From Reichenbachiella faecimaris (GTDB taxonomy: Bacteria; Bacteroidota; Bacteroidia; Cytophagales; Cyclobacteriaceae), in the NCBI RefSeq assembly GCF_900176375.1, contig NZ_FWYF01000004.1, positions 1-64,000 of the forward strand: a stretch of DNA of 64,000 nt. Direction: 5' to 3'. The notes beneath the pieces were generated by a model that ran no database searches, was not told the origin of the DNA, and worked only from the letters and a program-made list of their open reading frames with translations. Of the stretch, positions 1 to 64,000 are shown one piece after another (the first letter of the stretch is position 1; each line of letters opens with the position of its first letter). A program made the position numbers and the translations under genes.

Positions 1-2
1 CA

Positions 3-1280
3 CAAGAAATCACGATTACCGCAGATGCTACTGGGCTCAATGGCGGCGAGTATTCTGCAGATATAGTCATAGAAAGTAATGACCCAGAAAATCCTACTTT
101 AACTATTCCTTACACACTCACTGTGACTGGATCACCAAATATGGAAGTCAATACGAGCGAACTTGACTTTGGAGATGTATTCGTAGGTCGTGAAGTCAGT
201 CTATTACTGCAGATTACCAATACTGGAACAGAAACCCTTGAGGTTTCCAATTTGATCATTAATGATGCAAATTATAGTACTGATGAAAATTCATTTTCTG
301 TTGCTCCTGGTGAGTCCAGTATGATTGAAATATTTTATGAACCACAATCAGAGGGGAGCCATAGTGCCATTTTGAATATTGAGAGTAATGATCCTAATCA
401 AGAAACTCTCACTGTCGAGTTATCAGCTTCAGGAGTTGTTCCTCCAGAAATAGTGGTGCAAACCACAGTGATAGAGACAGTAATATTACCAGGTGACTAC
501 AAAGCAAAATATTTAACCTTTTCAAATGTTGGACAAGCTGATCTTGAATGGACGGCAACTTTAGACTTCCTTAGTGATGATACTTCATGGTTATATTTAT
601 TTGAGCAAACGGGTTCATTATCTCCAGGTAGCGACAAGAGCATTGGTATCGGGATAGAGGCTCGATATTTGATTAATGGATTCTATCATGCCTCAATTTT
701 AATTTATTCTAATGACCCAAGCAATCCACTAGAAGTGATCAACCTGGAATTAGAAGTGACAAACCAGAATATATTACGTCTAGGATATGAGCAAGTTGAA
801 GTAGAGGCATCCGTCACAAACGTAACCATACCTATAGAAACGAATCAATATGACGTTCAGGTCTCATCAGTTAGCAACTGGATAGCGTACGAAAATCATC
901 AGGATGAAGTAATTGTATCTTTTACAATAAATTCCTCTACTTCATCTAGAAATGCGAGTATTGAAGTGACTGCTGGTGAAGCTTCAGCCACTTGTACAAT
1001 TATACAGAAGGCAAACACTGTATTGGATGTCAGTCCAGAAAACAGTTCTAATCTTAATTTATTTCCTAACCCAAACTATGGAGAGTTGAATATTTCATCA
1101 ACAGAGATAGCTTCGCTTGAGTTAATGGACGTATCTGGAAAGAGCTATGAGCTGGATTATGTCAAAGATGCTGAAGTAATCAGAGTGAATCTCACCCAAT
1201 TGAACAACGGGATCTATTATGTTAAAATAGCTATGAATGATGGGACTGTGGAAATCAAAAAAGTGATTCTTCAGAAGTAA
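3..1280 (+). CDS. T9SS-exported choice-of-anchor D / BACON surface protein, 5' end missing
   Basis: The open frame runs in from the left edge; the GTG at 123 is internal. The visible part has two repeats of the choice-of-anchor D (ASH-like) type, each with a phrase like FGDVFVG or LTFSNVG followed by LQITNTGTETLEV-like strands and a closing SNDP motif. A BACON-like segment (SNWIAYE up to TCTIIQKA) follows, then a C-terminal type IX secretion signal (NLFPNPNYGELNI, GIYYVKI, terminal KKVILQK). It should cross the outer membrane through T9SS and be released or attached at the cell surface, probably for adhesion or carbohydrate contact. Its enzymatic or binding part, if any, lies outside the window. 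Its stop is only 12 bp from the displaced mnmE stop, so before the island arrived it was convergent with mnmE. Confidence 0.85.
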   Translation, partial: QEITITADATGLNGGEYSADIVIESNDPENPTLTIPYTLTVTGSPNMEVNTSELDFGDVFVGREVSLLLQITNTGTETLEVSNLIINDANYSTDENSFSVAPGESSMIEIFYEPQSEGSHSAILNIESNDPNQETLTVELSASGVVPPEIVVQTTVIETVILPGDYKAKYLTFSNVGQADLEWTATLDFLSDDTSWLYLFEQTGSLSPGSDKSIGIGIEARYLINGFYHASILIYSNDPSNPLEVINLELEVTNQNILRLGYEQVEVEASVTNVTIPIETNQYDVQVSSVSNWIAYENHQDEVIVSFTINSSTSSRNASIEVTAGEASATCTIIQKANTVLDVSPENSSNLNLFPNPNYGELNISSTEIASLELMDVSGKSYELDYVKDAEVIRVNLTQLNNGIYYVKIAMNDGTVEIKKVILQK

Positions 1281-1295
1281 TCAATACAAGATCAC

Positions 1296-1306
1296 TTCCC
1301 GATACA
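1296..1306. repeat. Left attachment core (attL) with remnant mnmE 3' end
   Basis: TTCCCGATACA is identical to the copy at 31171-31181. On the minus strand, 1292-1309 reads TTC TGT ATC GGG AAG TGA, that is F-C-I-G-K-stop, the universal MnmE C-terminus. It closely resembles the SGI1 attachment site TTCTGTATTGGGAAGTAA at the end of trmE (established knowledge). I infer that 1292-1306 preserves the original chromosomal end of mnmE. Confidence 0.8.
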
Positions 1307-1344
1307 GAAAGTTCTTTCTTTTGATTATCAATTAGTTAAGAGTC

Positions 1345-1366
1345 TTAGGGTACAAATGAGGTACAA
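1345..1366 (+). repeat. Left integrase arm-type sites (paired GGTACAA)
   Basis: GGTACAA occurs at 1349-1355 and 1360-1366, 11 bp apart (one helical turn), inside TTAGGGTACAAATGAGG. The same pair with the same spacing and orientation is at 31032-31038 and 31043-31049 at the other end. This is the arrangement expected of arm sites bound by the N-terminal domain of a tyrosine integrase. The role is inferred from position. Confidence 0.55.
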
Positions 1367-1536
1367 GCGAACTCCTATTTTTGACTATTTTTCTTTGTTT
1401 TTGCCTCGATTTGGCCGATTTCAGCCGTTTTTTGGCACAATATATGAAATCTGTGTTTTTGGCTAAAATCATGGTGCCTGATTATCCTTTATTAATAGCC
1501 AAGATAAGCTAATTCAAGCTGTCTTTTTCCTTCCTT

Positions 1537-1563
1537 TTCCCAAACCTACCCAAACTAGGAACC
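1537..1563 (+). promoter_or_regulatory. Shared 27-bp motif upstream of the first HTH gene
   Basis: The motif begins TTCCCAAA, has CCAAA in the middle and ends GGAACC. It matches 4476-4502 at 20 of 27 positions with no gap. Both copies end about 50 bp upstream of an ATG (1615 and 4551). A shorter, weaker relative (TTCCTAACCTTACCAAAA) starts at 2128. The distal position suggests an operator or promoter element for the two transcription units of this module. Confidence 0.45.
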
Positions 1564-1614
1564 TATAAAAATCAAGTTCGAAATATTGCAAACAGAATCT
1601 AAAATAAGTATGCA

Positions 1615-1929
1615 ATGGATAACCCTTTTCAAGAATTGTATGAGCGCCTCGATAGGATCGAAGGCCTCCTGGTAATTGTCAAAGACAACAAAGCTTCTGA
1701 GTCGGAAGACGAAGAAGAGCGCCTGTTGAATGTTCGGGAGGCAGCACGCTACCTGGGCGATGCAGTGGCCACACTCTATGGCCGGACCAGCAAGAATGAA
1801 ATCCCATTTTATAAGCGTGGTAAGAAGGTCTATTTCAAAAAATCTGAGCTATTGGCATGGATCGAGGAAGGCAGAGTCAAGAGCCAATCTCAAATCATGG
1901 ATGAGACTGCACTCCGGACGAATAAATGA
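1615..1929 (+). CDS. Helix-turn-helix (excisionase-like) DNA-binding protein
   Basis: A 104-aa protein with a charged N-terminal helix (1-35) and an HTH_17/excisionase-type domain at about 38-85. The pattern is LLNVREAARYLG, then a turn, then IPFYKRGKKVYFKKSELLAWI, as in Bacteroidota mobile-element proteins that bind their own ends or promoters. The ATG at 1615 is preceded by the 27-bp motif at 1537-1563. It is the first gene of the left module and probably regulates that module or excision. Whether it is a true excisionase or a transcription factor cannot be decided from sequence. Confidence 0.8.
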   Translation: MDNPFQELYERLDRIEGLLVIVKDNKASESEDEEERLLNVREAARYLGDAVATLYGRTSKNEIPFYKRGKKVYFKKSELLAWIEEGRVKSQSQIMDETALRTNK

Positions 1930-2157
1930 TTTGGTACTAAATGAATACTGAAAGTCATGAGCTTGCAAATGGTTTGAAGGTATTTGTAATGGTTTGAATC
2001 TGGATGAAAGGATTTGAATCTAATGAACCACTCAGTTTACCAAATCATTAAGCTTTAGCCGCTTTCAGAACGGTTTTTACTGTAATGTGTAAGGATGAAA
2101 TCAAGTGGTTGAAACGATCCTTTTCATTTCCTAACCTTACCAAAAGCGCATATAACT

Positions 2158-2355
2158 ATGGACGAAATAATAGCAACCCCTATGAGCTTATCAGAGTTGG
2201 CCAACGCCTATGATATCAGCAATAAGATTATGAAAAAGTGGCTCGCTCCCTATCAAAAAGAGATTGGCAAAAGAGTAGGTATTCTTTACACGCCAAAACA
2301 AGTCATGAAGATCTACGAATGCCTGGGCTACCCTCCATATCTCGATGTGAAATGA
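2158..2355 (+). CDS. Small putative DNA-binding protein
   Basis: A 65-aa protein of a kind often found in Bacteroidota mobile elements. MSLSELANAYDIS looks like the first helices of an HTH, followed by NKIMKKWLAPYQKEIG and a YTPKQVMKIYECLG helix. It overlaps the next gene by ATGA (2352-2355), so the two are probably translationally coupled. A likely role is control of replication or of the VapE operon. I do not recognise a named family. Confidence 0.65.
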   Translation: MDEIIATPMSLSELANAYDISNKIMKKWLAPYQKEIGKRVGILYTPKQVMKIYECLGYPPYLDVK

Positions 2356-2861
2356 AAAGCTTCGATCAGGCAAACGAACACTTTGAAAAAGCAGTGAGGA
2401 AGCTCCAGGAAAACCTACAGTACCTGGCCGACCAGGGCAAGGTCAGCGATCGATTTCTAAACATGCAAAATAACATTTTGAAAACACTCATCAACTACCA
2501 ACATGAAGTAATGAATACTCTGAATGCCTATGAGCAGCTGGCCATTGATCTATCCTTGAAAAACTCAATGGAATACAAGAAGCTACTTGATGCAAAAGAA
2601 AGCTTTGAAGCGATTTGTATTATCCATGGTATCATGGATTTTCCATGTTGGTTGGCGAAAGGAAAGAGGTACTTGATTTGCGAGGCAGTAAGTCATTATC
2701 GCAATGGTGAAACACAACTCTCCTCCACTGTTATGGAGTTGGTCAATGAGCTCCCAGCTCATGAACGTGATCTCCTGTGGAGTATTTTAAATAAGAAGGC
2801 TGAGGCCAAATGGGAAAGTGAGCTCCGCGCGCTTGGTATTGAAATCAAAGCCTATGCTTGA
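2352..2861 (+). CDS. Hypothetical alpha-helical protein between HTH and VapE genes
   Basis: The longer open frame starts at 2238, but the ATG at 2352 (ATGA overlap with the preceding gene) is the better start and gives 169 aa. The protein is almost entirely predicted helix. Residues 1-75 are heptad-like (FDQANEHFEKAVRKLQENL), and a more hydrophobic middle contains CIIHGIMDFPCW. No catalytic motif is visible. It overlaps the VapE-type gene by 8 bp, so it is probably an accessory subunit or loader for that ATPase (inference from coupling only). Confidence 0.65.
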   Translation: MKSFDQANEHFEKAVRKLQENLQYLADQGKVSDRFLNMQNNILKTLINYQHEVMNTLNAYEQLAIDLSLKNSMEYKKLLDAKESFEAICIIHGIMDFPCWLAKGKRYLICEAVSHYRNGETQLSSTVMELVNELPAHERDLLWSILNKKAEAKWESELRALGIEIKAYA

Positions 2862-4104
2862 GCATCAGGAAGTCCAAAAGAATGTCAATGGCAAAAAGAA
2901 GAAACACCAGATTCTTGAAGTCAAGGATTACCTTGATCTGAAATATGAGTTTCGAAGAAACGACCTCACATTGGAGGTAGAATACCGAAAAGTTGAGGAT
3001 AAGAAATTTCAGGTACTTGATGAAGCACGGATCAATTCGATCTGGATAGAGCTGCAGGTAGATGGTTTCAAAATATCGGATGCAGTGCTTATCAAAATAT
3101 TAAACTCGCATCTGGTTAACAATCATCATCCGCTAAAGTCCTATTTTGATAGCTTGCCTAAACATGACGGAATAGATTACATTCAGAAACTTGCAGATAG
3201 CATTGAAATAGATGACGCTGCAGTCGAGAATATTCATCTGAAGGATCTCTGGAAACCTTATCTTGAAAAGTGGCTGGTAGGAAGCGTAGCGACTGTACTA
3301 GGTAAAGGAACGAACCAACTCTGTTTGATTCTGGCCGGAGGTCAGGGAGTTGGGAAAACGACCTGGCTCAATAAGCTCTGTCCTAAAGGGCTTGAAGACT
3401 TTCTCGTCTGTTCGCATATCAATCCTTCTCTCACTGATAACACTACAGCCAATTACCTGGCCGAAAAATGGTTTGTGAATATTGATGACCAGCTGGAAAC
3501 GATCTTTGGCAAGGACTTCAACAGTATGAAGGCCATCATCACCGCTCCATTTGTGACAAATCGGAAGACCTGGCACAAGTTCAGCCGAAAGCGTGATCGG
3601 GTCTGCAGCTTTATGGGTAGTGTGAACAATACCCAATTTCTAACAGATACTGAGAATAGAAGATACCTAGTCTTTAAAGTTAGAAAGGTTCATTTTGAGC
3701 ATAAAGTGGAAATGGTCAAAGTCTGGTCACAGGCCTTGCATTTACTGGAGCAAGGATTTACCTATTGGTTCCAGCAAGAGGAAATGCGAGTACTCAATGT
3801 GGTCAACAATATGTTCAGGCAAAGCTCTCCGGAGGAGGACTGGCTGATCCGATTGTATGAACCTTGCACAGCTGATAATCCACAAGCTACTTTTCTAATG
3901 CCCTCCGAAATCCTCACCAAACTCAATGCCTACTCCAATATGAAGCTTTCGATCAGAAAGCTGAACATGGCCATGGAAAAGCTAGGCTTTACCAACAAAG
4001 TATCTAAGCGGATCCACGGGCAACCTCGATACGTCCATCCTGTTATCGAACACCTGACTGGCTCAGACACGCAATATCAACACGATCTTCGCTCAGAAGT
4101 CTAG
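2854..4104 (+). CDS. VapE/VirE-family P-loop ATPase
   Basis: 416 aa from the ATG at 2854. This is the VirE (virulence-associated E) P-loop family common in integrative elements and phage satellites. The Walker A motif is GGQGVGKTT (162-170). A Walker B-like strand WFVNIDD (206-212) and a sensor-like segment SFMGSVNNTQFLTD ending in ENRRYLV follow, all typical of this superfamily-3-like helicase/primase-associated group. The C-terminal third (MPSEILTKLNAYSN, LGFTNKVSKR) looks like a winged-helix DNA-binding part. No primase domain is fused, unlike many relatives. The probable role is replication initiation or unwinding for the excised element, consistent with the repeat tract just downstream. 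Confidence 0.8.
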   Translation: MLEHQEVQKNVNGKKKKHQILEVKDYLDLKYEFRRNDLTLEVEYRKVEDKKFQVLDEARINSIWIELQVDGFKISDAVLIKILNSHLVNNHHPLKSYFDSLPKHDGIDYIQKLADSIEIDDAAVENIHLKDLWKPYLEKWLVGSVATVLGKGTNQLCLILAGGQGVGKTTWLNKLCPKGLEDFLVCSHINPSLTDNTTANYLAEKWFVNIDDQLETIFGKDFNSMKAIITAPFVTNRKTWHKFSRKRDRVCSFMGSVNNTQFLTDTENRRYLVFKVRKVHFEHKVEMVKVWSQALHLLEQGFTYWFQQEEMRVLNVVNNMFRQSSPEEDWLIRLYEPCTADNPQATFLMPSEILTKLNAYSNMKLSIRKLNMAMEKLGFTNKVSKRIHGQPRYVHPVIEHLTGSDTQYQHDLRSEV

Positions 4105-4247
4105 TAGTTGCTTCGACTCCATTTTACTACCATTTCATAGCTGTCATTCCTCCATATGAGTAAATCAGTTGCTTTTTGTAAGTGATTGATTATTAGCATA
4201 TTTACACGATTAGGAGGTTCTCCTTTTAAGATTCTTGAAATCTCTTT

Positions 4248-4352
4248 ACTACAATACTACTTTTTATATTAAATAATTGAATATCAATAGATTGAATGTA
4301 GTAGTAAGTGTAGTTGAAACGTAGTAGCAGTAGTTGTTGTAGTTATGTAGTT
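4248..4352 (+). repeat. Iteron-like TGTAGT repeats beside an A+T-rich tract, possible replication origin
   Basis: This lies in the 446-bp gap after the VapE-type gene. TGTAGTT occurs at 4309, 4338 and 4346, and close variants (TGTAGTA, CGTAGTA, CAGTAGTT) at 4297, 4320 and 4328. An inverted cluster (ACTACAATACTAC) lies at 4248-4260. The 36 bp between the arms (4261-4296) is nearly all A and T. Iterons around an A+T-rich unwinding element next to a helicase-like gene are a usual origin layout. A simple operator array for the downstream gene is the alternative. The rest of 4105-4550 shows only the motif at 4476-4502. Confidence 0.4.
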
Positions 4353-4475
4353 GGATCGATTTTGAAATACTGCAATCATGCACTATCCATGCCTAGTATA
4401 TGGCTTTGGTATGCTTCTACTATACCTCACATAGCGTAGGTAGACAGCTTCTTTTGTCTATGTTGAGCCTCCTCA

Positions 4476-4502
4476 TTCCCAAAGTGTACCAAAGTGGGAA
4501 CC
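4476..4502 (+). promoter_or_regulatory. Second copy of the 27-bp module motif
   Basis: TTCCCAAA, a variable core, CCAAAG and GGGAACC align without gaps to 1537-1563. It lies 48 bp upstream of the ATG at 4551, almost the same distance as the first copy. It probably marks a second, co-regulated transcription unit. Confidence 0.45.
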
Positions 4503-4550
4503 ATGGTTTCTGGACTTCCGCATCTTGCCTGAAATCTAAATATTTTCAAA

Positions 4551-5315
4551 ATGGCAAGACAAAAAGGAATTGTAAAACTGGAAGGAACCATCGGAGATGT
4601 TTCTTTCTACAAAACCTCCGATGGTTTTCTCGCTAGAGAAAAAGGAGGTGTGGACAAAGAGCGGATCAAGAATGATCCAGCTTTTCAACGTACCAGAGAA
4701 AACGGCAGTGAGTTTGGCAGAGCCGGACGAGCTGGGCGTGTGCTTCGAACGGCCTTTAGGTTGTTGCTGCAGAATGCAGCTGACAAGAAGGTGACTAGTC
4801 GCCTGACAAAGGAGATGATTAAGGTGATCCAATCAGATCCTACAAATGAGCGTGGCAAAAGAACTGTCACTGATGGGGATATGGGCTTACTGAGAGGATT
4901 CGATTTCAATATTAATGGTAAACTGAGTGCAACACTCTTTACTCCGTATCAGGTGAATGTGGATAGAGTCGCTGGTGAACTTTCTTTGAATGTTCCGGCA
5001 TTCGTGCCAGGCAATACGATCATTGGTCCTCAGGGAGCGACCCATGTTAAGATTGTATCAGCTGGTGCCGCCATTGACTATGAAGCGGAGACCTTTGAAG
5101 TGAGCGTCACCAAGACCAATGATATTGCACTGAGTAATCAACAAGAAGAGGCTATTGATTTGGTCAATGCTGTTCCGGCTAACAGCGAATTGGGCTTATT
5201 CATGGTATTGGGCTTGGAATTCGTCCAGGAGGTGAACGGTGAAATGTATCCTTTGAAAACTGGGAGTTTCAACCCGTTGGCATTAGTGGCCATCGATCAG
5301 GTTCCAGCTGCTTAA
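4551..5315 (+). CDS. Conserved-looking hypothetical protein of the left island module
   Basis: A 254-aa protein with a basic N-terminus (MARQKGIVKLEGTIGD) and a Gly/Lys-rich segment to residue 70 (KGGVDKERIKNDPAFQRTRE). The C-terminal two thirds is beta-rich (about 110-254, for example GELSLNVPAFVPGN and GLFMVLGLEFVQEVNG). There is no signal peptide, membrane helix or catalytic motif. The shape of a basic arm plus beta-sandwich would fit a structural or nucleic-acid-coating protein, but that is speculation. It heads a four-gene run with DUF5675 and two small membrane proteins. I do not recognise a named family. Confidence 0.7.
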   Translation: MARQKGIVKLEGTIGDVSFYKTSDGFLAREKGGVDKERIKNDPAFQRTRENGSEFGRAGRAGRVLRTAFRLLLQNAADKKVTSRLTKEMIKVIQSDPTNERGKRTVTDGDMGLLRGFDFNINGKLSATLFTPYQVNVDRVAGELSLNVPAFVPGNTIIGPQGATHVKIVSAGAAIDYEAETFEVSVTKTNDIALSNQQEEAIDLVNAVPANSELGLFMVLGLEFVQEVNGEMYPLKTGSFNPLALVAIDQVPAA

Positions 5316-5326
5316 TCATTTGTTTT

Positions 5327-5734
5327 ATGGAACTGGTACTGACACGCAAGTATTTCCCGAAAGGAACAAATGGCAGGTTGACTTTTGGTACAGCTATCAT
5401 TTGCTATACAATAGAACTTCCCTGGTGGGATAACCAACGGAATATCTCTTGTATCCCTGAAGGGGATTACGTGTTGGCTAAGAGACATTCAGAAAAGCAT
5501 GGTTTTCATATTATCGTCAAAGATGTTCCTGGAAGAGATGGAATTTTATTTCACCCTGCAAACAATGCTTTGAAAGAATTGGAAGGATGTATTGCTCCAG
5601 TCAGTGTGCTGACTGGTCCAGGTACTGGAGATTCTTCCCGAATCGCCTGTGACAAATTGAATGCTCATGTTTTTAGTGCCAAGCACTTGCGTGAAGATGT
5701 GTTCCTAAAAATTATTAGTGATGGAGGTAGTTAA
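5327..5734 (+). CDS. DUF5675 family protein
   Basis: 135 aa. The pattern matches DUF5675: TFGTAIICYTIELPWWDNQRN, then IPEGDYVLAKRHSEKHG, IIVKDVPGRDGILFHPANN and EGCIAPV. The family is found in phages and integrative elements of many bacteria. The invariant His of LFHPANN and Cys of EGCIAP resemble the catalytic HxxN/Cys arrangement of L,D-transpeptidase-like folds, which suggests a peptidoglycan-related role. That function is not established. It overlaps the following membrane protein by 14 bp. Confidence 0.8.
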   Translation: MELVLTRKYFPKGTNGRLTFGTAIICYTIELPWWDNQRNISCIPEGDYVLAKRHSEKHGFHIIVKDVPGRDGILFHPANNALKELEGCIAPVSVLTGPGTGDSSRIACDKLNAHVFSAKHLREDVFLKIISDGGS

Positions 5735-5969
5735 GCTGGAAATCATTCTGAGTGGGGCTCTTACTGTTATGGTTGGACTGGTTGCTTATTTTCTAAAGCA
5801 ATTGGTTTCCGATTTTAAGAAAGTGGAAAGTGACCTCACTCAAGTGAAGAATACAACAGAGATCATCCGAACTGAAAGTAAGGGGATGAATGATCTCATA
5901 CATCAGCGGATTGACTTTCTGGAAAGAAGGGTCAATCGATTAGAAAATCAAACTTTTAATGAATCATGA
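5721..5969 (+). CDS. Small single-pass membrane protein with coiled coil
   Basis: 82 aa from the ATG at 5721 (a GTG at 5718 is the other option). One N-terminal transmembrane helix (about 7-27, ILSGALTVMVGLVAYFLK) is followed by a soluble coiled coil to the end (KKVESDLTQVKNTTEIIR, LERRVNRLENQ). The layout is that of phage spanin- or holin-associated proteins. It overlaps the genes on both sides, consistent with a lysis-like or membrane-complex unit. No named family was recognised. Confidence 0.65.
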   Translation: MEVVKLEIILSGALTVMVGLVAYFLKQLVSDFKKVESDLTQVKNTTEIIRTESKGMNDLIHQRIDFLERRVNRLENQTFNES

Positions 5970-6226
5970 AAAAATCAATTAAAGACTTAGGGATCGTCCA
6001 AAGGATGAAATCCCCAACTCCAAAATTCTTCCGGGTACTAAGGAATATTGGTCTTGCATTGGCAGCAGCTAGTGGTGCAGTGTTAGCCGCTCCGATTGCT
6101 TTGCCTGCTGCTTTAGTTACGGCAGCTACTTATGTGGCGGTCGCTGGTGGAGTGCTTACAGCTGTAAGTCAGGCCACGGTGGATGAGGAGGAGTTCAATC
6201 TTGATCAGGCCGTCAAGAATTTGTAA
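5966..6226 (+). CDS. Small Ala-rich membrane protein
   Basis: 86 aa, starting at an ATGA overlap with the upstream gene. A basic N-terminus (MKKSIKDLGIVQRMKSPTPK) is followed by two hydrophobic Ala/Gly-rich segments (about 28-50 and 52-70), then an acidic tail (VDEEEFNLDQAVKNL). Size, charge pattern and company (DUF5675, coiled-coil membrane protein) make a holin-like pore former conceivable. Nothing proves it. A good terminator follows at 6248-6275. Confidence 0.65.
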   Translation: MKKSIKDLGIVQRMKSPTPKFFRVLRNIGLALAAASGAVLAAPIALPAALVTAATYVAVAGGVLTAVSQATVDEEEFNLDQAVKNL

Positions 6227-6247
6227 GGGTGGTCACAGCATTGCATC

Positions 6248-6275
6248 AAGGCAGGATTCGAAAGGGTTCTGCCTT
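6248..6275 (+). terminator. Rho-independent terminator of the left module
   Basis: AAGGCAG (6248-6254) pairs with CTGCCTT (6269-6275) and is followed by a run of T. It ends the 4551-6226 transcription unit. From 6300 to 6420 there is a purine-rich tract with no credible gene. Confidence 0.75.
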
Positions 6276-6518
6276 TTTTATTCCCTATCATTATTATTTC
6301 CCAAAAGAGAAGAAAGAAAAAGAACCCACCGAAGCAGGCAAGAAAAAGAAAAAAGAGAAAGCGATTGCCCAGGCTGGAAGGAAGAAATGCAAGGAGGAAC
6401 GGAATAAATGGATTGTGTGATGGGTTGAGGGTTTATGCCGTAGTTCCTTGCTTTTCTATGCGGGTTGGTTTGTGTGACAGCCTAACTTGGCGGCCTCTTT
6501 TTTGTTTGACATTCATCA

Positions 6519-7136
6519 TCAGCCAATGTGGTTCTCCATTTTATGATCATTTAAATACTGATTTAATCGATCATATTTAAGGTCTTTCAGCTTATTCTTC
6601 TGCCTTAAAGTGTCGATCATTTGTCTTAATGATCTGTTCAACCCGTCTTTAGAAACCATATTGTTAAACCATTCTAGACCGTTTGTATTGGGGGTATCAG
6701 AAAACTTCTTGGTGTAGGTTATAATATCAACCAATCCGGATTCTGGAATTATATCCCAGGTAATGCATAGCATATTTATGGCTGATAGTAGTTCCTGGTT
6801 AAAAGGGTTGAGTTTACCAAAATTATCTGAGCCTTTGGATAAGCCTGTACTTGATGAAGAACCATTGCTATCAATAGCTAACGGATTAAAAAGAGTAAGA
6901 GCTTTGTGATTAATGATGTCCAAAAATTCATTGGCACAGTGAGTACCGACAAAGAAGTACTTCGGTTTAATATTGTAGTCTCCTCTTGGTCGATACGAAA
7001 AAATGTAGTATTTGTCATCCAAAGGCCCGCAACAACCTTCTTTGGTTTGACCTTCCAGAAGTTGAATGTAGTTTACTGGCTGGATATAGTACTGACTACA
7101 AATTTCTTCCTTTCTTTTTCTAGTTCTGCAATTCAT
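6519..7136 (-). CDS. Hypothetical protein with Cys/His-containing N-terminus
   Basis: 205 aa. The N-terminal 70 residues look conserved-like and possibly metal-binding: CRTRKRKEEI at the start, EGCCGPLDD near 34, an FSYRPRGDYNI segment and FFVGTHCANEF near 66. A Ser/Asn-rich linker (88-105) and a helical C-terminal half follow. No family was recognised. It is isolated between the left module and the G-rich non-coding stretch, on the strand of the defence-like operon, so it may be another accessory gene of the island. Confidence 0.55.
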   Translation of the reverse strand: MNCRTRKRKEEICSQYYIQPVNYIQLLEGQTKEGCCGPLDDKYYIFSYRPRGDYNIKPKYFFVGTHCANEFLDIINHKALTLFNPLAIDSNGSSSSTGLSKGSDNFGKLNPFNQELLSAINMLCITWDIIPESGLVDIITYTKKFSDTPNTNGLEWFNNMVSKDGLNRSLRQMIDTLRQKNKLKDLKYDRLNQYLNDHKMENHIG

Positions 7137-7159
7137 ATTGATTGATAATTCCTGTATGT

Positions 7160-8050
7160 ATTAAGTTAGGTCGGGAACGCAGGAAAACCAAAAACGGCTG
7201 GGCGAAGGCTGTGGAACGTAGTGTAATAGACGAACGACCAAGCCAGCCGGAGAGAGCCTTTGGTTGGGGATGTGGGCAGGAAGGTGAACGTAGGCTTGCG
7301 AGCCGCCTGCGAGTGGAGCAAGGGTGCCAGGCCGAGAATTCCGCTTATGGCGGATGAAGGACTGGCTATGTGTGAAGTGGAATGCAGGGCTTTTGTAATT
7401 TTTTCAATCTTCACAAAAGCCCGGAGTGGAACGGAACTACACAAAGGCTGGCGTGATTTTTTGCCTTTTGCGCATTGGCCTGGTATAAGCGATGGATTGT
7501 GCCATGGATACCATAGGGTTGATGCAAAAAGCATGACAGCCTGCAGCCCGCAGCGACCCGCAGGCGAGCACAAACACTGGCAGCCGGTGGATGCGTTGCG
7601 GCTGAACGGAACGAAGCGTAGCGAAGAGTAGAGAGGCGGCAAAAGCAGACAGAGTAGGCTGCCGTGAGGATGACAACCGAGATGCAAGCAGCATGACAGG
7701 CTCGGAGCTTCAGCAGAGACCTGCAAGGCGGCATAGCTTATTTTCTGTCCTTTTAAAAAGATAACTCTTCCAGAAAATGTGCTGTGATGGCCTGGAATGA
7801 TGCTATGCCGAGGGCGAAAGACGAACACCGCTTTTCCTGCGTGTTGGGGTGCGGTGGGAAAAAGTAAGTGTGGCACGGTATGGAATGCATCCCGATAAAG
7901 ATCGGGAGGAATGGAGTAACGGGCTACTCTTGCTGTGGGTTCCTGGAGGCTTGTAAGTGCAGCGCAGCGGAATGAGCAGGCTGGAGGATGGGAATGGGCG
8001 GACTGTCAATCTCCTTAAAAAGGGATAACCTTAATATCCGATCTTAATAG
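7160..8050 (+). other. G- and purine-rich non-coding stretch with strong hairpins (candidate structured RNA or transfer origin)
   Basis: About 900 bp clearly richer in G+C than both flanks, with a purine bias on the plus strand and no plausible gene. Hairpins include GGGCTTTTGT (7387-7396) with ACAAAAGCCC (7413-7422), GCCTGC (7539-7544) with GCAGGC, GGTAT with ATACC around 7491-7513, and TCCCGAT-AAAG-ATCGGGA (7890-7907). GATGCAA(n)AGCATGACAG occurs at 7521 and 7681, exactly 160 bp apart, and GAACG-containing stretches recur. The long minus-strand frame (7166-7876) has an unlikely composition and is read as spurious. The options are a large structured RNA, an oriT used by a helper element, or a decayed repeat. 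The strand given is that of the purine bias. Confidence 0.45.
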
Positions 8051-8051
8051 T

Positions 8052-11000
8052 TTATGCTGCAAAGTAATTTATATTAACAAACACGTGATGAATCACAGTT
8101 TCATTTTCATGTACAGATCGTGCAATCCTAATGGCTGAATTCTGATAATTGAACAATGAAGTTACGTTCTCACAAGCTTCATACTCATACCCGATTGGAT
8201 ATTCTGCACTAGGTATTATGCTACTGATATATTTTTGCCAATTCTTTTTAGACTTATCCTTTGGATCTAAATCATAAACTAGAATAATGAAATTTTCTCT
8301 TTGGTGGTAATAATTAAAAATCTTTTCTAAATGACTTTTTGCAGGAGCTGGAGTTCTATATACAAAAGCTTCACAGACACAAAACAGTTCTTTATTAGCA
8401 TCATGAATTGGCAAATCCCTTTCTCCTGGTTGCTTTTTTGTAGTCTTGTTTTTAGGATCGGAAAATGCTCCTCTAGATTGTGCTCCAACATACCAACCCC
8501 ATGGATTTATTCTTGAATCCAAACCCAGCTCAATTATATCGTTGTACTTGTCTTCACTTCCTATATCAGATATAGAAACAACCTTGTCGAGCATTCTACT
8601 GGCAGCTCTCGCAACTTCTTTAGTCAGAAATGCTCCAAGAGTCCTATTACCATTTACATATTCCGGAAATATCTCAATTAGCTTAGAGGGAGGACTGGTA
8701 AAAATTCTTTTGTAGTATGCATTGAGTAATTGAACATCGTCAATACCTCCAACTTTAGCTTTAAGTGTTTTAATGAACTCAATTCCTTCATCTCCTGAAA
8801 ATTGATGATAATTTTCAGCTTCATCCAGAATCATTGAAGCCTCTTCTATTTTTTTTCTTTCAATGAGGCTTTCAATTTTCACTTCAAGGACATCCGGTAA
8901 CAATTGATATGGCATCTCCAATTCAGAAAAAACGCTATCCAATTCATCATGCTCGTCCAGTTTGAGCAGTATATATAATTTATTAGTAAAGAATGTTGCC
9001 CCTAAAGCCTCTATGTCTAGTTCTTGTTGTTGGGAGGAATATACTTTCCACTCTTCTAGAGCTTCTTTATAGATTTTTGAATCATCGCTGACTTTAGCTA
9101 TATTAATTTTAGCTGCCATCTGATTTAATGCAAAAACAGCAAATTGAGGATATTGTTCACTCAATTGTTTGAATATGACATATGAGGATTTCGGATCTTT
9201 TTCCAGCCTTATTAATGCCCTGTAAAACTGCTTGTGATCACGATAGGACAGTCCTCTTACTGAATGGATTGGTGAGTCCGGTTCTTTAATGCTATTCAGT
9301 TCCTGTTCCTCATTCTGAAAGTAAGCCAACAGCATCTTGGTTTGATAAAGCTGAACCTCATATTCCCTGTTCTTTTTTGATACTTTCTTTTCCCAAAACT
9401 CAACTACCTGATTAATCTCATTAATCAATTGGGGATATTTGCTTATTTCAAGGAGGGTCTGTTGAACCTCTGGAATCCAACGAGTCTCTTCTAAAAAGGC
9501 TTTAATATCTGATTGTTGTATCTTCTCTATAAGTTTTTGTTTTACCCCTTCTGAAGTTACCCATTCTGCAATTGTTAATATTTTGACAATATCCTGCGTT
9601 TCTATGATGGCCTGAATAATTTGTTCTTTTCCGGAAAACCAATTTAACGCCCTGGCTACTTGTGGAAGTAACGCTTCTTTTTCAGAGTTCTTAAAAGCCA
9701 ACTCTTTGTTATAATCAAACAGATCAACACGCCCTTCTTCCGGCACATCCTTGATATGACTTTTTAAATAATCAATAATCTGCTGTTCTACTCTTGATTT
9801 TATTTCCTGAATTTCATCTTTTTCAAAGCCGTAAGGAATGCTTGGCAACACCAATTGTCGAAGGACTTGAAGCAATACCCCAATGTGAGTTCTTAATTTA
9901 TCAGCGGTGAAATGATTCTCTTTATTGTAGAATTCCGAAGTGGAGTCAAAATAAAATCGAGGTTCAAGAAAACTATTCAGCTTCTGTTGTTTATAAATGA
10001 AGTAAATAGGATAAATCCATTCAATGTATTCCAGTCTTTCAATTTTCTCGCTCCATAGGGGTAGCCCCTTTTCTTCTTTCTTCTCGAAGAAATTGTATTT
10101 TTCTATTTTTGTAACCTCTACGCGTTCAATATAAAGCTTGAAAAAAGAATTAGTGAGTGTATTTAAATCTGGAGGCTTGATCTCAAACTGACTTTTGTAC
10201 TTCCAGTAAGTAGAGCATTTCATCAACCATGACAGCCCACCCCACTGAAGCATAGGAAAATTCACTGTTCCATTATTATGCCGTGTTTTGGATGGTAGAT
10301 TGATGAAAAGTTGTACCAGCTCATTAAACAATCTGGGGAATAGAAATTGATTACTTACTCCGTGCACTCTATAATTATGTAGGGAGCTATCTTCAATCAA
10401 AGAAAGCACTGCTTTTTCTTTTTCTACTTTCTGTTTTTGACTTAATTTTTCTGCATGCTTCTGTCGGTTGTATGGTATATCATATTTTTGGGAATTAAGT
10501 TGTCTGTAAATCTGAAAGATTAACATAGAAGCAACACCATTCTTCACAACTGAACGAATTGAAAAAAGAGCCAGTTCCATGGATTTTGACCAGAGCTTTT
10601 TGTGGATTGTTTCTTTGTCTTCATGCAGTAGGTACTCGCCAATTCTATCAATGAATTGAAAAGCTAAGGAGGTGTATTGAGCGTCTTTTATTAGATAGGG
10701 TATAAACTCCCTTCGACACATGATAACAAAACATTTTATTTCCCAAAGCAGAGTTGGCTTGGTCAATGATTTTTCGAGAAGTTCGAAAATTCTTCGACAA
10801 TGATAAATATTAGGATTGTCCTGATCTTCTGTATCCTCTCTCTCCAATTCATAATCATGAGTAACAATTACCTTTATTAGAAAAGAAAGTTCATCTCTTG
10901 AACTTTGCCCATGCAGATAGGTAGTATGAGCTTTTTCTTCCCAGTTGGCTAAACTTTCGAATAATTCAAAGTGATCTGTATTGTTTAGTGAAAAATCATC

Positions 11001-12095
11001 GTACTCTTCACGGCTATGGAATAAAGTTTGAACTTCACGTGAACCAATGTCTCCATCAATATTAACCTTTTTGAACTCTGATTCCGTTCCATCCAAATCG
11101 GACTCACTAATCACAAGATTACAAGCTGCATCTAAGAACTTCTTTTTTGATTGATCAATTACATGACTCAAAAAATTCGAGGACCATTCCCAATAGAGTA
11201 TTTGTCTGAGAAGTCTTTTTACTCTTTCTTGGTCGTCAGAAAAACCATCATCCTCAACTAATAATTGCCAGTAAAAAGCAGTGATATGATCACTTAAGGT
11301 TGACCAGTAGCTGATCTTGACATTATGAAAATTTAAATAGTAGAACTCTCCCTTTTCTTTAATAAGTTGTTCTTCAACTAATTTTTTAATCGAGGCTGTT
11401 TTTGTATAAAATTGTTTATAAGTCTGGTGAAGCTCTTGAAAATCACTTTTAATAATTTTCAGTCCCTTGTCCTCATGGACAGATATACTTTCCTTGTATG
11501 CGGCAAGGAATTGAAAATCCTCCCAGTGCTCAAGGTAAGGCTTGAAGTAATAGTTGATATTGGAAATTTCTACATGATCATCAGATAAAGAAAGCCATCT
11601 GGATTCGAATAATCCCTTTTCGTCTAAAACCAGATTGTTTCGTTTTTCATATTCACTTCTTATTTCGTCAAATTCTGTTTTAGGTAATTTCTCTTTGCCT
11701 TCTTTACCTTCAGCAAATTCTTCAAACAGAAACTTTAATTCATTCTTGAAATCGGATATTCCACTAAAAGTGTGACAAGCAGAAGATACTGTCCCAGCTA
11801 TTTTTATATTGCCCAGGACATTTCTCAACCAGTATTTTTGAAAGAGGGTGTCTATATCGATTTGTTTACCACTTCGCTCTTCATAGTCTTTTTTGAACTG
11901 GTTGAATTCTTCTAATGTAAGCTCTTGTTCCTTGGGTTTTGCCAGATGAATAGCTTTTGCAAAGAACAATGAGGCGTTCCATTTAAAATTTTCTTCTATA
12001 GCCTTTTGATCTGCATGATTAATACTTCTATCAATGGTATGGGTTGATATATAACTTATTAATTCCTTGAACTTTTCCTGTTGATCATAATTCAT
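8052..12095 (-). CDS. Very large defence-operon protein of unknown fold (1347 aa)
   Basis: The last and largest gene of the six-gene minus-strand operon, 25 bp after the HNH gene. It has no signal peptide, membrane helix, Walker motif or helicase motif. The bulk is helical, with segments resembling degenerate helical repeats around 900-1130 (for example YRALIRLEKDPKSSYVIFK). The C-terminal 110 residues differ: RDLPIHDANKE, then CEAFVYRT, HLEKIFNYYHQRE and FIILVYDLDP. This strand-helix-strand pattern resembles some PD-(D/E)XK-like or effector C-terminal domains, though the usual Lys is not evident. A role as scaffold plus effector of the neighbouring nuclease and methyltransferase is inferred. 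I recognise no named family. Confidence 0.75.
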   Translation of the reverse strand: MNYDQQEKFKELISYISTHTIDRSINHADQKAIEENFKWNASLFFAKAIHLAKPKEQELTLEEFNQFKKDYEERSGKQIDIDTLFQKYWLRNVLGNIKIAGTVSSACHTFSGISDFKNELKFLFEEFAEGKEGKEKLPKTEFDEIRSEYEKRNNLVLDEKGLFESRWLSLSDDHVEISNINYYFKPYLEHWEDFQFLAAYKESISVHEDKGLKIIKSDFQELHQTYKQFYTKTASIKKLVEEQLIKEKGEFYYLNFHNVKISYWSTLSDHITAFYWQLLVEDDGFSDDQERVKRLLRQILYWEWSSNFLSHVIDQSKKKFLDAACNLVISESDLDGTESEFKKVNIDGDIGSREVQTLFHSREEYDDFSLNNTDHFELFESLANWEEKAHTTYLHGQSSRDELSFLIKVIVTHDYELEREDTEDQDNPNIYHCRRIFELLEKSLTKPTLLWEIKCFVIMCRREFIPYLIKDAQYTSLAFQFIDRIGEYLLHEDKETIHKKLWSKSMELALFSIRSVVKNGVASMLIFQIYRQLNSQKYDIPYNRQKHAEKLSQKQKVEKEKAVLSLIEDSSLHNYRVHGVSNQFLFPRLFNELVQLFINLPSKTRHNNGTVNFPMLQWGGLSWLMKCSTYWKYKSQFEIKPPDLNTLTNSFFKLYIERVEVTKIEKYNFFEKKEEKGLPLWSEKIERLEYIEWIYPIYFIYKQQKLNSFLEPRFYFDSTSEFYNKENHFTADKLRTHIGVLLQVLRQLVLPSIPYGFEKDEIQEIKSRVEQQIIDYLKSHIKDVPEEGRVDLFDYNKELAFKNSEKEALLPQVARALNWFSGKEQIIQAIIETQDIVKILTIAEWVTSEGVKQKLIEKIQQSDIKAFLEETRWIPEVQQTLLEISKYPQLINEINQVVEFWEKKVSKKNREYEVQLYQTKMLLAYFQNEEQELNSIKEPDSPIHSVRGLSYRDHKQFYRALIRLEKDPKSSYVIFKQLSEQYPQFAVFALNQMAAKINIAKVSDDSKIYKEALEEWKVYSSQQQELDIEALGATFFTNKLYILLKLDEHDELDSVFSELEMPYQLLPDVLEVKIESLIERKKIEEASMILDEAENYHQFSGDEGIEFIKTLKAKVGGIDDVQLLNAYYKRIFTSPPSKLIEIFPEYVNGNRTLGAFLTKEVARAASRMLDKVVSISDIGSEDKYNDIIELGLDSRINPWGWYVGAQSRGAFSDPKNKTTKKQPGERDLPIHDANKELFCVCEAFVYRTPAPAKSHLEKIFNYYHQRENFIILVYDLDPKDKSKKNWQKYISSIIPSAEYPIGYEYEACENVTSLFNYQNSAIRIARSVHENETVIHHVFVNINYFAA

Positions 12096-12120
12096 ATTCT
12101 AAGCTATTTACAGTGTTGAA

Positions 12121-12768
12121 TCAAATGCCATTTTTAACATTGAATAAGGAATTGTGGTGATTTATGAAATCATTTGAAAGTTCATGCCTTTTCAATTTAA
12201 GTGAATTGCGTTCTAATCGAATTGCTTTTAAGTCTAACTGAACATGATGATTGGGGCAAACACATATCATATTGTCAAGTCGATCTTTCCCATTATACGG
12301 TTTTCCTAGTGGCACTATGTGGTGTGCTTCTGAATAGAATCGTTTGTTACCTAAAGCTATCTTAGTGCCACATATTTGGCATGTATTGTCATAAAGCTTT
12401 TTAAGTCGATCGACTAAAGGCTTTTTCCTGAGAATGGTATTGACTTCTCTCAAAACTCTTACAGTTTCTTCAAAGCTGTCCTTAATTGTATCTTGAGAAT
12501 CAATTCCTATAATTAACCTCTGTTCAAATGCGGTGAACTTTCGATATTCATCTAAGCTCTCTATACCATCTTTAATAAACAGATCTTTATTCGATTGCAA
12601 GTAGCGATGACTTGAATAGAGTTTTTCATTTTGGAATACTATATATCCGTTTTTATCAAAAAGAACTCCGGGGAATTTTTTCAGATTATGGTACCACTTT
12701 CCACTTTCATGATACAAAGCATGTTTGGCCTCTATTCTTAGGAGTTTGTTAAGATACTTTCCATCCAT
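12121..12768 (-). CDS. HNH endonuclease
   Basis: 215 aa. The C-terminal HNH domain (about 128-185) has CQIC (130-133) and CVCPNH (169-174) as the zinc-holding pairs, the catalytic EAHHIVPLG (148-155) and NHHVQLD. It belongs to the group fused to or placed beside restriction-like systems. The N-terminal 100 residues (with LFDKNGYIVFQNEKLY) probably provide DNA or partner recognition. It lies 5 bp from the upstream gene and 25 bp from the downstream one. With a methyltransferase and a helicase-nuclease in the same operon it is likely the DNA-cutting component, or one of two. Confidence 0.85.
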   Translation of the reverse strand: MDGKYLNKLLRIEAKHALYHESGKWYHNLKKFPGVLFDKNGYIVFQNEKLYSSHRYLQSNKDLFIKDGIESLDEYRKFTAFEQRLIIGIDSQDTIKDSFEETVRVLREVNTILRKKPLVDRLKKLYDNTCQICGTKIALGNKRFYSEAHHIVPLGKPYNGKDRLDNMICVCPNHHVQLDLKAIRLERNSLKLKRHELSNDFINHHNSLFNVKNGI

Positions 12769-12773
12769 GTAGA

Positions 12774-13562
12774 TTACTTGAATATGGAATATAATGCTAG
12801 AATCAAGCCTCCAAGAGTCGCTACCCAGCCAATTAAGTTGAATACGGGATGAGAGATGACATCCAAAAACATAGCATATCGATTTTTGTTCTGTATCGTA
12901 AGTTTCCTATTAATAAGTTTTTTAACTGCCTTCTTTAGGAATTCTACTTTACAATCCACTGAATCAATCACAGATTTAAAGTTCTTAGATTCAAATTCAC
13001 TTGATTCAATCTCCTTAGCGAGATAAACAGGTTGTTCTACCCCTGAATTGTTGGAAGTCATCAGTTCCTTAAATTGATCTGGTCCATTGACGAATCCTTC
13101 TCCATACATGCCTTCTAAGATTATGTATAGGCTGTGTTTACTATGTGAAGGGATTTCATGGTAATCATTTAGCCCTTCAAATAATTTCTCATACCTATGC
13201 TTTATAGCCTCAAACCCAAAATGAATGTTTTTCATATCCCAGTGAACCCAAATGCAGTGATCATGTCTTTTGACAAAATCATTGAAGGATTTAAGAATGC
13301 GAAGTTCCAACTCTCTGTAAGAGTCCTGAATCTGATCTTTAGGAATTCCAGCTTTATCTGCTTCGAAATGAATAGCAAATTGTTTATCTATCTTGTCATC
13401 AAGTGATTTAATTACAATTGAGGTGATTATTGGAGAAATGTTGCCGTAATCATCATCATATGTTTGACTCTGAGAGTAGTGGACACAAAGAACTTTGGAA
13501 GGATCTTCAACCAGTTTCCCCAAATTCTTTAAAGCAATTTTTCGGTCTTTATATGCTCCCAT
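12774..13562 (-). CDS. Unknown protein with C-terminal membrane anchor
   Basis: 262 aa. The soluble part holds a striking segment, WVHWDMKNIHFGFEAIKHRY (about 114-133), flanked by strands such as VLCVHYSQS and a YGEGFV motif. This vaguely resembles the acidic-residue layout of DEDD-type exonucleases, but I cannot confirm that fold. A single hydrophobic helix ends the protein (about 241-261, VFNLIGWVATLGGLILALY). It starts 1 bp after the helicase gene stops, so it is a tight operon member. Membrane anchoring suggests that activity or sensing is tied to the inner membrane. Confidence 0.65.
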   Translation of the reverse strand: MGAYKDRKIALKNLGKLVEDPSKVLCVHYSQSQTYDDDYGNISPIITSIVIKSLDDKIDKQFAIHFEADKAGIPKDQIQDSYRELELRILKSFNDFVKRHDHCIWVHWDMKNIHFGFEAIKHRYEKLFEGLNDYHEIPSHSKHSLYIILEGMYGEGFVNGPDQFKELMTSNNSGVEQPVYLAKEIESSEFESKNFKSVIDSVDCKVEFLKKAVKKLINRKLTIQNKNRYAMFLDVISHPVFNLIGWVATLGGLILALYSIFK

Positions 13563-13563
13563 A

Positions 13564-16407
13564 CTATCTCTTGACCTTTATATCGTGCTGAACCCTATTG
13601 GAGCACAAACGAACCTGGAAGCATTCTTGACAAGTTTTCTTTTCTTCTGTCCTAAGAAATCTTTCTGACCAAATCAAGTCGACTGCATCCCTAATTTTAC
13701 TCTCAATTGAATTCAGATCAGATTCATATAATTTTTCAGGGGTTTTAACCTTGTTTTCACCTATTACATAGGTCATGATGTAATCCGCTATTTCTCCTGT
13801 CAATTCTCTGTGACCCAGAGCATAAAGCTTCAATTGATCTTTCGTAATTGGTAAATCGGCACTTTCTTCATCACTTTTAAACTCAATAATGGTAGTCTCA
13901 TATTTCCCATCACTACCCACTTTCTTTATCAAGTCAATTCTGCCTAAAACCAAAATGCTGTCATCGACTTTATATTGGATATCCTGCTCAACGAATTCTA
14001 TATGAGAAAAATCATCCTTAGTATCCTCATAGTACTCTGTTACATTTTTTCTCACCTTATCCCATAGACGTGGTTTCAAAATAGTAGAGTTAGTCAAATA
14101 GGGGAAGTGTGTTTGTCTATCTACTACCTCGTTGACTTCTTCTTTACTCATTGATTCACCTTCCTTACCTCTCTTATGAAGCTCCATCAGGCAATTATGA
14201 AAAGATCGTCCTACTCCCATACGCTGATTTAATGGATAACGAAATCCAAAAACAGAAATAAGCTTGAACCGGTAAGGGCATTCAAAAATATCTTTGAGTG
14301 TGGTAAAATCTAAAGCAATATTTTTAACCTTTTCCTTGGACTGCTGATCGATTTTAGTAAAGCTCGAGAAGTCTTGCTTGTGATCTGAGATCAGAATTGG
14401 AAAAGAACCAATTTTTGCTCGAGTTAACTCCTGTATATAATCAGACTCTACTTTGTAGAGCCTATTATTAAGATCAGGTGCTTGAGATAAGAGAAGGAAC
14501 TTTTGACTTCTAGTTAGAGCTACATAAAGGAGCCTTCTTTCGTCTTCCTTGTCTGGATCACCCTCATATCTAGATTGCTCTTCAATTAATTCTCTATCCA
14601 AGAAATGCCAAACATTTAAACCTCCTCTTTTTTTAGAAGGCAAGTAGTTATTATTTAAACCAGGTATTAATACTACCGGAAATTCCAATCCTTTTGCCTG
14701 ATGGATGGTCATTATTTGAACGGCATTTGGTGTGGTATAAGGATTGTTTAGCCACCCCTCAGGATAGTAGTCTCTGGCTACATAATTGATAAAACTTAAA
14801 AAGCTGAACAAGTGAAAGCTTGGACTAGAGCTATTGAAATTAATCTCTTCAAAATCATTTATTACTTGACTGAATTTTCCAAGATTAAAGAACATGATTT
14901 CAGCCCTTTCTTTAGTTCTCTTATGAAGATCAGGGTCTGTATGATCAATGAATGAGTCTTCATATATTTCAGCAAGGCTTATGAAGTCCCAAAGAATATT
15001 TTGAAGTGAATATTCCCAATTAGTTTCGACTTCTGGCAGCTTCGGAAATTTTGTATCTAGGTCATTTAAGGCTATTTCAAGTCTATCATTATCAATATTG
15101 TTATTGGGAAGCTTTTGCCATAATTCCTTCAATTCCGATCTCTCCAAATCGCCATACAAGTAAGTAAATAAACCAAGGGCAGCTTCTATTTCTCTTGTTT
15201 CAAAGAGCTGGTTAACTCCAGCTGTGATATATGGAATATTATGCCTTTCAAGTGCCTCAACTATAGTTTCAGCCTTACTCCAAGTCCTTAGAAGGATACT
15301 GATATCAGAAAATGTAATACCACGAGTCTCTTCGTCATCCGTAAATGGCACACCTAAAATATTATCTATATAATTAGCTATAGCTTCATTTTCATCAGTC
15401 ACAGAATCGTAACGGTTATAAAGAATGTCTTGACCTTTAGTGAAATTTTGTAGGCCGCCAGACTTCATCTCTTTATTTGGTATTCTCTTTTGGTTATTTG
15501 AAATTAGAGTCTCAGCTATCTTTGTTATACCATCGGAACTTCGATAATTGGTAGATAGTGGGATGCTTTTAGTCGCAGAATTGTCAAATTTCGATTCAAA
15601 ATCAATGATGTAGCGATTATTACTTCCTCTCCATTGATAAATGTTTTGATCATCATCCCCAACTACAACGAGCTTACATTGACTTACTTCTTGAATCCTA
15701 TTTATTAACCGTTCTTGGATTGGATTAATGTCCTGATATTCATCTACGATAAGGAATTTTAAATCACTCTTTATTCTAGCTGATAGGTTAGAGCTTGCCT
15801 CCATGCATTCCATGGCCTTTTCCATTATCATGGAAAAATCAAAGTACTTTTTGCTTTTAAGAGTCTTTTCGTACTGAGCCTTAGCTCGAGTTAGGTTTTC
15901 AGGAAGTTCCTGTCTATCGGACTCTCTGATGATGTCCATTATTTGGACAAATAAAGAAGTATCAATAAACCTCCTTAATGGAACAGTCGAGTTAGAGAGT
16001 TTCTTGACTTCTTTCATCCCAATTGTATCATAGTGCTTATCTATGAAAAGCTTGAGCTTTATTTCGTCAAGAACTGAGAAGCTCTGGTATTCATATTCAT
16101 TTTCTTGAAGTGCCTTTAGACACCAACCATGAATTGTACCGATGTACATATTTGCCATACCCCGGTGATTCCCAACATTATTCAGAATTTTATTCTTTAA
16201 TTCTGCTGCTGCTTTTTCAGTATAGGTAAATGCTATAATATTCTCAGGAGCAACATCGAATCCATTTATAGGATCAAGTAAATAAGCCACTTTACCTGCT
16301 ACTGTAGTAGTCTTACCAGACCCTGCACAAGCAACAATTCTTAAATGCTTATCATTTGTGAGAATAGCATCTTGTTGATTTGGTGAATATTTGGATAAGT
16401 CTATCAT
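13564..16407 (-). CDS. UvrD/PcrA-like helicase with C-terminal PD-(D/E)XK-type nuclease region
   Basis: 947 aa. Superfamily 1 motifs in order: Walker A ACAGSGKTTT (26-35), DEYQD (222-226), GDDDQNIYQWRG (250-261), LSTNYRSS, IMTIHQAKGLEFPVVLIPG and ERRLLYVALTRS. Past about residue 730 an AddB/Cas4-like nuclease region follows: FHNCLMELHKRG, a core GRIDLIKK, then TIIEFKSDEES, and cysteines near the end (CQECFQVRLC) that may hold an Fe-S cluster. It should unwind and degrade DNA. The housekeeping role (AddA-like) is unlikely because it is embedded between a methyltransferase and two unknown genes of an island. It lies 59 bp from the methyltransferase gene. Confidence 0.88.
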   Translation of the reverse strand: MIDLSKYSPNQQDAILTNDKHLRIVACAGSGKTTTVAGKVAYLLDPINGFDVAPENIIAFTYTEKAAAELKNKILNNVGNHRGMANMYIGTIHGWCLKALQENEYEYQSFSVLDEIKLKLFIDKHYDTIGMKEVKKLSNSTVPLRRFIDTSLFVQIMDIIRESDRQELPENLTRAKAQYEKTLKSKKYFDFSMIMEKAMECMEASSNLSARIKSDLKFLIVDEYQDINPIQERLINRIQEVSQCKLVVVGDDDQNIYQWRGSNNRYIIDFESKFDNSATKSIPLSTNYRSSDGITKIAETLISNNQKRIPNKEMKSGGLQNFTKGQDILYNRYDSVTDENEAIANYIDNILGVPFTDDEETRGITFSDISILLRTWSKAETIVEALERHNIPYITAGVNQLFETREIEAALGLFTYLYGDLERSELKELWQKLPNNNIDNDRLEIALNDLDTKFPKLPEVETNWEYSLQNILWDFISLAEIYEDSFIDHTDPDLHKRTKERAEIMFFNLGKFSQVINDFEEINFNSSSPSFHLFSFLSFINYVARDYYPEGWLNNPYTTPNAVQIMTIHQAKGLEFPVVLIPGLNNNYLPSKKRGGLNVWHFLDRELIEEQSRYEGDPDKEDERRLLYVALTRSQKFLLLSQAPDLNNRLYKVESDYIQELTRAKIGSFPILISDHKQDFSSFTKIDQQSKEKVKNIALDFTTLKDIFECPYRFKLISVFGFRYPLNQRMGVGRSFHNCLMELHKRGKEGESMSKEEVNEVVDRQTHFPYLTNSTILKPRLWDKVRKNVTEYYEDTKDDFSHIEFVEQDIQYKVDDSILVLGRIDLIKKVGSDGKYETTIIEFKSDEESADLPITKDQLKLYALGHRELTGEIADYIMTYVIGENKVKTPEKLYESDLNSIESKIRDAVDLIWSERFLRTEEKKTCQECFQVRLCSNRVQHDIKVKR

Positions 16408-16466
16408 TGAGTAGCGAATTATGGTATGCTAAGTGATCATGATAAGAACTCAGCAAACTGCTATGG

Positions 16467-17786
16467 TTAAGGAGTCTTAAAAATCAGTATTTTCTCTTTG
16501 CTCATTAGATCTGAAAAGTTGTTTCTACCAGGCATCCGTTTGCTTAATATGTCTCTTTCAAGGTCGGTGATAAGTTCTACCTCTTTTGTTCTCATAAGGT
16601 CTATTAGAATCAAGTCATTTTTGACGAGTCTTTTGTTGACATTGCGGTTACCAATTGTCCAAACCATAAAGGCTCCTTTGTGAAGCTTTGTCATCATGGT
16701 GTCTATTGACTTATCTAAGTCATGAAAGAAGTTGATAATTTTTCTGGCTTTCTTTTTTTCATCACTATCGAATAGCTCAAACAGTTGTTTCAGTGTTGGT
16801 GATGCTTTGAATAAACTCTCTTGTGTTTCCAGGAAATTAGGAATCATTTTGCCACCTAGACTATTTGAATCGATTTCCATTGTGGTCTTGAGGTAATTGA
16901 ACTCAATATTTGGATCGATATCCTCGGAAGGAATCCATTGTAAGGGCAAAAAAGAGAATTGCCCATAAGTAACTGTAGTTTGATTGTCACCGTATGGCGG
17001 TGAAGTAACCAGCAAGTTGAATTTTTTATCAGTGTTCAGCTTTTTATGAGAATCCCCCCATACAACTTCGGCAGATTTCTTGTAATTATCATGTTCTATC
17101 AGATCATTTTCGAATAAAACGGAGCAATAATCATTGACATCTTTTATACTTCTTGTCACTATTGAGAAAAACATATCAATAGCGGACAAATCTCTGCTTT
17201 GGATCTCATCCAAAGACCTCATATGCAGTTTGAAAGTTGATGTTCTGTCATTACTTACCAAACGAACTACTTCAGCAAGTGCAACCCAAAAAAACTTTCT
17301 AATCTTCAAGGTAGGTTCCTGACAAATAGCTTGGTGAATTTTTGAGAGTTCAATCTGAACCTCCTCTTTGAACCATTTATCAATATTGTAAAAATGGACT
17401 TCACTAGAATTTGAAGTGTCAACATCTACTCTTACTCTTAACAACTCCTTTGCGTTTTCCAATTCAGCTAATGAATAATAACTGATTTTTACCTGGCTAA
17501 TAAGAAGTGACAATGGGTTGATGTCTTGACCAAAAACGTTTAATCCATATTTCATGCCGGTGACAAGAGTGTTCGATGCTCCCATAAAAGGATCAATGAG
17601 AGACACTTCACCTGGAAAGGTTTCTGAAAGACTTTTGATAATAGGCTCTTGCACAGATGGCACCATCATAGCTGGATAATTCAGAATGCTTCGAGCGAAA
17701 TCACCTCTATTATAGTTCTGGCCATTAAGCACTTCACTGCTTATTGCTCCTAATGTTTCTTTTATGTTTATATCAGATATTATCAC
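16467..17786 (-). CDS. DNA methyltransferase (N4-cytosine/N6-adenine type)
   Basis: 439 aa. The SAM-binding motif I is DPFMGASNT (65-73), followed by GQDINPLS (86-93). The catalytic motif IV is TSPPYGDN (261-268), the SPPY form typical of N4-cytosine and some N6-adenine amino-methyltransferases. Motif I precedes motif IV, and a long insert between them (100-255) probably recognises the target. It overlaps the XRE regulator by 4 bp (ATGA). As the only methyltransferase in the operon it most likely marks host DNA so that the helicase-nuclease or HNH protein spares it. Confidence 0.87.
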   Translation of the reverse strand: MIISDINIKETLGAISSEVLNGQNYNRGDFARSILNYPAMMVPSVQEPIIKSLSETFPGEVSLIDPFMGASNTLVTGMKYGLNVFGQDINPLSLLISQVKISYYSLAELENAKELLRVRVDVDTSNSSEVHFYNIDKWFKEEVQIELSKIHQAICQEPTLKIRKFFWVALAEVVRLVSNDRTSTFKLHMRSLDEIQSRDLSAIDMFFSIVTRSIKDVNDYCSVLFENDLIEHDNYKKSAEVVWGDSHKKLNTDKKFNLLVTSPPYGDNQTTVTYGQFSFLPLQWIPSEDIDPNIEFNYLKTTMEIDSNSLGGKMIPNFLETQESLFKASPTLKQLFELFDSDEKKKARKIINFFHDLDKSIDTMMTKLHKGAFMVWTIGNRNVNKRLVKNDLILIDLMRTKEVELITDLERDILSKRMPGRNNFSDLMSKEKILIFKTP

Positions 17787-17998
17787 CTTTGGTTAATTGT
17801 TGAAACGATCAGTTCCTTTACATCTACATTCAATGTATCCGCAATTTCTACTAAAGCTTCAAGCGAAGGTTGTCTTCTATTGGTACACCAAGTGGAAATC
17901 GTAGAAACATTCTTATTCATATTTTCAGCTAACCATTTATTCGTCTTGCCCTTCTCCGCTAAGACAGCCTTGAGTCTATTAATTGTCTTTTCAGCCAT
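17783..17998 (-). CDS. XRE-family repressor-like regulator of the defence operon
   Basis: 71 aa from the ATG at 17998; a longer frame opens with TTG at 18028 but would include the promoter -7 box. The HTH is compact: LKAVLAEKGKTNKWLAENM, NVSTISTWCTNRRQPSLEAL, then VEIADTLNVDVKELI. It is the first gene of the operon and is coupled to the methyltransferase by ATGA, like the controller proteins of restriction-modification systems that delay nuclease expression until DNA is methylated (established for C proteins; inferred here). Confidence 0.82.
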   Translation of the reverse strand: MAEKTINRLKAVLAEKGKTNKWLAENMNKNVSTISTWCTNRRQPSLEALVEIADTLNVDVKELIVSTINQR

Positions 17999-18016
17999 TT
18001 TAATTTGGATATTAAG

Positions 18017-18024
18017 CAAATATA
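18017..18024 (-). promoter_or_regulatory. -7 box for the defence operon
   Basis: On the minus strand TATATTTG matches the Bacteroidota -7 consensus TAnnTTTG and lies 19 bp upstream of the ATG at 17998. No convincing -33 TTTG lies at the right distance, as expected for a regulated promoter. Confidence 0.4.
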
Positions 18025-18146
18025 TCAATTAATGAAGGCGATAGCAAGCAGTTATTAAATGGGCGTTTGATTAATGATGGATCAAGTTTCTATTTACAAA
18101 AAGATACACAATTCATCCCCTTTTGAAAACGAAAACTACTGGCATT

Positions 18147-18410
18147 TCATACCTTATTCCTCCTAATCACCTCCACAATATCTTCGTACTCATAAAGGAT
18201 CACGCCTGAAATTTTGGAGTGGGGTAGTATTCCTTTGTCACGGAGGTTGTGGAGAGTACCGGCACTTATACAGAGGAGGTCTTGTACGTCCTGGCTTCTG
18301 AGCCATTTGCGTTTTGGGGTTCCGTGGGTTTCGAATAAGTTCTTAATCTCCTGCAGGAGCTCTTCTTTGAAGAAGTATAGGTCTTCTGTGGTGACAACAT
18401 TAGCTGGCAT
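18147..18410 (-). CDS. Helix-turn-helix (HTH_17) protein
   Basis: 87 aa. An N-terminal helix (FFKEELLQEIKNLFETHG) precedes an excisionase/MerR-type HTH (WLRSQDVQDLLCISAGTL, then a YEDIVEVIRRNK helix). These small proteins are very common next to insertion sites and RteC genes in Bacteroidota. Its place between the defence operon and the RteC part of the island suggests a mobility or cargo regulator. No target site could be assigned. Confidence 0.78.
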   Translation of the reverse strand: MPANVVTTEDLYFFKEELLQEIKNLFETHGTPKRKWLRSQDVQDLLCISAGTLHNLRDKGILPHSKISGVILYEYEDIVEVIRRNKV

Positions 18411-18657
18411 AGTCGGTTCATTTAAAAATAGCTATTAATGGTAAGTTCAAAAAAATGTTAAAATAATAACAGAAAGTGGGGTAAGTGCTTGGGGTGGTTG
18501 GGTTTGAGTAGAAGTCTTTTAAAATCAGGGAGTTACTTCTAAGCAAATTGAGACAAAAAAAGTAGAGGTGTGAAGGTGTCTGGATCCTGTATTCTTCCGG
18601 CATAGGTCAGCCAAGCAGGAATGACGGATGGAATTTAGAGGATGAACCCACCCCTTG

Positions 18658-18673
18658 CCCCTCCGAGGAGGGG
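18658..18673 (-). terminator. Hairpin after the XRE gene
   Basis: CCCCTC (18658-18663) and GAGGGG (18668-18673) form a stem with a CGAG loop, right after the stop of the XRE gene. Short C/G-rich hairpins of this kind are scattered in Bacteroidota genomes. There is no T-run, so termination is uncertain. The rest of 18411-18675 shows no gene. Confidence 0.4.
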
Positions 18674-18675
18674 AA

Positions 18676-18921
18676 TTAGTCAAAGCCTTCTGAGAAAAAT
18701 TCAGATGGAGTCATATCAAGTGCTTTGATGACTTTGAGTAGTGTGGTGTAACGGAGATCATTCCCTTTTTCATATCTGCCATATTGTACTCTATTGATAC
18801 TGTTTTCGAAGGCAAATACTTCGTAACTGGTATAGCCTTTGGCTACTCTTAGGCTTTTGATGCGTTTTGCTAGTTTGTCTAACTCTATATCGAAATCAAT
18901 TTCATTTTTGTCTCCTGGCAT
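18676..18921 (-). CDS. XRE-family transcriptional regulator
   Basis: 81 aa from the ATG at 18921 (the frame opens at 18942). The HTH_3 pattern is LAKRIKSLRVAKGYTSYEVFA, then SINRVQYGRYEKGNDLRYTTL and VIKALDMTPSEFF. It is transcribed divergently from the small RpoA-CTD-like protein at 18990, so the 70-bp gap is probably a shared regulated promoter region. Confidence 0.82.
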   Translation of the reverse strand: MPGDKNEIDFDIELDKLAKRIKSLRVAKGYTSYEVFAFENSINRVQYGRYEKGNDLRYTTLLKVIKALDMTPSEFFSEGFD

Positions 18922-18989
18922 TATACAAAGCAAAGAGAGCAACCGCTCAAATGTTACCGCTATTTACATACCGCTTATTAGCATCATTG

Positions 18990-19250
18990 ATGTACTATAT
19001 TTATCTTTATATTGTGAAAAAGCTTCTTTCATTGACTCCTGAGTTACTTACTCGACCGGTTGTTGATTTACCCATTTCCGATAGACTCAGACGGTTTTTC
19101 GAGATTATGGATTTTGATAACCTCAAAGATCTTCTAGCAGCATACTCTGGTTCTCAGTTATTAAGCTTGAACGGTTTTGATTACCATTGTCTTACTGAAG
19201 TTTATTGGATGTTAGAAGAGGGTGGATGTGAGGAGATGTTGAGGGAGTAG
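18990..19250 (+). CDS. Small protein resembling the RNA polymerase alpha C-terminal domain
   Basis: About 86 aa; the frame opens earlier at 18867, and ATG codons at 18951 and 18990 or a GTG at 19012 are candidate starts. The core SLTPELLTRPVVDLPIS, RLRRFFEIMDFDNLKDLLA, LLSLNGFDYHCLTEVYWML follows the helix-hairpin-helix plan of alphaCTD (two helices, nonhelical turn, GFDYHCLTEV in place of GLGKKSLDEI). Stand-alone alphaCTD-like proteins occur next to XRE regulators in Bacteroidota. A DNA- or polymerase-binding role is inferred. Confidence 0.6.
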   Translation: MYYIYLYIVKKLLSLTPELLTRPVVDLPISDRLRRFFEIMDFDNLKDLLAAYSGSQLLSLNGFDYHCLTEVYWMLEEGGCEEMLRE

Positions 19251-19303
19251 ATCCTTTGACAAGCTCCCCCCAAAGACGGATAAGCCAGGATGACATTGAA
19301 ATG

Positions 19304-20410
19304 TCATTTACGATTGAGGTGATTGAGGAGGTGAATCACAATATCTTTGAGTGGCTCTTTGTTGCTGTGCTTTTCAAAGAACTTTCTTTGGATGCTTTGC
19401 TGAGAAATGCTGGGTTGGTTTTTAGAAGAGATATTCTGTGTGATCCACCTTACTGTTTGGTTCGCTCCCGTATTGATTACACCAGCATCATGTAGCAAAC
19501 GAAAGAATCCAGAGACTACTTCAACTGAGTAGTTGAATTTGAGTTTGGTGCCGTTACCTTCAGATTTCTCTTTTGCGTTTTTCTTAATGGCCTTTTTTAC
19601 ATTGACAATTTCTTCCTGGATCCAGGTTTGCACCTGAACCTTTAAGTCATTCATATCTACATTATAAGGTCTCCTTGTACTTTGCGGAATGCTATTTAGT
19701 TGGTTTTTGGAGTGATATAGATGATCCAAAAGGCTTCTTTCATCGTCTATTTCTCCTTTCAAATTTTTGTAGTGTTCACAGATATAACAGAGCAGGGCGA
19801 TGTTGTTGAAATTGAGTACATACAAGTATTGGAGGAGCTGCTGCTCTTCCACTTGCTGTAGGCTTTCCAGAAACTGGATTAGTTCATCGATAAATATAGT
19901 AAGGTACTCAACCCTTTGCTGGGACACTTCACCGTTTGATGTACTGGTAATGTTTTGGATCGGATGCAGGATCACACCTTTCAATTTCCTAGTAATTTTG
20001 TTTTTATCCAGTAGGGCTTCCAATCTCTCTTCTTTCACTTTTATGTCCTTGGATACTTGTAAGCGTGTTTTCAGAGAAACGGGTCTTGTACCATCTCGAT
20101 AAACTGAATAGGTGGTTTCAAGATGATGTCTGATAGTATCGAGACTAGACAGACAATACTGGAGGTTCTTTGCTCTGGCTATACTGTCATTACTTTGAAG
20201 ATCATTCTTTATTGAAAATTCATAATTTGCAATGGCCAATTCTACTTTCTGAATGTAAAATTCTGCCTGCGTTTGGGACTGCATAGCAAACAACTCTCTG
20301 TCAATTATTTGTATAATGGCAGTAACCTCCTCTTTAAGTTTTCCTTCCAAGCAGTCCTTACCTATCGCATCTCTGGTAAGTTGATTAAATGATTTGAAGA
20401 GATAGGGCAT
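19304..20410 (-). CDS. RteC-family protein
   Basis: 368 aa. The all-helical N-terminal part and the C-terminal segment (VEVVSGFFRLLHDAGVI, then TQNISSKNQPSISQQSIQ and KDIVIHLLNHLN) match the RteC family, known from CTnDOT as the tetracycline-induced activator of excision genes and now seen in many Bacteroidota islands. The C-terminal part resembles a winged helix that binds DNA. It lies 22 bp downstream of a four-TM protein gene and the two appear co-transcribed. A truncated second copy is at 20961-21048. Confidence 0.8.
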   Translation of the reverse strand: MPYLFKSFNQLTRDAIGKDCLEGKLKEEVTAIIQIIDRELFAMQSQTQAEFYIQKVELAIANYEFSIKNDLQSNDSIARAKNLQYCLSSLDTIRHHLETTYSVYRDGTRPVSLKTRLQVSKDIKVKEERLEALLDKNKITRKLKGVILHPIQNITSTSNGEVSQQRVEYLTIFIDELIQFLESLQQVEEQQLLQYLYVLNFNNIALLCYICEHYKNLKGEIDDERSLLDHLYHSKNQLNSIPQSTRRPYNVDMNDLKVQVQTWIQEEIVNVKKAIKKNAKEKSEGNGTKLKFNYSVEVVSGFFRLLHDAGVINTGANQTVRWITQNISSKNQPSISQQSIQRKFFEKHSNKEPLKDIVIHLLNHLNRK

Positions 20411-20432
20411 ATAATATGGTTACCCACTTTCA

Positions 20433-20888
20433 CTAATGGATTTCATAGGTCTTCTTTTTGACAATGAAAGTCAGTGGTAAACTGATCATGAAAATCAATA
20501 TTAATACTGCTTTAATGGCAGTCCAGAAATTGAAAGGTATCGGAGGGGTTTCGCTCATCGGCACGATAACCAGGACTGTAATTATCCACATGAAAACACC
20601 ATAAATGACGGCTGTAGTGATGGGATATGTAGACACAAGAGTTACTTTTTTATGCAGCCAAAAGAACAGGATGGTGAATGAGTAGGCTAATACATAATGA
20701 AAAAACAACCCCCACACGATCATTACACTGCCTCCAGTAAATGCCGCACTACCAAAAACACCACTTGCGATGTACCGTAATACACCTGTAGGGTCATTGC
20801 CGATAACAATGTAGAAATCAATGAAGGCGGCTAAAATATCTAAAGTACCCACTAAGAGTCCTGCCAAAAGTATTATTTTAGTTTTCAT
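20433..20888 (-). CDS. Four-TM membrane protein, copy A
   Basis: 151 aa with four hydrophobic segments (about 5-27, 55-78, 88-112 and 122-144). The start MKTKIILLAGLLVGTLDILA and the phrase VLRYIASGVFG closely match the protein at 25348-25806. Proteins of this shape are annotated as DUF1440-like inner-membrane proteins; no function is known. The copy B paralogue lies directly beside DoxX/SRPBCC/ArsR genes, which suggests a shared ancestral cassette. Confidence 0.78.
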   Translation of the reverse strand: MKTKIILLAGLLVGTLDILAAFIDFYIVIGNDPTGVLRYIASGVFGSAAFTGGSVMIVWGLFFHYVLAYSFTILFFWLHKKVTLVSTYPITTAVIYGVFMWIITVLVIVPMSETPPIPFNFWTAIKAVLILIFMISLPLTFIVKKKTYEIH

Positions 20889-20960
20889 GTTTAATCGGTT
20901 AGGTATTTAAGCTATCCTGATATAATAGGATCTCTATTATCCGGACAACATATTTTACCA

Positions 20961-21048
20961 GTTCTACTTTTTGAATGTAAAATTCTGCCTGTGTTTGGGA
21001 CTGCATTTCAAACAACTCCCGGTTGAATGTTTTGAATAGGTAGGGCAT
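20961..21048 (-). pseudogene. Truncated rteC 5' fragment
   Basis: The minus strand reads MPYLFKTFN-RELFEMQSQTQAE and then FYIQKVE, nearly the same as residues 1-9 and 39-60 of the RteC protein at 19304-20410. About 29 codons are joined across an internal in-frame deletion and then cut off. It marks a partial duplication of the membrane-protein/rteC junction. Confidence 0.75.
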
Positions 21049-21073
21049 ATGACTCTGCTATCCGAATTTTCCA

Positions 21074-21105
21074 CTTTTATCAAAGGCTCGAATCATTCAT
21101 TTTTT
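21074..21105 (-). pseudogene. 3' remnant of a four-TM protein gene
   Basis: The minus strand just after the VOC stop resembles the last codons and stop of the four-TM gene at 25348 (CGAAAAAGAACGAACGATTG there, TGAAAAAAATGAATGATTCG here). It directly precedes the rteC fragment, reproducing the membrane-protein-then-rteC order of 20888-19304. Confidence 0.5.
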
Positions 21106-21528
21106 TCAGTCTGTAGGTATAAGTTCAGGATTGTAAACAACTTCCCAAAGGTGTCCATCAAGGTCTTGGAAATATCCGGCATAACCGCCCCAAAAAGTAT
21201 CAATTGCAGGTTTGACGATTTTAGCCCCAGCTTTTTTTGCCATTTCCATTACTTCATCTACTTCTTTTTTATTTACAACATTGTGTCCGATAGTAAATTC
21301 CAATGCGGAAATATTCTGATCAGCTAACCCAGTATCATTGGCAATACTTTTTCTTGGCCACAGCGCCAATTTCAATCCGCTTTGAAGGTTAAAAAAAGCT
21401 ACTGCTCCAAATTCAAATTCCTTTCCTATAATTCCCTGGGTCGGCAGTCCAAGTCCATCCCGATAAAATTCAACTGCCTTTTCCAGGTCAGATACCCCTA
21501 ATGTTATTACTGAAATACTTGGTTTCAT
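21106..21528 (-). CDS. VOC (glyoxalase/bleomycin-resistance) family protein
   Basis: 140 aa from the internal Met at 21528 (MKPSISVITLGVSDLEK); the longer frame from 21570 adds an unlikely basic leader. Two beta-alpha-beta-beta-beta units are visible: SVITLGVSDLEKAVEFYRD, and GGYAGYFQDLDGHLWEVVYN with the usual DPDGH-like metal/edge motif. Members handle toxic aldehydes, thiol adducts or antibiotics through a bound metal. Here it is cargo of the island's detoxification part, and its stop abuts a gene remnant. Confidence 0.85.
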   Translation of the reverse strand: MKPSISVITLGVSDLEKAVEFYRDGLGLPTQGIIGKEFEFGAVAFFNLQSGLKLALWPRKSIANDTGLADQNISALEFTIGHNVVNKKEVDEVMEMAKKAGAKIVKPAIDTFWGGYAGYFQDLDGHLWEVVYNPELIPTD

Positions 21529-21624
21529 TTTTTTTTTAATTTTATACGTTTGCACAAAGTTTGCTCTCAATGACCGCCAATTTTAAATGATTAAGAACTC
21601 GTTCCATGTCCTAACATTGGATTT

Positions 21625-22362
21625 CTATTTACCATTTTCTCCATATTGACTCAAATAAGCATTGTAGCTCCATAATTCTTCAAAGGTTGACTTCACGCAT
21701 AATTTGTATGTGTTTATTGATTGCTCCTTTAGTTTGGGTAATGACTCACTAAAATTAGTCTCGATTACACCAAGCTCTTCATACGAATTAGCACATAGAA
21801 ATAAAACATAATTACCTGGACCTCCTGTAGAAGTTCTCATCCAGGCAAATGTTGCATTGGGCTGCTGCTTTTCCATTATGGGAGTTATCTCATTCAGCAG
21901 TTCAGAAAATTGAACCACCCGATCAGAGTAAACATCAAAATAGATCACCTTAAGTAGTTTTGATTTATACCAGTCTGGTCCGATGTTGCTTAATTTACTC
22001 AGAAGCACTCTGAAGGAGCCATTAGGATCACTAACATAGGGTAACCAATGAATGATATTGTGCTTTAGGTTTTCGGCTCCATTAATGTTCCATTCGTCAA
22101 AATCCTTCCATAAATGATTGGGTGTGGCATCAATAAAATTTCCTCTTCGATCACCGGTCATTACAAACCATCCTACCCAATCCCATGAATCATTCTTCTC
22201 TGCGTGCCATTCCAGATCCCTCTTGTAGCCATTGATAAAGTTCGTGAGTTGATACCCCTCCACTTTATACTCATAAAATGCAAAGACCGTTTTACCATTT
22301 TGAGCCTCTGAATCAAAATTGATTATGAAAAAGACGAGGAGTCCAATAATAAGTCTATTCAT
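21625..22362 (-). CDS. Secreted hypothetical protein
   Basis: 245 aa with a Sec signal peptide (MNRLIIGLLVFFIINFDSEA, cut near residue 20). The mature part is rich in Trp and Tyr (YKRDLEWHAEKNDSWDWVGW, FIDATPNHLW). The layout resembles proteins that report on heme/NO-type or monooxygenase-like ferredoxin folds, but no family is clear. It is probably periplasmic. It is single, flanked by 54-124 bp gaps, and may be co-regulated with the neighbouring DHFR-like gene. Confidence 0.6.
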   Translation of the reverse strand: MNRLIIGLLVFFIINFDSEAQNGKTVFAFYEYKVEGYQLTNFINGYKRDLEWHAEKNDSWDWVGWFVMTGDRRGNFIDATPNHLWKDFDEWNINGAENLKHNIIHWLPYVSDPNGSFRVLLSKLSNIGPDWYKSKLLKVIYFDVYSDRVVQFSELLNEITPIMEKQQPNATFAWMRTSTGGPGNYVLFLCANSYEELGVIETNFSESLPKLKEQSINTYKLCVKSTFEELWSYNAYLSQYGENGK

Positions 22363-22485
22363 TGTTCTGTATTTTTATTAAGAAAAAATTAAAAGGTATA
22401 AATGTATTACTTGACCTATTTAACCCTGCAAAAAGTATGGTCTTGATTTCTATACCGTTATTTTCTATCGGAGGGTTTAGGCAAT

Positions 22486-23052
22486 TTACCCCTTCTCATA
22501 GTGAAGTATGATAATCCCACTTTTGCAGGTTATTGACTTGATCAGCTTCAGTGGCTGCCATTGCTCTAGCATCGAGAAGGCAGATTCTCCCTTGCCAATC
22601 GCTATTGGGTTTACCATGAAATGAAATTCGTCAATAAGCCCTTCTTTGATTAATGAAGAAACAAAAGAACTTCCACCGTATACAATAATATCCTTGCCAC
22701 TTTGATTTTTCAATTTGATAATTTCGTCCTTCAAATTGCCTTTTGCCAGCTTAGTATTCTCCCATTGCGACTTTTCCAGCGTTTTTGTAAATACTATCTT
22801 TTTCTGGTTTGCTTTAATCCTGGCAGCCTCATACAATTGCGATTCTGGTTGTGAAAGAGTTTCAGACCAAAAAGGGATATAATCAACAGCTAGTTTTCTT
22901 CCAATCAACTCAGTGTCACACGAATTGGCTAGATCGATGACATAATCTTTGATTTCTTCCCACGTCCATGTTACCCATTTTTGTTCATCATTTGGCCCGG
23001 TAGAATTAAACCCATCAAGGGATATCTGCATTTGTAATTTTAATTTTCTCAT
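22486..23052 (-). CDS. Dihydrofolate reductase-fold (RibD C-terminal type) protein
   Basis: 188 aa. MRKLKLQMQISLDGF opens the RibD_C/DHFR-like fold common in Bacteroidota; TELIGRKLAVDYIPFW, KIVFTKTLEKSQWENTKLAKG and the NADPH-binding IIVYGGSSFVSSLIKEGLIDEFHF are diagnostic. It likely reduces a pterin- or flavin-like small molecule with NADPH. It lies 2 bp from the DoxX gene and thus belongs to cassette A (ArsR / SRPBCC / DoxX / reductase). It is not the essential folA. Confidence 0.83.
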   Translation of the reverse strand: MRKLKLQMQISLDGFNSTGPNDEQKWVTWTWEEIKDYVIDLANSCDTELIGRKLAVDYIPFWSETLSQPESQLYEAARIKANQKKIVFTKTLEKSQWENTKLAKGNLKDEIIKLKNQSGKDIIVYGGSSFVSSLIKEGLIDEFHFMVNPIAIGKGESAFSMLEQWQPLKLIKSITCKSGIIILHYEKG

Positions 23053-23054
23053 CT

Positions 23055-23438
23055 CTATGATATTTTGATTTCAGTTTGGTTTGATATTTTTTTATGATAA
23101 TGATATGATACTAACAAGGAGGCCAGCACAAAGAAGGGAAAGGCAAGATCAGAACCCCAACCATATACTGACCAATAACTTATCACGGCAAATGCAGTGT
23201 TAATGAAAAAACCAGCATAAGCCCATTCCTTTACCCATAAGGGTATCTTTGGGGTAATAAGAATTAGAACCCCCACTAGTTTAAAAACAGACATAGCAAC
23301 CCTAAAATATTCGGGGTAACCTAAATTGTACACAATGTCCTTAGCATACTGCTGATTGACTGTTGCCACATTGCCAATCCCCTCTACGAAAATGATGACG
23401 GAGGTGGCAATCCAAAAAATGAGTTTATCCTTTTTCAT
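23055..23438 (-). CDS. DoxX-like membrane protein, cassette A
   Basis: 127 aa with four hydrophobic segments (about 7-27, 49-68, 73-94 and 97-117). The phrase YPEYFRVAMSVFKLVGVLILI is characteristic of the DoxX-like family. The function of the family is uncertain; some members form membrane oxidoreductase complexes with sulfur-metabolism proteins. It is paralogous to 25861-26238. It sits between an SRPBCC gene and a reductase gene, so it may pass electrons or sense a lipophilic stress compound. Confidence 0.83.
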   Translation of the reverse strand: MKKDKLIFWIATSVIIFVEGIGNVATVNQQYAKDIVYNLGYPEYFRVAMSVFKLVGVLILITPKIPLWVKEWAYAGFFINTAFAVISYWSVYGWGSDLAFPFFVLASLLVSYHYHKKISNQTEIKIS

Positions 23439-23450
23439 AATTTATTCTGT

Positions 23451-23963
23451 CTACAATGATTTTTCAAGATATGATTGAAGTTTGTCCCATGTCTTAGCGA
23501 ATCCTTCATTCATACTAGGCATCAATGAATTGAATGCCTCTAATTCGCCTGATGTAGGATCTAAAGGTTCACCAGTAAGGTTAAGGGTGGTTTTACCTTT
23601 TTCTTTTTCTATGAACTCCAGTCTGTACAAGACCTCAAGCGGGAAGTTTTTGTCAAATGGAGCAGGTACCACGTTCGCATGTTCATCTGCAAAGGCATTT
23701 GTGAATTCCAGGTAATCATGTGGTTCTATTTTTTTGTAAAGGAACCGGCCATACATAATGTTACCTTGAAAGTTCATTTTAAAATGAAAAACCCCACCGG
23801 GTCTGAAGTCAAGACCCATGACCGTGTTTTCGCTTTCTGCCGGACCCCACCATTCGTTCAATGCTTCGGAGGTACTAAATGCATTAAATATGAGTTCTTT
23901 CGGAGCGTTGAACTCACGACTAAGCACCAGCCTGTCAGTTTGTTTAGATGGTTGTTTTTTCAT
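23451..23963 (-). CDS. SRPBCC/AHSA1 domain protein, cassette A
   Basis: 170 aa. The AHSA1-type helix-grip pattern is LSREFNAPKELIFNAFSTSE, LNEWWGPAESE, FRPGGVFHFKM and MNEGFAKTWDKLQSYL. Such proteins bind hydrophobic ligands. The gene overlaps the ArsR regulator by 4 bp (ATGA), a common pairing in which the ArsR gene and the SRPBCC gene share a promoter. It is paralogous to 26250-26735. Confidence 0.87.
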   Translation of the reverse strand: MKKQPSKQTDRLVLSREFNAPKELIFNAFSTSEALNEWWGPAESENTVMGLDFRPGGVFHFKMNFQGNIMYGRFLYKKIEPHDYLEFTNAFADEHANVVPAPFDKNFPLEVLYRLEFIEKEKGKTTLNLTGEPLDPTSGELEAFNSLMPSMNEGFAKTWDKLQSYLEKSL

Positions 23964-24292
23964 TTGTCACTTTTGTTCTTTTGAATCTTTTCCAAATAGT
24001 TGTCCAGTGAATTGAATCTTTCAGTCCAGAACTGCTTGAACTGTTCAACCCATTGTGACACTTCTTTTAAGTTGTCAAATTTTGCTTCACAATATCTTTC
24101 CCTGCCTTGCTTGTTGATCGTGATAAGCCCACAATCCTGAAGGAATTTGACATGTTGGGATATGGTAGGCCTGCTCGTATCAAAATGATCCGCAATAGCA
24201 TTCAAATTAAGGGATTTGTGTGCCAGCATATTGATTATTTCCCTTCTTGTAGGGTCGGCAATGGCCATGAATACGTCTCTTCGTTTTTCCAT
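23960..24292 (-). CDS. ArsR-family repressor, cassette A
   Basis: 110 aa. The winged helix has [38 protein letters not shown] and HVKFLQDCGLITINKQGR. There is no obvious cysteine metal site (only one Cys in the recognition part and one later), so it probably responds to an organic ligand rather than an ion. It leads the cassette. Two perfect-looking operators lie directly upstream (24296-24344). Confidence 0.88.
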   Translation of the reverse strand: MEKRRDVFMAIADPTRREIINMLAHKSLNLNAIADHFDTSRPTISQHVKFLQDCGLITINKQGRERYCEAKFDNLKEVSQWVEQFKQFWTERFNSLDNYLEKIQKNKSDK

Positions 24293-24295
24293 ATA

Positions 24296-24344
24296 TGTAG
24301 GTACTTACCTACAAATGTAATGAACATGTAGGTAAGTACCTACG
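24296..24344 (-). promoter_or_regulatory. Twin palindromic operators flanking a -7 box, cassette A
   Basis: TGTAGGTACTTACCTACA (24296-24313) and TGTAGGTAAGTACCTACG (24327-24344) are two inverted-repeat sites whose sequences are reverse complements of each other but for the last base; their centres are 31 bp apart, three helical turns. Between them the minus strand has TACATTTG (24312-24319), matching the -7 consensus. Binding of the ArsR protein would block the promoter. Confidence 0.8.
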
Positions 24345-24596
24345 TATTTGTTTAAATTTTTTTAACAGGAAATATCAATGACCCATTTTTGCCTCAAAAT
24401 CGACATAAATATATGAATTGTCAGTATTCCAATTTTTCTCATTGGAAACAAGTCTAGGCGGAACATGACTCATGGTGGCCATCGGGCAGAATTTCTTCGA
24501 ATACGGTTGATCCAGACTTTTCCTTGTCAGAAGGATTTGACCAAGGATGAAAGCTCATCGGGTCTATTGCTTGAATCAAAGATTATTGATCATTTG
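24345..24596 (-). other. Gap with possible decayed coding sequence
   Basis: No intact gene. On the minus strand a frame with STVFEEILPDGHHE runs into a stop, and another frame nearby continues with MSHVPPRLVSNEKNW and YIYVDFEAKMGH before TGA. This pattern could be a frameshifted remnant of a short gene downstream of the NUDIX gene. I do not recognise the product. Confidence 0.3.
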
Positions 24597-25034
24597 CTAC
24601 CGAATGAATGCGCTTGGATCGGGATCTAAAGCGTCAGCCAGCCAGTTCGGATTGATAAGGTCTAAATCCAGAGGTAAATTATCAAGAGAAAAATACGCTA
24701 TTTCTTCACTTTCAGCATTCTTAAATCCATCAGGAATTTGCTGCAACAATCTCACTTCAAAGAAGGTAACCACATATTGTACGTCTCTTTCAGGATAGTA
24801 GTAAGTGGTAAACTCCGGTACCGAGTAAACGCCAATCAATCGTTGCACCTGACTTTCCACTTCTATTTCTTCACGAACCTCTCTGACTATGGCTTCTTCA
24901 ACTGTTTCACCAAATTCGACATGGCCGGATATGATGCACCATTTTTTCGTATCGGCTCTTCTTTGCATTAAAATGTCTCCCTCCTCATTAAAAATCACGG
25001 CTGAAACGGCTGGAAGTATTTCTTTCTTTTTCAT
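24597..25034 (-). CDS. NUDIX hydrolase
   Basis: 145 aa. The Nudix box is GHVEFGETVEEAIVREVREE, with the conserved Gly, Glu and REVREE helix in place, preceded by KKWCIISG. It hydrolyses a nucleoside diphosphate linked to another moiety (dinucleotides, NDP-sugars or oxidised nucleotides); the substrate cannot be read from sequence. The C-terminal part (EEIAYFSLDNLPLDL) is typical of MutT-like members. It stands alone between cassettes A and B. Confidence 0.9.
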   Translation of the reverse strand: MKKKEILPAVSAVIFNEEGDILMQRRADTKKWCIISGHVEFGETVEEAIVREVREEIEVESQVQRLIGVYSVPEFTTYYYPERDVQYVVTFFEVRLLQQIPDGFKNAESEEIAYFSLDNLPLDLDLINPNWLADALDPDPSAFIR

Positions 25035-25120
25035 GTCTTGTGTATTAATTCATTCACCAAGGTCATAACCATCCTAAGCTAACAAAATAAATATAAAGGA
25101 TTAAGCAATACATTAACGTG

Positions 25121-25340
25121 TTATGCAATTTTCATCCCTTTATTCCCAAGTCCCAAATCAGGAATTCTCTCTGCAGCCTCCTTCCTTCGCTGATCAATCA
25201 CTTTAGCATAGATCTGAGTGGTCTTGACATTCTTATGATTAAGCAATTTAGAAACGGTGTAGATATCTGTGCCCAATGAAAGTTGCAGCGTGGCATAAGT
25301 ATGTCGGAAGCAATGAAAAGTGATAATTTTCGCATTTTTT
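25121..25340 (-). pseudogene. C-terminal remnant of a second tyrosine integrase
   Basis: The minus strand encodes the last 69 or so residues of an integrase nearly identical to the intact one at 29417: [44 protein letters not shown]. It contains the catalytic HxxR, second His and Tyr but lacks the arm-binding, core-binding and first-Arg parts. It runs at its 5' end into unrelated codons that overlap the stop of the four-TM gene. The DNA downstream of the stop is also conserved (TTAACGTGTTATGCAA in both). It shows that the island contains the scar of another integration or recombination. Confidence 0.88.
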
Positions 25341-25347
25341 ATTTTTA

Positions 25348-25806
25348 TCAAGGGCTCCAATCGTTCGTTCTTTTTCGAGCAACGATAACCAGTGGTAAAC
25401 TGATCATGAAAATCAATATCAAAATGGCTTTAATAGCTCTCAAGAAAGTAAGTGGTACTGGAGGTGTGTTGCTTATTGGTACGATAATCAGGACTGTGAT
25501 TATCCACATGAAAATACCGTATAGGATCACGGTGGTGATTGGATAGGTAGATAACCATCTTACATGCCGGTATAACCAAAAGAACAGTATGCTAAATGAA
25601 TAGGCAATTAGATAATGGAAGAACAGTCCCCACAAAATCATGAAACTACCTCCTGAGAATGCCTCATTTCCAAAAGCACCACTGGCGATGTAGCGAAGTA
25701 CACCTGCAGGGCCATTGCCAGTAGTGATGTAGAAATCAATGAAGGCAGCCAGGATGTCCAGGCTACCTATTAAGAGACCTGATAAAAGTATTGTTTTGAT
25801 TTTCAT
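25348..25806 (-). CDS. Four-TM membrane protein, copy B
   Basis: 152 aa, clearly paralogous to 20433-20888: MKIKTILLSGLLIGSLDILA and VLRYIASGAFGNEAF. It has the same four hydrophobic segments. It is the last gene of cassette B (ArsR / SRPBCC / DoxX / four-TM), 54 bp after the DoxX gene. Its tail overlaps the frame of the integrase remnant. Function unknown. Confidence 0.78.
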   Translation of the reverse strand: MKIKTILLSGLLIGSLDILAAFIDFYITTGNGPAGVLRYIASGAFGNEAFSGGSFMILWGLFFHYLIAYSFSILFFWLYRHVRWLSTYPITTVILYGIFMWIITVLIIVPISNTPPVPLTFLRAIKAILILIFMISLPLVIVARKRTNDWSP

Positions 25807-25860
25807 TCAATTCTTATCAATTACTCGAATCGCCAGTCATTACTCTAAGTTTAATCTTAT

Positions 25861-26238
25861 CTAATTAGGGCTAACCTGTATTTTCTGGTTGTAGATATAC
25901 GATGTAGCCAATACGATACCCACTACAACCGGCATTACGATATAGCTGATGTTTTTGTCTACTATAATATGACTATATGTAGCAAAAATCAGGTTGAATG
26001 ATAAGCCAGCGTATGCCCACTCTCGTAATTTTTGAGGCAGTTTTGGTACCATGATTGCTGTTGCACCCACTATTTTGCAAATGATCAAAGCATAAGCGAA
26101 ATAGTCGGGATATCCCAGAGGTTTTGTTCCCGCATTGAAATATTCGTGAGCAAATAGTAGAGTGCCTAATGGCATTACAGCTTCCAATAGGAAGATGATA
26201 GTGGTGGTTATCCAAAAGATGATCTTGTATTTTTTCAT
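25861..26238 (-). CDS. DoxX-like membrane protein, cassette B
   Basis: 125 aa with four hydrophobic segments. The phrases TKPLGYPDYFAYALIICKIV and LPQKLREWAYAGLSFNLIFA match the DoxX-like family and the paralogue at 23055-23438. It lies 11 bp after the SRPBCC gene. Same inferred role as its paralogue; here no reductase gene follows. Confidence 0.83.
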   Translation of the reverse strand: MKKYKIIFWITTTIIFLLEAVMPLGTLLFAHEYFNAGTKPLGYPDYFAYALIICKIVGATAIMVPKLPQKLREWAYAGLSFNLIFATYSHIIVDKNISYIVMPVVVGIVLATSYIYNQKIQVSPN

Positions 26239-26249
26239 GGTTTTATTTT

Positions 26250-26735
26250 TTATCGTTTAGTTAATAATTTGGCCAATGCTTCCAATGTGGCTGAGAACCC
26301 TTCTTTGAAGCCCATTTTTATATGCATTTCCAAATCATCTAATGTTTTGTGCTTGATCTGAACTTGTACGGTGGTAGTTCCATTGGACTCGGTAAAATTC
26401 ACATTCCAATTTGAGCGAGACATACTTTGGTTTAGGTTTCCTTGTTCGTCACAAAAACCATCCAATAATTTAAAATTGGTTTTCGGAGTGATGGATGTAT
26501 AATCAGCCAATGACCAATGTTCTTCTCCGTTTGGTCCTACCATTGCGTATAATCGTCTTCCACCTTCTTTAAACTCCATGGATTTGGTCACTGATTTCCA
26601 TGGAAGAGGTGCCCACCATTGGTCAAGGATCTCAGGTTCCGTCCATGCGGCCCAAACATCTGATTGTGAAGCGTCAAACTCACGAGTTACATGAACTGTG
26701 CTGTTTTCTTTGTCTACTGTAAATTCCATAGTCAT
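26250..26735 (-). CDS. SRPBCC/AHSA1 domain protein, cassette B
   Basis: 161 aa. VHVTREFDASQSDVWAAWTE, LDQWWAPLPWKS and MEFKEGGRRLYAMVGPNGEE form the AHSA1-type helix-grip fold. Start at the ATG at 26735 (a second Met is two codons in). It lies 6 bp from the ArsR gene. Paralogue of 23451-23963, but clearly diverged in the ligand-contact loops. Confidence 0.87.
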   Translation of the reverse strand: MTMEFTVDKENSTVHVTREFDASQSDVWAAWTEPEILDQWWAPLPWKSVTKSMEFKEGGRRLYAMVGPNGEEHWSLADYTSITPKTNFKLLDGFCDEQGNLNQSMSRSNWNVNFTESNGTTTVQVQIKHKTLDDLEMHIKMGFKEGFSATLEALAKLLTKR

Positions 26736-26741
26736 TTAATT

Positions 26742-27059
26742 TTATTTTTTAGATTTTAAATTTTTAAGTACGCTATCGAGTTGACTGAACCGGCCTTCCC
26801 AGATCTTTCGGAACTGCTCGAGCCAGTGGTCTATTTCTTTCATTTTGTCATGGTTTAGGTAATAGTGTATCTCCCGACCATCTTTTTGTTGCCTCAGCAA
26901 TTCACACTCAGTTAAGATCTTAATGTGATTCGAAACAGCCTGTCGGGTTGTGTCAAAATGCTCAGCTATTGCATTTGGCGTCAATGCTTGTGCTGCAATC
27001 AAGACCAGTATTGCTCTTCTTGTTGGGTCTGCTATAGCGTGAAATGGATCTCTTCTCAT
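26742..27059 (-). CDS. ArsR-family repressor, cassette B
   Basis: 105 aa from the ATG at 27059; the open frame reaches 27113 but would cover the operators. The winged helix has [38 protein letters not shown] and [18 protein letters not shown]. It leads cassette B. The recognition helix ([11 protein letters not shown]) differs from that of the cassette A protein (TSRPTISQHVK), matching the different operator sequences. Confidence 0.88.
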
Positions 27060-27067
27060 GATTATAT

Positions 27068-27109
27068 GCAAATGATTGATTGCAAATATATATGCAAATG
27101 ATCGTTTGC
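27068..27109 (-). promoter_or_regulatory. Twin operators flanking a -7 box, cassette B
   Basis: GCAAATGATTGATTGC (27068-27083) and GCAAATGATCGTTTGC (27094-27109) are near-palindromes 26 bp apart. The minus-strand TATATTTG (27083-27090) between them matches the -7 consensus. This is the same layout as cassette A, with a different operator sequence. Confidence 0.72.
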
Positions 27110-27375
27110 GCAAAATGATTTCCGGATTTTTTTCACTGGGTATTTGTTCAAGAAGAGCAACTTATTGCCGAGTAGGATGGCATTATAGTCTGTGGTGGTG
27201 CTTACGCCTTTCCCAATCTGATTTTCTATATGGTAGAAAAGTTTGGCGGATGGGAGCTCCCCAAAAATGGCAGAATCGTTTTGCAGTAAACGCAATACAT
27301 AAAAAAATAACCCACTCTTGTCACGGATTACCAGAGTCAATTGTTAAGATTAATATTAGAGTCTGATATTTGCTA

Positions 27376-28230
27376 ATGGAGTTTCTCAATGAGTACCAAA
27401 AGAAGTTATTTCCGTATGCCTACAACATTCTAGGTTCCGTAGATGATGCACTTGATGCAGTGCAAGATGTAATGTCTAAGTTTGAAGCGATCGCGCAGAA
27501 AGGTTTTCAAAACGAGATTGGATATTTGATCAGGAGTGTTGTAAATACTGCCATTAACATTAAGCAGAGGAATCAAAGACTTAGGCACGGTGTTTGGTTG
27601 CCGGAACCAATTTCCACTGATCGCGCTGACAAGAATATCGAGCGTGAGGAAATCATAGGGTACTCTATGATGGTGTTGTTGGAACACCTTAACCCTAAGG
27701 AGAGAGCTGTATTTATCCTTAAAGAAACGTTTGATTACGCACACGAAGAGATCGCAGATGTTCTGTCAATTACAGTTAATAACTCTCGAAAGCTACTAAG
27801 CCGTGCAAAAAGCACTCTCCAAACTCATAATCTCCAACGGTCTCCTACCGAATACTCTTTTAATAATTCTATTGATTTGCAGGAATACATCGACATAATT
27901 AAAGTGGGCGATGTCAAGGCTCTGGAATCCAAGCTTAACAAAGATATAGTCCTAATTGCAGATGGGGGAAAGAATGTATCCGTAGTACGTCAGTTCACGT
28001 CAGGAATTGAAAATGTCATAAAATTGATAACGCACTTATATGACACCTATCACAAAAACTACTCTTACAAGACTGGTATCGTTAACCACCAGTCAGCAAT
28101 TCTCTTCTACCAACGACAACTGCTTGTCAATTGCCAAGTGTTTGAGGTAAATGGTGATCAGATAACTGGAATTTACTCCATTGTAGATCCTGCCAAATTG
28201 AAGAAGTTGGCAGCAACGTTTCCTGGATAG
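27376..28230 (+). CDS. ECF41-type sigma factor with C-terminal SnoaL-like domain
   Basis: 284 aa from the ATG at 27376 (the frame opens with a TTG). Sigma region 2 is at about 5-70 (YQKKLFPYAYNILGSVDDAL) and region 4 at 105-155 (LNPKERAVFILKETFDY, EEIADVLSITVNNSRKLLSR). A C-terminal SnoaL/NTF2-like extension carries ADGGKN and VDPAKL, corresponding to the DGGGK and NPDKL motifs that tune ECF41 activity. ECF41 factors have no anti-sigma factor; the extension controls them. The next gene is the carboxymuconolactone decarboxylase that typically travels with ECF41 and is often its target. Confidence 0.88.
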   Translation: MEFLNEYQKKLFPYAYNILGSVDDALDAVQDVMSKFEAIAQKGFQNEIGYLIRSVVNTAINIKQRNQRLRHGVWLPEPISTDRADKNIEREEIIGYSMMVLLEHLNPKERAVFILKETFDYAHEEIADVLSITVNNSRKLLSRAKSTLQTHNLQRSPTEYSFNNSIDLQEYIDIIKVGDVKALESKLNKDIVLIADGGKNVSVVRQFTSGIENVIKLITHLYDTYHKNYSYKTGIVNHQSAILFYQRQLLVNCQVFEVNGDQITGIYSIVDPAKLKKLAATFPG

Positions 28231-28312
28231 ACAAATATTTGCAAAAAGTGGTCACGTTCAGCTTCAGTTGATTGTTTTCTAATCATAACAATCAAAATAA
28301 AAAACAAATATT

Positions 28313-28774
28313 ATGAATGAGAGAATGACATTTAAAGATTCGCCTAAAGGTCTGCTGGACGGTATGTTGGTTACAGAAATGTTTATCAAAAAGTCCGGTT
28401 TCGACCTGAGACTTGCGGAACTAATTAAATACCGTGTCTCACAGATCAACGGATGCCTATACTGCCTGGTGTTGCACCACAAAGATTCGGTAAGCCTTGG
28501 CGAGACAGAAGTAAGATTACACTCACTGGCCGCCTGGAAGGAGGCCCAATACTTCAACGACAAAGAAAAAGCTGCGTTGCTGTACGCAGAGGTGCTTACC
28601 AATTCGAGCCAGGAAGATGTCTCAGACGAGGTGTTTGAGAATTTGACCCATCATTTTACAAAAAGTGAAATTGCTGTTCTCACAATTGTCGTAACACAAA
28701 TTAATGTCTGGAACAGAATCAATAAAGCATTCAGAAGATCTCCAGAAGTTTCATTGTCACCTTCCCTCGTATAA
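28313..28774 (+). CDS. Carboxymuconolactone decarboxylase / AhpD-like protein
   Basis: 153 aa. The peroxidase-type CxxC-H motif is INGCLYCLVLHHKDS (about 44-58) in the usual position, with LRLAELIKYRVSQ before it and EKAALLYAEVLTN after. These proteins act as thiol-based peroxidases or reductases. It lies 82 bp downstream of the ECF41 gene and is probably its main regulated target. Confidence 0.88.
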   Translation: MNERMTFKDSPKGLLDGMLVTEMFIKKSGFDLRLAELIKYRVSQINGCLYCLVLHHKDSVSLGETEVRLHSLAAWKEAQYFNDKEKAALLYAEVLTNSSQEDVSDEVFENLTHHFTKSEIAVLTIVVTQINVWNRINKAFRRSPEVSLSPSLV

Positions 28775-28791
28775 CCTTAAACTGAACTACA

Positions 28792-29028
28792 ATGAACACA
28801 AAACAAAGTAACAAATCGGAAAAGCACAAAAGAGCGTTTATCATTTGGTTGGCGATCTATCCCCTGATAACTGGCCTATATTATTGTCTGGGAAATCTGA
28901 TTGCTCAGCTACCTCTTCCAGTCAAAACGCTTATTCTAACCAGCATAGCAGTACCAATTATGTTTTATCTGTTGGTACCAGGGTTGAATCAATTGCTCCG
29001 GAGCTGGCTGGGAAAAACATCGAATTAA
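28792..29028 (+). CDS. Small two-TM membrane protein
   Basis: 78 aa with two hydrophobic segments (about 15-36, FIIWLAIYPLITGLYYCLG, and 45-64, LILTSIAVPIMFYLLVPG) and a basic N-terminus (NKSEKHKRAF). Resembles small proteins found beside antibiotic-biosynthesis-monooxygenase-like genes. 17 bp after the AhpD-like gene, so probably in the same transcript. Confidence 0.68.
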   Translation: MNTKQSNKSEKHKRAFIIWLAIYPLITGLYYCLGNLIAQLPLPVKTLILTSIAVPIMFYLLVPGLNQLLRSWLGKTSN

Positions 29029-29050
29029 GTAACACTAAAAAAGTCATCAA

Positions 29051-29362
29051 ATGAAAACTGTTAAAGTAACATATAAAGTAAGTTCCAACTTTGCTGTTCA
29101 GAATATGGATAACATCAAAGCTTTTATTGAGGACATTAAAAAAATGAATGATCCTGCTATCCGATATGTTAGTTATCTCGGAAGTGACAAGCAAACATTT
29201 ACTCACATTGCCAGCTTTGAGAACGATGAGGCACAAAAAAGATTCCTTTCTCTTCCCTCATTCAAATCATTTCAAGTCAAACGTGATGAGAGCGGGTTGG
29301 AAATAGGTCAAGATATTGATGAACTATCTCTTGTCGCAGCGACTTATAAACTCTTCGACTAG
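29051..29362 (+). CDS. Small dimeric alpha-beta barrel-like protein
   Basis: 103 aa. The order of elements (VKVTYKVSS strand, NIKAFIEDIKKM helix, IRYVSYLGSDKQTFTHIASF strands, AQKRFLSLPSFKSFQ helix) fits the ferredoxin-like dimeric barrel of the ABM/DUF4286 kind. Probably binds a small molecule. It ends the ECF41-led gene run, 54 bp before the convergent integrase gene. Confidence 0.62.
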   Translation: MKTVKVTYKVSSNFAVQNMDNIKAFIEDIKKMNDPAIRYVSYLGSDKQTFTHIASFENDEAQKRFLSLPSFKSFQVKRDESGLEIGQDIDELSLVAATYKLFD

Positions 29363-29416
29363 TAAATCGGTAACGATTCCAGGTTAGAATAAAGGATTAA
29401 GCATATCATTAACGTG

Positions 29417-30565
29417 TTATGCAATCCTCATTCCTTTGTCTCCGGGTCCCAGGTCTGGAATCCTTTCTGCAGCCTCCTTCCTTCGCTGATCAATCACTTT
29501 TGCATAGATCTGTGTGGTCTTGACGTTCTTGTGGTTGAGAAGTTTGGAAACGGTGTAGATGTCTGTGCCCAGGGACAACTGCAGTGTTGCGTAAGTGTGA
29601 CGGAAACAATGGAAGGTGATCTTCTTTGTGATGCCGGCACGCATGACCCATTCGGAGAGCTTGAGGTTTGTCCATGCTGAATACTTCAGTCCCTGAAAGA
29701 TCTTGTCTTCCTTGTTCCTGGGATAGCCCAGGATGTCAACGGCCTGTTGCGCGATGTTTAAAGTCTGTGGTCGATCTGTCTTTTCATGGATGAACCGGAT
29801 AAAGTGGCCGTTGATTTCAGAGTATTGTATTTCACCCCACGTCAGATTGGTTAAGTCGCTCCAACGAAGGCCTGTCAAGGCCGAGAAGATAGCTGCTACC
29901 TTCAGGACAGGGAATTCACATTCGGTACTAAACAGAGCTCTGAGTTCTTCTAATGTGAGAAACTCACGCTCTGTTTCTTTTTGCCTGATAGCATCCACCC
30001 GGAGCATGTAGTTCTCTTTGAGATAGCCTTTCTTGAATGCCTCCTCAACAGCCACTGAGAATTTGCTGAAATAGGAGGCTTGGCTATTTTGTGAGAGCTT
30101 CCTGGATTCGCTCTTGATGCTGGTAGTGGTTTGAAGGTAATTTTTGAAGTCTTCACAAAACGCCTTGTCAATATCCGTGGTAGAGCACTGGCCATGGGTA
30201 AATCGCTCCAGGTAATTGTATGTGCTGAGCCAGTTTCCATGGTTGCCATCACTTTTCCATCGCTGGCCAGTGAGCTTTTTGAAGAACGCCAAAAAGTCTA
30301 TTTGCTTGGTGTCCTTGAAGATGAAATCAAACCGGTTGGCCTGGATATCCAATTGCCTGGATGAACGGATGCTATCGGCCTGGATCTTCGTCTCCTTGTT
30401 GTGGTTCTTTTCGAGTACTCCACGTGGCTTTTCGTAAAGGTAGAGTTTTAGGAATTCTCTTCGGGTGGATTTCTTCGTTTCTGGATCCACAAGAGGAGGA
30501 TAGAAGTCCAGGTAAAGACTAATCATGCCTTTGGATATTTTCTTTTGGCGTAGGGTGACTTTCAT
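29417..30565 (-). CDS. Tyrosine recombinase (phage integrase SAM-like type)
   Basis: 382 aa, full length for the Bacteroidota family. N-terminal arm-binding domain (1-60, [20 protein letters not shown]), SAM-like core-binding domain (about 88-195) and catalytic domain (200-382). Catalytic residues: Arg 234 in [12 protein letters not shown] (H319, R322), H345 in LLNHKNV and Tyr 354 in TQIYAKV. It lies about 600 bp from attR and most likely inserted the island at mnmE. It overlaps the HTH gene by 4 bp (ATGA). A 3'-terminal copy is at 25121-25340. Confidence 0.93.
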
Positions 30566-30921
30566 GGCTCTGGGTTAAAAAGGTGGTCAATGTGTTTTCT
30601 TGAGATTACCTTTTTTCTCCCAATAGTGGCGAATGCCAGCGCACCTTCTTTTCTCATTCTGTATAGGGTGGTTCTGCTTACGCCAAGTAGCGTTGCTGCC
30701 TCCTCTAAAGAGAGGAAGTCTTTTTCCTGGACAGCAAGAAACGGCTTGGCTACAATGGCTTGCGTCTCCTGGTCGGACTTTCCGATCTTCTCTTCTTTCT
30801 TACGCTTCTTGTAGGCCTTTTTAGCACAATCATCACCACAGTATTTGGTCACAGTTGTTTTAGCTGTGAACTCAATTCCACAATGCTGGCAAATCCTTTG
30901 TACCCTAATGTTTGAACTCAT
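30562..30921 (-). CDS. Zinc-finger plus HTH protein coupled to the integrase
   Basis: 119 aa. N-terminal zinc-binding knuckles CQHCGIEF and [11 protein letters not shown] (two CxxC-like pairs, about 13-36), a Lys-rich linker, and a C-terminal HTH_17/excisionase domain ([38 protein letters not shown]). It is translated just before the integrase and is the natural candidate for the directionality factor or the repressor of its own promoter. The 18-bp direct repeat pair at 30954-30991 lies just upstream. Confidence 0.83.
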
Positions 30922-30953
30922 AGTAATCTCTGCTTTTCAAATTGGGTCTTGAA

Positions 30954-30991
30954 GTTTCAATATGATTCATTTTGTTTCAAAATGTTTCATT
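30954..30991 (-). promoter_or_regulatory. Tandem 18-bp repeats upstream of the HTH-integrase operon
   Basis: GTTTCAATATGATTCATT (30954-30971) and GTTTCAAAATGTTTCATT (30974-30991) differ at two positions and repeat every 20 bp (two helical turns). They start 33 bp upstream of the HTH gene's start codon, a good position for an operator bound by that protein. Confidence 0.55.
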
Positions 30992-31003
30992 ATCTCACCA
31001 ATT

Positions 31004-31049
31004 TTGTACCTCATATAAAGATAAACAATTAGGTACAAATAAGGTACAA
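31004..31049 (+). repeat. Right integrase arm-type sites
   Basis: GGTACAA occurs at 31032-31038 and 31043-31049 (11 bp apart), with an inverted copy TTGTACC at 31004-31010. The pair matches the left end (1349 and 1360) in sequence, spacing and orientation. In the excised circle the two pairs would flank the core. Confidence 0.55.
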
Positions 31050-31166
31050 AAAGCAGCAAAATATCGCTAAAAAAGGATAGTGAGAAATAATCTAAAAACA
31101 TGAATAAAGGTGAAATTAGGCTGTTTTTTAGGTTTGTTTATGGGTGCTTATCGGTTGTTTGTGAGG

Positions 31167-32522
31167 TTATTTCCCGATACAAAACTTCGAAAAGATATTC
31201 GCCAGTAGATCATCTGTGGTGATTTCGCCTGTAATCTCTCCTAAGAAGTGCAGGGCATGACGGATATCCTGAGCCAGAAAGTCGTTGGTGATTTGATTAT
31301 CGATACCACGGAGTACATCATGCAGAGCGTTTTGGGTATTGACCAGGCTTTGGTAATGACGGGCGTTGGTGACTACCACATTGCCGGGTTTGAAATTATC
31401 CATTTGGCTCTTGGACCAAATCAAATCTTTGAGTGGCTCTACTCCTGCCTTGGATTTGGCAGATATAGATACGTAATGTTCATTGTTCGTAAGGGGTGAT
31501 TGTTGGCTTAACACTTTATCCAATTTGTTACCAACCAAAATATAAGGCTTACCCTTTTCAATCAGCATTTGTTCTGTAGATTGAATAACCTCAAGGGACT
31601 CAGTAGACAAATCAAACAAATACATAATCAAAGAAGACTCCTGCATCTTTTGTTCGGCACGCTCTACACCTATGGCTTCTATCTGATCCTTGGTTTCACG
31701 CAAGCCAGCTGTATCAATAAAGCGAAATTTTACTCCTCTGATATTCAACTCATCCTCAATGATGTCTCTTGTGGTTCCAGCAATATCAGATACGATAGCT
31801 TTTTCTTCTTCTAGTAGTGCATTGAGCAAAGTGGATTTACCAGCATTTGGCTTACCTACAATAACCACTGGTACGCCATTTTTAATCACATTGCCTAGCT
31901 GAAAACTGTCAATGAGTTGGATCAAGACCACATCAATTTTTTCAATCAAAAGTTTGAGTTCTTGCCTACTCGCAAACTCCACGTCCTCTTCTGAAAAATC
32001 GAGCTCTAGCTCAATCATTGATGCAAAATGAACCAGTTTCTCTCTCAGGTTTTTAATCTCATTTGAAATACCCCCGCGCATCTGATTCAAGGCTGTAGCA
32101 TGTGCAGCTTCGTTTTCTGAGGCAATCAGGTCTGCCACTGCCTCGGCTTGTGCCAAATCAAATCGGTCATTGAGGTATGCTCGTTGTGTGAACTCTCCTG
32201 GTTCTGCCAGTCTAGCCCCTGACCTTACCAGAAGCTGAATGATACGATTGACTATGTATGACGAACCATGGCAGGATATCTCCAAACTATTTTCTTTGGT
32301 AAAAGAATGTGGAGCTATGAACAATGAAATAAGTACCTCGTCTACAATCGAATCTCCGTCTATCAAATGGCCAAAGTGTACAGTGTGAGTTTTTTGCTTG
32401 GTCAAATCCTTTCCAGAAAATAAAGGAGACACCACTGAAACACACGCTTGCCCTGATAAGCGAATAACGGCTATGGCTCCTACTCCTGGTGCTGTGGCCA
32501 ATGCCACTATTGTATCATTCAT
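31167..32522 (-). CDS. mnmE: tRNA modification GTPase MnmE
   Basis: 451 aa from the second Met (32522); a Met two codons earlier is possible. N-terminal tetrahydrofolate-binding domain (TIVALATAPGVGAIAVIRLSG), central helical domain, and Ras-like GTPase with G1 VGKPNAGKST, G3 DTAGLRET (following GTTRDIIED) and G4 NKLD, then the C-terminal FCIGK whose Cys is needed for catalysis. With MnmG it makes the 5-carboxymethylaminomethyl group on U34 of tRNA. The last codons (31171-31181) are the island's attachment core. The stop TAA and last Lys codon are presumably supplied by the island, so the protein is intact. Confidence 0.96.
   Translation of the reverse strand: MNDTIVALATAPGVGAIAVIRLSGQACVSVVSPLFSGKDLTKQKTHTVHFGHLIDGDSIVDEVLISLFIAPHSFTKENSLEISCHGSSYIVNRIIQLLVRSGARLAEPGEFTQRAYLNDRFDLAQAEAVADLIASENEAAHATALNQMRGGISNEIKNLREKLVHFASMIELELDFSEEDVEFASRQELKLLIEKIDVVLIQLIDSFQLGNVIKNGVPVVIVGKPNAGKSTLLNALLEEEKAIVSDIAGTTRDIIEDELNIRGVKFRFIDTAGLRETKDQIEAIGVERAEQKMQESSLIMYLFDLSTESLEVIQSTEQMLIEKGKPYILVGNKLDKVLSQQSPLTNNEHYVSISAKSKAGVEPLKDLIWSKSQMDNFKPGNVVVTNARHYQSLVNTQNALHDVLRGIDNQITNDFLAQDIRHALHFLGEITGEITTDDLLANIFSKFCIGK
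31171..31181. repeat. Right attachment core (attR)
   Basis: TTCCCGATACA, inside the mnmE codons for C-I-G-K. The minus strand reads TTT TGT ATC GGG AAA TAA. It is identical over 11 bp to attL at 1296-1306, and the flanking differences on the left (stop TGA, Lys AAG) show what the pre-insertion end probably was. Confidence 0.8.
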
Positions 32523-32657
32523 TCCCATATCGCAAAGATAGTCTCATCGTTCACATGAAAAACTCGGGAGCAGAATAAAATAAGCACCTATTGGCTCCAA
32601 CCAATTTCGAACTTTCTGTGTCCTACCAGCAATAAACAAATATTAAACTAAGCAGTT

Positions 32658-33614
32658 ATGAATAATCACAGTTATCAAATTCTATCTAACATCAAAACAA
32701 TTGCGCTCGCTATTGTTTTGATTCCTTTGGCAACTAGTTGTTTCGAAGAATCTGAATATGAAAAACAGCAAAAAGAAAGTGATTTACAAATCAAGACATA
32801 CCTCCAAGACAACAATATAGAGGCCAAGCAAGCTGACAATGGCATATTCTACGAAATGATCTCAAGCAATGAATCAGGAACCAAGCCAAAATTGGGAGAA
32901 GTGGTAATGGTAAAATATGAAATGAGCACTTTAGATGGCAAAGTGCTTGAGTCCTTCTCCTCTGATTCTAGCTTGGTTAAATTCAGCAACAATTCTGTGA
33001 TTCCCGTGGGCTTCAATTATGGTATTGACATCATGCGAAAAGGTGAAAGCATTAGAGTTTATATCCCATCCTATCTGGCCTATGATTCATTTTCCAGCAA
33101 AGATGAGTTTGGACCCAACACAAATTTCATACTGGAAATCAAATTGATTGACATTACCACAGATCAGCAAGTTTATCAAAATCAAATTGATCAAATAGAA
33201 GAATATTTGATTGAAGAGGATTTAGGGGAAATTACACCAACCACCTCGGGATTGTATTACAAACAAGTGTCGCCTGGTGAAGGAACAGAAGCAAAAGCTT
33301 ATCACACTGCTACCCTCCACTATACCAGAAAATATCTTGACGGAACAGTAATTCAAAAAACCGAAGACGATGCCCCCTTGGTAGTCAATCTGAGTACCAA
33401 TCAGCTAGTGGAAGGATTTCGAGAAGGTGTGCTCAAAATGAAAGCAGGCGAAAAAGCACTCCTCATTATGCCTGCAGATATTGCATTTGGTGCTAGTGTG
33501 AAAATCATTCCATCTACCGTTAGGGAAGAATTGTATGAAGAAGGGTACATATTTTCATTGGTAGATGCTTACCAAATCGTACAATACGAAGTAGAGCTTC
33601 TCAAGTTGAAGTAA
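32658..33614 (+). CDS. Lipoprotein with two FKBP-type peptidyl-prolyl isomerase domains
   Basis: 318 aa. Lipoprotein signal with lipobox ATSC (Cys 28). First FKBP-like domain about 68-168 (KPKLGEVVMVKYEMSTLDGKV, ESIRVYIPSYLAYDS), the second about 200-300 (YHTATLHYTRKYLDGTVIQ, FREGVLKMKAGEKALLIMPA). Both have the usual Gly-Glu-Lys/Arg turn before the hydrophobic strand. It should help fold exported proteins, anchored to the outer membrane facing the periplasm. Tandem lipoprotein FKBPs of this type are typical of Bacteroidota, where some serve gliding or T9SS; a specific role is not evident here. Confidence 0.88.
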   Translation: MNNHSYQILSNIKTIALAIVLIPLATSCFEESEYEKQQKESDLQIKTYLQDNNIEAKQADNGIFYEMISSNESGTKPKLGEVVMVKYEMSTLDGKVLESFSSDSSLVKFSNNSVIPVGFNYGIDIMRKGESIRVYIPSYLAYDSFSSKDEFGPNTNFILEIKLIDITTDQQVYQNQIDQIEEYLIEEDLGEITPTTSGLYYKQVSPGEGTEAKAYHTATLHYTRKYLDGTVIQKTEDDAPLVVNLSTNQLVEGFREGVLKMKAGEKALLIMPADIAFGASVKIIPSTVREELYEEGYIFSLVDAYQIVQYEVELLKLK

Positions 33615-33635
33615 ACTAAAACGGGTGTTGAATAA

Positions 33636-33671
33636 AAAAGCCCTGACAGATGTGATTCTATCAGGGCTTTT
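33636..33671. terminator. Bidirectional terminator between the FKBP gene and thrS
   Basis: AAAAGCCCTGA (33636-33646) pairs with TCAGGGCTTTT (33661-33671), with A runs upstream and T runs downstream so that it can end both convergent transcripts. Confidence 0.85.
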
Positions 33672-33693
33672 GCTTTTCTAGTTATTCTCTTAA

Positions 33694-35631
33694 TTAAATA
33701 GTTGCTGCCTTTCTGAACAGCTCGATAAATTCTTGCTGACTAAAGCTACCTAAGTCACCTTCACCATGTCTTCGGGCACTGACCTTCCCATCTTCTTGCT
33801 CCTTCTCTCCTACGATCAGCATGAATGGAATCTTTTTAGTCTCTGCATCTCTGATCTTTCTTCCTATTTTTTCATCACGATGATCAATAAACCCTCTGAT
33901 ATCATTCTCTTCCATTAGTGAGAATACTTCCTGAGCATAATCAGCATATTTTTCAGAAATCGGTAAGACTGCAATTTGATCAGGAGTCAACCATAGTGGG
34001 TAGTTTCCACCACAGTGCTCTGTTAATACTGCCACAAATCTTTCTAATGAACCAAATGGTGCTCTATGAAGCATTACAGGACGGTGACGTGCATTATCAG
34101 CACCTATATACTCCAATTCAAACCTTTCTGGTAAATTGTAATCCACCTGAATCGTACCCAACTGCCAACTTCTGCGTAAGGCATCCTTTACCATAAAGTC
34201 TAACTTAGGGCCATAAAAGGCAGCTTCTCCATATTCAGTCACAGTATTGAGTCCTTTTTCTTCAGCTGCTTCTACTATGGCTCGCTCTGCTTTCTCCCAA
34301 TTTTCATCACTGCCAATATATTTGGCTTTGTTCTCTGGATCTCTAAGTGAGATCTGTGCCGTATAGTCCTCAAAACCCAAAGCTTTAAATGTGTAGAGCA
34401 CCAAGTCTATCACTTTGGTGAATTCCTCTTTGACCTGATCAGGTGTGCAGAAGATATGAGCATCATCCTGAGTAAATCCTCTCACTCTAGTCAAACCATG
34501 TAATTCTCCACTTTGCTCATATCTATACACGGTACCAAACTCAGCAAAGCGAATGGGTAAGTCTTTATATGAGTGAGGTTTCGACTTATAAATTTCGCAG
34601 TGATGAGGGCAGTTCATTGGCTTTAGAAAAAATTCTTCCCCCTCGTGTGGCGTGGCAATTGGCTGGAACGAATCTTCTCCATACTTTTCATAGTGGCCAG
34701 AAGTCACATATAATTCTTTGTTTCCGATATGTGGCGTGATCACAGGGCTATAACCTGCTTTGATCTGGGCTTTACGCATGAACTGCTCCAAACGCTCACG
34801 GAGCATAGTTCCCTTTGGCAGCCAAAGTGGCAGACCTTGACCTACCTTTTCAGAAAAAGTAAATAGCTCAAGCTCCTTACCCAATTTTCTATGATCTCGC
34901 TTTTTAGCTTCTTCGAGCAATTCTAAATGCTCTTTGAGTTCTTTTTGCTTTGGAAATGATACCGCATACAGCCTGGTCAACTGTTTGTTCTTTTCATCAC
35001 CTCTCCAATAGGCTCCAGCCACATTCAGCACCTTTACTGCCTTAATAAATCCTGTATTGGGGATGTGAGGGCCTCGGCATAAGTCAGTGAAGTTACCTTG
35101 TTCGTAAAAAGTAATGGTGCCATCTTCTAAGCCTTCAAGCAAATCCAATTTATACTCATCTCCTTTTTCCTTGAAATACGCAACTGCGTCTGCCTTAGAA
35201 ATATCTTTTCTGACGTACTCGTTTTTCTCACGAGCCAATTCCAACATTTTATTTTCTAAAACATCAAGGTTTTCAGAATCAAAAGTATGATCACCAAAAT
35301 CAATGTCATAGTAGAAACCACCTTCAATGGCAGGGCCAATTCCCAACTTAATTCCAGGATACAACGCTTCAAGTGCCTCTGCCATTAAATGTGCTGATGA
35401 GTGCCAGAATGTGGACTTCCCCCCTTCATTTTGCCAGGTAAGCAAACTAACCGTGGCATCGTCATTTATGGGACGATTAGCATCCCAAATTTCACCATCC
35501 ACTTCAGCTGCCAGCACGTTTCTGGCCAGTCCTTCACTAATGCTCAGCGCGACATCCATGCCAGTCGCTCCTTTATGCATTGATTTTACGCTACCATCAG
35601 GAAGAGTAATGTTAATTTTAATGTCACTCAT
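33694..35631 (-). CDS. thrS: Threonyl-tRNA synthetase
   Basis: 645 aa from the ATG at 35631. TGS domain (1-60), editing domain with HxxxH (HSSAHL near 78), then the class II catalytic core with motif 2 around [20 protein letters not shown], the zinc-binding NCPHHCEIY, the conserved [17 protein letters not shown], and the anticodon-binding domain ([18 protein letters not shown] onward). All parts of the housekeeping enzyme are present. It begins 3 bp after the stop of the upstream TPR lipoprotein gene, so they share a transcript. Confidence 0.97.
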
Positions 35632-35634
35632 CAA

Positions 35635-36738
35635 TTAATTCGTTTCTTTTCTTGGGGACGCAAAATCAAAAGTTGGTATAGCTTCTCTTCGCTCCCTTAA
35701 TTTGCGCAAATATGCGATTTTTCCATTGACTTTCCTTATTCCTTCCCGGGCTTCTTCATTCAATGAATCAATTGCCAGCATTTGATTATAGTACATCAAT
35801 GAACTGGTGAAATATCCTTTATGGTCAAAAGAAAATGCCTTAGCCTCCAATGCTCGCATGTTAAGACTGTCCTTGTCCAAGACTTGCATGGCATAAAAAA
35901 TTGTGGAATCATACTCACTTTGCTTTTCAAAATAATCGATCAAAGCTATGCCTGCTTCAACCTGCCCTGAATCAAGCATCTTCTTCAATAAGCGATTGGC
36001 CTCTTGAAACTTGAGCTCCTTTCTAAGCACCTCTACTTTCAACTCATTCATTTCACTGACATTATATCCATTAGCAATAAGCAAATCCGCAAAGTGATGT
36101 GCATTTTCGTGTTGTTTTGTGCTTGCATATAAATAAGCAAGATCAGCAGCAATATCTTGTCTACTCGAATCATTTCTGAAGGCCTGCTCCTTATACTGGA
36201 GTGCAGAAGTGGAATCCCCGAGTTTCATGTACACTTCCCCTTTTGTCAAATAAATATCTGGATCGTTTCCATTAATCATTACTGCCTTATTTATATAATC
36301 CACAGCCAAGCCATATTGCCCCAGATCAGCATATATTCTCGCTCTTTTCTTATAGAACTCTGTACTACTCGCTCCATTATTTTCTGCTTCAGTATTGTAT
36401 TTAAGAGCTTCCTCTAGGCTCCCTCTAGTAAGATAAAAGTCTGAGATTAATTCTAGAACCTCTGCGTTTTCACCTGACAATTCAAGGCTCTTTAATATTT
36501 CGTTCTCAGCGGCATTTGCCCAATGCGCCTTTTCATGAATTTTTAAATATTGTATCAACTCATCTGTACTAAATTCATTTAACTGATCACTAGAAATCAG
36601 GGTAGACTCTTCAGGTGTTTCAGCATAAGAATCCCAATCGCTAACTAGCGTCTTGCCAAACCTTTTTTCGCAGCTTTGAAAGCCTAAGGAAAGCGCCAAA
36701 AAAGCAATACATAAACCATTTCGTTTGCAAACTTTCAT
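35635..36738 (-). CDS. TPR-repeat lipoprotein
   Basis: 367 aa from the Met at 36738 (a start at 36777 adds 13 residues). Lipobox FQSC with Cys 23 after a hydrophobic core (LCIAFLALSLG). At least six TPR-type repeats follow (about 55-330), for example LEEALKYNTEAENNGASSTE, GLAVDYINKAVMINGNDPD, STSALQYKEQAFRNDSS. It is a periplasm-facing outer-membrane adaptor. Its link with thrS is only positional. Homologous TPR lipoproteins next to thrS are a recurring arrangement in Cytophagales-type genomes, to my recollection. Confidence 0.82.
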   Translation of the reverse strand: MKVCKRNGLCIAFLALSLGFQSCEKRFGKTLVSDWDSYAETPEESTLISSDQLNEFSTDELIQYLKIHEKAHWANAAENEILKSLELSGENAEVLELISDFYLTRGSLEEALKYNTEAENNGASSTEFYKKRARIYADLGQYGLAVDYINKAVMINGNDPDIYLTKGEVYMKLGDSTSALQYKEQAFRNDSSRQDIAADLAYLYASTKQHENAHHFADLLIANGYNVSEMNELKVEVLRKELKFQEANRLLKKMLDSGQVEAGIALIDYFEKQSEYDSTIFYAMQVLDKDSLNMRALEAKAFSFDHKGYFTSSLMYYNQMLAIDSLNEEAREGIRKVNGKIAYLRKLRERREAIPTFDFASPRKETN

Positions 36739-37175
36739 AAGCACCTTCAAATATTGGTTTAGTTCAATTATTTTCATTTAATCAAAGTTCTATTTTTCAA
36801 TGCATCAGATATCAGATAAACACATCAGGTAATGACTGTAAAAAAAAATACTTTTTCATTGGCAATACTTATTTTCCAAATTAAAAATTTTAAGTTAGGT
36901 AATACTCCTACGAACGATCACCAAATCTCTTAAAAAAACGATAATTGAAAATCAAAATTTGGTTATCTCGACAAAACTTGGTAAAATTCAAGATTGATTT
37001 TTAATCAATTAATGGGTTGGATAGTTATGAGAAAGGAATTGAAACTCAATTCAAAAATTGTTGCTCACAAAAATGTAAGTGCATTTTATCTTGGGTGAGC
37101 AAATAGCAGTTATTTTCTTTGAATAATCCAATTTATGTTTGTAAATTATTGAATTACTGAATGATCAGGTATCTT

Positions 37176-37183
37176 TACTTTTG
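37176..37183 (+). promoter_or_regulatory. -7 box for the SiaB signalling operon
   Basis: TACTTTTG matches TAnnTTTG about 67 bp upstream of the ATG at 37250. The rest of 36778-37249 is A+T-rich and shows no gene or obvious structure. Confidence 0.45.
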
Positions 37184-37249
37184 GAAACTTGATAGTAGCT
37201 CGGTGTTTTAACGAGATGCTGACTTATTTCTGAGAGACAATTTGAAAGA

Positions 37250-37831
37250 ATGGATTTATTAAAGAGATATAAAAACATATACGACACTAACATTATTCTG
37301 ATGTATAAAGGTGAGGTCACTTTTGATCTAGTCACCTCTATCATAGAGACATTAGATGGGAGGATTACTGAAATGGAATCTGACCGAATAATTAAGAAGA
37401 AGTTTTATGGTGCCGCCACTGAGTGTATTCAAAATCTCTATCATCATATGGATGAGGTCGCTGATGAAACCAATCAAATTGATACCTACGATTCCAAATC
37501 GGGGTTATTGTTAGTGACTGCCAGAAAAAAGTTCTATAATATTATGACTGGCAACTTTATCCCAAACTCGAAAATCAACACCATCAAATCCAAACTGGAT
37601 AACATTAATGCGTTGGATAAAGATGGGTTAAAAAAACTATATAAGGAGATACTATATAACGGTGAATTTTCTGACAAGGGAACTGCTGGGCTCGGCTTTG
37701 TCGAAATTGCGAGAAAAACAGGGCAAAAGTTGTCTTATGAATTTCACCAGGTAAACGATGAGTATTCATACTTTACTTTTCAAATAAGGGTATCCAGAGA
37801 AGTAGAAAAAAAACTAGCTGAGGCTTCCTAA
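37250..37831 (+). CDS. SiaB-family protein kinase (anti-sigma-regulator-like ATPase)
   Basis: 193 aa. The GHKL-type kinase fold of SiaB/DUF6272 is visible: IYDTNIILMYKGEVTFDLV, ATECIQNLYHHMDE (N-box with Glu and Asn), then GTAGLGFVEIARKTGQKLSY as the G-box. In Pseudomonas SiaB phosphorylates the partner SiaC, which PP2C phosphatase SiaA reverses. Here a response regulator with a PP2C domain follows at 40447, so a partner-switching circuit is likely. No SiaC-like substrate gene was found in the operon. Confidence 0.85.
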   Translation: MDLLKRYKNIYDTNIILMYKGEVTFDLVTSIIETLDGRITEMESDRIIKKKFYGAATECIQNLYHHMDEVADETNQIDTYDSKSGLLLVTARKKFYNIMTGNFIPNSKINTIKSKLDNINALDKDGLKKLYKEILYNGEFSDKGTAGLGFVEIARKTGQKLSYEFHQVNDEYSYFTFQIRVSREVEKKLAEAS

Positions 37832-37842
37832 GTCTTAATCAA

Positions 37843-37941
37843 ATGAACAATTTTAATTCACATATTAAACATTCATTACATACGTCAGACTTGGGACTGG
37901 GATTTAGTGAGGGAGAATGTAGTAACGTTAAACTGAAATGA
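37843..37941 (+). CDS. Candidate 32-aa translationally coupled peptide
   Basis: Short frame (MNNFNSHIKHSLHTSDLG and so on, ending NVKLK) whose stop overlaps the next start codon as ATGA (37938-37941). It fills the gap between SiaB and the next gene. Coupling supports translation, yet no family or codon evidence is strong at this length. It could be a leader peptide. Confidence 0.3.
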   Translation: MNNFNSHIKHSLHTSDLGLGFSEGECSNVKLK

Positions 37942-38501
37942 AAGAACTTTATCACGAAGAACAAAAGATACTTTCGGAGTATGTAGGAAAAGTTAAAAAG
38001 AAGGATGTGAACCTTGAGGACGCAGTGGGTATAGCTATGCATTACAAAGACCTACTCGACCAAAGCAAGGTGATCACCCGTATCAGTGACCGACTTCAAA
38101 AAAAATTAGACCATGCCAACCAAAAAATTAAATCTCAAAATGTTGAGATTCAAAAGAAAAATGGAGAATTAGAAATTACCATTGATCAGTTAGATAAAAT
38201 GACAATGGGTAAAAAGGCGACCAGAATTCTTTTTGGTGTGTTTGTGTTTTTATTTATTTCTGAGCAAATATTCCTTGAGCCAATTATTGACGATTGGGCC
38301 AATGGTAGTAATTATGTAGGCATAGGAGTAATGCTGATCATAGCTCTTTCTCTAAAATTCTTTGAATCAAAATTAGAGCATTACTTTACTAAGCAACGCA
38401 AAAACAAAATATTAGGCTCCAGTCATTCAGGAGCAGCATTGCAAAAAAGTACTGAGGAAAAAAGCCAGTTTTCTTTTCTGAAAAGTAAAGGAGCAGCTTA
38501 A
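37938..38501 (+). CDS. Coiled-coil protein with two membrane helices
   Basis: 187 aa. N-terminal soluble and coiled-coil part (1-92; LQKKLDHANQKIKSQNVEIQ), two hydrophobic helices (about 97-113, ILFGVFVFLFISEQIFL, and 124-140, YVGIGVMLIIALSL), then a Lys/Ser-rich tail. The ATG overlaps the small upstream frame. It is a membrane scaffold of unknown function that occurs with SiaB-type operons. It may place the signalling proteins at the membrane. Confidence 0.65.
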   Translation: MKELYHEEQKILSEYVGKVKKKDVNLEDAVGIAMHYKDLLDQSKVITRISDRLQKKLDHANQKIKSQNVEIQKKNGELEITIDQLDKMTMGKKATRILFGVFVFLFISEQIFLEPIIDDWANGSNYVGIGVMLIIALSLKFFESKLEHYFTKQRKNKILGSSHSGAALQKSTEEKSQFSFLKSKGAA

Positions 38502-38527
38502 ATTAATTAAACAAAAGCACACTTGCT

Positions 38528-40426
38528 ATGAAAAAGGATAACCTGATACGATCGTATATATTGACCTTGATACTTGCGATACTTGGCTTGTTTATTGGTC
38601 AATTTATTGTTCAAAATGCCATTAGGGTAAATCGCGATGATGCAGTGATGGTAAATCTGGCCCAAAGAATGGCCACGCTCAGTGAAGAAATTTCCAAGAA
38701 TATTGCTCAAATCAATCTCGAAAAGATAAAAAATAGCGAAACCAACTTCAATGTAGTAAAAAGGCGTTTGAAGCCTGCAGTGGATGAGTTTAATGAAATA
38801 CACAGAGCTTTAACAAGAGGAGATGCCAAGTACGGACTGAATGGAACGGAAAACTCAGAAGAAGCCAATAAAATGCTTGCCGATATGGAGCTGTCCTTTC
38901 GGGAAATTAGAGATGTAGGAAACGAAGTTTTAGGTGTGAGTTTTACTGATCCAGTGGATGACAAAAATCTCATTTTGTCTAGAGCAGTTGATAACGTAGA
39001 TGACCAAAGAAGATTTGCAGAAGATGCCAGTAAACTAGCTGCACTTTATCAAACAGAATCAAAAACTAACAAAAGTGGTTTTTCTCAATTTGAGTACGTA
39101 ATTACGGCAGCTATCATAGCCATCCTGTTGATTCAGGCATCCTTTATCTTTCGACCTGCAGTAAACTTGGCGTACAAAAACTTCCTGACAGCGAATGAAG
39201 CATTCGTCAAGCTACAAAGATCCGAGGAAGAATTAAGAAGCAGTGCTGAAAAGCAACTAGAAGTAAATGAGAAGCTCATACTCTCCCAGCGTGCTCTGGA
39301 GCAACGCAATAAAAAATTAAAACTTTCTGAGCAGGAAATCCTTAAGAGTTCAAGAAAACAAATTGAGGTAAACGAAAAACTGATCCGAGTACAGGAAGAA
39401 TTAAGAAAAGCCTATGACAGAGTAAAATACTCTGAGGAACGAATGAGAAATATTGCTGAAGAGCAGTTGGAAGCTACTGAAAGACTGATGATTGCTGAAA
39501 ACAAACTAAAGTCAGCGTTGACAGTTGAACAAGACAGTAAGCAAGAACTGACTCAAACACTAGAAAACCTCAAAAGTACGCAATCACAATTGGTACAATC
39601 TGAAAAAATGGCATCACTTGGTCAGTTGACTGCTGGTATTGCCCATGAGATCAATAACCCAATCAACTTTGTATACAATGGCATTGACACCTTAAAAGTA
39701 TCGTTAGACGATTTAATCACTATAGTAGAAAAGTACGACGATATTGAAAAAAGTGGCGACTATGAGGCTACCATGGCTGAAATTAGGGAAATGAAAGATG
39801 AGTATGCTTACGAAGATTTGCTGAGCGATCTTAAAGAACTAGTTTCGGATATCAAAAAAGGTGCGGTAAGAACCATTGAAATTGTGAAGGGATTAAGAGT
39901 CTTCTCTAGACTAGATGAGGAAGAAATGAAGCCGGCCAACGTGAACGACGCATTGGATGCGACACTTGTCCTTCTTCGTAACAAAACGAAAAACAAAATC
40001 AATATCAAGAAATTTTATGATGATTCCATTCAGGACATCAACTGCTTCCCAGGTCAGTTGAATCAGGTATTCATGAATATTCTTAACAATGGCATTCAGG
40101 CAATCCCTGACGACAGAAAAGATGGTGAAGTACAGCTTTACACAGAGAATCAGGATCAGCATGTTATGATCAAGATAAAGGATAATGGTGCTGGTATGTC
40201 AGAACAGGTGAAACGAAGAATTTTCGAACCATTTTTCACCACCAAACCAGTTGGCATTGGCACTGGTCTTGGAATGTCCATTACCTTTGGTATCGTAGAA
40301 AAGCATGGCGGAAACATCTATTGCAATAGTGAAGAAGGTAAAGGAACTGAGTTCTCTATCTTAATCCCTAAACACATGGATAAGTCCTCAGAGGAAGAAA
40401 AGGTTTCCGAATCTCAAAAAGCATAA
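38528..40426 (+). CDS. Membrane-bound sensor histidine kinase with PilJ-like sensor
   Basis: 632 aa. TM1 (about 9-31), a periplasmic PilJ/type IV-pili methyl-accepting-like sensor domain (NLAQRMATLSEEISKNIAQ), TM2 (about 190-210), a long coiled coil (225-345, with repeated LKLSEQEILKSSRKQIEVNE-like units), HisKA with H-box GQLTAGIAHEINNPINFV, and HATPase_c with N-box FMNILNNGIQA, DNGAGM and GTGLGMSI. Full length and apparently functional. It lies 26 bp after the upstream gene and 20 bp before its likely response regulator. Confidence 0.9.
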   Translation: MKKDNLIRSYILTLILAILGLFIGQFIVQNAIRVNRDDAVMVNLAQRMATLSEEISKNIAQINLEKIKNSETNFNVVKRRLKPAVDEFNEIHRALTRGDAKYGLNGTENSEEANKMLADMELSFREIRDVGNEVLGVSFTDPVDDKNLILSRAVDNVDDQRRFAEDASKLAALYQTESKTNKSGFSQFEYVITAAIIAILLIQASFIFRPAVNLAYKNFLTANEAFVKLQRSEEELRSSAEKQLEVNEKLILSQRALEQRNKKLKLSEQEILKSSRKQIEVNEKLIRVQEELRKAYDRVKYSEERMRNIAEEQLEATERLMIAENKLKSALTVEQDSKQELTQTLENLKSTQSQLVQSEKMASLGQLTAGIAHEINNPINFVYNGIDTLKVSLDDLITIVEKYDDIEKSGDYEATMAEIREMKDEYAYEDLLSDLKELVSDIKKGAVRTIEIVKGLRVFSRLDEEEMKPANVNDALDATLVLLRNKTKNKINIKKFYDDSIQDINCFPGQLNQVFMNILNNGIQAIPDDRKDGEVQLYTENQDQHVMIKIKDNGAGMSEQVKRRIFEPFFTTKPVGIGTGLGMSITFGIVEKHGGNIYCNSEEGKGTEFSILIPKHMDKSSEEEKVSESQKA

Positions 40427-40446
40427 TTTTAGAAGTAAGATAACAC

Positions 40447-41727
40447 ATGGAAGAAGTTCAAACTCCAGTTGAAGATACAGCCGCAAAGAGCAAAAAGAAG
40501 TACACCATTCTTTATGTAGATGACGAGGAAAGTAATCTCAGAATCTTTAGAATGGCCTTTAAAAGAGAGTACAATGTACTCACAGCTCCTGGAGGCAATG
40601 AAGCTATAGAGATGCTTCGCGAACACGACATACAGTGCCTGATTACTGATCAGAAAATGCCAGAAATGACAGGCACAGAATTACTTGAAAAAGTACTTCC
40701 TGAGTTTCCTGATGTCATCCGAATGATATTAACTGGATTTGCCGACATTGAGGCTATTGTAAAAGCAGTAAACAAATGTGGCATTTACAAGTACATCACT
40801 AAACCTTGGGACAAAGGTGAGATGAAACTCACAATTGACAAGGCACTTGAAGCTTATGAGCTGAAAAGTGATAAAATGAAATTGATTCGCCAATTGGAAA
40901 AGGCCAACAGCGGCCTGGAAGAAAAGGTTGAACTCAGGACTAAGGAATTGGCAGAAGTAAATAAGCGACTGATGGACAGCATTAAATATGCTATGACCAT
41001 TCAAAATGCCATGCTCATGTCTCCTGAAACTATTAAAGAAGCCTTCACAGATTTCTTTATTTTATTCAAACCACTAGATGTAGTAAGTGGAGACTTCTAC
41101 TGGTTTGCCGACTTCGAATCCGAAGATGTGAACTATAAATTTATTGCTTCAGTCGATTGTACTGGACATGGTGTAGCAGGTGCTTTGATGAGTATGATTG
41201 GAGAATCACTGCTAAATCAAATCGTCTATGAGCATGAAATCACTGATGCTGGCGAAATTCTTGACAATCTCAACATTGGCATCCAGGACATTCTGAACCA
41301 GTCGGAAAACAATAACCATCATGGAATGGATGCAAGTATTATGATTATTGACGAGGACAATTCAGAACTGTACTTTGCAGGTGCTCAGCAGAATCTTCTC
41401 TATTCAGATAAAGAAAAAATAAAAACTGTAAAAGGTGATAGAATATCTTTAGGTGGTTATTTAGACCAAGAAAGAAATTATACCACACATAAATTACCTT
41501 ACGTCAAAGGAGAAACATCATTCTATATGTTCTCAGATGGATTTCAAGATCAGTTTGGTGGTCCTGACAACAAGAAATTTACTGTTGCCAGACTGACAGA
41601 AAGTATTGAAACAGGTCTAGATAAACCTATGGACAAACAAAGAGATCTGCTAGAAAAGGTATTAACTGAGTGGAAAGGTGAAGAAAAACAGACTGATGAC
41701 ATTATGGTCATGGGAATTAAGATATAA
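40447..41727 (+). CDS. Response regulator with C-terminal SpoIIE/PP2C phosphatase
   Basis: 426 aa. Receiver domain at 16-130 (ILYVDDEESN with acidic pocket, LITDQKMPEMTG with the phospho-Asp, MILTGFAD, KYITKPW), a coiled-coil linker (135-180), and a PP2C SpoIIE domain (195-426; DVVSGDFYWF, VDCTGHGVAGALMSM, FSDGFQDQFGG, TDDIMVMGI). Presumably phosphorylated by the kinase at 38528; the phosphatase would then dephosphorylate the target of SiaB. Confidence 0.92.
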   Translation: MEEVQTPVEDTAAKSKKKYTILYVDDEESNLRIFRMAFKREYNVLTAPGGNEAIEMLREHDIQCLITDQKMPEMTGTELLEKVLPEFPDVIRMILTGFADIEAIVKAVNKCGIYKYITKPWDKGEMKLTIDKALEAYELKSDKMKLIRQLEKANSGLEEKVELRTKELAEVNKRLMDSIKYAMTIQNAMLMSPETIKEAFTDFFILFKPLDVVSGDFYWFADFESEDVNYKFIASVDCTGHGVAGALMSMIGESLLNQIVYEHEITDAGEILDNLNIGIQDILNQSENNNHHGMDASIMIIDEDNSELYFAGAQQNLLYSDKEKIKTVKGDRISLGGYLDQERNYTTHKLPYVKGETSFYMFSDGFQDQFGGPDNKKFTVARLTESIETGLDKPMDKQRDLLEKVLTEWKGEEKQTDDIMVMGIKI

Positions 41728-41761
41728 TTTGACAATATTTGCAAAATAAAAGCGGCTCCGT

Positions 41762-42004
41762 ATGAAGATTAAGGTTTTGACATTGAAGAATTGGTGCAAT
41801 AAGAGCATAACGCCTTTAGCATGGCAAAGAATCATTATAAAAATTCTCCCAGAAATGAGAGACAGAGGGTTCGAGCTGAATGCCCTAGAGGATCCTGCAC
41901 CAGACCTTACATTCGGAGAAGAAGAATTTCAATTGTTTACTAATTCTTTGGATACCGTTTATAAAATTACATTTCCCAAAGAGGTATTAGAGAAAATTTC
42001 ATAA
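41762..42004 (+). CDS. Small hypothetical protein after the signalling operon
   Basis: 80 aa, no signal peptide or membrane helix. Pattern: LKNWCNKSITPLAWQRIII, then ALEDPAPDLTFGEEEFQLFT and VYKITFPKEVLEKIS. No family recognised. It lies 34 bp after the response regulator and before a strong terminator, so it is part of the same transcript and could be the small substrate or antagonist of the circuit (inference). Confidence 0.6.
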   Translation: MKIKVLTLKNWCNKSITPLAWQRIIIKILPEMRDRGFELNALEDPAPDLTFGEEEFQLFTNSLDTVYKITFPKEVLEKIS

Positions 42005-42044
42005 TTTCAACTTGACTGTGAGATTGACTCACACAAAATATTTT

Positions 42045-42068
42045 AAGCTTCAATTTTTGAAGCTTTTT
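42045..42068 (+). terminator. Rho-independent terminator of the SiaB operon
   Basis: AAGCTTCAA (42045-42053) and TTGAAGCTT (42057-42065) form a 9-bp stem with a TTT loop, followed by a T-run. Confidence 0.85.
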
Positions 42069-42096
42069 TTATGCACCTTAAATCCCCACTATTCCA

Positions 42097-42288
42097 TTGA
42101 AGAATAAAATAACTACTCTATCATTTTTGATAGGTTTAATGATTACCATCTCGACAACCAGCTGTATCACTCCCAAGAATCCTTCAACAGGAACCATGGT
42201 CAAACCGAAGAAAAGAATATTTGCATATAACCCCAAAAGAGATAAGTACAAAAAAAGAGTGAAGAATGTGAAATATCGGCTGAGATGA
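42097..42288 (+). CDS. Small basic lipoprotein
   Basis: 63 aa if the TTG at 42097 is the start; no in-frame ATG gives a full signal peptide. Lipobox STTSC near residue 23, then a short basic tail (KPKKRIFAYNPKRDKYKKR). Probably a surface or periplasmic lipopeptide. It sits just before the convergent acyl-CoA dehydrogenase gene. Confidence 0.6.
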   Translation: MKNKITTLSFLIGLMITISTTSCITPKNPSTGTMVKPKKRIFAYNPKRDKYKKRVKNVKYRLR

Positions 42289-42298
42289 TATTATTTAT

Positions 42299-44098
42299 CT
42301 ACAAAATTTCTTTGCTGTCAATTTCTAATAGTAGTCTATCTGAGCTATTCAGTCTTGCAATAATTGCCTCTGTTTTTGGTAATTCATACTCAAAATAATA
42401 GCGCATTGTGTGTAGTTTACTGTTGTAGAATTCATCTCCCCTATTTTCGTTGACAGCTATCTGACAAGGTATCGCCTGCAGCAGCCACTGCCAACCAATT
42501 GCTACTACCCCAAAGAGTTCTAAATACAGGGTTGCATCCATTAGGAAAACTTCCTTCTTCTCCTTCATGGCTATAGTAGACAACTTCATGGTGATGTTTT
42601 GAAGCCTAAATAGCGCGTCATTAAGCTTTTCGCCATATTTAGAGAGTTCTATTACTTCGAGCTTCACTTTTTTTATCGTCTTGGAAACCTCTTCCGTAAA
42701 TGCCCTGAAAGCAATACCACCACCCATGATTATTTTTCTACCCAAAAGATCTATTCCATGAATGCCTGTGGTTCCTTCGTGAATAGTGTGAATTCTCATT
42801 TCTCTGAAATATTGCTCTATTGGAAAGTCTTTGCAATAACCTGCACCACCTAAAATCTGAATCGCAGCTGATGTGGACAGAATACCCATTTCGCTAGGAT
42901 AACTTTTTGCAACTGGCGTCAACAAATCCAGCGTAAGCCTATAAATCTCCTTGATTTCTTCCTTCCCAGCTTTTGCCATATCTGCATAGTGAGCACATTG
43001 CAACAATAGTGAAAGTGAACCTTCAACTACAGATTTCTGAAAGAACAACATTCTTCGAACATCAGCATGTTCAATAATATTGATCTGAGGAGCATTTGGA
43101 TCCTTCTCATCTGGCCTTCTTCCCTGGGGTCGCTCTTTGGCATAATTAAGCGATCCATAATACGCAGCAGAACCAATGGATGCTGCACTTAGTCCAACCC
43201 CAATCCTAGCCTCATTCATCATTTGAAACATATAGGATAGTCCCTCATTTGGCTTACCAATCAGATAACCAAAACAACGTTTCTTCTCTCCAAAACTCAA
43301 GTGTACGATTGGTGCAGCCTTGTAACCCATTTTATGGTACATGCCTGTGGTTGTCACATCGTTCATGACTACTTGATCGTCTTCAGTAAAACGTTTCTGT
43401 GGCACCACAAAAAGAGACAATCCTTTTGTTCCTTCTGGAGAGCCCTTTATCCTGGCCAACATCAGGTGTACTACATTACCAACAGCGTCATGATCTCCAG
43501 CAGAAATAAATATCTTTTGGCCTTGAATACTATATACAGTACCATGATCATCAAGCGGCTCAGCCGTTGTCCTTACATCGGACAAAGAACTCCCTGCATC
43601 TGGTTCGGTCATCGCCATGGTACCTTGCCATGATCCATTGTATAGCTTAGGCACATAGGTGCTCTTCAATTGCTCTGATCCATGTTCTTCTATTAATCTA
43701 GCTGCACCAGCAGTTAAAAAAGGGTAAACACTAGCAGAGTAATTGGCTGCACCAAAAATAAATTGCGCACATGAAGAAACAATAATTGGAAGTTGTTGCC
43801 CGCCCACCTCTTCACTAGCATTTGCAGAAATCCATCCACCTTCTCCAAACTTTTTAAGTAGTTTCCGGATTTGTGGATGCACCTTTACTTTTCCTTCTTC
43901 AAATTTCGGATCATTTCTATCCATCTCTTCATTGAAGGGTCTCATTTCCGTGTCAGCCAACTGTCCAGCAGTGTCTAGCATCAACTTGACACCGTCAAGA
44001 TCATGTTTCTTGTAGATATCGAGTTTTAAAAGAGATTCAAGATCAAACACCTCTTTGAGCAAAAAATCAAGGTTACGACGAGAGTAATATTCTGACAT
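42299..44098 (-). CDS. Acyl-CoA dehydrogenase
   Basis: 599 aa, longer than classic 380-aa enzymes and like the FadE/AidB-related long group. N-terminal helical domain (1-160, EEVGGQQLPIIVSSCAQF), FAD-binding middle strand domain (TMAMTEPDAGSSLSDVRT, GQKIFISAGDHD), C-terminal domain (GGAGYCKDFPIEQYFREMRI, IHEGTTGIHGIDLLGRKI) and an extra C-terminal extension (about 450-599). It should catalyse FAD-dependent dehydrogenation of an acyl-CoA. Single gene with its own promoter. Confidence 0.93.
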   Translation of the reverse strand: MSEYYSRRNLDFLLKEVFDLESLLKLDIYKKHDLDGVKLMLDTAGQLADTEMRPFNEEMDRNDPKFEEGKVKVHPQIRKLLKKFGEGGWISANASEEVGGQQLPIIVSSCAQFIFGAANYSASVYPFLTAGAARLIEEHGSEQLKSTYVPKLYNGSWQGTMAMTEPDAGSSLSDVRTTAEPLDDHGTVYSIQGQKIFISAGDHDAVGNVVHLMLARIKGSPEGTKGLSLFVVPQKRFTEDDQVVMNDVTTTGMYHKMGYKAAPIVHLSFGEKKRCFGYLIGKPNEGLSYMFQMMNEARIGVGLSAASIGSAAYYGSLNYAKERPQGRRPDEKDPNAPQINIIEHADVRRMLFFQKSVVEGSLSLLLQCAHYADMAKAGKEEIKEIYRLTLDLLTPVAKSYPSEMGILSTSAAIQILGGAGYCKDFPIEQYFREMRIHTIHEGTTGIHGIDLLGRKIIMGGGIAFRAFTEEVSKTIKKVKLEVIELSKYGEKLNDALFRLQNITMKLSTIAMKEKKEVFLMDATLYLELFGVVAIGWQWLLQAIPCQIAVNENRGDEFYNSKLHTMRYYFEYELPKTEAIIARLNSSDRLLLEIDSKEIL

Positions 44099-44300
44099 GG
44101 TATTCTTAGGTAATTATTATTCTTTACAATTCAGATTGAAGATAATTGAATGGTCGTTTATATTCAAATTAATAACGAAACTTCGCATACAAATTAGCTA
44201 AAGCATCTGATTCATAACCTCTTAGATAAGGTCAAAAATCAGCCTCATACCTTCGATAAAAATTGGCTTAAAAATATTTTGAAATATTCTCAACTAGATG

Positions 44301-44331
44301 TTGGATAATAGATTTATTGCCTCTACTTTTG
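44301..44331 (+). promoter_or_regulatory. Promoter of tRNA-Asp
   Basis: TTGG (44301-44304) and TACTTTTG (44324-44331) are 19 bp apart, fitting the Bacteroidota -33/-7 promoter, about 40 bp upstream of the tRNA. The rest of 44099-44370 shows no gene. Confidence 0.65.
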
Positions 44332-44370
44332 CATCGCATTTGAGGGAAACAAAGCCCGAAATTGTAATCA

Positions 44371-44444
44371 GGAGCGGTAGTTCAGCTGGTTAGAATGCCT
44401 GCCTGTCACGCAGGAGGTCGCGGGTTCGAATCCCGTCCGTTCCG
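44371..44444 (+). tRNA. tRNA-Asp (GTC anticodon)
   Basis: A 74-nt cloverleaf. The acceptor arm GGAGCGG pairs with CCGTTCC, discriminator G. The anticodon stem CCTGC/GCAGG surrounds loop CTGTCAC with anticodon GTC at 44405-44407. The T arm GCGGGTTCGAATCCCGT is standard. CCA is not encoded. Confidence 0.97.
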
Positions 44445-44453
44445 CTGATTATC

Positions 44454-44481
44454 AAGCACTTACATTAAATTGTAAGTGCTT
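44454..44481 (+). terminator. Terminator after tRNA-Asp
   Basis: AAGCACTTACA (44454-44464) and TGTAAGTGCTT (44471-44481) form an 11-bp stem followed by a T-run. Confidence 0.85.
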
Positions 44482-44557
44482 TTTTTTATGCCCTTACAAT
44501 TATGGAATAGTATTTGTTACTTCGTGGTAAATTCGTAACTACATTAAAATTTATATT

Positions 44558-44965
44558 ATGAAATTTTCATATCAGAGGCTCCTTACAGTTATTGTTATTA
44601 TGATAGCAATAGTGAATATATCTCAAGCACAACCTAAAAGAAATTCAATACTATTTTTCTCTATTGACAATTGGGTTGAAGTGTATGTAGAAGGAGAAAT
44701 GGTTTTCAAGAAGGCCTCAGATGCTGGAAATTTAAAGCAACCAGTCGAGTTCGATTTGAACCCGTTTATTCAAGGAATTGAAGAGCCTCTGGTTGAGATC
44801 AAGCTTATAAATGCTAAATGTACTACTTGCGACACTTCTAATGGCTGGATAATTGAGTTTGAGGTTTTTCAAGATGGCGAATCTGTCGACTACATGCTGG
44901 AAAAAGGTGACAGCATGGGTGGAGACACTGTATTCACAATGATCTATGAATGGGGTTACATATAA
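44558..44965 (+). CDS. Secreted hypothetical protein, paralogue 1
   Basis: 135 aa with a Sec signal peptide (1-25; LLTVIVIMIAIVNISQA). The mature domain of about 110 aa is beta-rich and has two Cys in CTTC, followed by SNGWIIEFEVFQDGESVDY and GDSMGGDTVFT, ending in YEWGYI. It is closely related to the protein at 49597-50013. The pattern WVEVYVEGEMVFKKA resembles carbohydrate-binding or jelly-roll folds, but no family is certain. It is first in the polysaccharide locus. Confidence 0.75.
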   Translation: MKFSYQRLLTVIVIMIAIVNISQAQPKRNSILFFSIDNWVEVYVEGEMVFKKASDAGNLKQPVEFDLNPFIQGIEEPLVEIKLINAKCTTCDTSNGWIIEFEVFQDGESVDYMLEKGDSMGGDTVFTMIYEWGYI

Positions 44966-45100
44966 CAGTGAGGGATCGTGCGATTACCACGAAAAGCTAA
45001 CACCATTCGGCTAAAATTGAGGTCTTATATATTCAAGAATATAATTATCGTAATTTTTTCTGTTTTATGTTTGCACCAAAATTAATGAAATCAATATAGC

Positions 45101-46048
45101 ATGGCAGAAGCAATTGTTGCTTATTACAAAAGCAGAAATATAGGGGATGAAGTACAAACTATAGCTGCGAAAAAATTACTCAACAAGGAAAACATTCTAA
45201 TACTCGATCGTGAAAACCTTGATTCACACGACTCCGAAGAAGACATAAAACTTCTTTGTAATGGATGGTTCATGCATGAACCCAACAATTGGCCACCTAA
45301 AGACAACATTAATCCGTATTTCATCTCTTTTCATATTGCAAAGTTCAAAGAGGTAAGAAAAGCAATGCTGGCAGATGCTGTCATTCCTTATTACAAAAAA
45401 TTTGAGCCTATAGGCTGTAGAGACTACAATACCATGAGGCTTTTTCAGGCGGCGGGAGTTGATGCCTATTACTCTGGTTGCCTCACTTTAACCTTGCCAA
45501 AATATGAAGGTGAGAGAAACAACAATATCATAATTAGTGACTTATTTTATGACAACATCCTGAAGGAAGGATATGCTAATAAAGTCATTCATAAACTAGT
45601 GCCTAAAAAATATCATGAGCGGCTACAGTTTGTGACTCATACCAGAGAAAACACTGACTTGTCCATTGAAGAGAAAATGCAGGAGGCACAGCAATTGTTA
45701 GACACTTATGCTAAAGCTGAGTTAGTCATTACTTCTCGAATTCATTGTGCATTGCCATGTTTAGCCATGGGAACACCTGTACTGTTCTTTGATTTTGGCT
45801 ATGCCAATAAAATTGACAAATATAGATTTGAAGGTATTATTGATTTCTTCAATACCGTGAGGCCAAATTTACCTTTTCATGAAAACAGAAAGATTGATAA
45901 ATTTTTTAAATTCTTTGGTCTTCACCGTTTATTCTTCCCGTTCATAAAGCCATTAAATATAGACTGGGAGAATCCTCCAAAAAACAAAGACAATCATATT
46001 CCGATTGCAGAAGAGATTAGGAAGAAGGTAACGCAAGCCTTTTCTTAA
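45101..46048 (+). CDS. Polysaccharide pyruvyltransferase family protein
   Basis: 315 aa. Opens with VAYYKSRNIGDEVQTIAAKK and has VITSRIHCALPCLAMGTPVLFFDFG, both characteristic of the CsaB/WcaK pyruvyltransferase family. It transfers pyruvate from phosphoenolpyruvate to sugars as ketals, giving acidic polysaccharides. No signal peptide, so cytoplasmic. It probably decorates the repeat unit of the capsule-like polymer made by this locus. Confidence 0.85.
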   Translation: MAEAIVAYYKSRNIGDEVQTIAAKKLLNKENILILDRENLDSHDSEEDIKLLCNGWFMHEPNNWPPKDNINPYFISFHIAKFKEVRKAMLADAVIPYYKKFEPIGCRDYNTMRLFQAAGVDAYYSGCLTLTLPKYEGERNNNIIISDLFYDNILKEGYANKVIHKLVPKKYHERLQFVTHTRENTDLSIEEKMQEAQQLLDTYAKAELVITSRIHCALPCLAMGTPVLFFDFGYANKIDKYRFEGIIDFFNTVRPNLPFHENRKIDKFFKFFGLHRLFFPFIKPLNIDWENPPKNKDNHIPIAEEIRKKVTQAFS

Positions 46049-46059
46049 AACAGGATTTC

Positions 46060-46905
46060 CTAATTGAAGATCAGACCAAGAATTAAAGCAATTGTAGCCA
46101 TTCCTAAAATGGCTACAATTATTTTCAACCAAAGGTGGAATAGATAATTATCAGCTGTAGTCCAAGCAGTAAGAGTATTCCAGAATTTGGATTTTTTATA
46201 TTGATTAATTTCTTCATCAGAAAATTTTTCTTCTGGGAAAAAACCTAATTTCCTGGTGACTTTATAGAGACCATAAAAATTCTTCCCAGCAGCATGAAGT
46301 ATAGCTGGATTACTACCCGTATTGGTGTTTTTTATTCTACCATTGTCATCCAGCACATAGTCGCGATCCTCCATACCAGTTCTCCCTGCCATACAACTGA
46401 AAATTCGCTGTTCGATATCATGGCCAATGGCAGTCTTATTCTTTGTAATGTATTTCAGAAGCAATGACTGATCATCCCCTCCTACCACCTTGCTCAGTAT
46501 TTCCCTGGCATACCCAGCTCGCCCGATCCATCCCCCAGCATTGATATAGCGATAAGGTTTTTTGCCTTTTGGATACTTGAGAAAGTAGCCAATTTTCCCA
46601 AAGAATGAGGACATACAGTTAAAATTTTGTTCGGTACCAAAAACCATAGGGTGGTTGAATTTCAAAAATTCTTCCTCGATATAACTCGTATCGTTCAAAA
46701 GCACGCTATCATAACCATCTGTGTAGAGCACAATCTCGTTATCATCCAAACCTTCCAAGTATTCAAGCAGCCAATCCGTTTTAATATAATGATCTATATA
46801 TTCACGTCCTATCCCAATCAACTCTACCTCTATATTAAATTTCCTAGCAGAAATTAACAATCTTTCCAAATCATCGTTGTGATGGGTGGCGACAGTAACT
46901 ATTTT
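46060..46905 (-). CDS. PLOD-type glycosyltransferase with C-terminal membrane helix
   Basis: 281 aa from the Met at 46905 (MKIVTVATHHNDDLERLL); the frame to 46950 adds an unlikely leader. The nucleotide-sugar fold has ELIGIGREYIDHYIKT, VLYTDGYDSVLLND (the DxD-like acidic site), VFGTEQNFNC and KPYRYINAGGWIGRA. This is the procollagen galactosyltransferase/PLOD-like group. A C-terminal helix (about 260-280) anchors it to the membrane. Convergent with the pyruvyltransferase gene and divergent from the next glycosyltransferase. Confidence 0.8.
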   Translation of the reverse strand, partial: KIVTVATHHNDDLERLLISARKFNIEVELIGIGREYIDHYIKTDWLLEYLEGLDDNEIVLYTDGYDSVLLNDTSYIEEEFLKFNHPMVFGTEQNFNCMSSFFGKIGYFLKYPKGKKPYRYINAGGWIGRAGYAREILSKVVGGDDQSLLLKYITKNKTAIGHDIEQRIFSCMAGRTGMEDRDYVLDDNGRIKNTNTGSNPAILHAAGKNFYGLYKVTRKLGFFPEEKFSDEEINQYKKSKFWNTLTAWTTADNYLFHLWLKIIVAILGMATIALILGLIFN

Positions 46906-47044
46906 CATATAAAAAATGAGCTTTAAAGCTTTCTCAAAAAAACTATTCAAAGCTAAGTCAGTAGAAAATAATAATTAGTAATTTGGCCTTTTTTATATCG
47001 CATTTGTGCCTTTAATCAGATTACTTTGCACCACACTTGATACG

Positions 47045-47839
47045 ATGATGAACAAAAAACATTTCCTAACTTTTGCTGTAAATTTCAAGAACGAAAATCC
47101 TTACTTAAAGGACTGGTTGGAGTACCATATAAAGGTTGGTGTAAATCACTTTTACCTTTATGATCAAGATGGCAGTGAAGAAGCAAAGGACATTTTAAAA
47201 CCTTATGAAGAAAAAGGTTTCGTTACCCGTCATCCTTGGACAAAATGGGATGGTACAAAATATGATGGAGCCACTAAATGGTATCAGAGAAATAAGAATC
47301 ACATGGGGTTTGCTCATGCAGCTAAAAACTACAGAAAGGAGTTCCAGTGGTTAATGAAAATTGATGTAGATGAATTTCTTTTCCCAATGAATGGGGAAGA
47401 CAATTTACTTGATTGGCTCAAAACCGTAGATACAAAAAAAATCAAAGGAATAAAAGTACCAAGAATCAATTTTGGCAATAATGGGTTTGACACTAAACCA
47501 GAAAAATCAGTTTTAGAAGCATACACAAAAAGAGAGGAAACTTATTCTGATCACAAAGATTTGGGCAATGGTGATTTTCTTTCAAGCAACAGATTTGCCT
47601 ATAGTGCACATTGGTGGAACTATAAATGGTACAAATCCGGCCGTATGATAAAAGAAGAAGATGAGATAGGCTGGAGGATCAATCATTACTATACGAAATC
47701 TCTGGAAGAATACATGTCAAGACAAAATGTCTCTGGAGGTAGACCTGTTGGAAGAGCTGGCTTTGATGAAAAAAATTCAAGATGCAATGACATTGTGGAT
47801 GAGAGCATGCTAGATCTACTGAAGAAAATTAGCTGGTAG
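47045..47839 (+). CDS. GT92-like glycosyltransferase
   Basis: 264 aa from the ATG at 47045 (an ATG at 47048 is equally possible). Typical family features are FAVNFKNENPYLKDWLEYHI near the N-terminus, VNHFYLYDQDGSEEA, WLMKIDVDEFLFP with the DxD motif and ending WWNYKWYKSGR. These are GT92/DUF23-type transferases, often adding galactose. No membrane helix. Confidence 0.83.
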   Translation: MMNKKHFLTFAVNFKNENPYLKDWLEYHIKVGVNHFYLYDQDGSEEAKDILKPYEEKGFVTRHPWTKWDGTKYDGATKWYQRNKNHMGFAHAAKNYRKEFQWLMKIDVDEFLFPMNGEDNLLDWLKTVDTKKIKGIKVPRINFGNNGFDTKPEKSVLEAYTKREETYSDHKDLGNGDFLSSNRFAYSAHWWNYKWYKSGRMIKEEDEIGWRINHYYTKSLEEYMSRQNVSGGRPVGRAGFDEKNSRCNDIVDESMLDLLKKISW

Positions 47840-48031
47840 TCCAAAGTTAATAATCAAACCCAGCTAAAAATCATTCAAAGGATGCACCAAGTATTGAAAT
47901 TTCATCACTTTAATTATAGTCCATTTCACCAATAATGTCATTCTTGGGAGTCTCGGCACTTAGCTATACCTTTACAATTTTACAAGCCTTAAGAGCAAGC
48001 AATCATCGATTTCCACCCTACAAAAAAAAAC

Positions 48032-49447
48032 GTGAAAGTAATAATAATTGGAGCTGGTCCTGCAGGATTAAGTTGTGCACATGAATTATCAAAAAGTGGT
48101 GTGGAAACAGAACTGTTTGAAGCAACCGAATTTGTAGGAGGTATGTCCAGAAGTTTTGATCTTTGGGGGCAACGTGTCGATTTAGGCCCTCACAGGTTTT
48201 TCTCCAAAGAAAAAAGAATTAATCATTTTTTCGCTGAAGTGTTAGAAGGTGAATATACGACTGTAAATAGACTGACAAGAATCTACTATAAGAATAGATT
48301 TTTTCAATACCCCTTAAAATTCAGCAATGTCCTTCTCAACCTAAACCCTTTCACTATCATCAGAATTCTTTGGGATTATCTGATCCAACGAATCAATCCA
48401 ATAAAGAATCCAACCACATTTGAAGCATGGGTGACTAATAGGTTCGGCAATAAACTTTATGAAATATTTTTTAAAAGTTATTCTGAAAAACTCTGGGGTA
48501 TACCGTGTTCTAAAATTGATGCAGATTGGGCTGCACAAAGAATTAAGACATTGTCTTTGATTGGAGCCGTTTGGTCAGCCATAAAAGGCAACGCTGGCAA
48601 CAAACACAAAACCCTGGTTGATGAATTCTCCTACCCCAAACATGGGACAGGCTTGCTTTATGAAAAATGCGCTCAACAGATTCAAAATAATGGTGGCACC
48701 ATCCACCTCAATGCACCAGTGAAAAGAGTGTTGATTAATGAGTCCAACAGAACCCAAGGAATTGAATTAGCTGATGGCACACGGGTTGATGCAGATTTTG
48801 TCATTTCAACGATGCCATTGACTACTTTAATAAAGGGAATAGAAAATGTGCCTACTGAAATTAAAAATGCCGCCAGTCAACTTTATTTTAGAAATACAAT
48901 TTTGGTGTATTTAGAAGTAGACGGGATTGATCTATTCAAGGACAACTGGATTTATGTACACTCACCTGATGTCAAGCATGGGCGAATAACCAATTTCAGA
49001 AACTGGTGCCCTACCCTATATGGAAACAAAAAAACATCAATCTTATGTTTAGAGTTTTGGGCATTTGAGGAAGATGACGTTTGGAGTATGCCAGATGAAA
49101 ACTTGGCAAAGGTTGCAATAAGTGAATTAGAAAAATTAAAACTGGTACCCTCTTCTATGGGTATTCTAAATTCAAAGGTCATTAAAATACCAAAATGCTA
49201 CCCTGTCTATGAAACTGGCTATCAAAAACCGCTAAAAATGCTTGAGAACTATGCTGACTGTATTGATCAATTAATTCCGATTGGCAGATATGGGTCATTC
49301 AAATATAACAATCAAGATCACTCTATTTTGATGGGATTATTGGCTGCAGAAAATATACTTGGCAACAATTCTACCAACCTTTGGGAAATCAACACAGACA
49401 CAGAGTATCAGGAAGAGGGAGAAATCAAAGATATTTTAAATCAGTAA
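48032..49447 (+). CDS. FAD-dependent UDP-galactopyranose mutase-like oxidoreductase
   Basis: 471 aa from a GTG start. Rossmann FAD motif at the very start (VIIIGAGPAGLSCAHELSKS), then MSRSFDLWGQRVDLGPHRFF, WGIPCSKIDADWAAQRIKTL and C-terminal IPIGRYGSFKYNNQDHSILM. This matches the UGM/protoporphyrinogen-oxidase-like group found in polysaccharide clusters. The real reaction may be sugar ring contraction or amine oxidation. It follows a 190-bp gap with no gene. Confidence 0.83.
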   Translation: MKVIIIGAGPAGLSCAHELSKSGVETELFEATEFVGGMSRSFDLWGQRVDLGPHRFFSKEKRINHFFAEVLEGEYTTVNRLTRIYYKNRFFQYPLKFSNVLLNLNPFTIIRILWDYLIQRINPIKNPTTFEAWVTNRFGNKLYEIFFKSYSEKLWGIPCSKIDADWAAQRIKTLSLIGAVWSAIKGNAGNKHKTLVDEFSYPKHGTGLLYEKCAQQIQNNGGTIHLNAPVKRVLINESNRTQGIELADGTRVDADFVISTMPLTTLIKGIENVPTEIKNAASQLYFRNTILVYLEVDGIDLFKDNWIYVHSPDVKHGRITNFRNWCPTLYGNKKTSILCLEFWAFEEDDVWSMPDENLAKVAISELEKLKLVPSSMGILNSKVIKIPKCYPVYETGYQKPLKMLENYADCIDQLIPIGRYGSFKYNNQDHSILMGLLAAENILGNNSTNLWEINTDTEYQEEGEIKDILNQ

Positions 49448-49596
49448 ATTAAAAACTGTAGAATATTATGCAACGCCCAAATTTCCTTCTATAAAAACTC
49501 ACACTAGCAAAAACGAAACGAGCACTTTATATTTTAGCAAAAAAAAATTTGGAATGGCATTTGCATATCGAGTCATTCAAATATTGAACCTCAGCA

Positions 49597-50013
49597 ATGA
49601 ATAATTTTATACAAAAATCCTTATATATCGCAATTTTTTTCTTCGGAATAAATACTGCTTCTCAAGCTCAAGCTCAAACAGATCTTAAGAATTCTATTTT
49701 ATTTTTGGCTATAGATGATTGGGCAGAGGTATATATAAATGGTGAAATGGTTTTCAACAAAATGGCATCTAGCGGGCACTTAGCTAGCGAAGTGGAATTT
49801 GACTTAAATCCATTTATTAAAGGAAAGCAAGATCCAATTGTCGAAATTAGGCTGATCAATGCCGTTTGTGCAACCTGCGAAGCGGGCAATGGCTGGATTA
49901 TAGAGTTTGAAGTATTCCAAAATGGAGAATCTGTTGACTACATCATTGAAGAAGGCGATAGCATGGGAGGTGACACCGTTTTCACTATCAGCTATGAATG
50001 GGGATATATTTAA
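49597..50013 (+). CDS. Secreted hypothetical protein, paralogue 2
   Basis: 138 aa with a signal peptide (about 1-27, SLYIAIFFFGINTASQAQA). The mature part is about 70 percent identical in pattern to 44558-44965: ILFLAIDDWAEVYINGEMVF, DLNPFIKGKQDPIVEIRLIN, CATCEAGNGWIIEFEVFQNG, GDSMGGDTVFT. The pair brackets the first half of the polysaccharide genes. No function recognised. The Wzi-like protein follows 70 bp later. Confidence 0.75.
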   Translation: MNNFIQKSLYIAIFFFGINTASQAQAQTDLKNSILFLAIDDWAEVYINGEMVFNKMASSGHLASEVEFDLNPFIKGKQDPIVEIRLINAVCATCEAGNGWIIEFEVFQNGESVDYIIEEGDSMGGDTVFTISYEWGYI

Positions 50014-50084
50014 TAATTCCAGGGAACAAATAGTTAATAGACTCCCTGAAGGACTAAAACTATCCTGCTACTAACATATTAAAA

Positions 50085-51677
50085 ATGAAAAAATCTACAT
50101 TACTGATTGTTAGCTCCTTACTTTTTCTGAGTCTAATCAATTCTGCACTTGCTCAAGTCTTGTATCCTGGGGATTACACAGAAAATTATTACCGAACCCT
50201 ACAACTAAAAAACCCAGAGCTGCTGCCAAAGCCTATAATGATTCGGCCTTCCATTATTGAACCATATTCTTCTGATAGAAGCTTGAACTGGAATCTTTGG
50301 GAGGGAAATTTCAAAACCAAATTTAAGGAAGACAGCAATAACAATTTTTATATCCTCAATCCTAGAATTTCATACGTCTACAACCACAAATATCCTCGCG
50401 GATATAACAATGGTGCCGTTTGGAGCGGCAGAGGTTCCAATACCTCATTAACTGCAGGATTTGGTGGTAATATTGGCATTTTACACTACACATTTGCTCC
50501 TATAGTTTGGTATGCTCAAAACCGAGAATATAACATTCCTTCATCTCAGTATAATAAGAACCCTTACTCCTATCCAGCAGAAGGTAAAATTGACTGGGTC
50601 ATGCGATACGGAGATGACTCATATAGTGACTTCGACTGGGGGCAATCTGAAATAAGAATTATTTACAAAAACGTTACTTTAGGTTTTTCGACTGCCAATT
50701 TCTCATGGGGCCCCTCTAGATACAACCCCATCATCATGAGCAAAAATGCAGCTGGTTTTCCACATATAGATCTAGGCACTGCCAGGCCTGCCAAAACTAA
50801 AATTGGGCTCATGGAATTCAAGTGGTACTGGGGAGCGATGTACGAATCTGATTATTTCGATGACAATTCAGAAAATGACAGGAAATACATCACAGGTTTC
50901 ACTTTAGGCTACCAACCAAGTTTTGTAAAAGGATTGTCCTTAGGAGTCAATCGCATCATGTACACACGTTGGGCAGATGGTGATTTGGTTACTGAAGACT
51001 TCTTCAATGCTTTCGTTAGAAACACCCATAAAGGGTTTATGAAAAATGACGAATATGATCAAATGTTTTCATTGGTAATGGAATATGCATTCCCAAATGT
51101 AGGCCTGAATTTATATGTGGAATGGGCCAGAAATGATTTTTTTGGTAGCATTATGGATTTGGCCGAACATCCTGACAGAACGAGAGCAATAACCATTGGC
51201 TTGACTAAAACTTTCGATCTGGACAATGGGAACCTATTAGAAATAAATTATGAAAAAACTACGCTGAGTAGCAACCAAATACAAATTTCATCTCCAGGGA
51301 TTAGTGCAACATACTATGTTCACGGTGTGGTAGATAATGGTTACACTAACAACGGACAAATCGTTGGTGCTGGAATTGGACCTGGCTCTAATTCTGATAT
51401 TTTTTGGGTAAATCTTTACAATCCCAATGGGAAAATGGGATTCACATTTCAAAGGATAAGATTTAATGATGACTATTTGGTAAACGCTTATGCAGGCGTA
51501 CAAGATGAACCAACAGATTATGAGATCACTATAGGCACAGATTATCTAAGAATGTTTAATAATTTCAGTATCAATCCAGAGTTTTTATTGATCTATAGAA
51601 ACAACTTGCTTTTCGAAGATAATGAGCAGAACAATTTTGTATTCAATCTATCTGTTTCCTATTTCCTCAATCGCTAA
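50085..51677 (+). CDS. Wzi-like capsule assembly outer-membrane protein
   Basis: 530 aa with a signal peptide cut after ALA (residue 23 or so). The remainder alternates amphipathic beta strands rich in aromatic residues (YVYNHKYPRGYNN, WVMRYGDDSYSDFDWGQSE, FEFKWYWGAMYESDY-like phrases) and ends in LSVSYFLNR with a terminal aromatic residue, the mark of an outer-membrane barrel. The features ENVTLGFSTANFSWGPSRYN and LGFQRI-like elements match the capsule assembly Wzi family. It should bind exported polysaccharide to the outer surface. Confidence 0.82.
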   Translation: MKKSTLLIVSSLLFLSLINSALAQVLYPGDYTENYYRTLQLKNPELLPKPIMIRPSIIEPYSSDRSLNWNLWEGNFKTKFKEDSNNNFYILNPRISYVYNHKYPRGYNNGAVWSGRGSNTSLTAGFGGNIGILHYTFAPIVWYAQNREYNIPSSQYNKNPYSYPAEGKIDWVMRYGDDSYSDFDWGQSEIRIIYKNVTLGFSTANFSWGPSRYNPIIMSKNAAGFPHIDLGTARPAKTKIGLMEFKWYWGAMYESDYFDDNSENDRKYITGFTLGYQPSFVKGLSLGVNRIMYTRWADGDLVTEDFFNAFVRNTHKGFMKNDEYDQMFSLVMEYAFPNVGLNLYVEWARNDFFGSIMDLAEHPDRTRAITIGLTKTFDLDNGNLLEINYEKTTLSSNQIQISSPGISATYYVHGVVDNGYTNNGQIVGAGIGPGSNSDIFWVNLYNPNGKMGFTFQRIRFNDDYLVNAYAGVQDEPTDYEITIGTDYLRMFNNFSINPEFLLIYRNNLLFEDNEQNNFVFNLSVSYFLNR

Positions 51678-51686
51678 TCCCAGATT

Positions 51687-53054
51687 CTACTTCACTCTTA
51701 TGTATAACTCTGGATATTGGGTAGTCTGAATATAATTATTTCTAATTACATCATTCTCAAGATTCTCTACGAAAGTATCAGAGATTACTTTAGGCTGATA
51801 TTTTCTAATTGCATCATAAATATTATATGTGTAAGGTCGTAGACTCTGGTAAGTACCCAATCCACCTCGCCCAGGTTCAGTGCTAAACCAAAAATAATCA
51901 ATATCCTTTCTATAAAGATTAAAATAAATATCCCCATCATAAACATAATCAGAAGGGTCTGTCTGATTTAAAACCCATTCTATCTTTTCTAATTGTGGCT
52001 GATTAGGATATACAATTACAGTTCTTATTAGATACAGCATTGGAACTATTGCGGACAGAGAGACAACAATTAACAAATGTTTGCGCCTAAGTACTTCAAT
52101 CATGGCATAAGCCGCCGTGATGCATAATATTGGTACAAAAGGCATGAAATATTGCCTGTATGGTGCTTTAACCGCGAAAACAGTCAGGAATAAAAAAACA
52201 CCCAAAAGTGAAATATCTGACAGGCCTCTTTTTAAACAAAAACCAATTCCTACGGCACCAAATATCCATATAAAATGATTGTAATAAAATGAATCAACTA
52301 TCGTATTAAAAGGTGAAAAACAACCTTCAAAATGCATATTAATTATCCAGTTGTAGAGTAAATATGTTTCGAATTGATCCGTGTAGAATAAATAGAAATA
52401 ATATGGGCTAATGGTAAATCCGAAAATCAACCAATACTGGATTAATTGATAAAAATTCAAGCGCCTATGATATAGCCAAAACAATTGAACAAGTCCTATT
52501 GCCGCAACAATAAAAACTGCTTTTTGTAGGAATAGATAAGACAAGGCAAGGCACATTGCACTTAAGAAATATTTGAAAAGAGTGCTATGTTTTTTGAATT
52601 GTAATAAAAAGAGTATTCCCAACAGTCCAAAGAGCACTTGTGGCACATCAGGTCTAATCTCAATAGCCTTTTGACTAAACATAGCCATGAAGAGCAAAAA
52701 TGCAATACTGAGCCAGGCTACTTTTTTATTATTGAAAACAACTATGGCTAGCTGGTACACACACAAAACTATCCCCATATACATGGCTAACATCAGTAAC
52801 CTTAGTACTATCAGTGTAGTAATAGAATCTCCTAGAAGATAAATAACAGGGGCTATCAAATAATAAAAGAATGGATGGTGATGCTGGAAAAAATCCAAAT
52901 AGATGGATTCCCCATTTATCATTTTCCAGGAGGTGTGAACAGCCTCAAATTCGTCATGGTCAAATTCCCTAGCAACAGAGAGGTATGCCACCACCAGAAG
53001 CATGGTGGCAAATAGCGTTTTATAATACTGAATGCTATTATAGCCTTGTTCCAT
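51687..53054 (-). CDS. Multi-pass glycosyltransferase (GT39/ArnT-like)
   Basis: 455 aa with about 10 to 12 membrane helices. Near the N-terminus VAREFDHDEFEAVHTSWKMI and HHHPFFYY give the acidic/His motif of GT-C enzymes that use polyprenyl-phosphate sugars on the periplasmic side (EDE/DE-type catalytic Asp). The C-terminal soluble part carries YVYDGDIYFNLYRKDIDYFW. Adds a sugar to a lipid-linked glycan. It is the last gene of a minus-strand run that starts with the Stealth gene. Confidence 0.8.
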   Translation of the reverse strand: MEQGYNSIQYYKTLFATMLLVVAYLSVAREFDHDEFEAVHTSWKMINGESIYLDFFQHHHPFFYYLIAPVIYLLGDSITTLIVLRLLMLAMYMGIVLCVYQLAIVVFNNKKVAWLSIAFLLFMAMFSQKAIEIRPDVPQVLFGLLGILFLLQFKKHSTLFKYFLSAMCLALSYLFLQKAVFIVAAIGLVQLFWLYHRRLNFYQLIQYWLIFGFTISPYYFYLFYTDQFETYLLYNWIINMHFEGCFSPFNTIVDSFYYNHFIWIFGAVGIGFCLKRGLSDISLLGVFLFLTVFAVKAPYRQYFMPFVPILCITAAYAMIEVLRRKHLLIVVSLSAIVPMLYLIRTVIVYPNQPQLEKIEWVLNQTDPSDYVYDGDIYFNLYRKDIDYFWFSTEPGRGGLGTYQSLRPYTYNIYDAIRKYQPKVISDTFVENLENDVIRNNYIQTTQYPELYIRVK

Positions 53055-53072
53055 ACTGAAGGGTATAATGTA

Positions 53073-54086
53073 TTATCTATTCCACTTTTCCTTAAAGTAT
53101 CTCAAGGCAATTGAGTTGTTTCTGTCTTCATCCAACTCTTTGCCGTGGTTGTTTATAGAAGCCAGACTATTACTTTTGAAAAAGTCCAATTTCCAGAAGG
53201 GGGTATAACAAAACCTGTTGGATGGAAATACATATTTTGATACCTGAGCATGGGCACTTATCCATACATCATCCACAAATTTTAGTGCAACTGGTTCATC
53301 TGGATAATTGGTTAATTCCTGTAAACAAAAAAAACGTGGTTTGATCAAAAAACCTGAATAACCCTGTACAATATCGATTTCGTAGAAGTCATTCACTCTG
53401 GTGGTGGGCACGGGTGCAGGAGCTTGTAATTTCACATTAGTCCAAAATGTTGTATCTCTATCCACCAAATCCTCTGGTACTCTCCACCCACTTGACGCCA
53501 CAATCCAGTCCGGTTTCTCATCAGATGCTTTATCAAAATCACCCAACATGACCCTAGGGTACATATTATCATCATCTACTACCAGTATTTTTTGATCAGG
53601 GGAAAGAGTCTCCACTGCTGGAATAAATTTAGTGCTTGGACCCCAATCTTTTTTCGTCCGAATAATTTCTAGGCATTTTAAACCTTCAATTTCTTTAGGA
53701 ATATCATAACCCACCTGCTCACGCATTGAAAGTTGAGGAACATAAAGATGGATTTTTTTGGGTGCTCTTTTTTGAGAAAGCAAACTTTTGAGTGTAGGAA
53801 TGATCTCCGATATTCTACTCGGAATGGTAGACAAAGATATTATGACGTCCGATTTATTCTGGTTTGCTTCGCAATAATCATCCCAAAATTGTAATGAACG
53901 GCTGGTTGTCGAATAATAATGCCAGATATCCAATAAGAAATTCTTCCCAGATAAGTAATTAAAGGTATTCAACCACAGAGCCAAGAAAAACACCGCTCCA
54001 AAAGTTAAAACCAGTGTACTAAAGGTAGTGAACCATAAAATGGAGAGAAAGATTATTCCTATTATCGTTATGTGTGTGATTTTCAT
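53073..54086 (-). CDS. Membrane-anchored glycosyltransferase-like protein
   Basis: 337 aa with an N-terminal hydrophobic segment (about 5-42; ITHITIIGIIFLSILWF). The catalytic domain has VIISLSTIPSRISEIIPTLK, PKKIHLYVPQ, GPSTKFIPAVETL and KILVVDDDNMYPRVMLGDF, with a DDD motif as metal site. C-terminal phrases resemble GT families that act on cell-surface glycans. Overlaps the next gene by 4 bp. Confidence 0.72.
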   Translation of the reverse strand: MKITHITIIGIIFLSILWFTTFSTLVLTFGAVFFLALWLNTFNYLSGKNFLLDIWHYYSTTSRSLQFWDDYCEANQNKSDVIISLSTIPSRISEIIPTLKSLLSQKRAPKKIHLYVPQLSMREQVGYDIPKEIEGLKCLEIIRTKKDWGPSTKFIPAVETLSPDQKILVVDDDNMYPRVMLGDFDKASDEKPDWIVASSGWRVPEDLVDRDTTFWTNVKLQAPAPVPTTRVNDFYEIDIVQGYSGFLIKPRFFCLQELTNYPDEPVALKFVDDVWISAHAQVSKYVFPSNRFCYTPFWKLDFFKSNSLASINNHGKELDEDRNNSIALRYFKEKWNR

Positions 54087-54913
54087 GAAATAATCCTATG
54101 CGCAAGGATATCTATTTTTCTGCGAAGATTGAAATAAAAAATGGATAACCCATTCAGGTTGTATGGAAAGTTTGGATTTAGTTTGTTCCTAACGCTCAGA
54201 AAGTCAATTGGGTATCTAGAACTGATATTTACTTCATCTTTTGTGAGATAAATATTTTTTGACTCTTTGTACTTGTATAGCAGAATAGTCAGCAATGACT
54301 GGTCATCTCTGTGATTTTCACGGTTGGCTCCCTCTGGTTTTATGCATTCCTTAATCAAAGAATATCGCTCCCATTCAGAAACCAATTCTCTTACATCAGA
54401 ATTGTGATGGCCAAAACCACACATACACCCACAAATGTTGCGATTAAGATAAAATGATTCCGGCACCTTCATATAATCCAGGGTGTCTTGAACTGTCCAT
54501 TCTTTGAGTGTGCCCGACCCGCCTATTGGTGCGTAAATACCATAAGTTTCGATTTGGTTCCACACATAGTTCAGGGGTTGATTCAGAATCGTTGCACTAT
54601 CTAGCCACAGAAGGCTCCCTTTTCTTTCCTCAAAGATTGTTTTTACTATTATTGGTTTAAATGAATATGTTTTATGCCTAAGCTGAACAAATTCTGGATA
54701 GGCTGAAAAATCAAATGTGCTAACAGACACGTTAGGCACCTTTAGAATTAGTTGATCAAGAAGTTGTTTTTGACTATCAGTCAATCCCAAATCAAAAAGA
54801 ATCAATTCGCTATTTTCATATTCTCTTTGTCTCTTGAAGGAATATAAAAATTGACAAAAAGTACGAAAATAAGTTGAATCTGCCGCAGTAAGTATTGTAT
54901 TGTTTTTAGCCAT
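54083..54913 (-). CDS. Glycosyltransferase-like protein (DUF1647/GT8-type)
   Basis: 276 aa. TILTAADSTYFRTFCQFLYS opens a nucleotide-sugar fold. LILFDLGLTDSQKQLL and LLWLDSATILNQPLNYVW (acidic site) follow, with CGCMCGFGHHN further on. The pattern matches DUF1647-like proteins, related to GT8/GT49 sugar transferases. No membrane segment. Overlaps the neighbour at 53073 (ATGA) and lies 2 bp from the ABC transporter gene. Confidence 0.72.
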   Translation of the reverse strand: MAKNNTILTAADSTYFRTFCQFLYSFKRQREYENSELILFDLGLTDSQKQLLDQLILKVPNVSVSTFDFSAYPEFVQLRHKTYSFKPIIVKTIFEERKGSLLWLDSATILNQPLNYVWNQIETYGIYAPIGGSGTLKEWTVQDTLDYMKVPESFYLNRNICGCMCGFGHHNSDVRELVSEWERYSLIKECIKPEGANRENHRDDQSLLTILLYKYKESKNIYLTKDEVNISSRYPIDFLSVRNKLNPNFPYNLNGLSIFYFNLRRKIDILAHRIIS

Positions 54914-54915
54914 CC

Positions 54916-56523
54916 TTACACCAACTGACCCTCCATAAGTTTAATCACACGATCGCCTTTATCAAAATATTGTTCGTCGTGAGAAATCACTATTATCGTC
55001 TTGCCAGCTTTTTTCAAATCTTGAAGGATGATTTCATAAAATATCTTCTTGAAATGAGGATCTTGATTGGCTGCCCACTCATCAAACAAATAAATCTCTG
55101 TGTCTTTCAATATGGCATTGATTAGACCCAAACGTTTTTTCTGTCCTTCTGAAAGTCGCGTGGTAGAAAATTTTCCATTCTCAATTTTAACTTTTTTAGT
55201 CATCTCAAGAGTCTTTAGCAATTGCTCACTTCTCTTGATCACAGATTCATCATCTATTAAAGTGACATTGTCAAACAGATATGAATCTACAAATGTGGCT
55301 GAAAATTTATTTCTGTAATCCTCTCTATTAGAATCATCTACTTTTTGATCCTTATAATAAAGAGCACCCTCTTTAGGAGGGTAAAGACCAATAATCATTT
55401 TGGCTAAGGTAGTTTTTCCACTTCCATTTCCACCTAATAGGAAAATAAGCTCACCTTTTTTTATGGTGGTGTTTATTGGCCCTAATTCAAAATGCTCGTC
55501 TTCATCTGGATTATAATACTCGTGCCTGGCATTTTTCAACTCTATGATAGAATCATACGATTCTGGCTCAAGCAAATCTACTGGTTCAACCAGCTGAGTG
55601 GCCTCTTCAAGATCTATGCCCGTACTGCTGATTTGCTCTAGCGCTACTTCTATCCGCTTTAAGTTACTAAACCACCCTGCGACTGTAGAAAGTGGGGCTA
55701 TTATAAACAGAACTAGCGTTAGAAATTCCCCAAAGACTGAAGGCTCTACAAAACCGCTCGCATAGATATACACTACCAAACTTGCCATTCCAAATAGCAA
55801 GACCATATCGCTCGACTTTGAAGCAATCGCAACAACAACACTCTCCTTTACTAAATATTGATTTTGTTTTTTACTGGTTTTCTCTATGACTTCGCTCAAA
55901 TAAAAATTCTTAAATTTTTTATTGATTGTCAACTCTTTAATCCCATAAGTTAGGCCTTCAAACATTTTGAAAATATCATTCCACAATACCCTTGACTTTT
56001 CTTGATAACGTCGTATGAATTTTAAAGAAAGCTTGGTAAGAACAAACACCGAGGCAAACAACACCAGTACGGCTAAGCTCAACGTTGGATGCTCATAGGC
56101 TATGTAGCCTAAAACCCCTAATACAGTAGCCAGTCCAGTAGTAACACTTGGCATTCTGTCTATTCCATGATAAATAGACTTGATGTCTTCTGTAAGAATA
56201 GGAAAAATCTTGCCTTGATTAAATTCAATCTCCTGAAAACTTGCTTGTAATATTTTGGTGGATAGAGAAACTCTAAGTTTGTGAATGATTCCCTGAGAAA
56301 GTTTGGAAACTACAAATGAAGAAACAACAGCCAGAACACCATAGCCAAGCCAAAGTAGGAAAAACTGAACTTTAAATGTTTCCGCATCAAAATCAGTTTG
56401 ATTGATAGACTCAACCACCATTTTGATCAAAAATGAAGAGCATATACCTGTAAGCGCACTAGCCACTACAGCTACTAAAAAAAGTAATTTAGATGACTGG
56501 ATTAGGAGTTTTAGTATTTTCAT
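54916..56523 (-). CDS. ABC transporter, fused membrane and ATPase domains (cyclic-peptide exporter type)
   Basis: 535 aa. Six-helix membrane domain (1-310; SSKLLFLVAVVASALTGICS onward) followed by an ATPase with Walker A GGNGSGKTT, signature LSEGQKKRLGL, Walker B IYLFDEWAANQDP and H-loop VISHD. This is the SyrD/PvdE cyclic-peptide or siderophore exporter group. In a polysaccharide locus it may flip a modified lipid or a glycan precursor. The D-loop and H-loop are present, so it is probably active. Confidence 0.87.
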   Translation of the reverse strand: MKILKLLIQSSKLLFLVAVVASALTGICSSFLIKMVVESINQTDFDAETFKVQFFLLWLGYGVLAVVSSFVVSKLSQGIIHKLRVSLSTKILQASFQEIEFNQGKIFPILTEDIKSIYHGIDRMPSVTTGLATVLGVLGYIAYEHPTLSLAVLVLFASVFVLTKLSLKFIRRYQEKSRVLWNDIFKMFEGLTYGIKELTINKKFKNFYLSEVIEKTSKKQNQYLVKESVVVAIASKSSDMVLLFGMASLVVYIYASGFVEPSVFGEFLTLVLFIIAPLSTVAGWFSNLKRIEVALEQISSTGIDLEEATQLVEPVDLLEPESYDSIIELKNARHEYYNPDEDEHFELGPINTTIKKGELIFLLGGNGSGKTTLAKMIIGLYPPKEGALYYKDQKVDDSNREDYRNKFSATFVDSYLFDNVTLIDDESVIKRSEQLLKTLEMTKKVKIENGKFSTTRLSEGQKKRLGLINAILKDTEIYLFDEWAANQDPHFKKIFYEIILQDLKKAGKTIIVISHDEQYFDKGDRVIKLMEGQLV

Positions 56524-56544
56524 ATTAGAGACTTGAGTGCCAAC

Positions 56545-57513
56545 CTACTTCTCAAAGGAAGACTTGTCAGGGTAATAATTCTTTAAAAATTCTTGGACCA
56601 ATTCAACCACTTTTTGATTAGGGTTGTCTTTTTGGTCATCGTTTAGACAATAAAAATTAGGGCGCACCCTAACCATACGATCAAAAGCTTTTTGTTGTCT
56701 GGAAAAATTATTGGTGATCTTATGAAAGATTTGCCACTTTTTTAACTCAAACACATTGACAGGTCGGCAGGTTTGACGTTGATACTTGAGCATATAGTAC
56801 TTATACAGCTTATAAGCCATGAAATCGTCATCTTGTCTAAATCTATGCAAGCGCTTCTCGTGTGTCCTTTCAGGCCATAGCTTGTACATCGCATTCCAGT
56901 GTTCTTTCTTAACCAGTAATGGGCAGTGCTCCACCAACCCTAAGCCTACGATATCATTTTTAGCCTCATAAATTCTCCAGCTTGGGTTCTCCCCAAAAAG
57001 TGTCCCAAAAACATTGATCTTCCCTTCTTTAGAAATAAATGCCTCCAATGGGGTTTCTTTTCCGAATAGAAAATCATCATTCATATAAAGAAAGTGCTCT
57101 GACAATTCAGGAATCTTATCCAAATAACTCTCAATTACACTAGAACTATATGTTGGCAAATACGCTTCATCAAAAATGTCTTCATGATGAACGACCTTTA
57201 TTCTGGGGTGATCAGTATTTAGCCAATCTGGTACTTGAGGCTTTTGAGTAAGGATATATATATTGCCCGACCAGGGTACAAATTGCTCAATCGAGCGCAA
57301 ACTGTACTTAATCATATCGTACACATCCCTAAACCTTTCAGGGTTGACGTCATCTAGATTTTCAGCAAATTTTTGACATTTTTTGATGTAAACTGGATCA
57401 TCTCCATTCACCCAAGTGTAAACAATATCAATTGTCTGATTCGAATTGCTCAAATTTTGTTTGATTTGCACGATTAAAATTGAGCGCAAAACTATGAATC
57501 TTTCATCCATCAT
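56545..57513 (-). CDS. Stealth-family capsular polysaccharide phosphotransferase
   Basis: 322 aa as drawn from 57513; a TTG start at 57453 (302 aa, LSNSNQTIDIVYTW) is more likely, since the ATG at 57513 would overlap the divergent LicD gene. CR1 is IDIVYTWVNGDDPVY. CR2 contains YDMIKYSLRSIEQFVPWSG, IYILTQKPQVPDWL and HFLYMNDDFLFGKE. Stealth enzymes transfer hexose-1-phosphate or similar phosphosugars. It is the first gene of the minus-strand run 57.5-51.7 kb. Confidence 0.87.
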   Translation of the reverse strand: MMDERFIVLRSILIVQIKQNLSNSNQTIDIVYTWVNGDDPVYIKKCQKFAENLDDVNPERFRDVYDMIKYSLRSIEQFVPWSGNIYILTQKPQVPDWLNTDHPRIKVVHHEDIFDEAYLPTYSSSVIESYLDKIPELSEHFLYMNDDFLFGKETPLEAFISKEGKINVFGTLFGENPSWRIYEAKNDIVGLGLVEHCPLLVKKEHWNAMYKLWPERTHEKRLHRFRQDDDFMAYKLYKYYMLKYQRQTCRPVNVFELKKWQIFHKITNNFSRQQKAFDRMVRVRPNFYCLNDDQKDNPNQKVVELVQEFLKNYYPDKSSFEK

Positions 57514-58096
57514 ACAAAAACTTCAACGCTTTATCAATGTGTTCTTTACTGCGCTACCTGGGAACTACACAAATAAGAAGCTTGAGATCCTGGAAAGGCT
57601 TTTTGAGGTCACTAATGACTATATGAAAAAGACAGGAGCAATGTACTGGATAGACTTTGGGACGCTGCTTGGATACCATAGAGAAGAAGGGATTCTTCCA
57701 CATGACATTGATGTGGATTTTGGTGCGCATGAAGAAGAATTTGATAAAATCTGGAGCAAACGCGATAGTTTGCCCAAGGGCTTCAAGCTTTATGATACTT
57801 CTTTTAGGCATCGTGGCCACAAACTTTACTTTAACTACAAGGGGTTTGATGCAGACGTTTATTTTTATGAAGACAAAGAAGGTACTTTGACCTCCTATGA
57901 AAACAGTCACTACCCTAGCGAACGCACTCCATACCCAAAGGAACTTGCCATGCCAGTTAAACCAGCTCAATTTTTAGGACAAGATACTTTCGTACCAGCA
58001 GAGCCAAAAAAATATCTGGAACACATATACAATTACCTAGGTAGCAATGGTCGCAGAGATAGCACAACTGGTTATTGGTATGAAAAAGAGGATTAA
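57494..58096 (+). CDS. LicD-family phosphotransferase
   Basis: 200 aa from the ATG at 57494. The LicD nucleotidyl/phosphotransferase fold is typical: YWIDFGTLLGYHREEGILPH, DIDVDFGAHEEEF, YFNYKGFDADVYFYED, YPKELAMPVKPAQFLGQD. LicD proteins attach phosphocholine or phosphoethanolamine-like groups from CDP-linked donors to glycans. With the AEP pathway next to it, the likely donor is CMP-AEP. It shares its stop TAA position with the converging cytidylyltransferase (TTAA at 58093-58096). Confidence 0.85.
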   Translation: MNLSSIIQKLQRFINVFFTALPGNYTNKKLEILERLFEVTNDYMKKTGAMYWIDFGTLLGYHREEGILPHDIDVDFGAHEEEFDKIWSKRDSLPKGFKLYDTSFRHRGHKLYFNYKGFDADVYFYEDKEGTLTSYENSHYPSERTPYPKELAMPVKPAQFLGQDTFVPAEPKKYLEHIYNYLGSNGRRDSTTGYWYEKED

Positions 58097-58809
58097 CTGC
58101 TGAGCTTAGGAAGCACTAAAGTAAGTGCTCTCTTAAGATGATCTTCATCGTCGATCTCGCACCACACCAAATCAGATTGTTTTTCAACGAAAATATCCTC
58201 CTGAGGAGAAAGTACGTTGAAACCATATTCATACTTCATCTTTTTGATCGTAGGCAAGGCAATCATCTTCTTATAGAAGTCTTGACTAAGTTTACAGATA
58301 CCTACTAATTCAGCGTAAGCATTGATTTTGTCGTTGCCATCTTGTGAAAGGTAACGAAAATCTCCACTTTCAAAGGCATGCAGATAAACCTCATCCCCAG
58401 AGTCAGTAAAACCGCTTCCAAGAATTACATTAGATTCTTCAGAATTAAGAATGGTTTCCAAAGCAGAATTATCATAAAGCAAATCAGATTCTAACAACAA
58501 GAAGTCATCGCTCACATGTGGAGCAGCACATACCAAAGTGTACATACTTTCTGTGGTTGAGTATTCATCGTTATAGAAAATAGTAAGTCCATACTGCTCT
58601 TGAATATCTTCATACGCAGTCCCCTTATGTCCTACCCCAACAACAATTTTTTCTATACCATTGGCTTTGAGCAAACGAATAGATCGTTCGATTAGCGTTT
58701 CACCCCCTACTTCCAAAAAACCTTTAGGCATTTCCTTTGTTCTATCACCTAAGCGGGTACCTCTACCTGCTGCTAAAATGACTGCTGTTTTGATATTCTG
58801 GTTGCTCAT
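58093..58809 (-). CDS. PntC-like nucleotidyltransferase (probable AEP cytidylyltransferase)
   Basis: 238 aa. The NTP-transferase signature LAAGRGTRLGDRTKEMPKGF is close to LicC/PntC, followed by GIEKIVVGVGHKG, YSTTESMYTLVCA, LLLESDLLYDN and a C-terminal EIDDEDHLKRA. It should couple CTP to a phosphoamino compound; beside pepM, the decarboxylase and the transaminase, 2-aminoethylphosphonate is the best candidate. Divergent from the mutase gene with a 171-bp shared gap. Confidence 0.85.
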   Translation of the reverse strand: MSNQNIKTAVILAAGRGTRLGDRTKEMPKGFLEVGGETLIERSIRLLKANGIEKIVVGVGHKGTAYEDIQEQYGLTIFYNDEYSTTESMYTLVCAAPHVSDDFLLLESDLLYDNSALETILNSEESNVILGSGFTDSGDEVYLHAFESGDFRYLSQDGNDKINAYAELVGICKLSQDFYKKMIALPTIKKMKYEYGFNVLSPQEDIFVEKQSDLVWCEIDDEDHLKRALTLVLPKLSS

Positions 58810-58918
58810 ACCTTCTTTTCTATTTCACAATTGATGAAGTGGCGAAGATAGATAAAAATTGCTTTGGGGGTAAAGGCAATTTTATGAGTCATAATAAATG
58901 ATTGCAAAATATATCTTT

Positions 58919-58926
58919 TAGTTTTG
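58919..58926 (+). promoter_or_regulatory. -7 box of the phosphonate operon
   Basis: TAGTTTTG matches TAnnTTTG about 55 bp before the ATG at 58981 and is followed by CACC, as is TATTTTTG at 61455-61462. Confidence 0.5.
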
Positions 58927-58980
58927 CACCCCGACCCAAAATGAATTTCAAAATAATTAAGACGTAAAATCAAGTTTAGC

Positions 58981-60273
58981 ATGAAAAAAGTGTATGTCGG
59001 TATGGGTACTGATTTGGTGCACCACGGCCACATCAACATCATTGAAAAAGCACGTGAATTAGGTGAAGTAACTATTGGGTTACTGTCAGATGAGGCAGTT
59101 TCAAAATTCGCACGTGTACCTTTCCTTTCTTTCGATGAAAGAAAAACAATATTGGAAAACATCAAAGGCGTACACGAGGTAATTCCACAGGAAGAACTTG
59201 ATTACGAAAAGAATTTAAAAGCTTTGAAGCCTGACTATGTTGTCCATGGAGACGACTGGAAAACGGGTCCTCAAAGACACATCAGAGAGAAGGTGATCAA
59301 AACGCTTCAAGAATGGGGTGGTGAATTGGTAGAACCTGAGTACACTTCAGGTATTTCATCTACTGGTTTGAGACAAGCCTTGAAAGAAATTGGCAACACA
59401 CCAGACATCAGAAGAAGAATGTTGAGAAGAATGCTCGACAACAATCATTTGGTGAAAGTGATGGAAACACACAATGGTATTTCTGGTCTGATTGTAGAAG
59501 ACACAAAAGTGGAACTTGACGGTGAAATCCGTGAATTTGATGCCATGTGGTTGAGTAGTTTGACTGACTCTACTGCCAAAGGTAAGCCTGATACTGAATA
59601 TGTAGATAGGACATCAAGGTTCGCCACAATCAATGACATCTTGGACGTAACTACCAAGCCAATGATCCTTGATGGCGATACGGGTGGCGTTGCAGAGCAT
59701 TTTGCGATGTTAGTTAGAAACATTGAGAGATTGGGACTTTCTGCTGTTGTGATTGAAGATAAAGTAGGCTTGAAAAGAAACTCACTGTTTGGAACTGAAG
59801 TTGAGCAGACTTTGGACACGATCGAGGGATTCTGTGAAAAAATCCAAGCTGGTAAAAAAGCTCAAGTGACAGACGAATTTATGATCTTCTCTAGATTGGA
59901 GAGCTTAATTGCCGATAAAGGAATGGAAGATGCCTTGACAAGAGCTAAAGCTTATATTGCAGCAGGAACAGATGGTATTATGATTCACTCACGTCACAAA
60001 GACGGGAAAGAAATCATGGAATTCATGAAAGAATATCAAAAATTCGAAGTGAAAGTACCTGTAATTTCTGTGCCTTCTTCATACAATCAGTTTACTGAAG
60101 ATGAATTGAAAGCAGCTGGTTTCAGCATTGTGATATATGCGAATCATTTGTTGAGAACTGCATTCCCTGCCATGAAGAAAACGGCTGAGTCCATTTTGAC
60201 TCATAAGCGATCTAAAGAAGTAGATGGAGATTGTATGTCCATCAAAGAGATATTGACCATTTTACCTAATTAA
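58981..60273 (+). CDS. aepX: Phosphoenolpyruvate mutase with N-terminal cytidylyltransferase-like domain
   Basis: 430 aa. Residues 1-130 form an HxGH nucleotidyltransferase domain (MGTDLVHHGHINII; HHGH at 14-17; HGDDW and ISSTGLRQAL). Residues 150-425 are the PEP mutase with catalytic EDKVGLKRNS (259-268), MILDGDTGGV and IMIHSRHKDG. It makes phosphonopyruvate, the C-P bond-forming step. The fused N-terminal domain is found in several PepM enzymes of polysaccharide loci and could activate AEP or a related alcohol. First gene of the operon, 4 bp before aepY. Confidence 0.95.
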   Translation: MKKVYVGMGTDLVHHGHINIIEKARELGEVTIGLLSDEAVSKFARVPFLSFDERKTILENIKGVHEVIPQEELDYEKNLKALKPDYVVHGDDWKTGPQRHIREKVIKTLQEWGGELVEPEYTSGISSTGLRQALKEIGNTPDIRRRMLRRMLDNNHLVKVMETHNGISGLIVEDTKVELDGEIREFDAMWLSSLTDSTAKGKPDTEYVDRTSRFATINDILDVTTKPMILDGDTGGVAEHFAMLVRNIERLGLSAVVIEDKVGLKRNSLFGTEVEQTLDTIEGFCEKIQAGKKAQVTDEFMIFSRLESLIADKGMEDALTRAKAYIAAGTDGIMIHSRHKDGKEIMEFMKEYQKFEVKVPVISVPSSYNQFTEDELKAAGFSIVIYANHLLRTAFPAMKKTAESILTHKRSKEVDGDCMSIKEILTILPN

Positions 60274-60277
60274 TTGC

Positions 60278-61396
60278 ATGCTGAATACTGCAGAGTTTTT
60301 TGATTTCGTAACGGCTAAAGGTGTAGATTTTTCGACAGGGGTTCCAGATTCTCTACTGAAAGATTTTTGCGCCTATGTGGCTGACAATAGCAATGATATT
60401 ATTGCAGCCAATGAAGGGGCATGTATCGGCATTGCTGCTGGCTATCACTTGGCCACTGGCAAAATTCCATTAGTGTACATGCAAAACTCAGGTTTTGGCA
60501 ATACAATCAATCCGTTGACTTCTTTGACCGATCCAGACGTCTATTCTATCCCCATGCTATTGATGGTAGGCTGGAGAGGACGCCCTGGCGTAAAAGATGA
60601 ACCACAGCATGTGAAGATGGGTAGAATCAATGAGGCTATGATCCAATCATTGGAGATTCCTTATTGTATTTTATCGAAAGACATGGCTGAAGCTCAGAAA
60701 CAGATTGATACTGCTTTTGAATTCATGCAAAAAGAAAAGGCACCTTACATCTTATTGATAGAAAAGGAAACTTTTGAACCATACAAGTTGCAAAGTGCTA
60801 AGCCTGACATCTATCCAATGTCTAGAGAGCGTGCCATTGAAGTTTTGCTAGAAGAACTGAATGATGATGACGTAATGGTTTCAACAACAGGTAAAACTTC
60901 TCGTGAAGTTTTCGAAGTAAGAGAAGCTCGGAGTGAACCTCATTATAAAGATTTTCTTTGTGTAGGCAATATGGGGCACACTTCTCAGATTGCATTGGGT
61001 ATTGCGTTAGGCAAACCAGACAGAAGAGTAGTTTGTTTGGATGGTGACGGTTCGTTCCTTATGCACATGGGATCAGCTGCTATTGTTGGAGATCAGGCAC
61101 CAGACAACCTTAAGTATATTTTGGTTAATAATGGCGCACACGAATCAGTTGGGGGACAGCCTACTGTCGGCTTCACTACTGACTTCAAAAAGATTGCTGA
61201 GGCATGTAACTATAAATCAACATTTACCGCTTCATCTGAGGACGAATTAAAGGAAACCATGCCTAAATTCTTAGAAAGTGCTGGGCCATCTATGTTGGAG
61301 ATCAATGTGAAAAAAGGTTCAAGAAAAGACCTTGGCAGGCCAACTGTAAAACCAGTTGACAATAAAGTAGATTTTATGAAAAATCTAGGTAACTAA
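60278..61396 (+). CDS. aepY: Phosphonopyruvate decarboxylase
   Basis: 372 aa. The thiamine-pyrophosphate enzyme pattern is present: FSTGVPDSLLKDFCAYV, AANEGACIGIAAGYHLATG (catalytic Glu of NEGA), GWRGRPGVKDEPQHVKMG and the cofactor motif CLDGDGSFLMHMGS with NNGAHESVGGQPT. It decarboxylates phosphonopyruvate to phosphonoacetaldehyde, pulling the unfavourable mutase reaction forward. Second gene of the operon. Confidence 0.95.
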   Translation: MLNTAEFFDFVTAKGVDFSTGVPDSLLKDFCAYVADNSNDIIAANEGACIGIAAGYHLATGKIPLVYMQNSGFGNTINPLTSLTDPDVYSIPMLLMVGWRGRPGVKDEPQHVKMGRINEAMIQSLEIPYCILSKDMAEAQKQIDTAFEFMQKEKAPYILLIEKETFEPYKLQSAKPDIYPMSRERAIEVLLEELNDDDVMVSTTGKTSREVFEVREARSEPHYKDFLCVGNMGHTSQIALGIALGKPDRRVVCLDGDGSFLMHMGSAAIVGDQAPDNLKYILVNNGAHESVGGQPTVGFTTDFKKIAEACNYKSTFTASSEDELKETMPKFLESAGPSMLEINVKKGSRKDLGRPTVKPVDNKVDFMKNLGN

Positions 61397-61424
61397 ATTT
61401 TACCTCGATTTAATGAAAATATAT

Positions 61425-61455
61425 AAAGTCGTTCTGATCTAATCGGAATGACTTT
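61425..61455 (+). terminator. Terminator or attenuator before the AEP transaminase gene, with -7 box
   Basis: AAAGTCGTTC (61425-61434) pairs with GAATGACTTT (61446-61455), a 10-bp stem (one G-T) with inner pairs. It is followed by TATTTTTGCACC: the T-run overlaps a TAnnTTTG -7 box (61455-61462). Readthrough and a fresh start are both possible, which would let the transaminase be set separately. Confidence 0.6.
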
Positions 61456-61481
61456 ATTTTTGCACCTATAATTCCAAACCA

Positions 61482-62561
61482 ATGACAAGAAAGATACTCC
61501 TAAATCCAGGCCCAGCTACTACTACACAAAATGTAAAAAATGCTTTGGTCGTAGAAGATATATGCCCAAGAGAAACTGAATTTGGCGATTTGATGCACGA
61601 CATCTGTGATGGGTTACTTGAGATTGGCAACGGACAAAAAGATTATAATGTAGCACTCTTTGGAGCAAGTGGGACTGGCGCCATGGAAGCCACTATTACC
61701 TCGGCAATTGGCAAAGAGGATAAAGTACTCATTTTGACCAATGGCGCCTATGGCATTCGCATGACTCAAATATGTGAAAACTACGACATCAGCTACGGGT
61801 CGCTTTTCGAATATGGCGACTATACAGAACCAGCTAAAGTAAAGGAGGCTTTGACAACAAAGCAATACACGCACCTGGCCTTCATTCATCACGAAACTTC
61901 AACGGGCATGATGGATCCAGTGGATGAACTGGTCGCTATCTGCAAAGCGCTGAATATAGTCTCTATCGTGGATGCAATGAGCACATTTGGAGCTTTCCCT
62001 TACAACCTTTCTGATCTAGGTGTGGATTATATATTCAGTTCATCCAACAAATGCATACATGGCATGGCGGGTCTTTCCTTTGTTTTGTTTCATAACAATC
62101 AAAAGGAGGCTTTAATGGCAAACGGGAGAAGCTATTACTTTGATGTATATAAGCAATGGGAAAATCTACAGAAGAAAAATCAATTAAGATTCACCCCACC
62201 AGTTCAGATTTGCTATTCATTTATGGCGGCTATCAGAGAAACCTTGGCCGAAGGAGTAGAAACAAGATGGGAAAGATATAAAGCCAACTGGCAAATCCTA
62301 TATGATGGCCTGTTGGATCTGGGATTTAAGCCTTTACTACCATTGGATCAGGAATCCAAGATTCTATTAGCACTAAAATTAGATGGCAAAGAGGGTTTTG
62401 ATTTCGATCACTTTCATGATTATCTTTATAAAAGAGACATCACTATTTATCCAGGCGTAATGCCCGAAAAGGCCACATTTAGAGTTGCAATTATTGGAGA
62501 TTTGTATCCAGACGATATGCACAGAGTGATGGAAGAAATGACTGGCTATTTTAGCTCGTAA
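61482..62561 (+). CDS. aepZ: 2-aminoethylphosphonate:pyruvate aminotransferase
   Basis: 359 aa, class V PLP enzyme. RKILLNPGPATTTQNVKNAL, PRETEFGDLM, GASGTGAMEATITSAIG and the PLP lysine in SSSNKCIHGMAGL are all standard for PhnW/AepZ. In this context it should run in the biosynthetic direction, making AEP from phosphonoacetaldehyde and alanine. Confidence 0.95.
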   Translation: MTRKILLNPGPATTTQNVKNALVVEDICPRETEFGDLMHDICDGLLEIGNGQKDYNVALFGASGTGAMEATITSAIGKEDKVLILTNGAYGIRMTQICENYDISYGSLFEYGDYTEPAKVKEALTTKQYTHLAFIHHETSTGMMDPVDELVAICKALNIVSIVDAMSTFGAFPYNLSDLGVDYIFSSSNKCIHGMAGLSFVLFHNNQKEALMANGRSYYFDVYKQWENLQKKNQLRFTPPVQICYSFMAAIRETLAEGVETRWERYKANWQILYDGLLDLGFKPLLPLDQESKILLALKLDGKEGFDFDHFHDYLYKRDITIYPGVMPEKATFRVAIIGDLYPDDMHRVMEEMTGYFSS

Positions 62562-62699
62562 AAACATTGAAAATTGGTAGTGGTTTTACATCCAAATTTG
62601 TACGGATTTCGTAATACTACAAATTGACTATAAATTCAATCGGCTGCATTTTGATCACTACACCATCTAGTCAATGGCGTGCATATATTACACACTAAA

Positions 62700-63506
62700 A
62701 TGTCACAAGTAACTACTAGAACACTAACCGAAGATCAGCTTAAATTCTGGAGAGAAAACTCTTACGTTCATATCCCAGGACTGTTCAGAGATAGAGCAAA
62801 CGAAATGTCAAATTGGATAGATGAAATATCCAATTGGGGGGCTAATATGGATAAGTGGATGTGCTATTATGAAATGGCTAATCCAAATCAGCTTTCTCGT
62901 GTTGAGAATTTCATCCCTTATCATGATGGTATGAAAGAAATATTTACTGGAGAGGCGATCATTAGTTTGATCTCTGAGCTGATGGAAGAGCAAGCTGTTC
63001 TCTATAAAGAACGAATCAACTTCAAATCGCCTGGTGGTGGTCCACATGCAGCACATCAAGATGGTGTAGCTTATGAACAGGGTGCCAATGCGTCATTTGA
63101 CCCCAACATCAAACCCTATCTATCTATACTGGTAAGTATAGATGAAGCCACTGAAGAAAATGGTTGCCTTCAGGTAGTGCCTGATTGGCGGCTCGACAAT
63201 TTAGAGATTCTCCCCATGGAGGCTCCCTACCCAGACAGGCCTATTTACATGAAAATCAAGCAGAGCATTGAGGATGATTTGCCATGGAAGAAGCTTCCTA
63301 CGCAACCTGGAGATGCTTTGATCTTCACAGAAAGGTTGCCACATAGATCCGAGCCTAACCACTCTGACAAGACCAGAAGGATAATCTATGGCGTGTATAA
63401 TCCGTTGTCTGACGGAGATAAAAGAGAAAAGTACTATGCCGATAAACGGAAAAACCCAAACGATGCTAGATATATGGTTGGAAATCCACACGCACCTAGC
63501 AACTGA
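62700..63506 (+). CDS. PhyH-family Fe(II)/2-oxoglutarate dioxygenase
   Basis: 268 aa from the ATG at 62700. The facial triad is visible: HQD (H119, D121) in GGGPHAAHQDGVAYEQG, and H215 in TERLPHRSEP, with Arg 227 for 2-oxoglutarate. PhyH enzymes hydroxylate small acids and aminophosphonates (PhnY acts on AEP in catabolism). Placed after aepZ it likely hydroxylates AEP or the AEP-bearing product. It ends in a strong terminator. Confidence 0.85.
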   Translation: MSQVTTRTLTEDQLKFWRENSYVHIPGLFRDRANEMSNWIDEISNWGANMDKWMCYYEMANPNQLSRVENFIPYHDGMKEIFTGEAIISLISELMEEQAVLYKERINFKSPGGGPHAAHQDGVAYEQGANASFDPNIKPYLSILVSIDEATEENGCLQVVPDWRLDNLEILPMEAPYPDRPIYMKIKQSIEDDLPWKKLPTQPGDALIFTERLPHRSEPNHSDKTRRIIYGVYNPLSDGDKREKYYADKRKNPNDARYMVGNPHAPSN

Positions 63507-63514
63507 ATCAAATT

Positions 63515-63544
63515 AAAAAAGGTCTCAAAATTGGGACCTTTTTT
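63515..63544. terminator. Bidirectional terminator after the phosphonate operon
   Basis: AAAAAAGGTC (63515-63524) and GACCTTTTTT (63535-63544) form a strong stem with A- and T-rich flanks, serving the PhyH gene and the convergent gene. Confidence 0.85.
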
Positions 63545-63590
63545 AATTTTGCCAGATACTGCACCAGATATAGCACAGCTTGATGAGGTT

Positions 63591-64000
63591 TTATTTTTCC
63601 TCTTTTAATACCGTGATACCCCACGATTCTTGATCATTTGGGGGGTCGTCATTCCATCTACGGTATGAATGTGAACCATCAGTTTCGAAATAGACTCTAT
63701 ATGTTCCTTTTTCTAAAACGAATGTCTCATTAAATTCTCTATTCTTTCTGGCTCCTCCGCCATGTTCGGAATTGCGATAATCCATCTCCCACACAATTTT
63801 GCCAGTATCCATGTTCTTAATAAAGCCATAATCATACATTTCTCCGCCACTACCTTCCCCTAGTCCAATGACTCTCACTTTGGTATCTGTATTGATTGAA
63901 AAGGTTTTCTTTACCAACGCACGATCACCTACCATAGTAATTACCGCAAGTTCATTTTTGTTTTTGTATTCCTCAGGATGAAATGGCACCACGTTCTTAA
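63591..64000 (-). CDS. Hypothetical beta-sandwich-like protein, N-terminus beyond the window
   Basis: The C-terminal 136 residues are visible; the frame is open to the right edge (the GTG at 63992 is internal). Pattern: KKTFSINTDTKVRVIGLGEG, MYDYGFIKNMDTGKIVWEMD, FVLEKGTYRVYFETDGSHSY and ESWGITVLKEEK. This beta-rich module recurs in Bacteroidota secreted proteins. No function assigned. Convergent with the PhyH gene. Confidence 0.7.
   Translation of the reverse strand, partial: KNVVPFHPEEYKNKNELAVITMVGDRALVKKTFSINTDTKVRVIGLGEGSGGEMYDYGFIKNMDTGKIVWEMDYRNSEHGGGARKNREFNETFVLEKGTYRVYFETDGSHSYRRWNDDPPNDQESWGITVLKEEK

Follow-up and report, generated by a model that had tools for sequence, protein, structure and literature searches.

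The window, a 64,000-nucleotide stretch of Reichenbachiella faecimaris DNA, carries six consecutive genes on its minus strand between positions 8052 and 17998 (Table 1). From the XRE gene to the giant gene, the successive gaps between open reading frames (ORFs) are -4, 59, 1, 5, and 25 bp, the summed ORF lengths amount to 99.1% of the interval, and GC content is even at approximately 0.35 across 8-18 kb. Because the genes share one strand, are tightly spaced, and have an even GC content, they possibly form one transcript in the window genome. The listed ORF for the XRE gene uses a TTG start, which yields 81 amino acids and reaches 18028. All six ORFs lie where the original prediction had placed them, and the mobile island to which it assigned them is backed by nearby genes for a tyrosine integrase and an HTH_17 protein. 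A promoter scan was uninformative (33 sites versus 37.4 expected), a tRNA scan of eight loci returned none, and the Mrr_cat domain (PF04471) was not found in the window genome.

Table 1. Genes of the six-gene run and neighboring features of the island.
Feature	Position	Strand	Evidence or remark
XRE/HTH_3 regulator, 71 aa	17783..17998	-	Pfam HTH_3 1e-9; 4-bp overlap with methyltransferase gene
DNA methyltransferase, 439 aa, GTG start	16467..17786	-	PADLOC MTase_II 5e-87; core gene 1
UvrD-Cas4 fusion, 947 aa	13564..16407	-	Pfam UvrD-helicase and UvrD_C; core gene 2
262-aa protein, phrog_8766 family	12774..13562	-	phrog_8766 5.5e-31; core gene 3
HNH endonuclease, 215 aa (HNH215)	12121..12768	-	Pfam HNH_2 4e-8
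Giant protein, 1347 aa	8052..12095	-	Intact homologues in L011, L012, L032, L086
Tyrosine integrase	29417-30565		
HTH_17 gene	18147-18410		

The methyltransferase carries DPFMG at residue 65 and SPPY at residue 262. Besides the type II model listed in Table 1, it matches the phrog_18146 DNA methyltransferase profile (4e-31), falls just below the Pfam N6_N4_Mtase cut-off (25.6 bits versus 26.7), and gives a single weak match against the PDB. The SPPY enzyme that had been proposed is present, and it may well serve in self-marking; a DNA methyltransferase of the kind expected in a type II-like restriction-modification (R-M) system is at hand. The adjoining UvrD protein matches Pfam UvrD-helicase (6e-51) and UvrD_C (7e-40), with GSGKT at residue 29 and DEYQD at residue 222. 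Across 10 homologues the motifs GxGK[ST], DE[YF]QD, and H..KG align, residues G31, K32, D222, and E223 are invariant, and the SF1 helicase set is intact. Its C-terminus matches Cas4 profiles weakly (Pfam Cas_Cas4, E 0.035; TIGR00372, E 4e-4; both below the curated cut-offs), and in the same 10 homologues the Cas4/RecB nuclease residues H737, D825, K844, Q858, and Y862 are invariant, as are four cysteines (C710, C926, C929, and C935). On this alignment evidence, the earlier description of an unwinding enzyme with a nuclease-like C-terminus holds, and that C-terminus is Cas4-like, weakly by profile and clearly by motif.

A second nuclease is likewise recognizable. HNH215 has CxxC, HH, and CPNHH motifs, and its HNH part resembles those of the type IV enzymes TagI (residues 109-186 versus 6ghs, E 6e-11) and EcoKMcrA (6ghc, 9e-5). 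It differs from both in its N-terminal ~90 amino acids, which do not match their other domains and have no family match above cut-off in Pfam, PADLOC, or NCBIfam. No match to the giant protein was obtained at E 0.1 in Pfam, PADLOC, or NCBIfam, nor in PHROGs, and the best match of its profile to PDB sequences is at E 1.7. An alignment of its homologues exhibits a C-terminal GExD...CEAF pattern, which we take to be reminiscent of PD-(D/E)XK nucleases.

Searches of Pfam, PADLOC, and NCBIfam at E 0.1 gave no family for the 262-aa protein, and its profile finds nothing better than E 0.54 among PDB sequences, whereas residues 2-225 match positions 2-215 of 262 of the phrog_8766 profile. A Foldseek search with its AlphaFold2 model (pLDDT 89.2) returned B-family polymerases (probability 1.00, best E 1.9e-4, TMq 0.47, rmsd 9.7). 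The protein is accordingly predicted to have a DEDD-exonuclease-like (RNase H-like) fold, the fold class of the 3'-5' exonuclease domains of B-family polymerases, RNase T, and CAF1, followed by a C-terminal membrane helix. A hydrophobic stretch at the C-terminus is seen in 37 of the 41 rows of the family alignment (identical rows removed; L003, L077, and L078 left out), in keeping with the membrane anchor foreseen in the original prediction. Canonical DEDD exonucleases carry D-x-E on the first strand and an Asp on the last helix. These acid motifs are missing from the 262-aa protein as read from its sequence, and other residues are invariant instead, namely H28-Y29 on the first strand and S201-xxx-K205 on the last helix. 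Every one of the 41 rows has an acidic residue at positions 69 (D/E), 86, and 186, so the active site may have been rearranged. Thus phrog_8766, a prophage and plasmid family whose function is listed as unknown, gains a predicted fold class in which the canonical active-site motifs have been replaced.

The methyltransferase, UvrD-Cas4, and 262-aa genes occur in the same order in six loci (the window, L002-L005, and L078), four of the five outside the window having been retrieved with the 262-aa protein as query. Pairwise identities among the six are 48-84% for UvrD and 24-84% for the 262-aa protein. Those of the methyltransferase disagree with both. Between the window and L003, UvrD is 84.2% and the 262-aa protein 83.7% identical, and the methyltransferase just 55.6%; between L005 and L078, UvrD is 49.3% and the 262-aa protein 25.2% identical, yet the methyltransferase is 70.7%; and between the window and L004 the values are 68.8% for UvrD versus 28.4% for the methyltransferase. 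Because these disagreements run in both directions, the methyltransferase has probably been exchanged relative to the neighboring core genes, although its tree and that of UvrD share their main split, so that the case rests on identities and branch lengths rather than on strong topological conflict. Each of the four 262-aa relatives with at least 45% identity, as well as the divergent L078 copy, directly follows UvrD-Cas4 at a distance of 1-3 bp or with a 1-bp overlap; L030 (profile E 4.8e-4, without BLAST support) was excluded from the relatives. The XRE gene, which had been regarded as a controller-type regulator of the set, is not a constant partner of the core. No homologue was found in L002-L005 (tblastn at E 1), and the sole one among the five other core loci, in L078, is 44.8% identical and lies on the opposite strand; L002 has an unrelated 140-aa ORF that appears HTH-like by inspection. 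The XRE gene is therefore optional, and only the methyltransferase, UvrD, and 262-aa genes make up the recurring unit.

A search for HNH215 that was positive for the window genome had no hit in the core genomes L002-L005, four assemblies of which some are metagenome-assembled and may be incomplete. Genes downstream of the core cannot be judged in L003, where the contig ends inside the 262-aa gene, or in L002, where it ends ~730 bp past this gene. The candidates for a cognate endonuclease vary from locus to locus: the window has HNH215; L005 has, 231 bp downstream of the core, an HNH gene with no detectable relation to HNH215, for which a type II restriction enzyme model of PADLOC gives 3e-43; L004 has just a 114-aa ORF beside its core, corresponding to residues 1-114 of another HNH protein; and none was found in L078, where the opposite strand carries a 391-aa ORF and no HNH215 match was obtained. 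Homology of HNH215 to the HNH genes of other loci was considered and set aside, as BLAST aligned it significantly with neither the L005 nor the L012 gene. The HNH gene is probably a separate unit that follows the core, and it could be either an exchangeable cutter or a passenger.

The giant behaves as a separate module that lies behind different genes elsewhere. Five intact giants were found (the window, L011, L012, L032, and L086), not counting the broken copies in L013 and L031 or L085 (profile E 4.8e-5 over 157 positions, with an internal stop). Each is preceded by different genes, mostly defence-related, and none of the four outside the window accompanies the core. The proteins of L086 have no meaningful PDB match, and the gene names at that locus therefore rest on inspection. 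No giant was found in phages, plasmids, or viral contigs; the protein belongs to a family of large proteins whose genes repeatedly lie behind defence genes in genomes of the same class as the window. The original prediction had treated all six genes as one system and had proposed co-occurrence of the 262-aa and 1347-aa proteins as its test. Outside the window the two were not seen together in any genome examined: the giant was not found in the four core genomes L002-L005, with the same caveat on completeness (the same model does match in G000), and the 262-aa family was not found in five other genomes with giant sequences, whereas the window genome was positive. In the other genomes examined, the giant and the core are always separated, the outcome that the original prediction had named as refuting it, and the apparently novel six-gene system is now split into testable units.

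In line with the original prediction, no named system in PADLOC of 2023 fits the whole set. Membership in Gabija, Septu, BREX, and DISARM was considered and rejected. The window UvrD matches GajB models (best 1.6e-61), but it fits PcrA better (5.8e-72) and carries the Cas4-like domain; no GajA model matches the other six proteins searched, and UvrD matches only GajB and RTasHel among the best 25 of its 50 PADLOC families. For Septu, PtuA and PtuB are unmatched at E 0.1 in the six proteins other than UvrD. For BREX and DISARM, PglZ/BrxC and DrmA/DrmB are unmatched at E 0.1 in those six proteins and absent from the best 25 of UvrD's 50 families. The core, however, is partly described already: UvrD-Cas4 fusions beside methyltransferases were predicted from genomic context to be defence components in 2017, and the relevant section of that paper places them in two conserved settings, next to type III Mod/Res and next to Dcm, the latter in several cases with Vsr (PMC5704561). 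The window shares with those loci a single protein combining an SF1 UvrD helicase and a Cas4-like nuclease beside DNA methyltransferases. It differs in having an SPPY methyltransferase that fits type II models, and in that a phrog_8766-type gene, of which section 8 of that paper makes no mention, is fixed after UvrD. The core thereby adds one more context for UvrD-Cas4 proteins and a third partner in a fixed place.

Plasmid relatives of UvrD point the same way, since all five that were examined have methyltransferase or restriction genes no more than two genes away: an MspI endonuclease with a cytosine methyltransferase, an MvaI/BcnI endonuclease with a SAM-dependent methyltransferase, a DNA methyltransferase with a DEAD helicase, and, twice, a methyltransferase with a TnsA-type protein. 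Relatives of the window methyltransferase on two lactic acid bacterial plasmids (28.9-32.0% identity over 92-96% of the query) adjoin an MvaI/BcnI endonuclease and a small HTH gene. The window's six genes include no such endonuclease and have UvrD-Cas4 and the 262-aa protein instead. Homology and context together support the DNA-targeting defence role that had been proposed.

Taken together, these observations incline us, by a narrow preference, to the view that the run consists of at least two stacked defence modules, an R-M-type core cassette and an independent giant, with HNH215 acting either as the cutter of the first module or as a third, type IV-like unit. The methyltransferase would mark the host's own DNA by methylation. 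DNA without this mark would perhaps first be cut by a locus-specific endonuclease, such as the HNH gene product in the window or in L005, and UvrD-Cas4 would then be loaded on it to unwind and shred it in the manner of RecBCD/AddAB. The 262-aa protein, lacking the canonical DEDD acids, would serve as a membrane-tethered subunit that binds DNA ends or recruits the other components. The giant would work independently as a protein of the defence island, and it may be a large sensor that ends in a nuclease-like domain.

A BREX- or type III-like arrangement, in which the methyltransferase itself supplies specificity and a complex of UvrD-Cas4 with the 262-aa protein restricts DNA without a separate endonuclease, is an unlikely but substantial alternative. 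Methyltransferase identities vary independently of those of its neighbors, as would be seen if the methyltransferase bore the specificity. L004 also lacks an intact HNH gene at the core, and UvrD-Cas4 is commonly found with Mod/Res in the loci treated in the cited section (PMC5704561). Both methyltransferase types, however, might recognize the same site, the relatives described above pair with ordinary MvaI/BcnI endonucleases, and L005 does have an HNH gene close downstream.

To the same limited degree, it is conceivable that the 262-aa protein is an independent exclusion protein of the lysogeny type, captured by an R-M operon and acting alone at the membrane. A single-query search of viral contigs found no relative, whereas a 10-row profile matched 32 viral contigs, and the family is also carried by eight phage records; in Streptococcus phage Javan10 the gene belongs to the lysogeny module and is encoded on the same strand as the repressor and integrase. 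Neither UvrD947 nor MTase439 has a match in the 32 viral loci, at least seven of which start within ~50 bases of the gene so that one side is unseen. Since these distant relatives reside in prophages without UvrD-Cas4, the 262-aa protein may act by itself. The position of the four closer relatives and the L078 copy directly behind UvrD-Cas4 speaks against this reading.

More doubtful still is a reading that makes two unnamed blocks of the run, one being a DEDD-fold protein, re-purposed and tethered to the membrane, through which UvrD-Cas4 is coupled to incoming DNA, and the other a portable add-on of ~1350 amino acids that fits behind unrelated defence systems (Septu, a MADS-like/methyltransferase set, an apparent Gabija/Wadjet-like set, and the window cassette). 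If true, methylation-dependent restriction would act at the membrane through this coupling, and the add-on would give those systems a common sensor or effector. A single six-gene operon whose products act together is the least likely of these readings, as the shared strand and tight, even packing that speak for it are outweighed by the separation of core and giant in the other genomes examined, the failure to find HNH215 in the four core genomes, and the different genes that precede the giant in each genome.

The six open reading frames, their common strand, their coordinates and the gaps of -4, 59, 1, 5 and 25 bp between them are all as the original prediction gave, and library searches (Pfam, PADLOC, NCBIfam) name four of the products as an XRE regulator, a type II-like methyltransferase, a UvrD helicase and an HNH nuclease. 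For the remaining two, of 262 aa and 1347 aa (the giant), these libraries give no match at E 0.1; the PADLOC release dates from 2023 and does not reach systems named later. In PHROGs, the 262-aa protein matches phrog_8766 (5.5e-31), labelled there as of unknown function, and the giant has no match. Gaps of a few bases suggest that the closely spaced genes may be co-transcribed. The proposed mobile-island setting is plausible, given that an HTH_17 gene adjoins the run and a tyrosine integrase lies about 11.4 kb off; this integrase and a VapE-like protein are likely parts of mobile elements. Just past the giant, a GC-rich stretch holds overlapping ORFs on both strands (GC 0.46 in window 6001-8000 versus 0.35 in 8001-10000).

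Coordinates and gene order of features in the window, in other loci (L) and in their genomes (G)
Locus	Coordinates	Feature	Position or spacing
Window	2818-4104	VapE-like protein	One side of region
Window	29417-30565	Tyrosine integrase	Other side of region from VapE-like protein
Window	6519-8009	GC-rich stretch	Just past giant
Window	18147-18410	HTH gene related to one in L003	
L003	902-2381	HTH gene and P-loop gene	Upstream of core
L079	4926-8828	Methyltransferase relative and partner	30 bp
L016	4875-8810	ATPase gene and 262-aa-family gene	
L012 (G057)	6472-16268	PtuA, PtuB (Septu), HNH protein, 583-aa orphan, giant last	Gaps 6, 2, 49, 20 bp
L032		mad8-like protein, mad2-like methylase, RadC, type II methyltransferase, giant	Giant 32 bp on
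L086 (G881)	204-14458	OLD-like and UvrD-like genes (presumed Gabija-like by inspection), presumed Wadjet-like four-gene run, giant last	
L011		RadC-like gene, giant, orphan 599-aa gene	89 bp between RadC-like gene and giant

All six genes had been taken for a single system, and co-occurrence of the 262-aa and 1347-aa proteins elsewhere was a suggested check. Such co-occurrence was not seen. Profile searches find the giant in none of the four genomes of core loci L002-L005, a search that included no positive genome (the model matches the window's own genome in the class search), and find the 262-aa family in none of the five other genomes with giant sequences, with the window's genome positive; some of the genomes searched are MAGs, which may be incomplete. 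We lean modestly toward two modules with the mechanism given next, in which the methyltransferase, UvrD and 262-aa genes form a restriction-modification-type core and the giant stands apart; most of the doubt attaches to the mechanism rather than to what is described below on the association of the genes, their intact motifs, the predicted fold class and the discordant methyltransferase identities. Under this mechanism, the methyltransferase would methylate host DNA as a self mark, the HNH nuclease might make the first cut, the UvrD-Cas4 protein would degrade unmarked DNA, and the 262-aa protein would serve as a tether at the membrane.

A pattern scan with the 262-aa protein, which detects close relatives only, returned four loci (L002-L005) from a collection of 84,980 species, and in all four the methyltransferase and UvrD genes directly precede the 262-aa gene. 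The family profile matched 4 of 395 phylum genomes (the window's, G374, G203 and, weakly, G065), 3 of 395 class genomes (the window's, G627 and G618) and, among 35 genomes in the family of G618, G618 itself. Beyond the window, only G618 among these profile-matched genomes carries the core (L078), in the order methyltransferase-UvrD-262; its UvrD is 46% identical to that of the window by BLAST, and its 262-aa relative is supported by profile comparison (probability 99.5). Counting the window, the four scan loci and L078, the three-gene core is thus common to six loci. In the order window, L002 to L005, L078, the methyltransferase-UvrD gaps are 59, 19, 64, 2, -1 and 2 bp, and the UvrD-262 gaps are 1, 3, 2, -1, -1 and 1 bp. 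Upstream of the core in L003 lie an HTH gene, 51% identical to one in the window, and a P-loop gene that is DnaC-like by inspection. Given these two genes, the core may be carried in both places by elements of one kind.

The methyltransferase is sometimes far less and sometimes far more alike than its neighbours. Identities for UvrD, the 262-aa protein and the methyltransferase are 84.2%, 83.7% and 55.6% between the window and L003, 68.8%, 53.9% and 28.4% between the window and L004, and 49.3%, 25.2% and 70.7% between L005 and L078. Because the discordance runs in both directions, it fits what would be expected from methyltransferase exchange, and for six loci we consider this good but not final evidence. 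Faster evolution of the methyltransferase is a partial alternative explanation. All three gene trees separate the window, L002 and L003 from L004, L005 and L078, and the branch at this split measures 1.46 substitutions per site in the methyltransferase tree, against 0.10 in the UvrD tree and 0.18 in the 262-aa tree. The window and L003 pair in the UvrD (support 1.000) and 262-aa (0.954) trees and do not pair in the methyltransferase tree (0.867). Both methyltransferase types might recognise one and the same site. On a Hymenobacter monticola plasmid (L079), a 41.9% relative of the window methyltransferase has a different partner 30 bp downstream, an 842-aa annotated ATP-binding protein.

Across ten UvrD homologues (the window, L002-L005 and plasmid loci L036-L040), the helicase residues G29, G31, K32, D222, E223 and Q225, the nuclease residues H737, D825, K844, Q858 and Y862, and the cysteines C710, C926, C929 and C935 are invariant. 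The plasmid search matched 2198 records, and 20 of the matches span more than 80% of the query; in all five loci examined among the 15 listed, methyltransferase or restriction genes lie at most two genes away, and BLAST with the 262-aa protein finds no match at any of the five. PMC5704561 already describes the UvrD-Cas4 fusion family, the Mod/Res and Dcm settings in which it occurs and a predicted ancillary defence role. On that basis, the window locus, originally proposed as undescribed, is a variant of a described kind.

For the 262-aa protein, AlphaFold2 gave a model with pLDDT 89.2 and pTM 0.84 from 34 sequences; a four-sequence model reached 59. In a Foldseek search of the PDB, the best match has E 1.9e-4, a probability of 1.00 and TMq 0.47; the seven matches that reach E 0.001 or better are all KOD/Tgo-type B-family polymerases, enzymes with a DEDD exonuclease domain. 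In a viral library, the matches are to polymerases, exonucleases and RNase H-like proteins, and a single one of them has an E value of 0.001 or better. The model thus supports a predicted DEDD-exonuclease-like fold class, with details beyond support because rmsd is about 8-10 A for the seven PDB matches. In place of the first-strand D-x-E of DEDD enzymes this family has H-Y, and in place of their last-helix Asp it has S-xxx-K. Invariant in 34 of 34 rows of alignment A4 are H28, Y29, E86, L90, H107, W108, M110, G116, F117, R123, N171, E186, S201 and K205. The acids conserved in 41 of 41 rows (D or E at 69, E at 86 and 186) speak against reading the protein as a plain pseudo-enzyme. The divergent L078 copy keeps HY, E at 186 and S-xxx-K and lacks HW.M. 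In 37 of 41 rows, the last 70 residues contain a hydrophobic stretch (mean Kyte-Doolittle at least 1.6 over 19).

Relatives of this protein occur on 32 viral contigs, in 8 phage records and on 5 plasmids. None of the 32 viral loci matches the window UvrD or methyltransferase, though in at least seven of them the sequence starts no more than about 50 bases from the family gene. A UvrD-like match (a 665-aa gene on the other strand) is present in just one of eight other divergent loci (L014-L018, L028, L029 and L077), namely L029; in L015, the SF1 helicase annotated about 4 kb upstream has no BLAST match to the window UvrD. In Streptococcus phage Javan10 (L073), a phrog_8766 member belongs to the lysogeny module and shares the strand of the repressor and integrase, a usual site of exclusion genes. 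On an Agrobacterium pusense plasmid (L016), the family gene directly follows that of an annotated TrlF-family AAA-like ATPase, possibly a second partner type.

The giant matches 4 of 296 phylum genomes, 4 of 395 class genomes and 3 of 239 genomes in the family of G057 (one match short and doubtful); the first two counts include the window genome, and G057 recurs in all three. Besides the window copy, giants are intact in L011, L012, L032 and L086 and broken in L013 and L031. L032 also has a PDC-M62 pair on the opposite strand. In L086, the Gabija-like pair is followed by a four-gene run that we take to resemble Wadjet, one product of which has 1098 aa and a Walker A motif, and the giant follows with a 4-bp overlap; PDB sequence searches with three of these neighbour proteins did not confirm the names. 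Since neighbours differ and tblastn with the window's seven proteins finds the giant alone at these six loci, save a weak UvrD match in L086, we regard the giant as an independent module which, at the loci compared, stands behind other, mostly defence-related genes. Its C-terminus has GExD in five of six aligned sequences (the L013 piece stops short of it), then CEAF and later HxxK in all six (HCEK in L031), a pattern presumably reminiscent of PD-(D/E)XK nucleases.

The window HNH protein was found in none of the four genomes of L002-L005, some of them possibly incomplete MAGs, by a profile search positive for the window's genome; a search in eight genomes of other kinds matched the window's and, weakly and in the HNH part only, G445 and G374. 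The closest PDB entry to this part is TagI (6e-11), and the 12 plasmid relatives include one with a YDG/SRA annotation. L005 has a 256-aa HNH gene 231 bp downstream of its 262-aa gene, matching PADLOC HNH models (7e-95) and a type II restriction enzyme model (3e-43). In L004, a 114-aa ORF 11 bp downstream corresponds to the first 114 residues of the L012 HNH protein (38.6%); the rest has no further match downstream of that ORF and a weak one (E 0.008) about 8 kb off on the other strand. Neither the L005 nor the L012 protein is significantly similar to that of the window, so the HNH genes that follow the window core and the L005 core, and the piece behind the L004 core, are not one and the same gene. 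L078 has instead, behind a homologue of the XRE regulator, an opposite-strand ORF of 391 aa; this ORF matches PADLOC PDC-S18 (4e-15).
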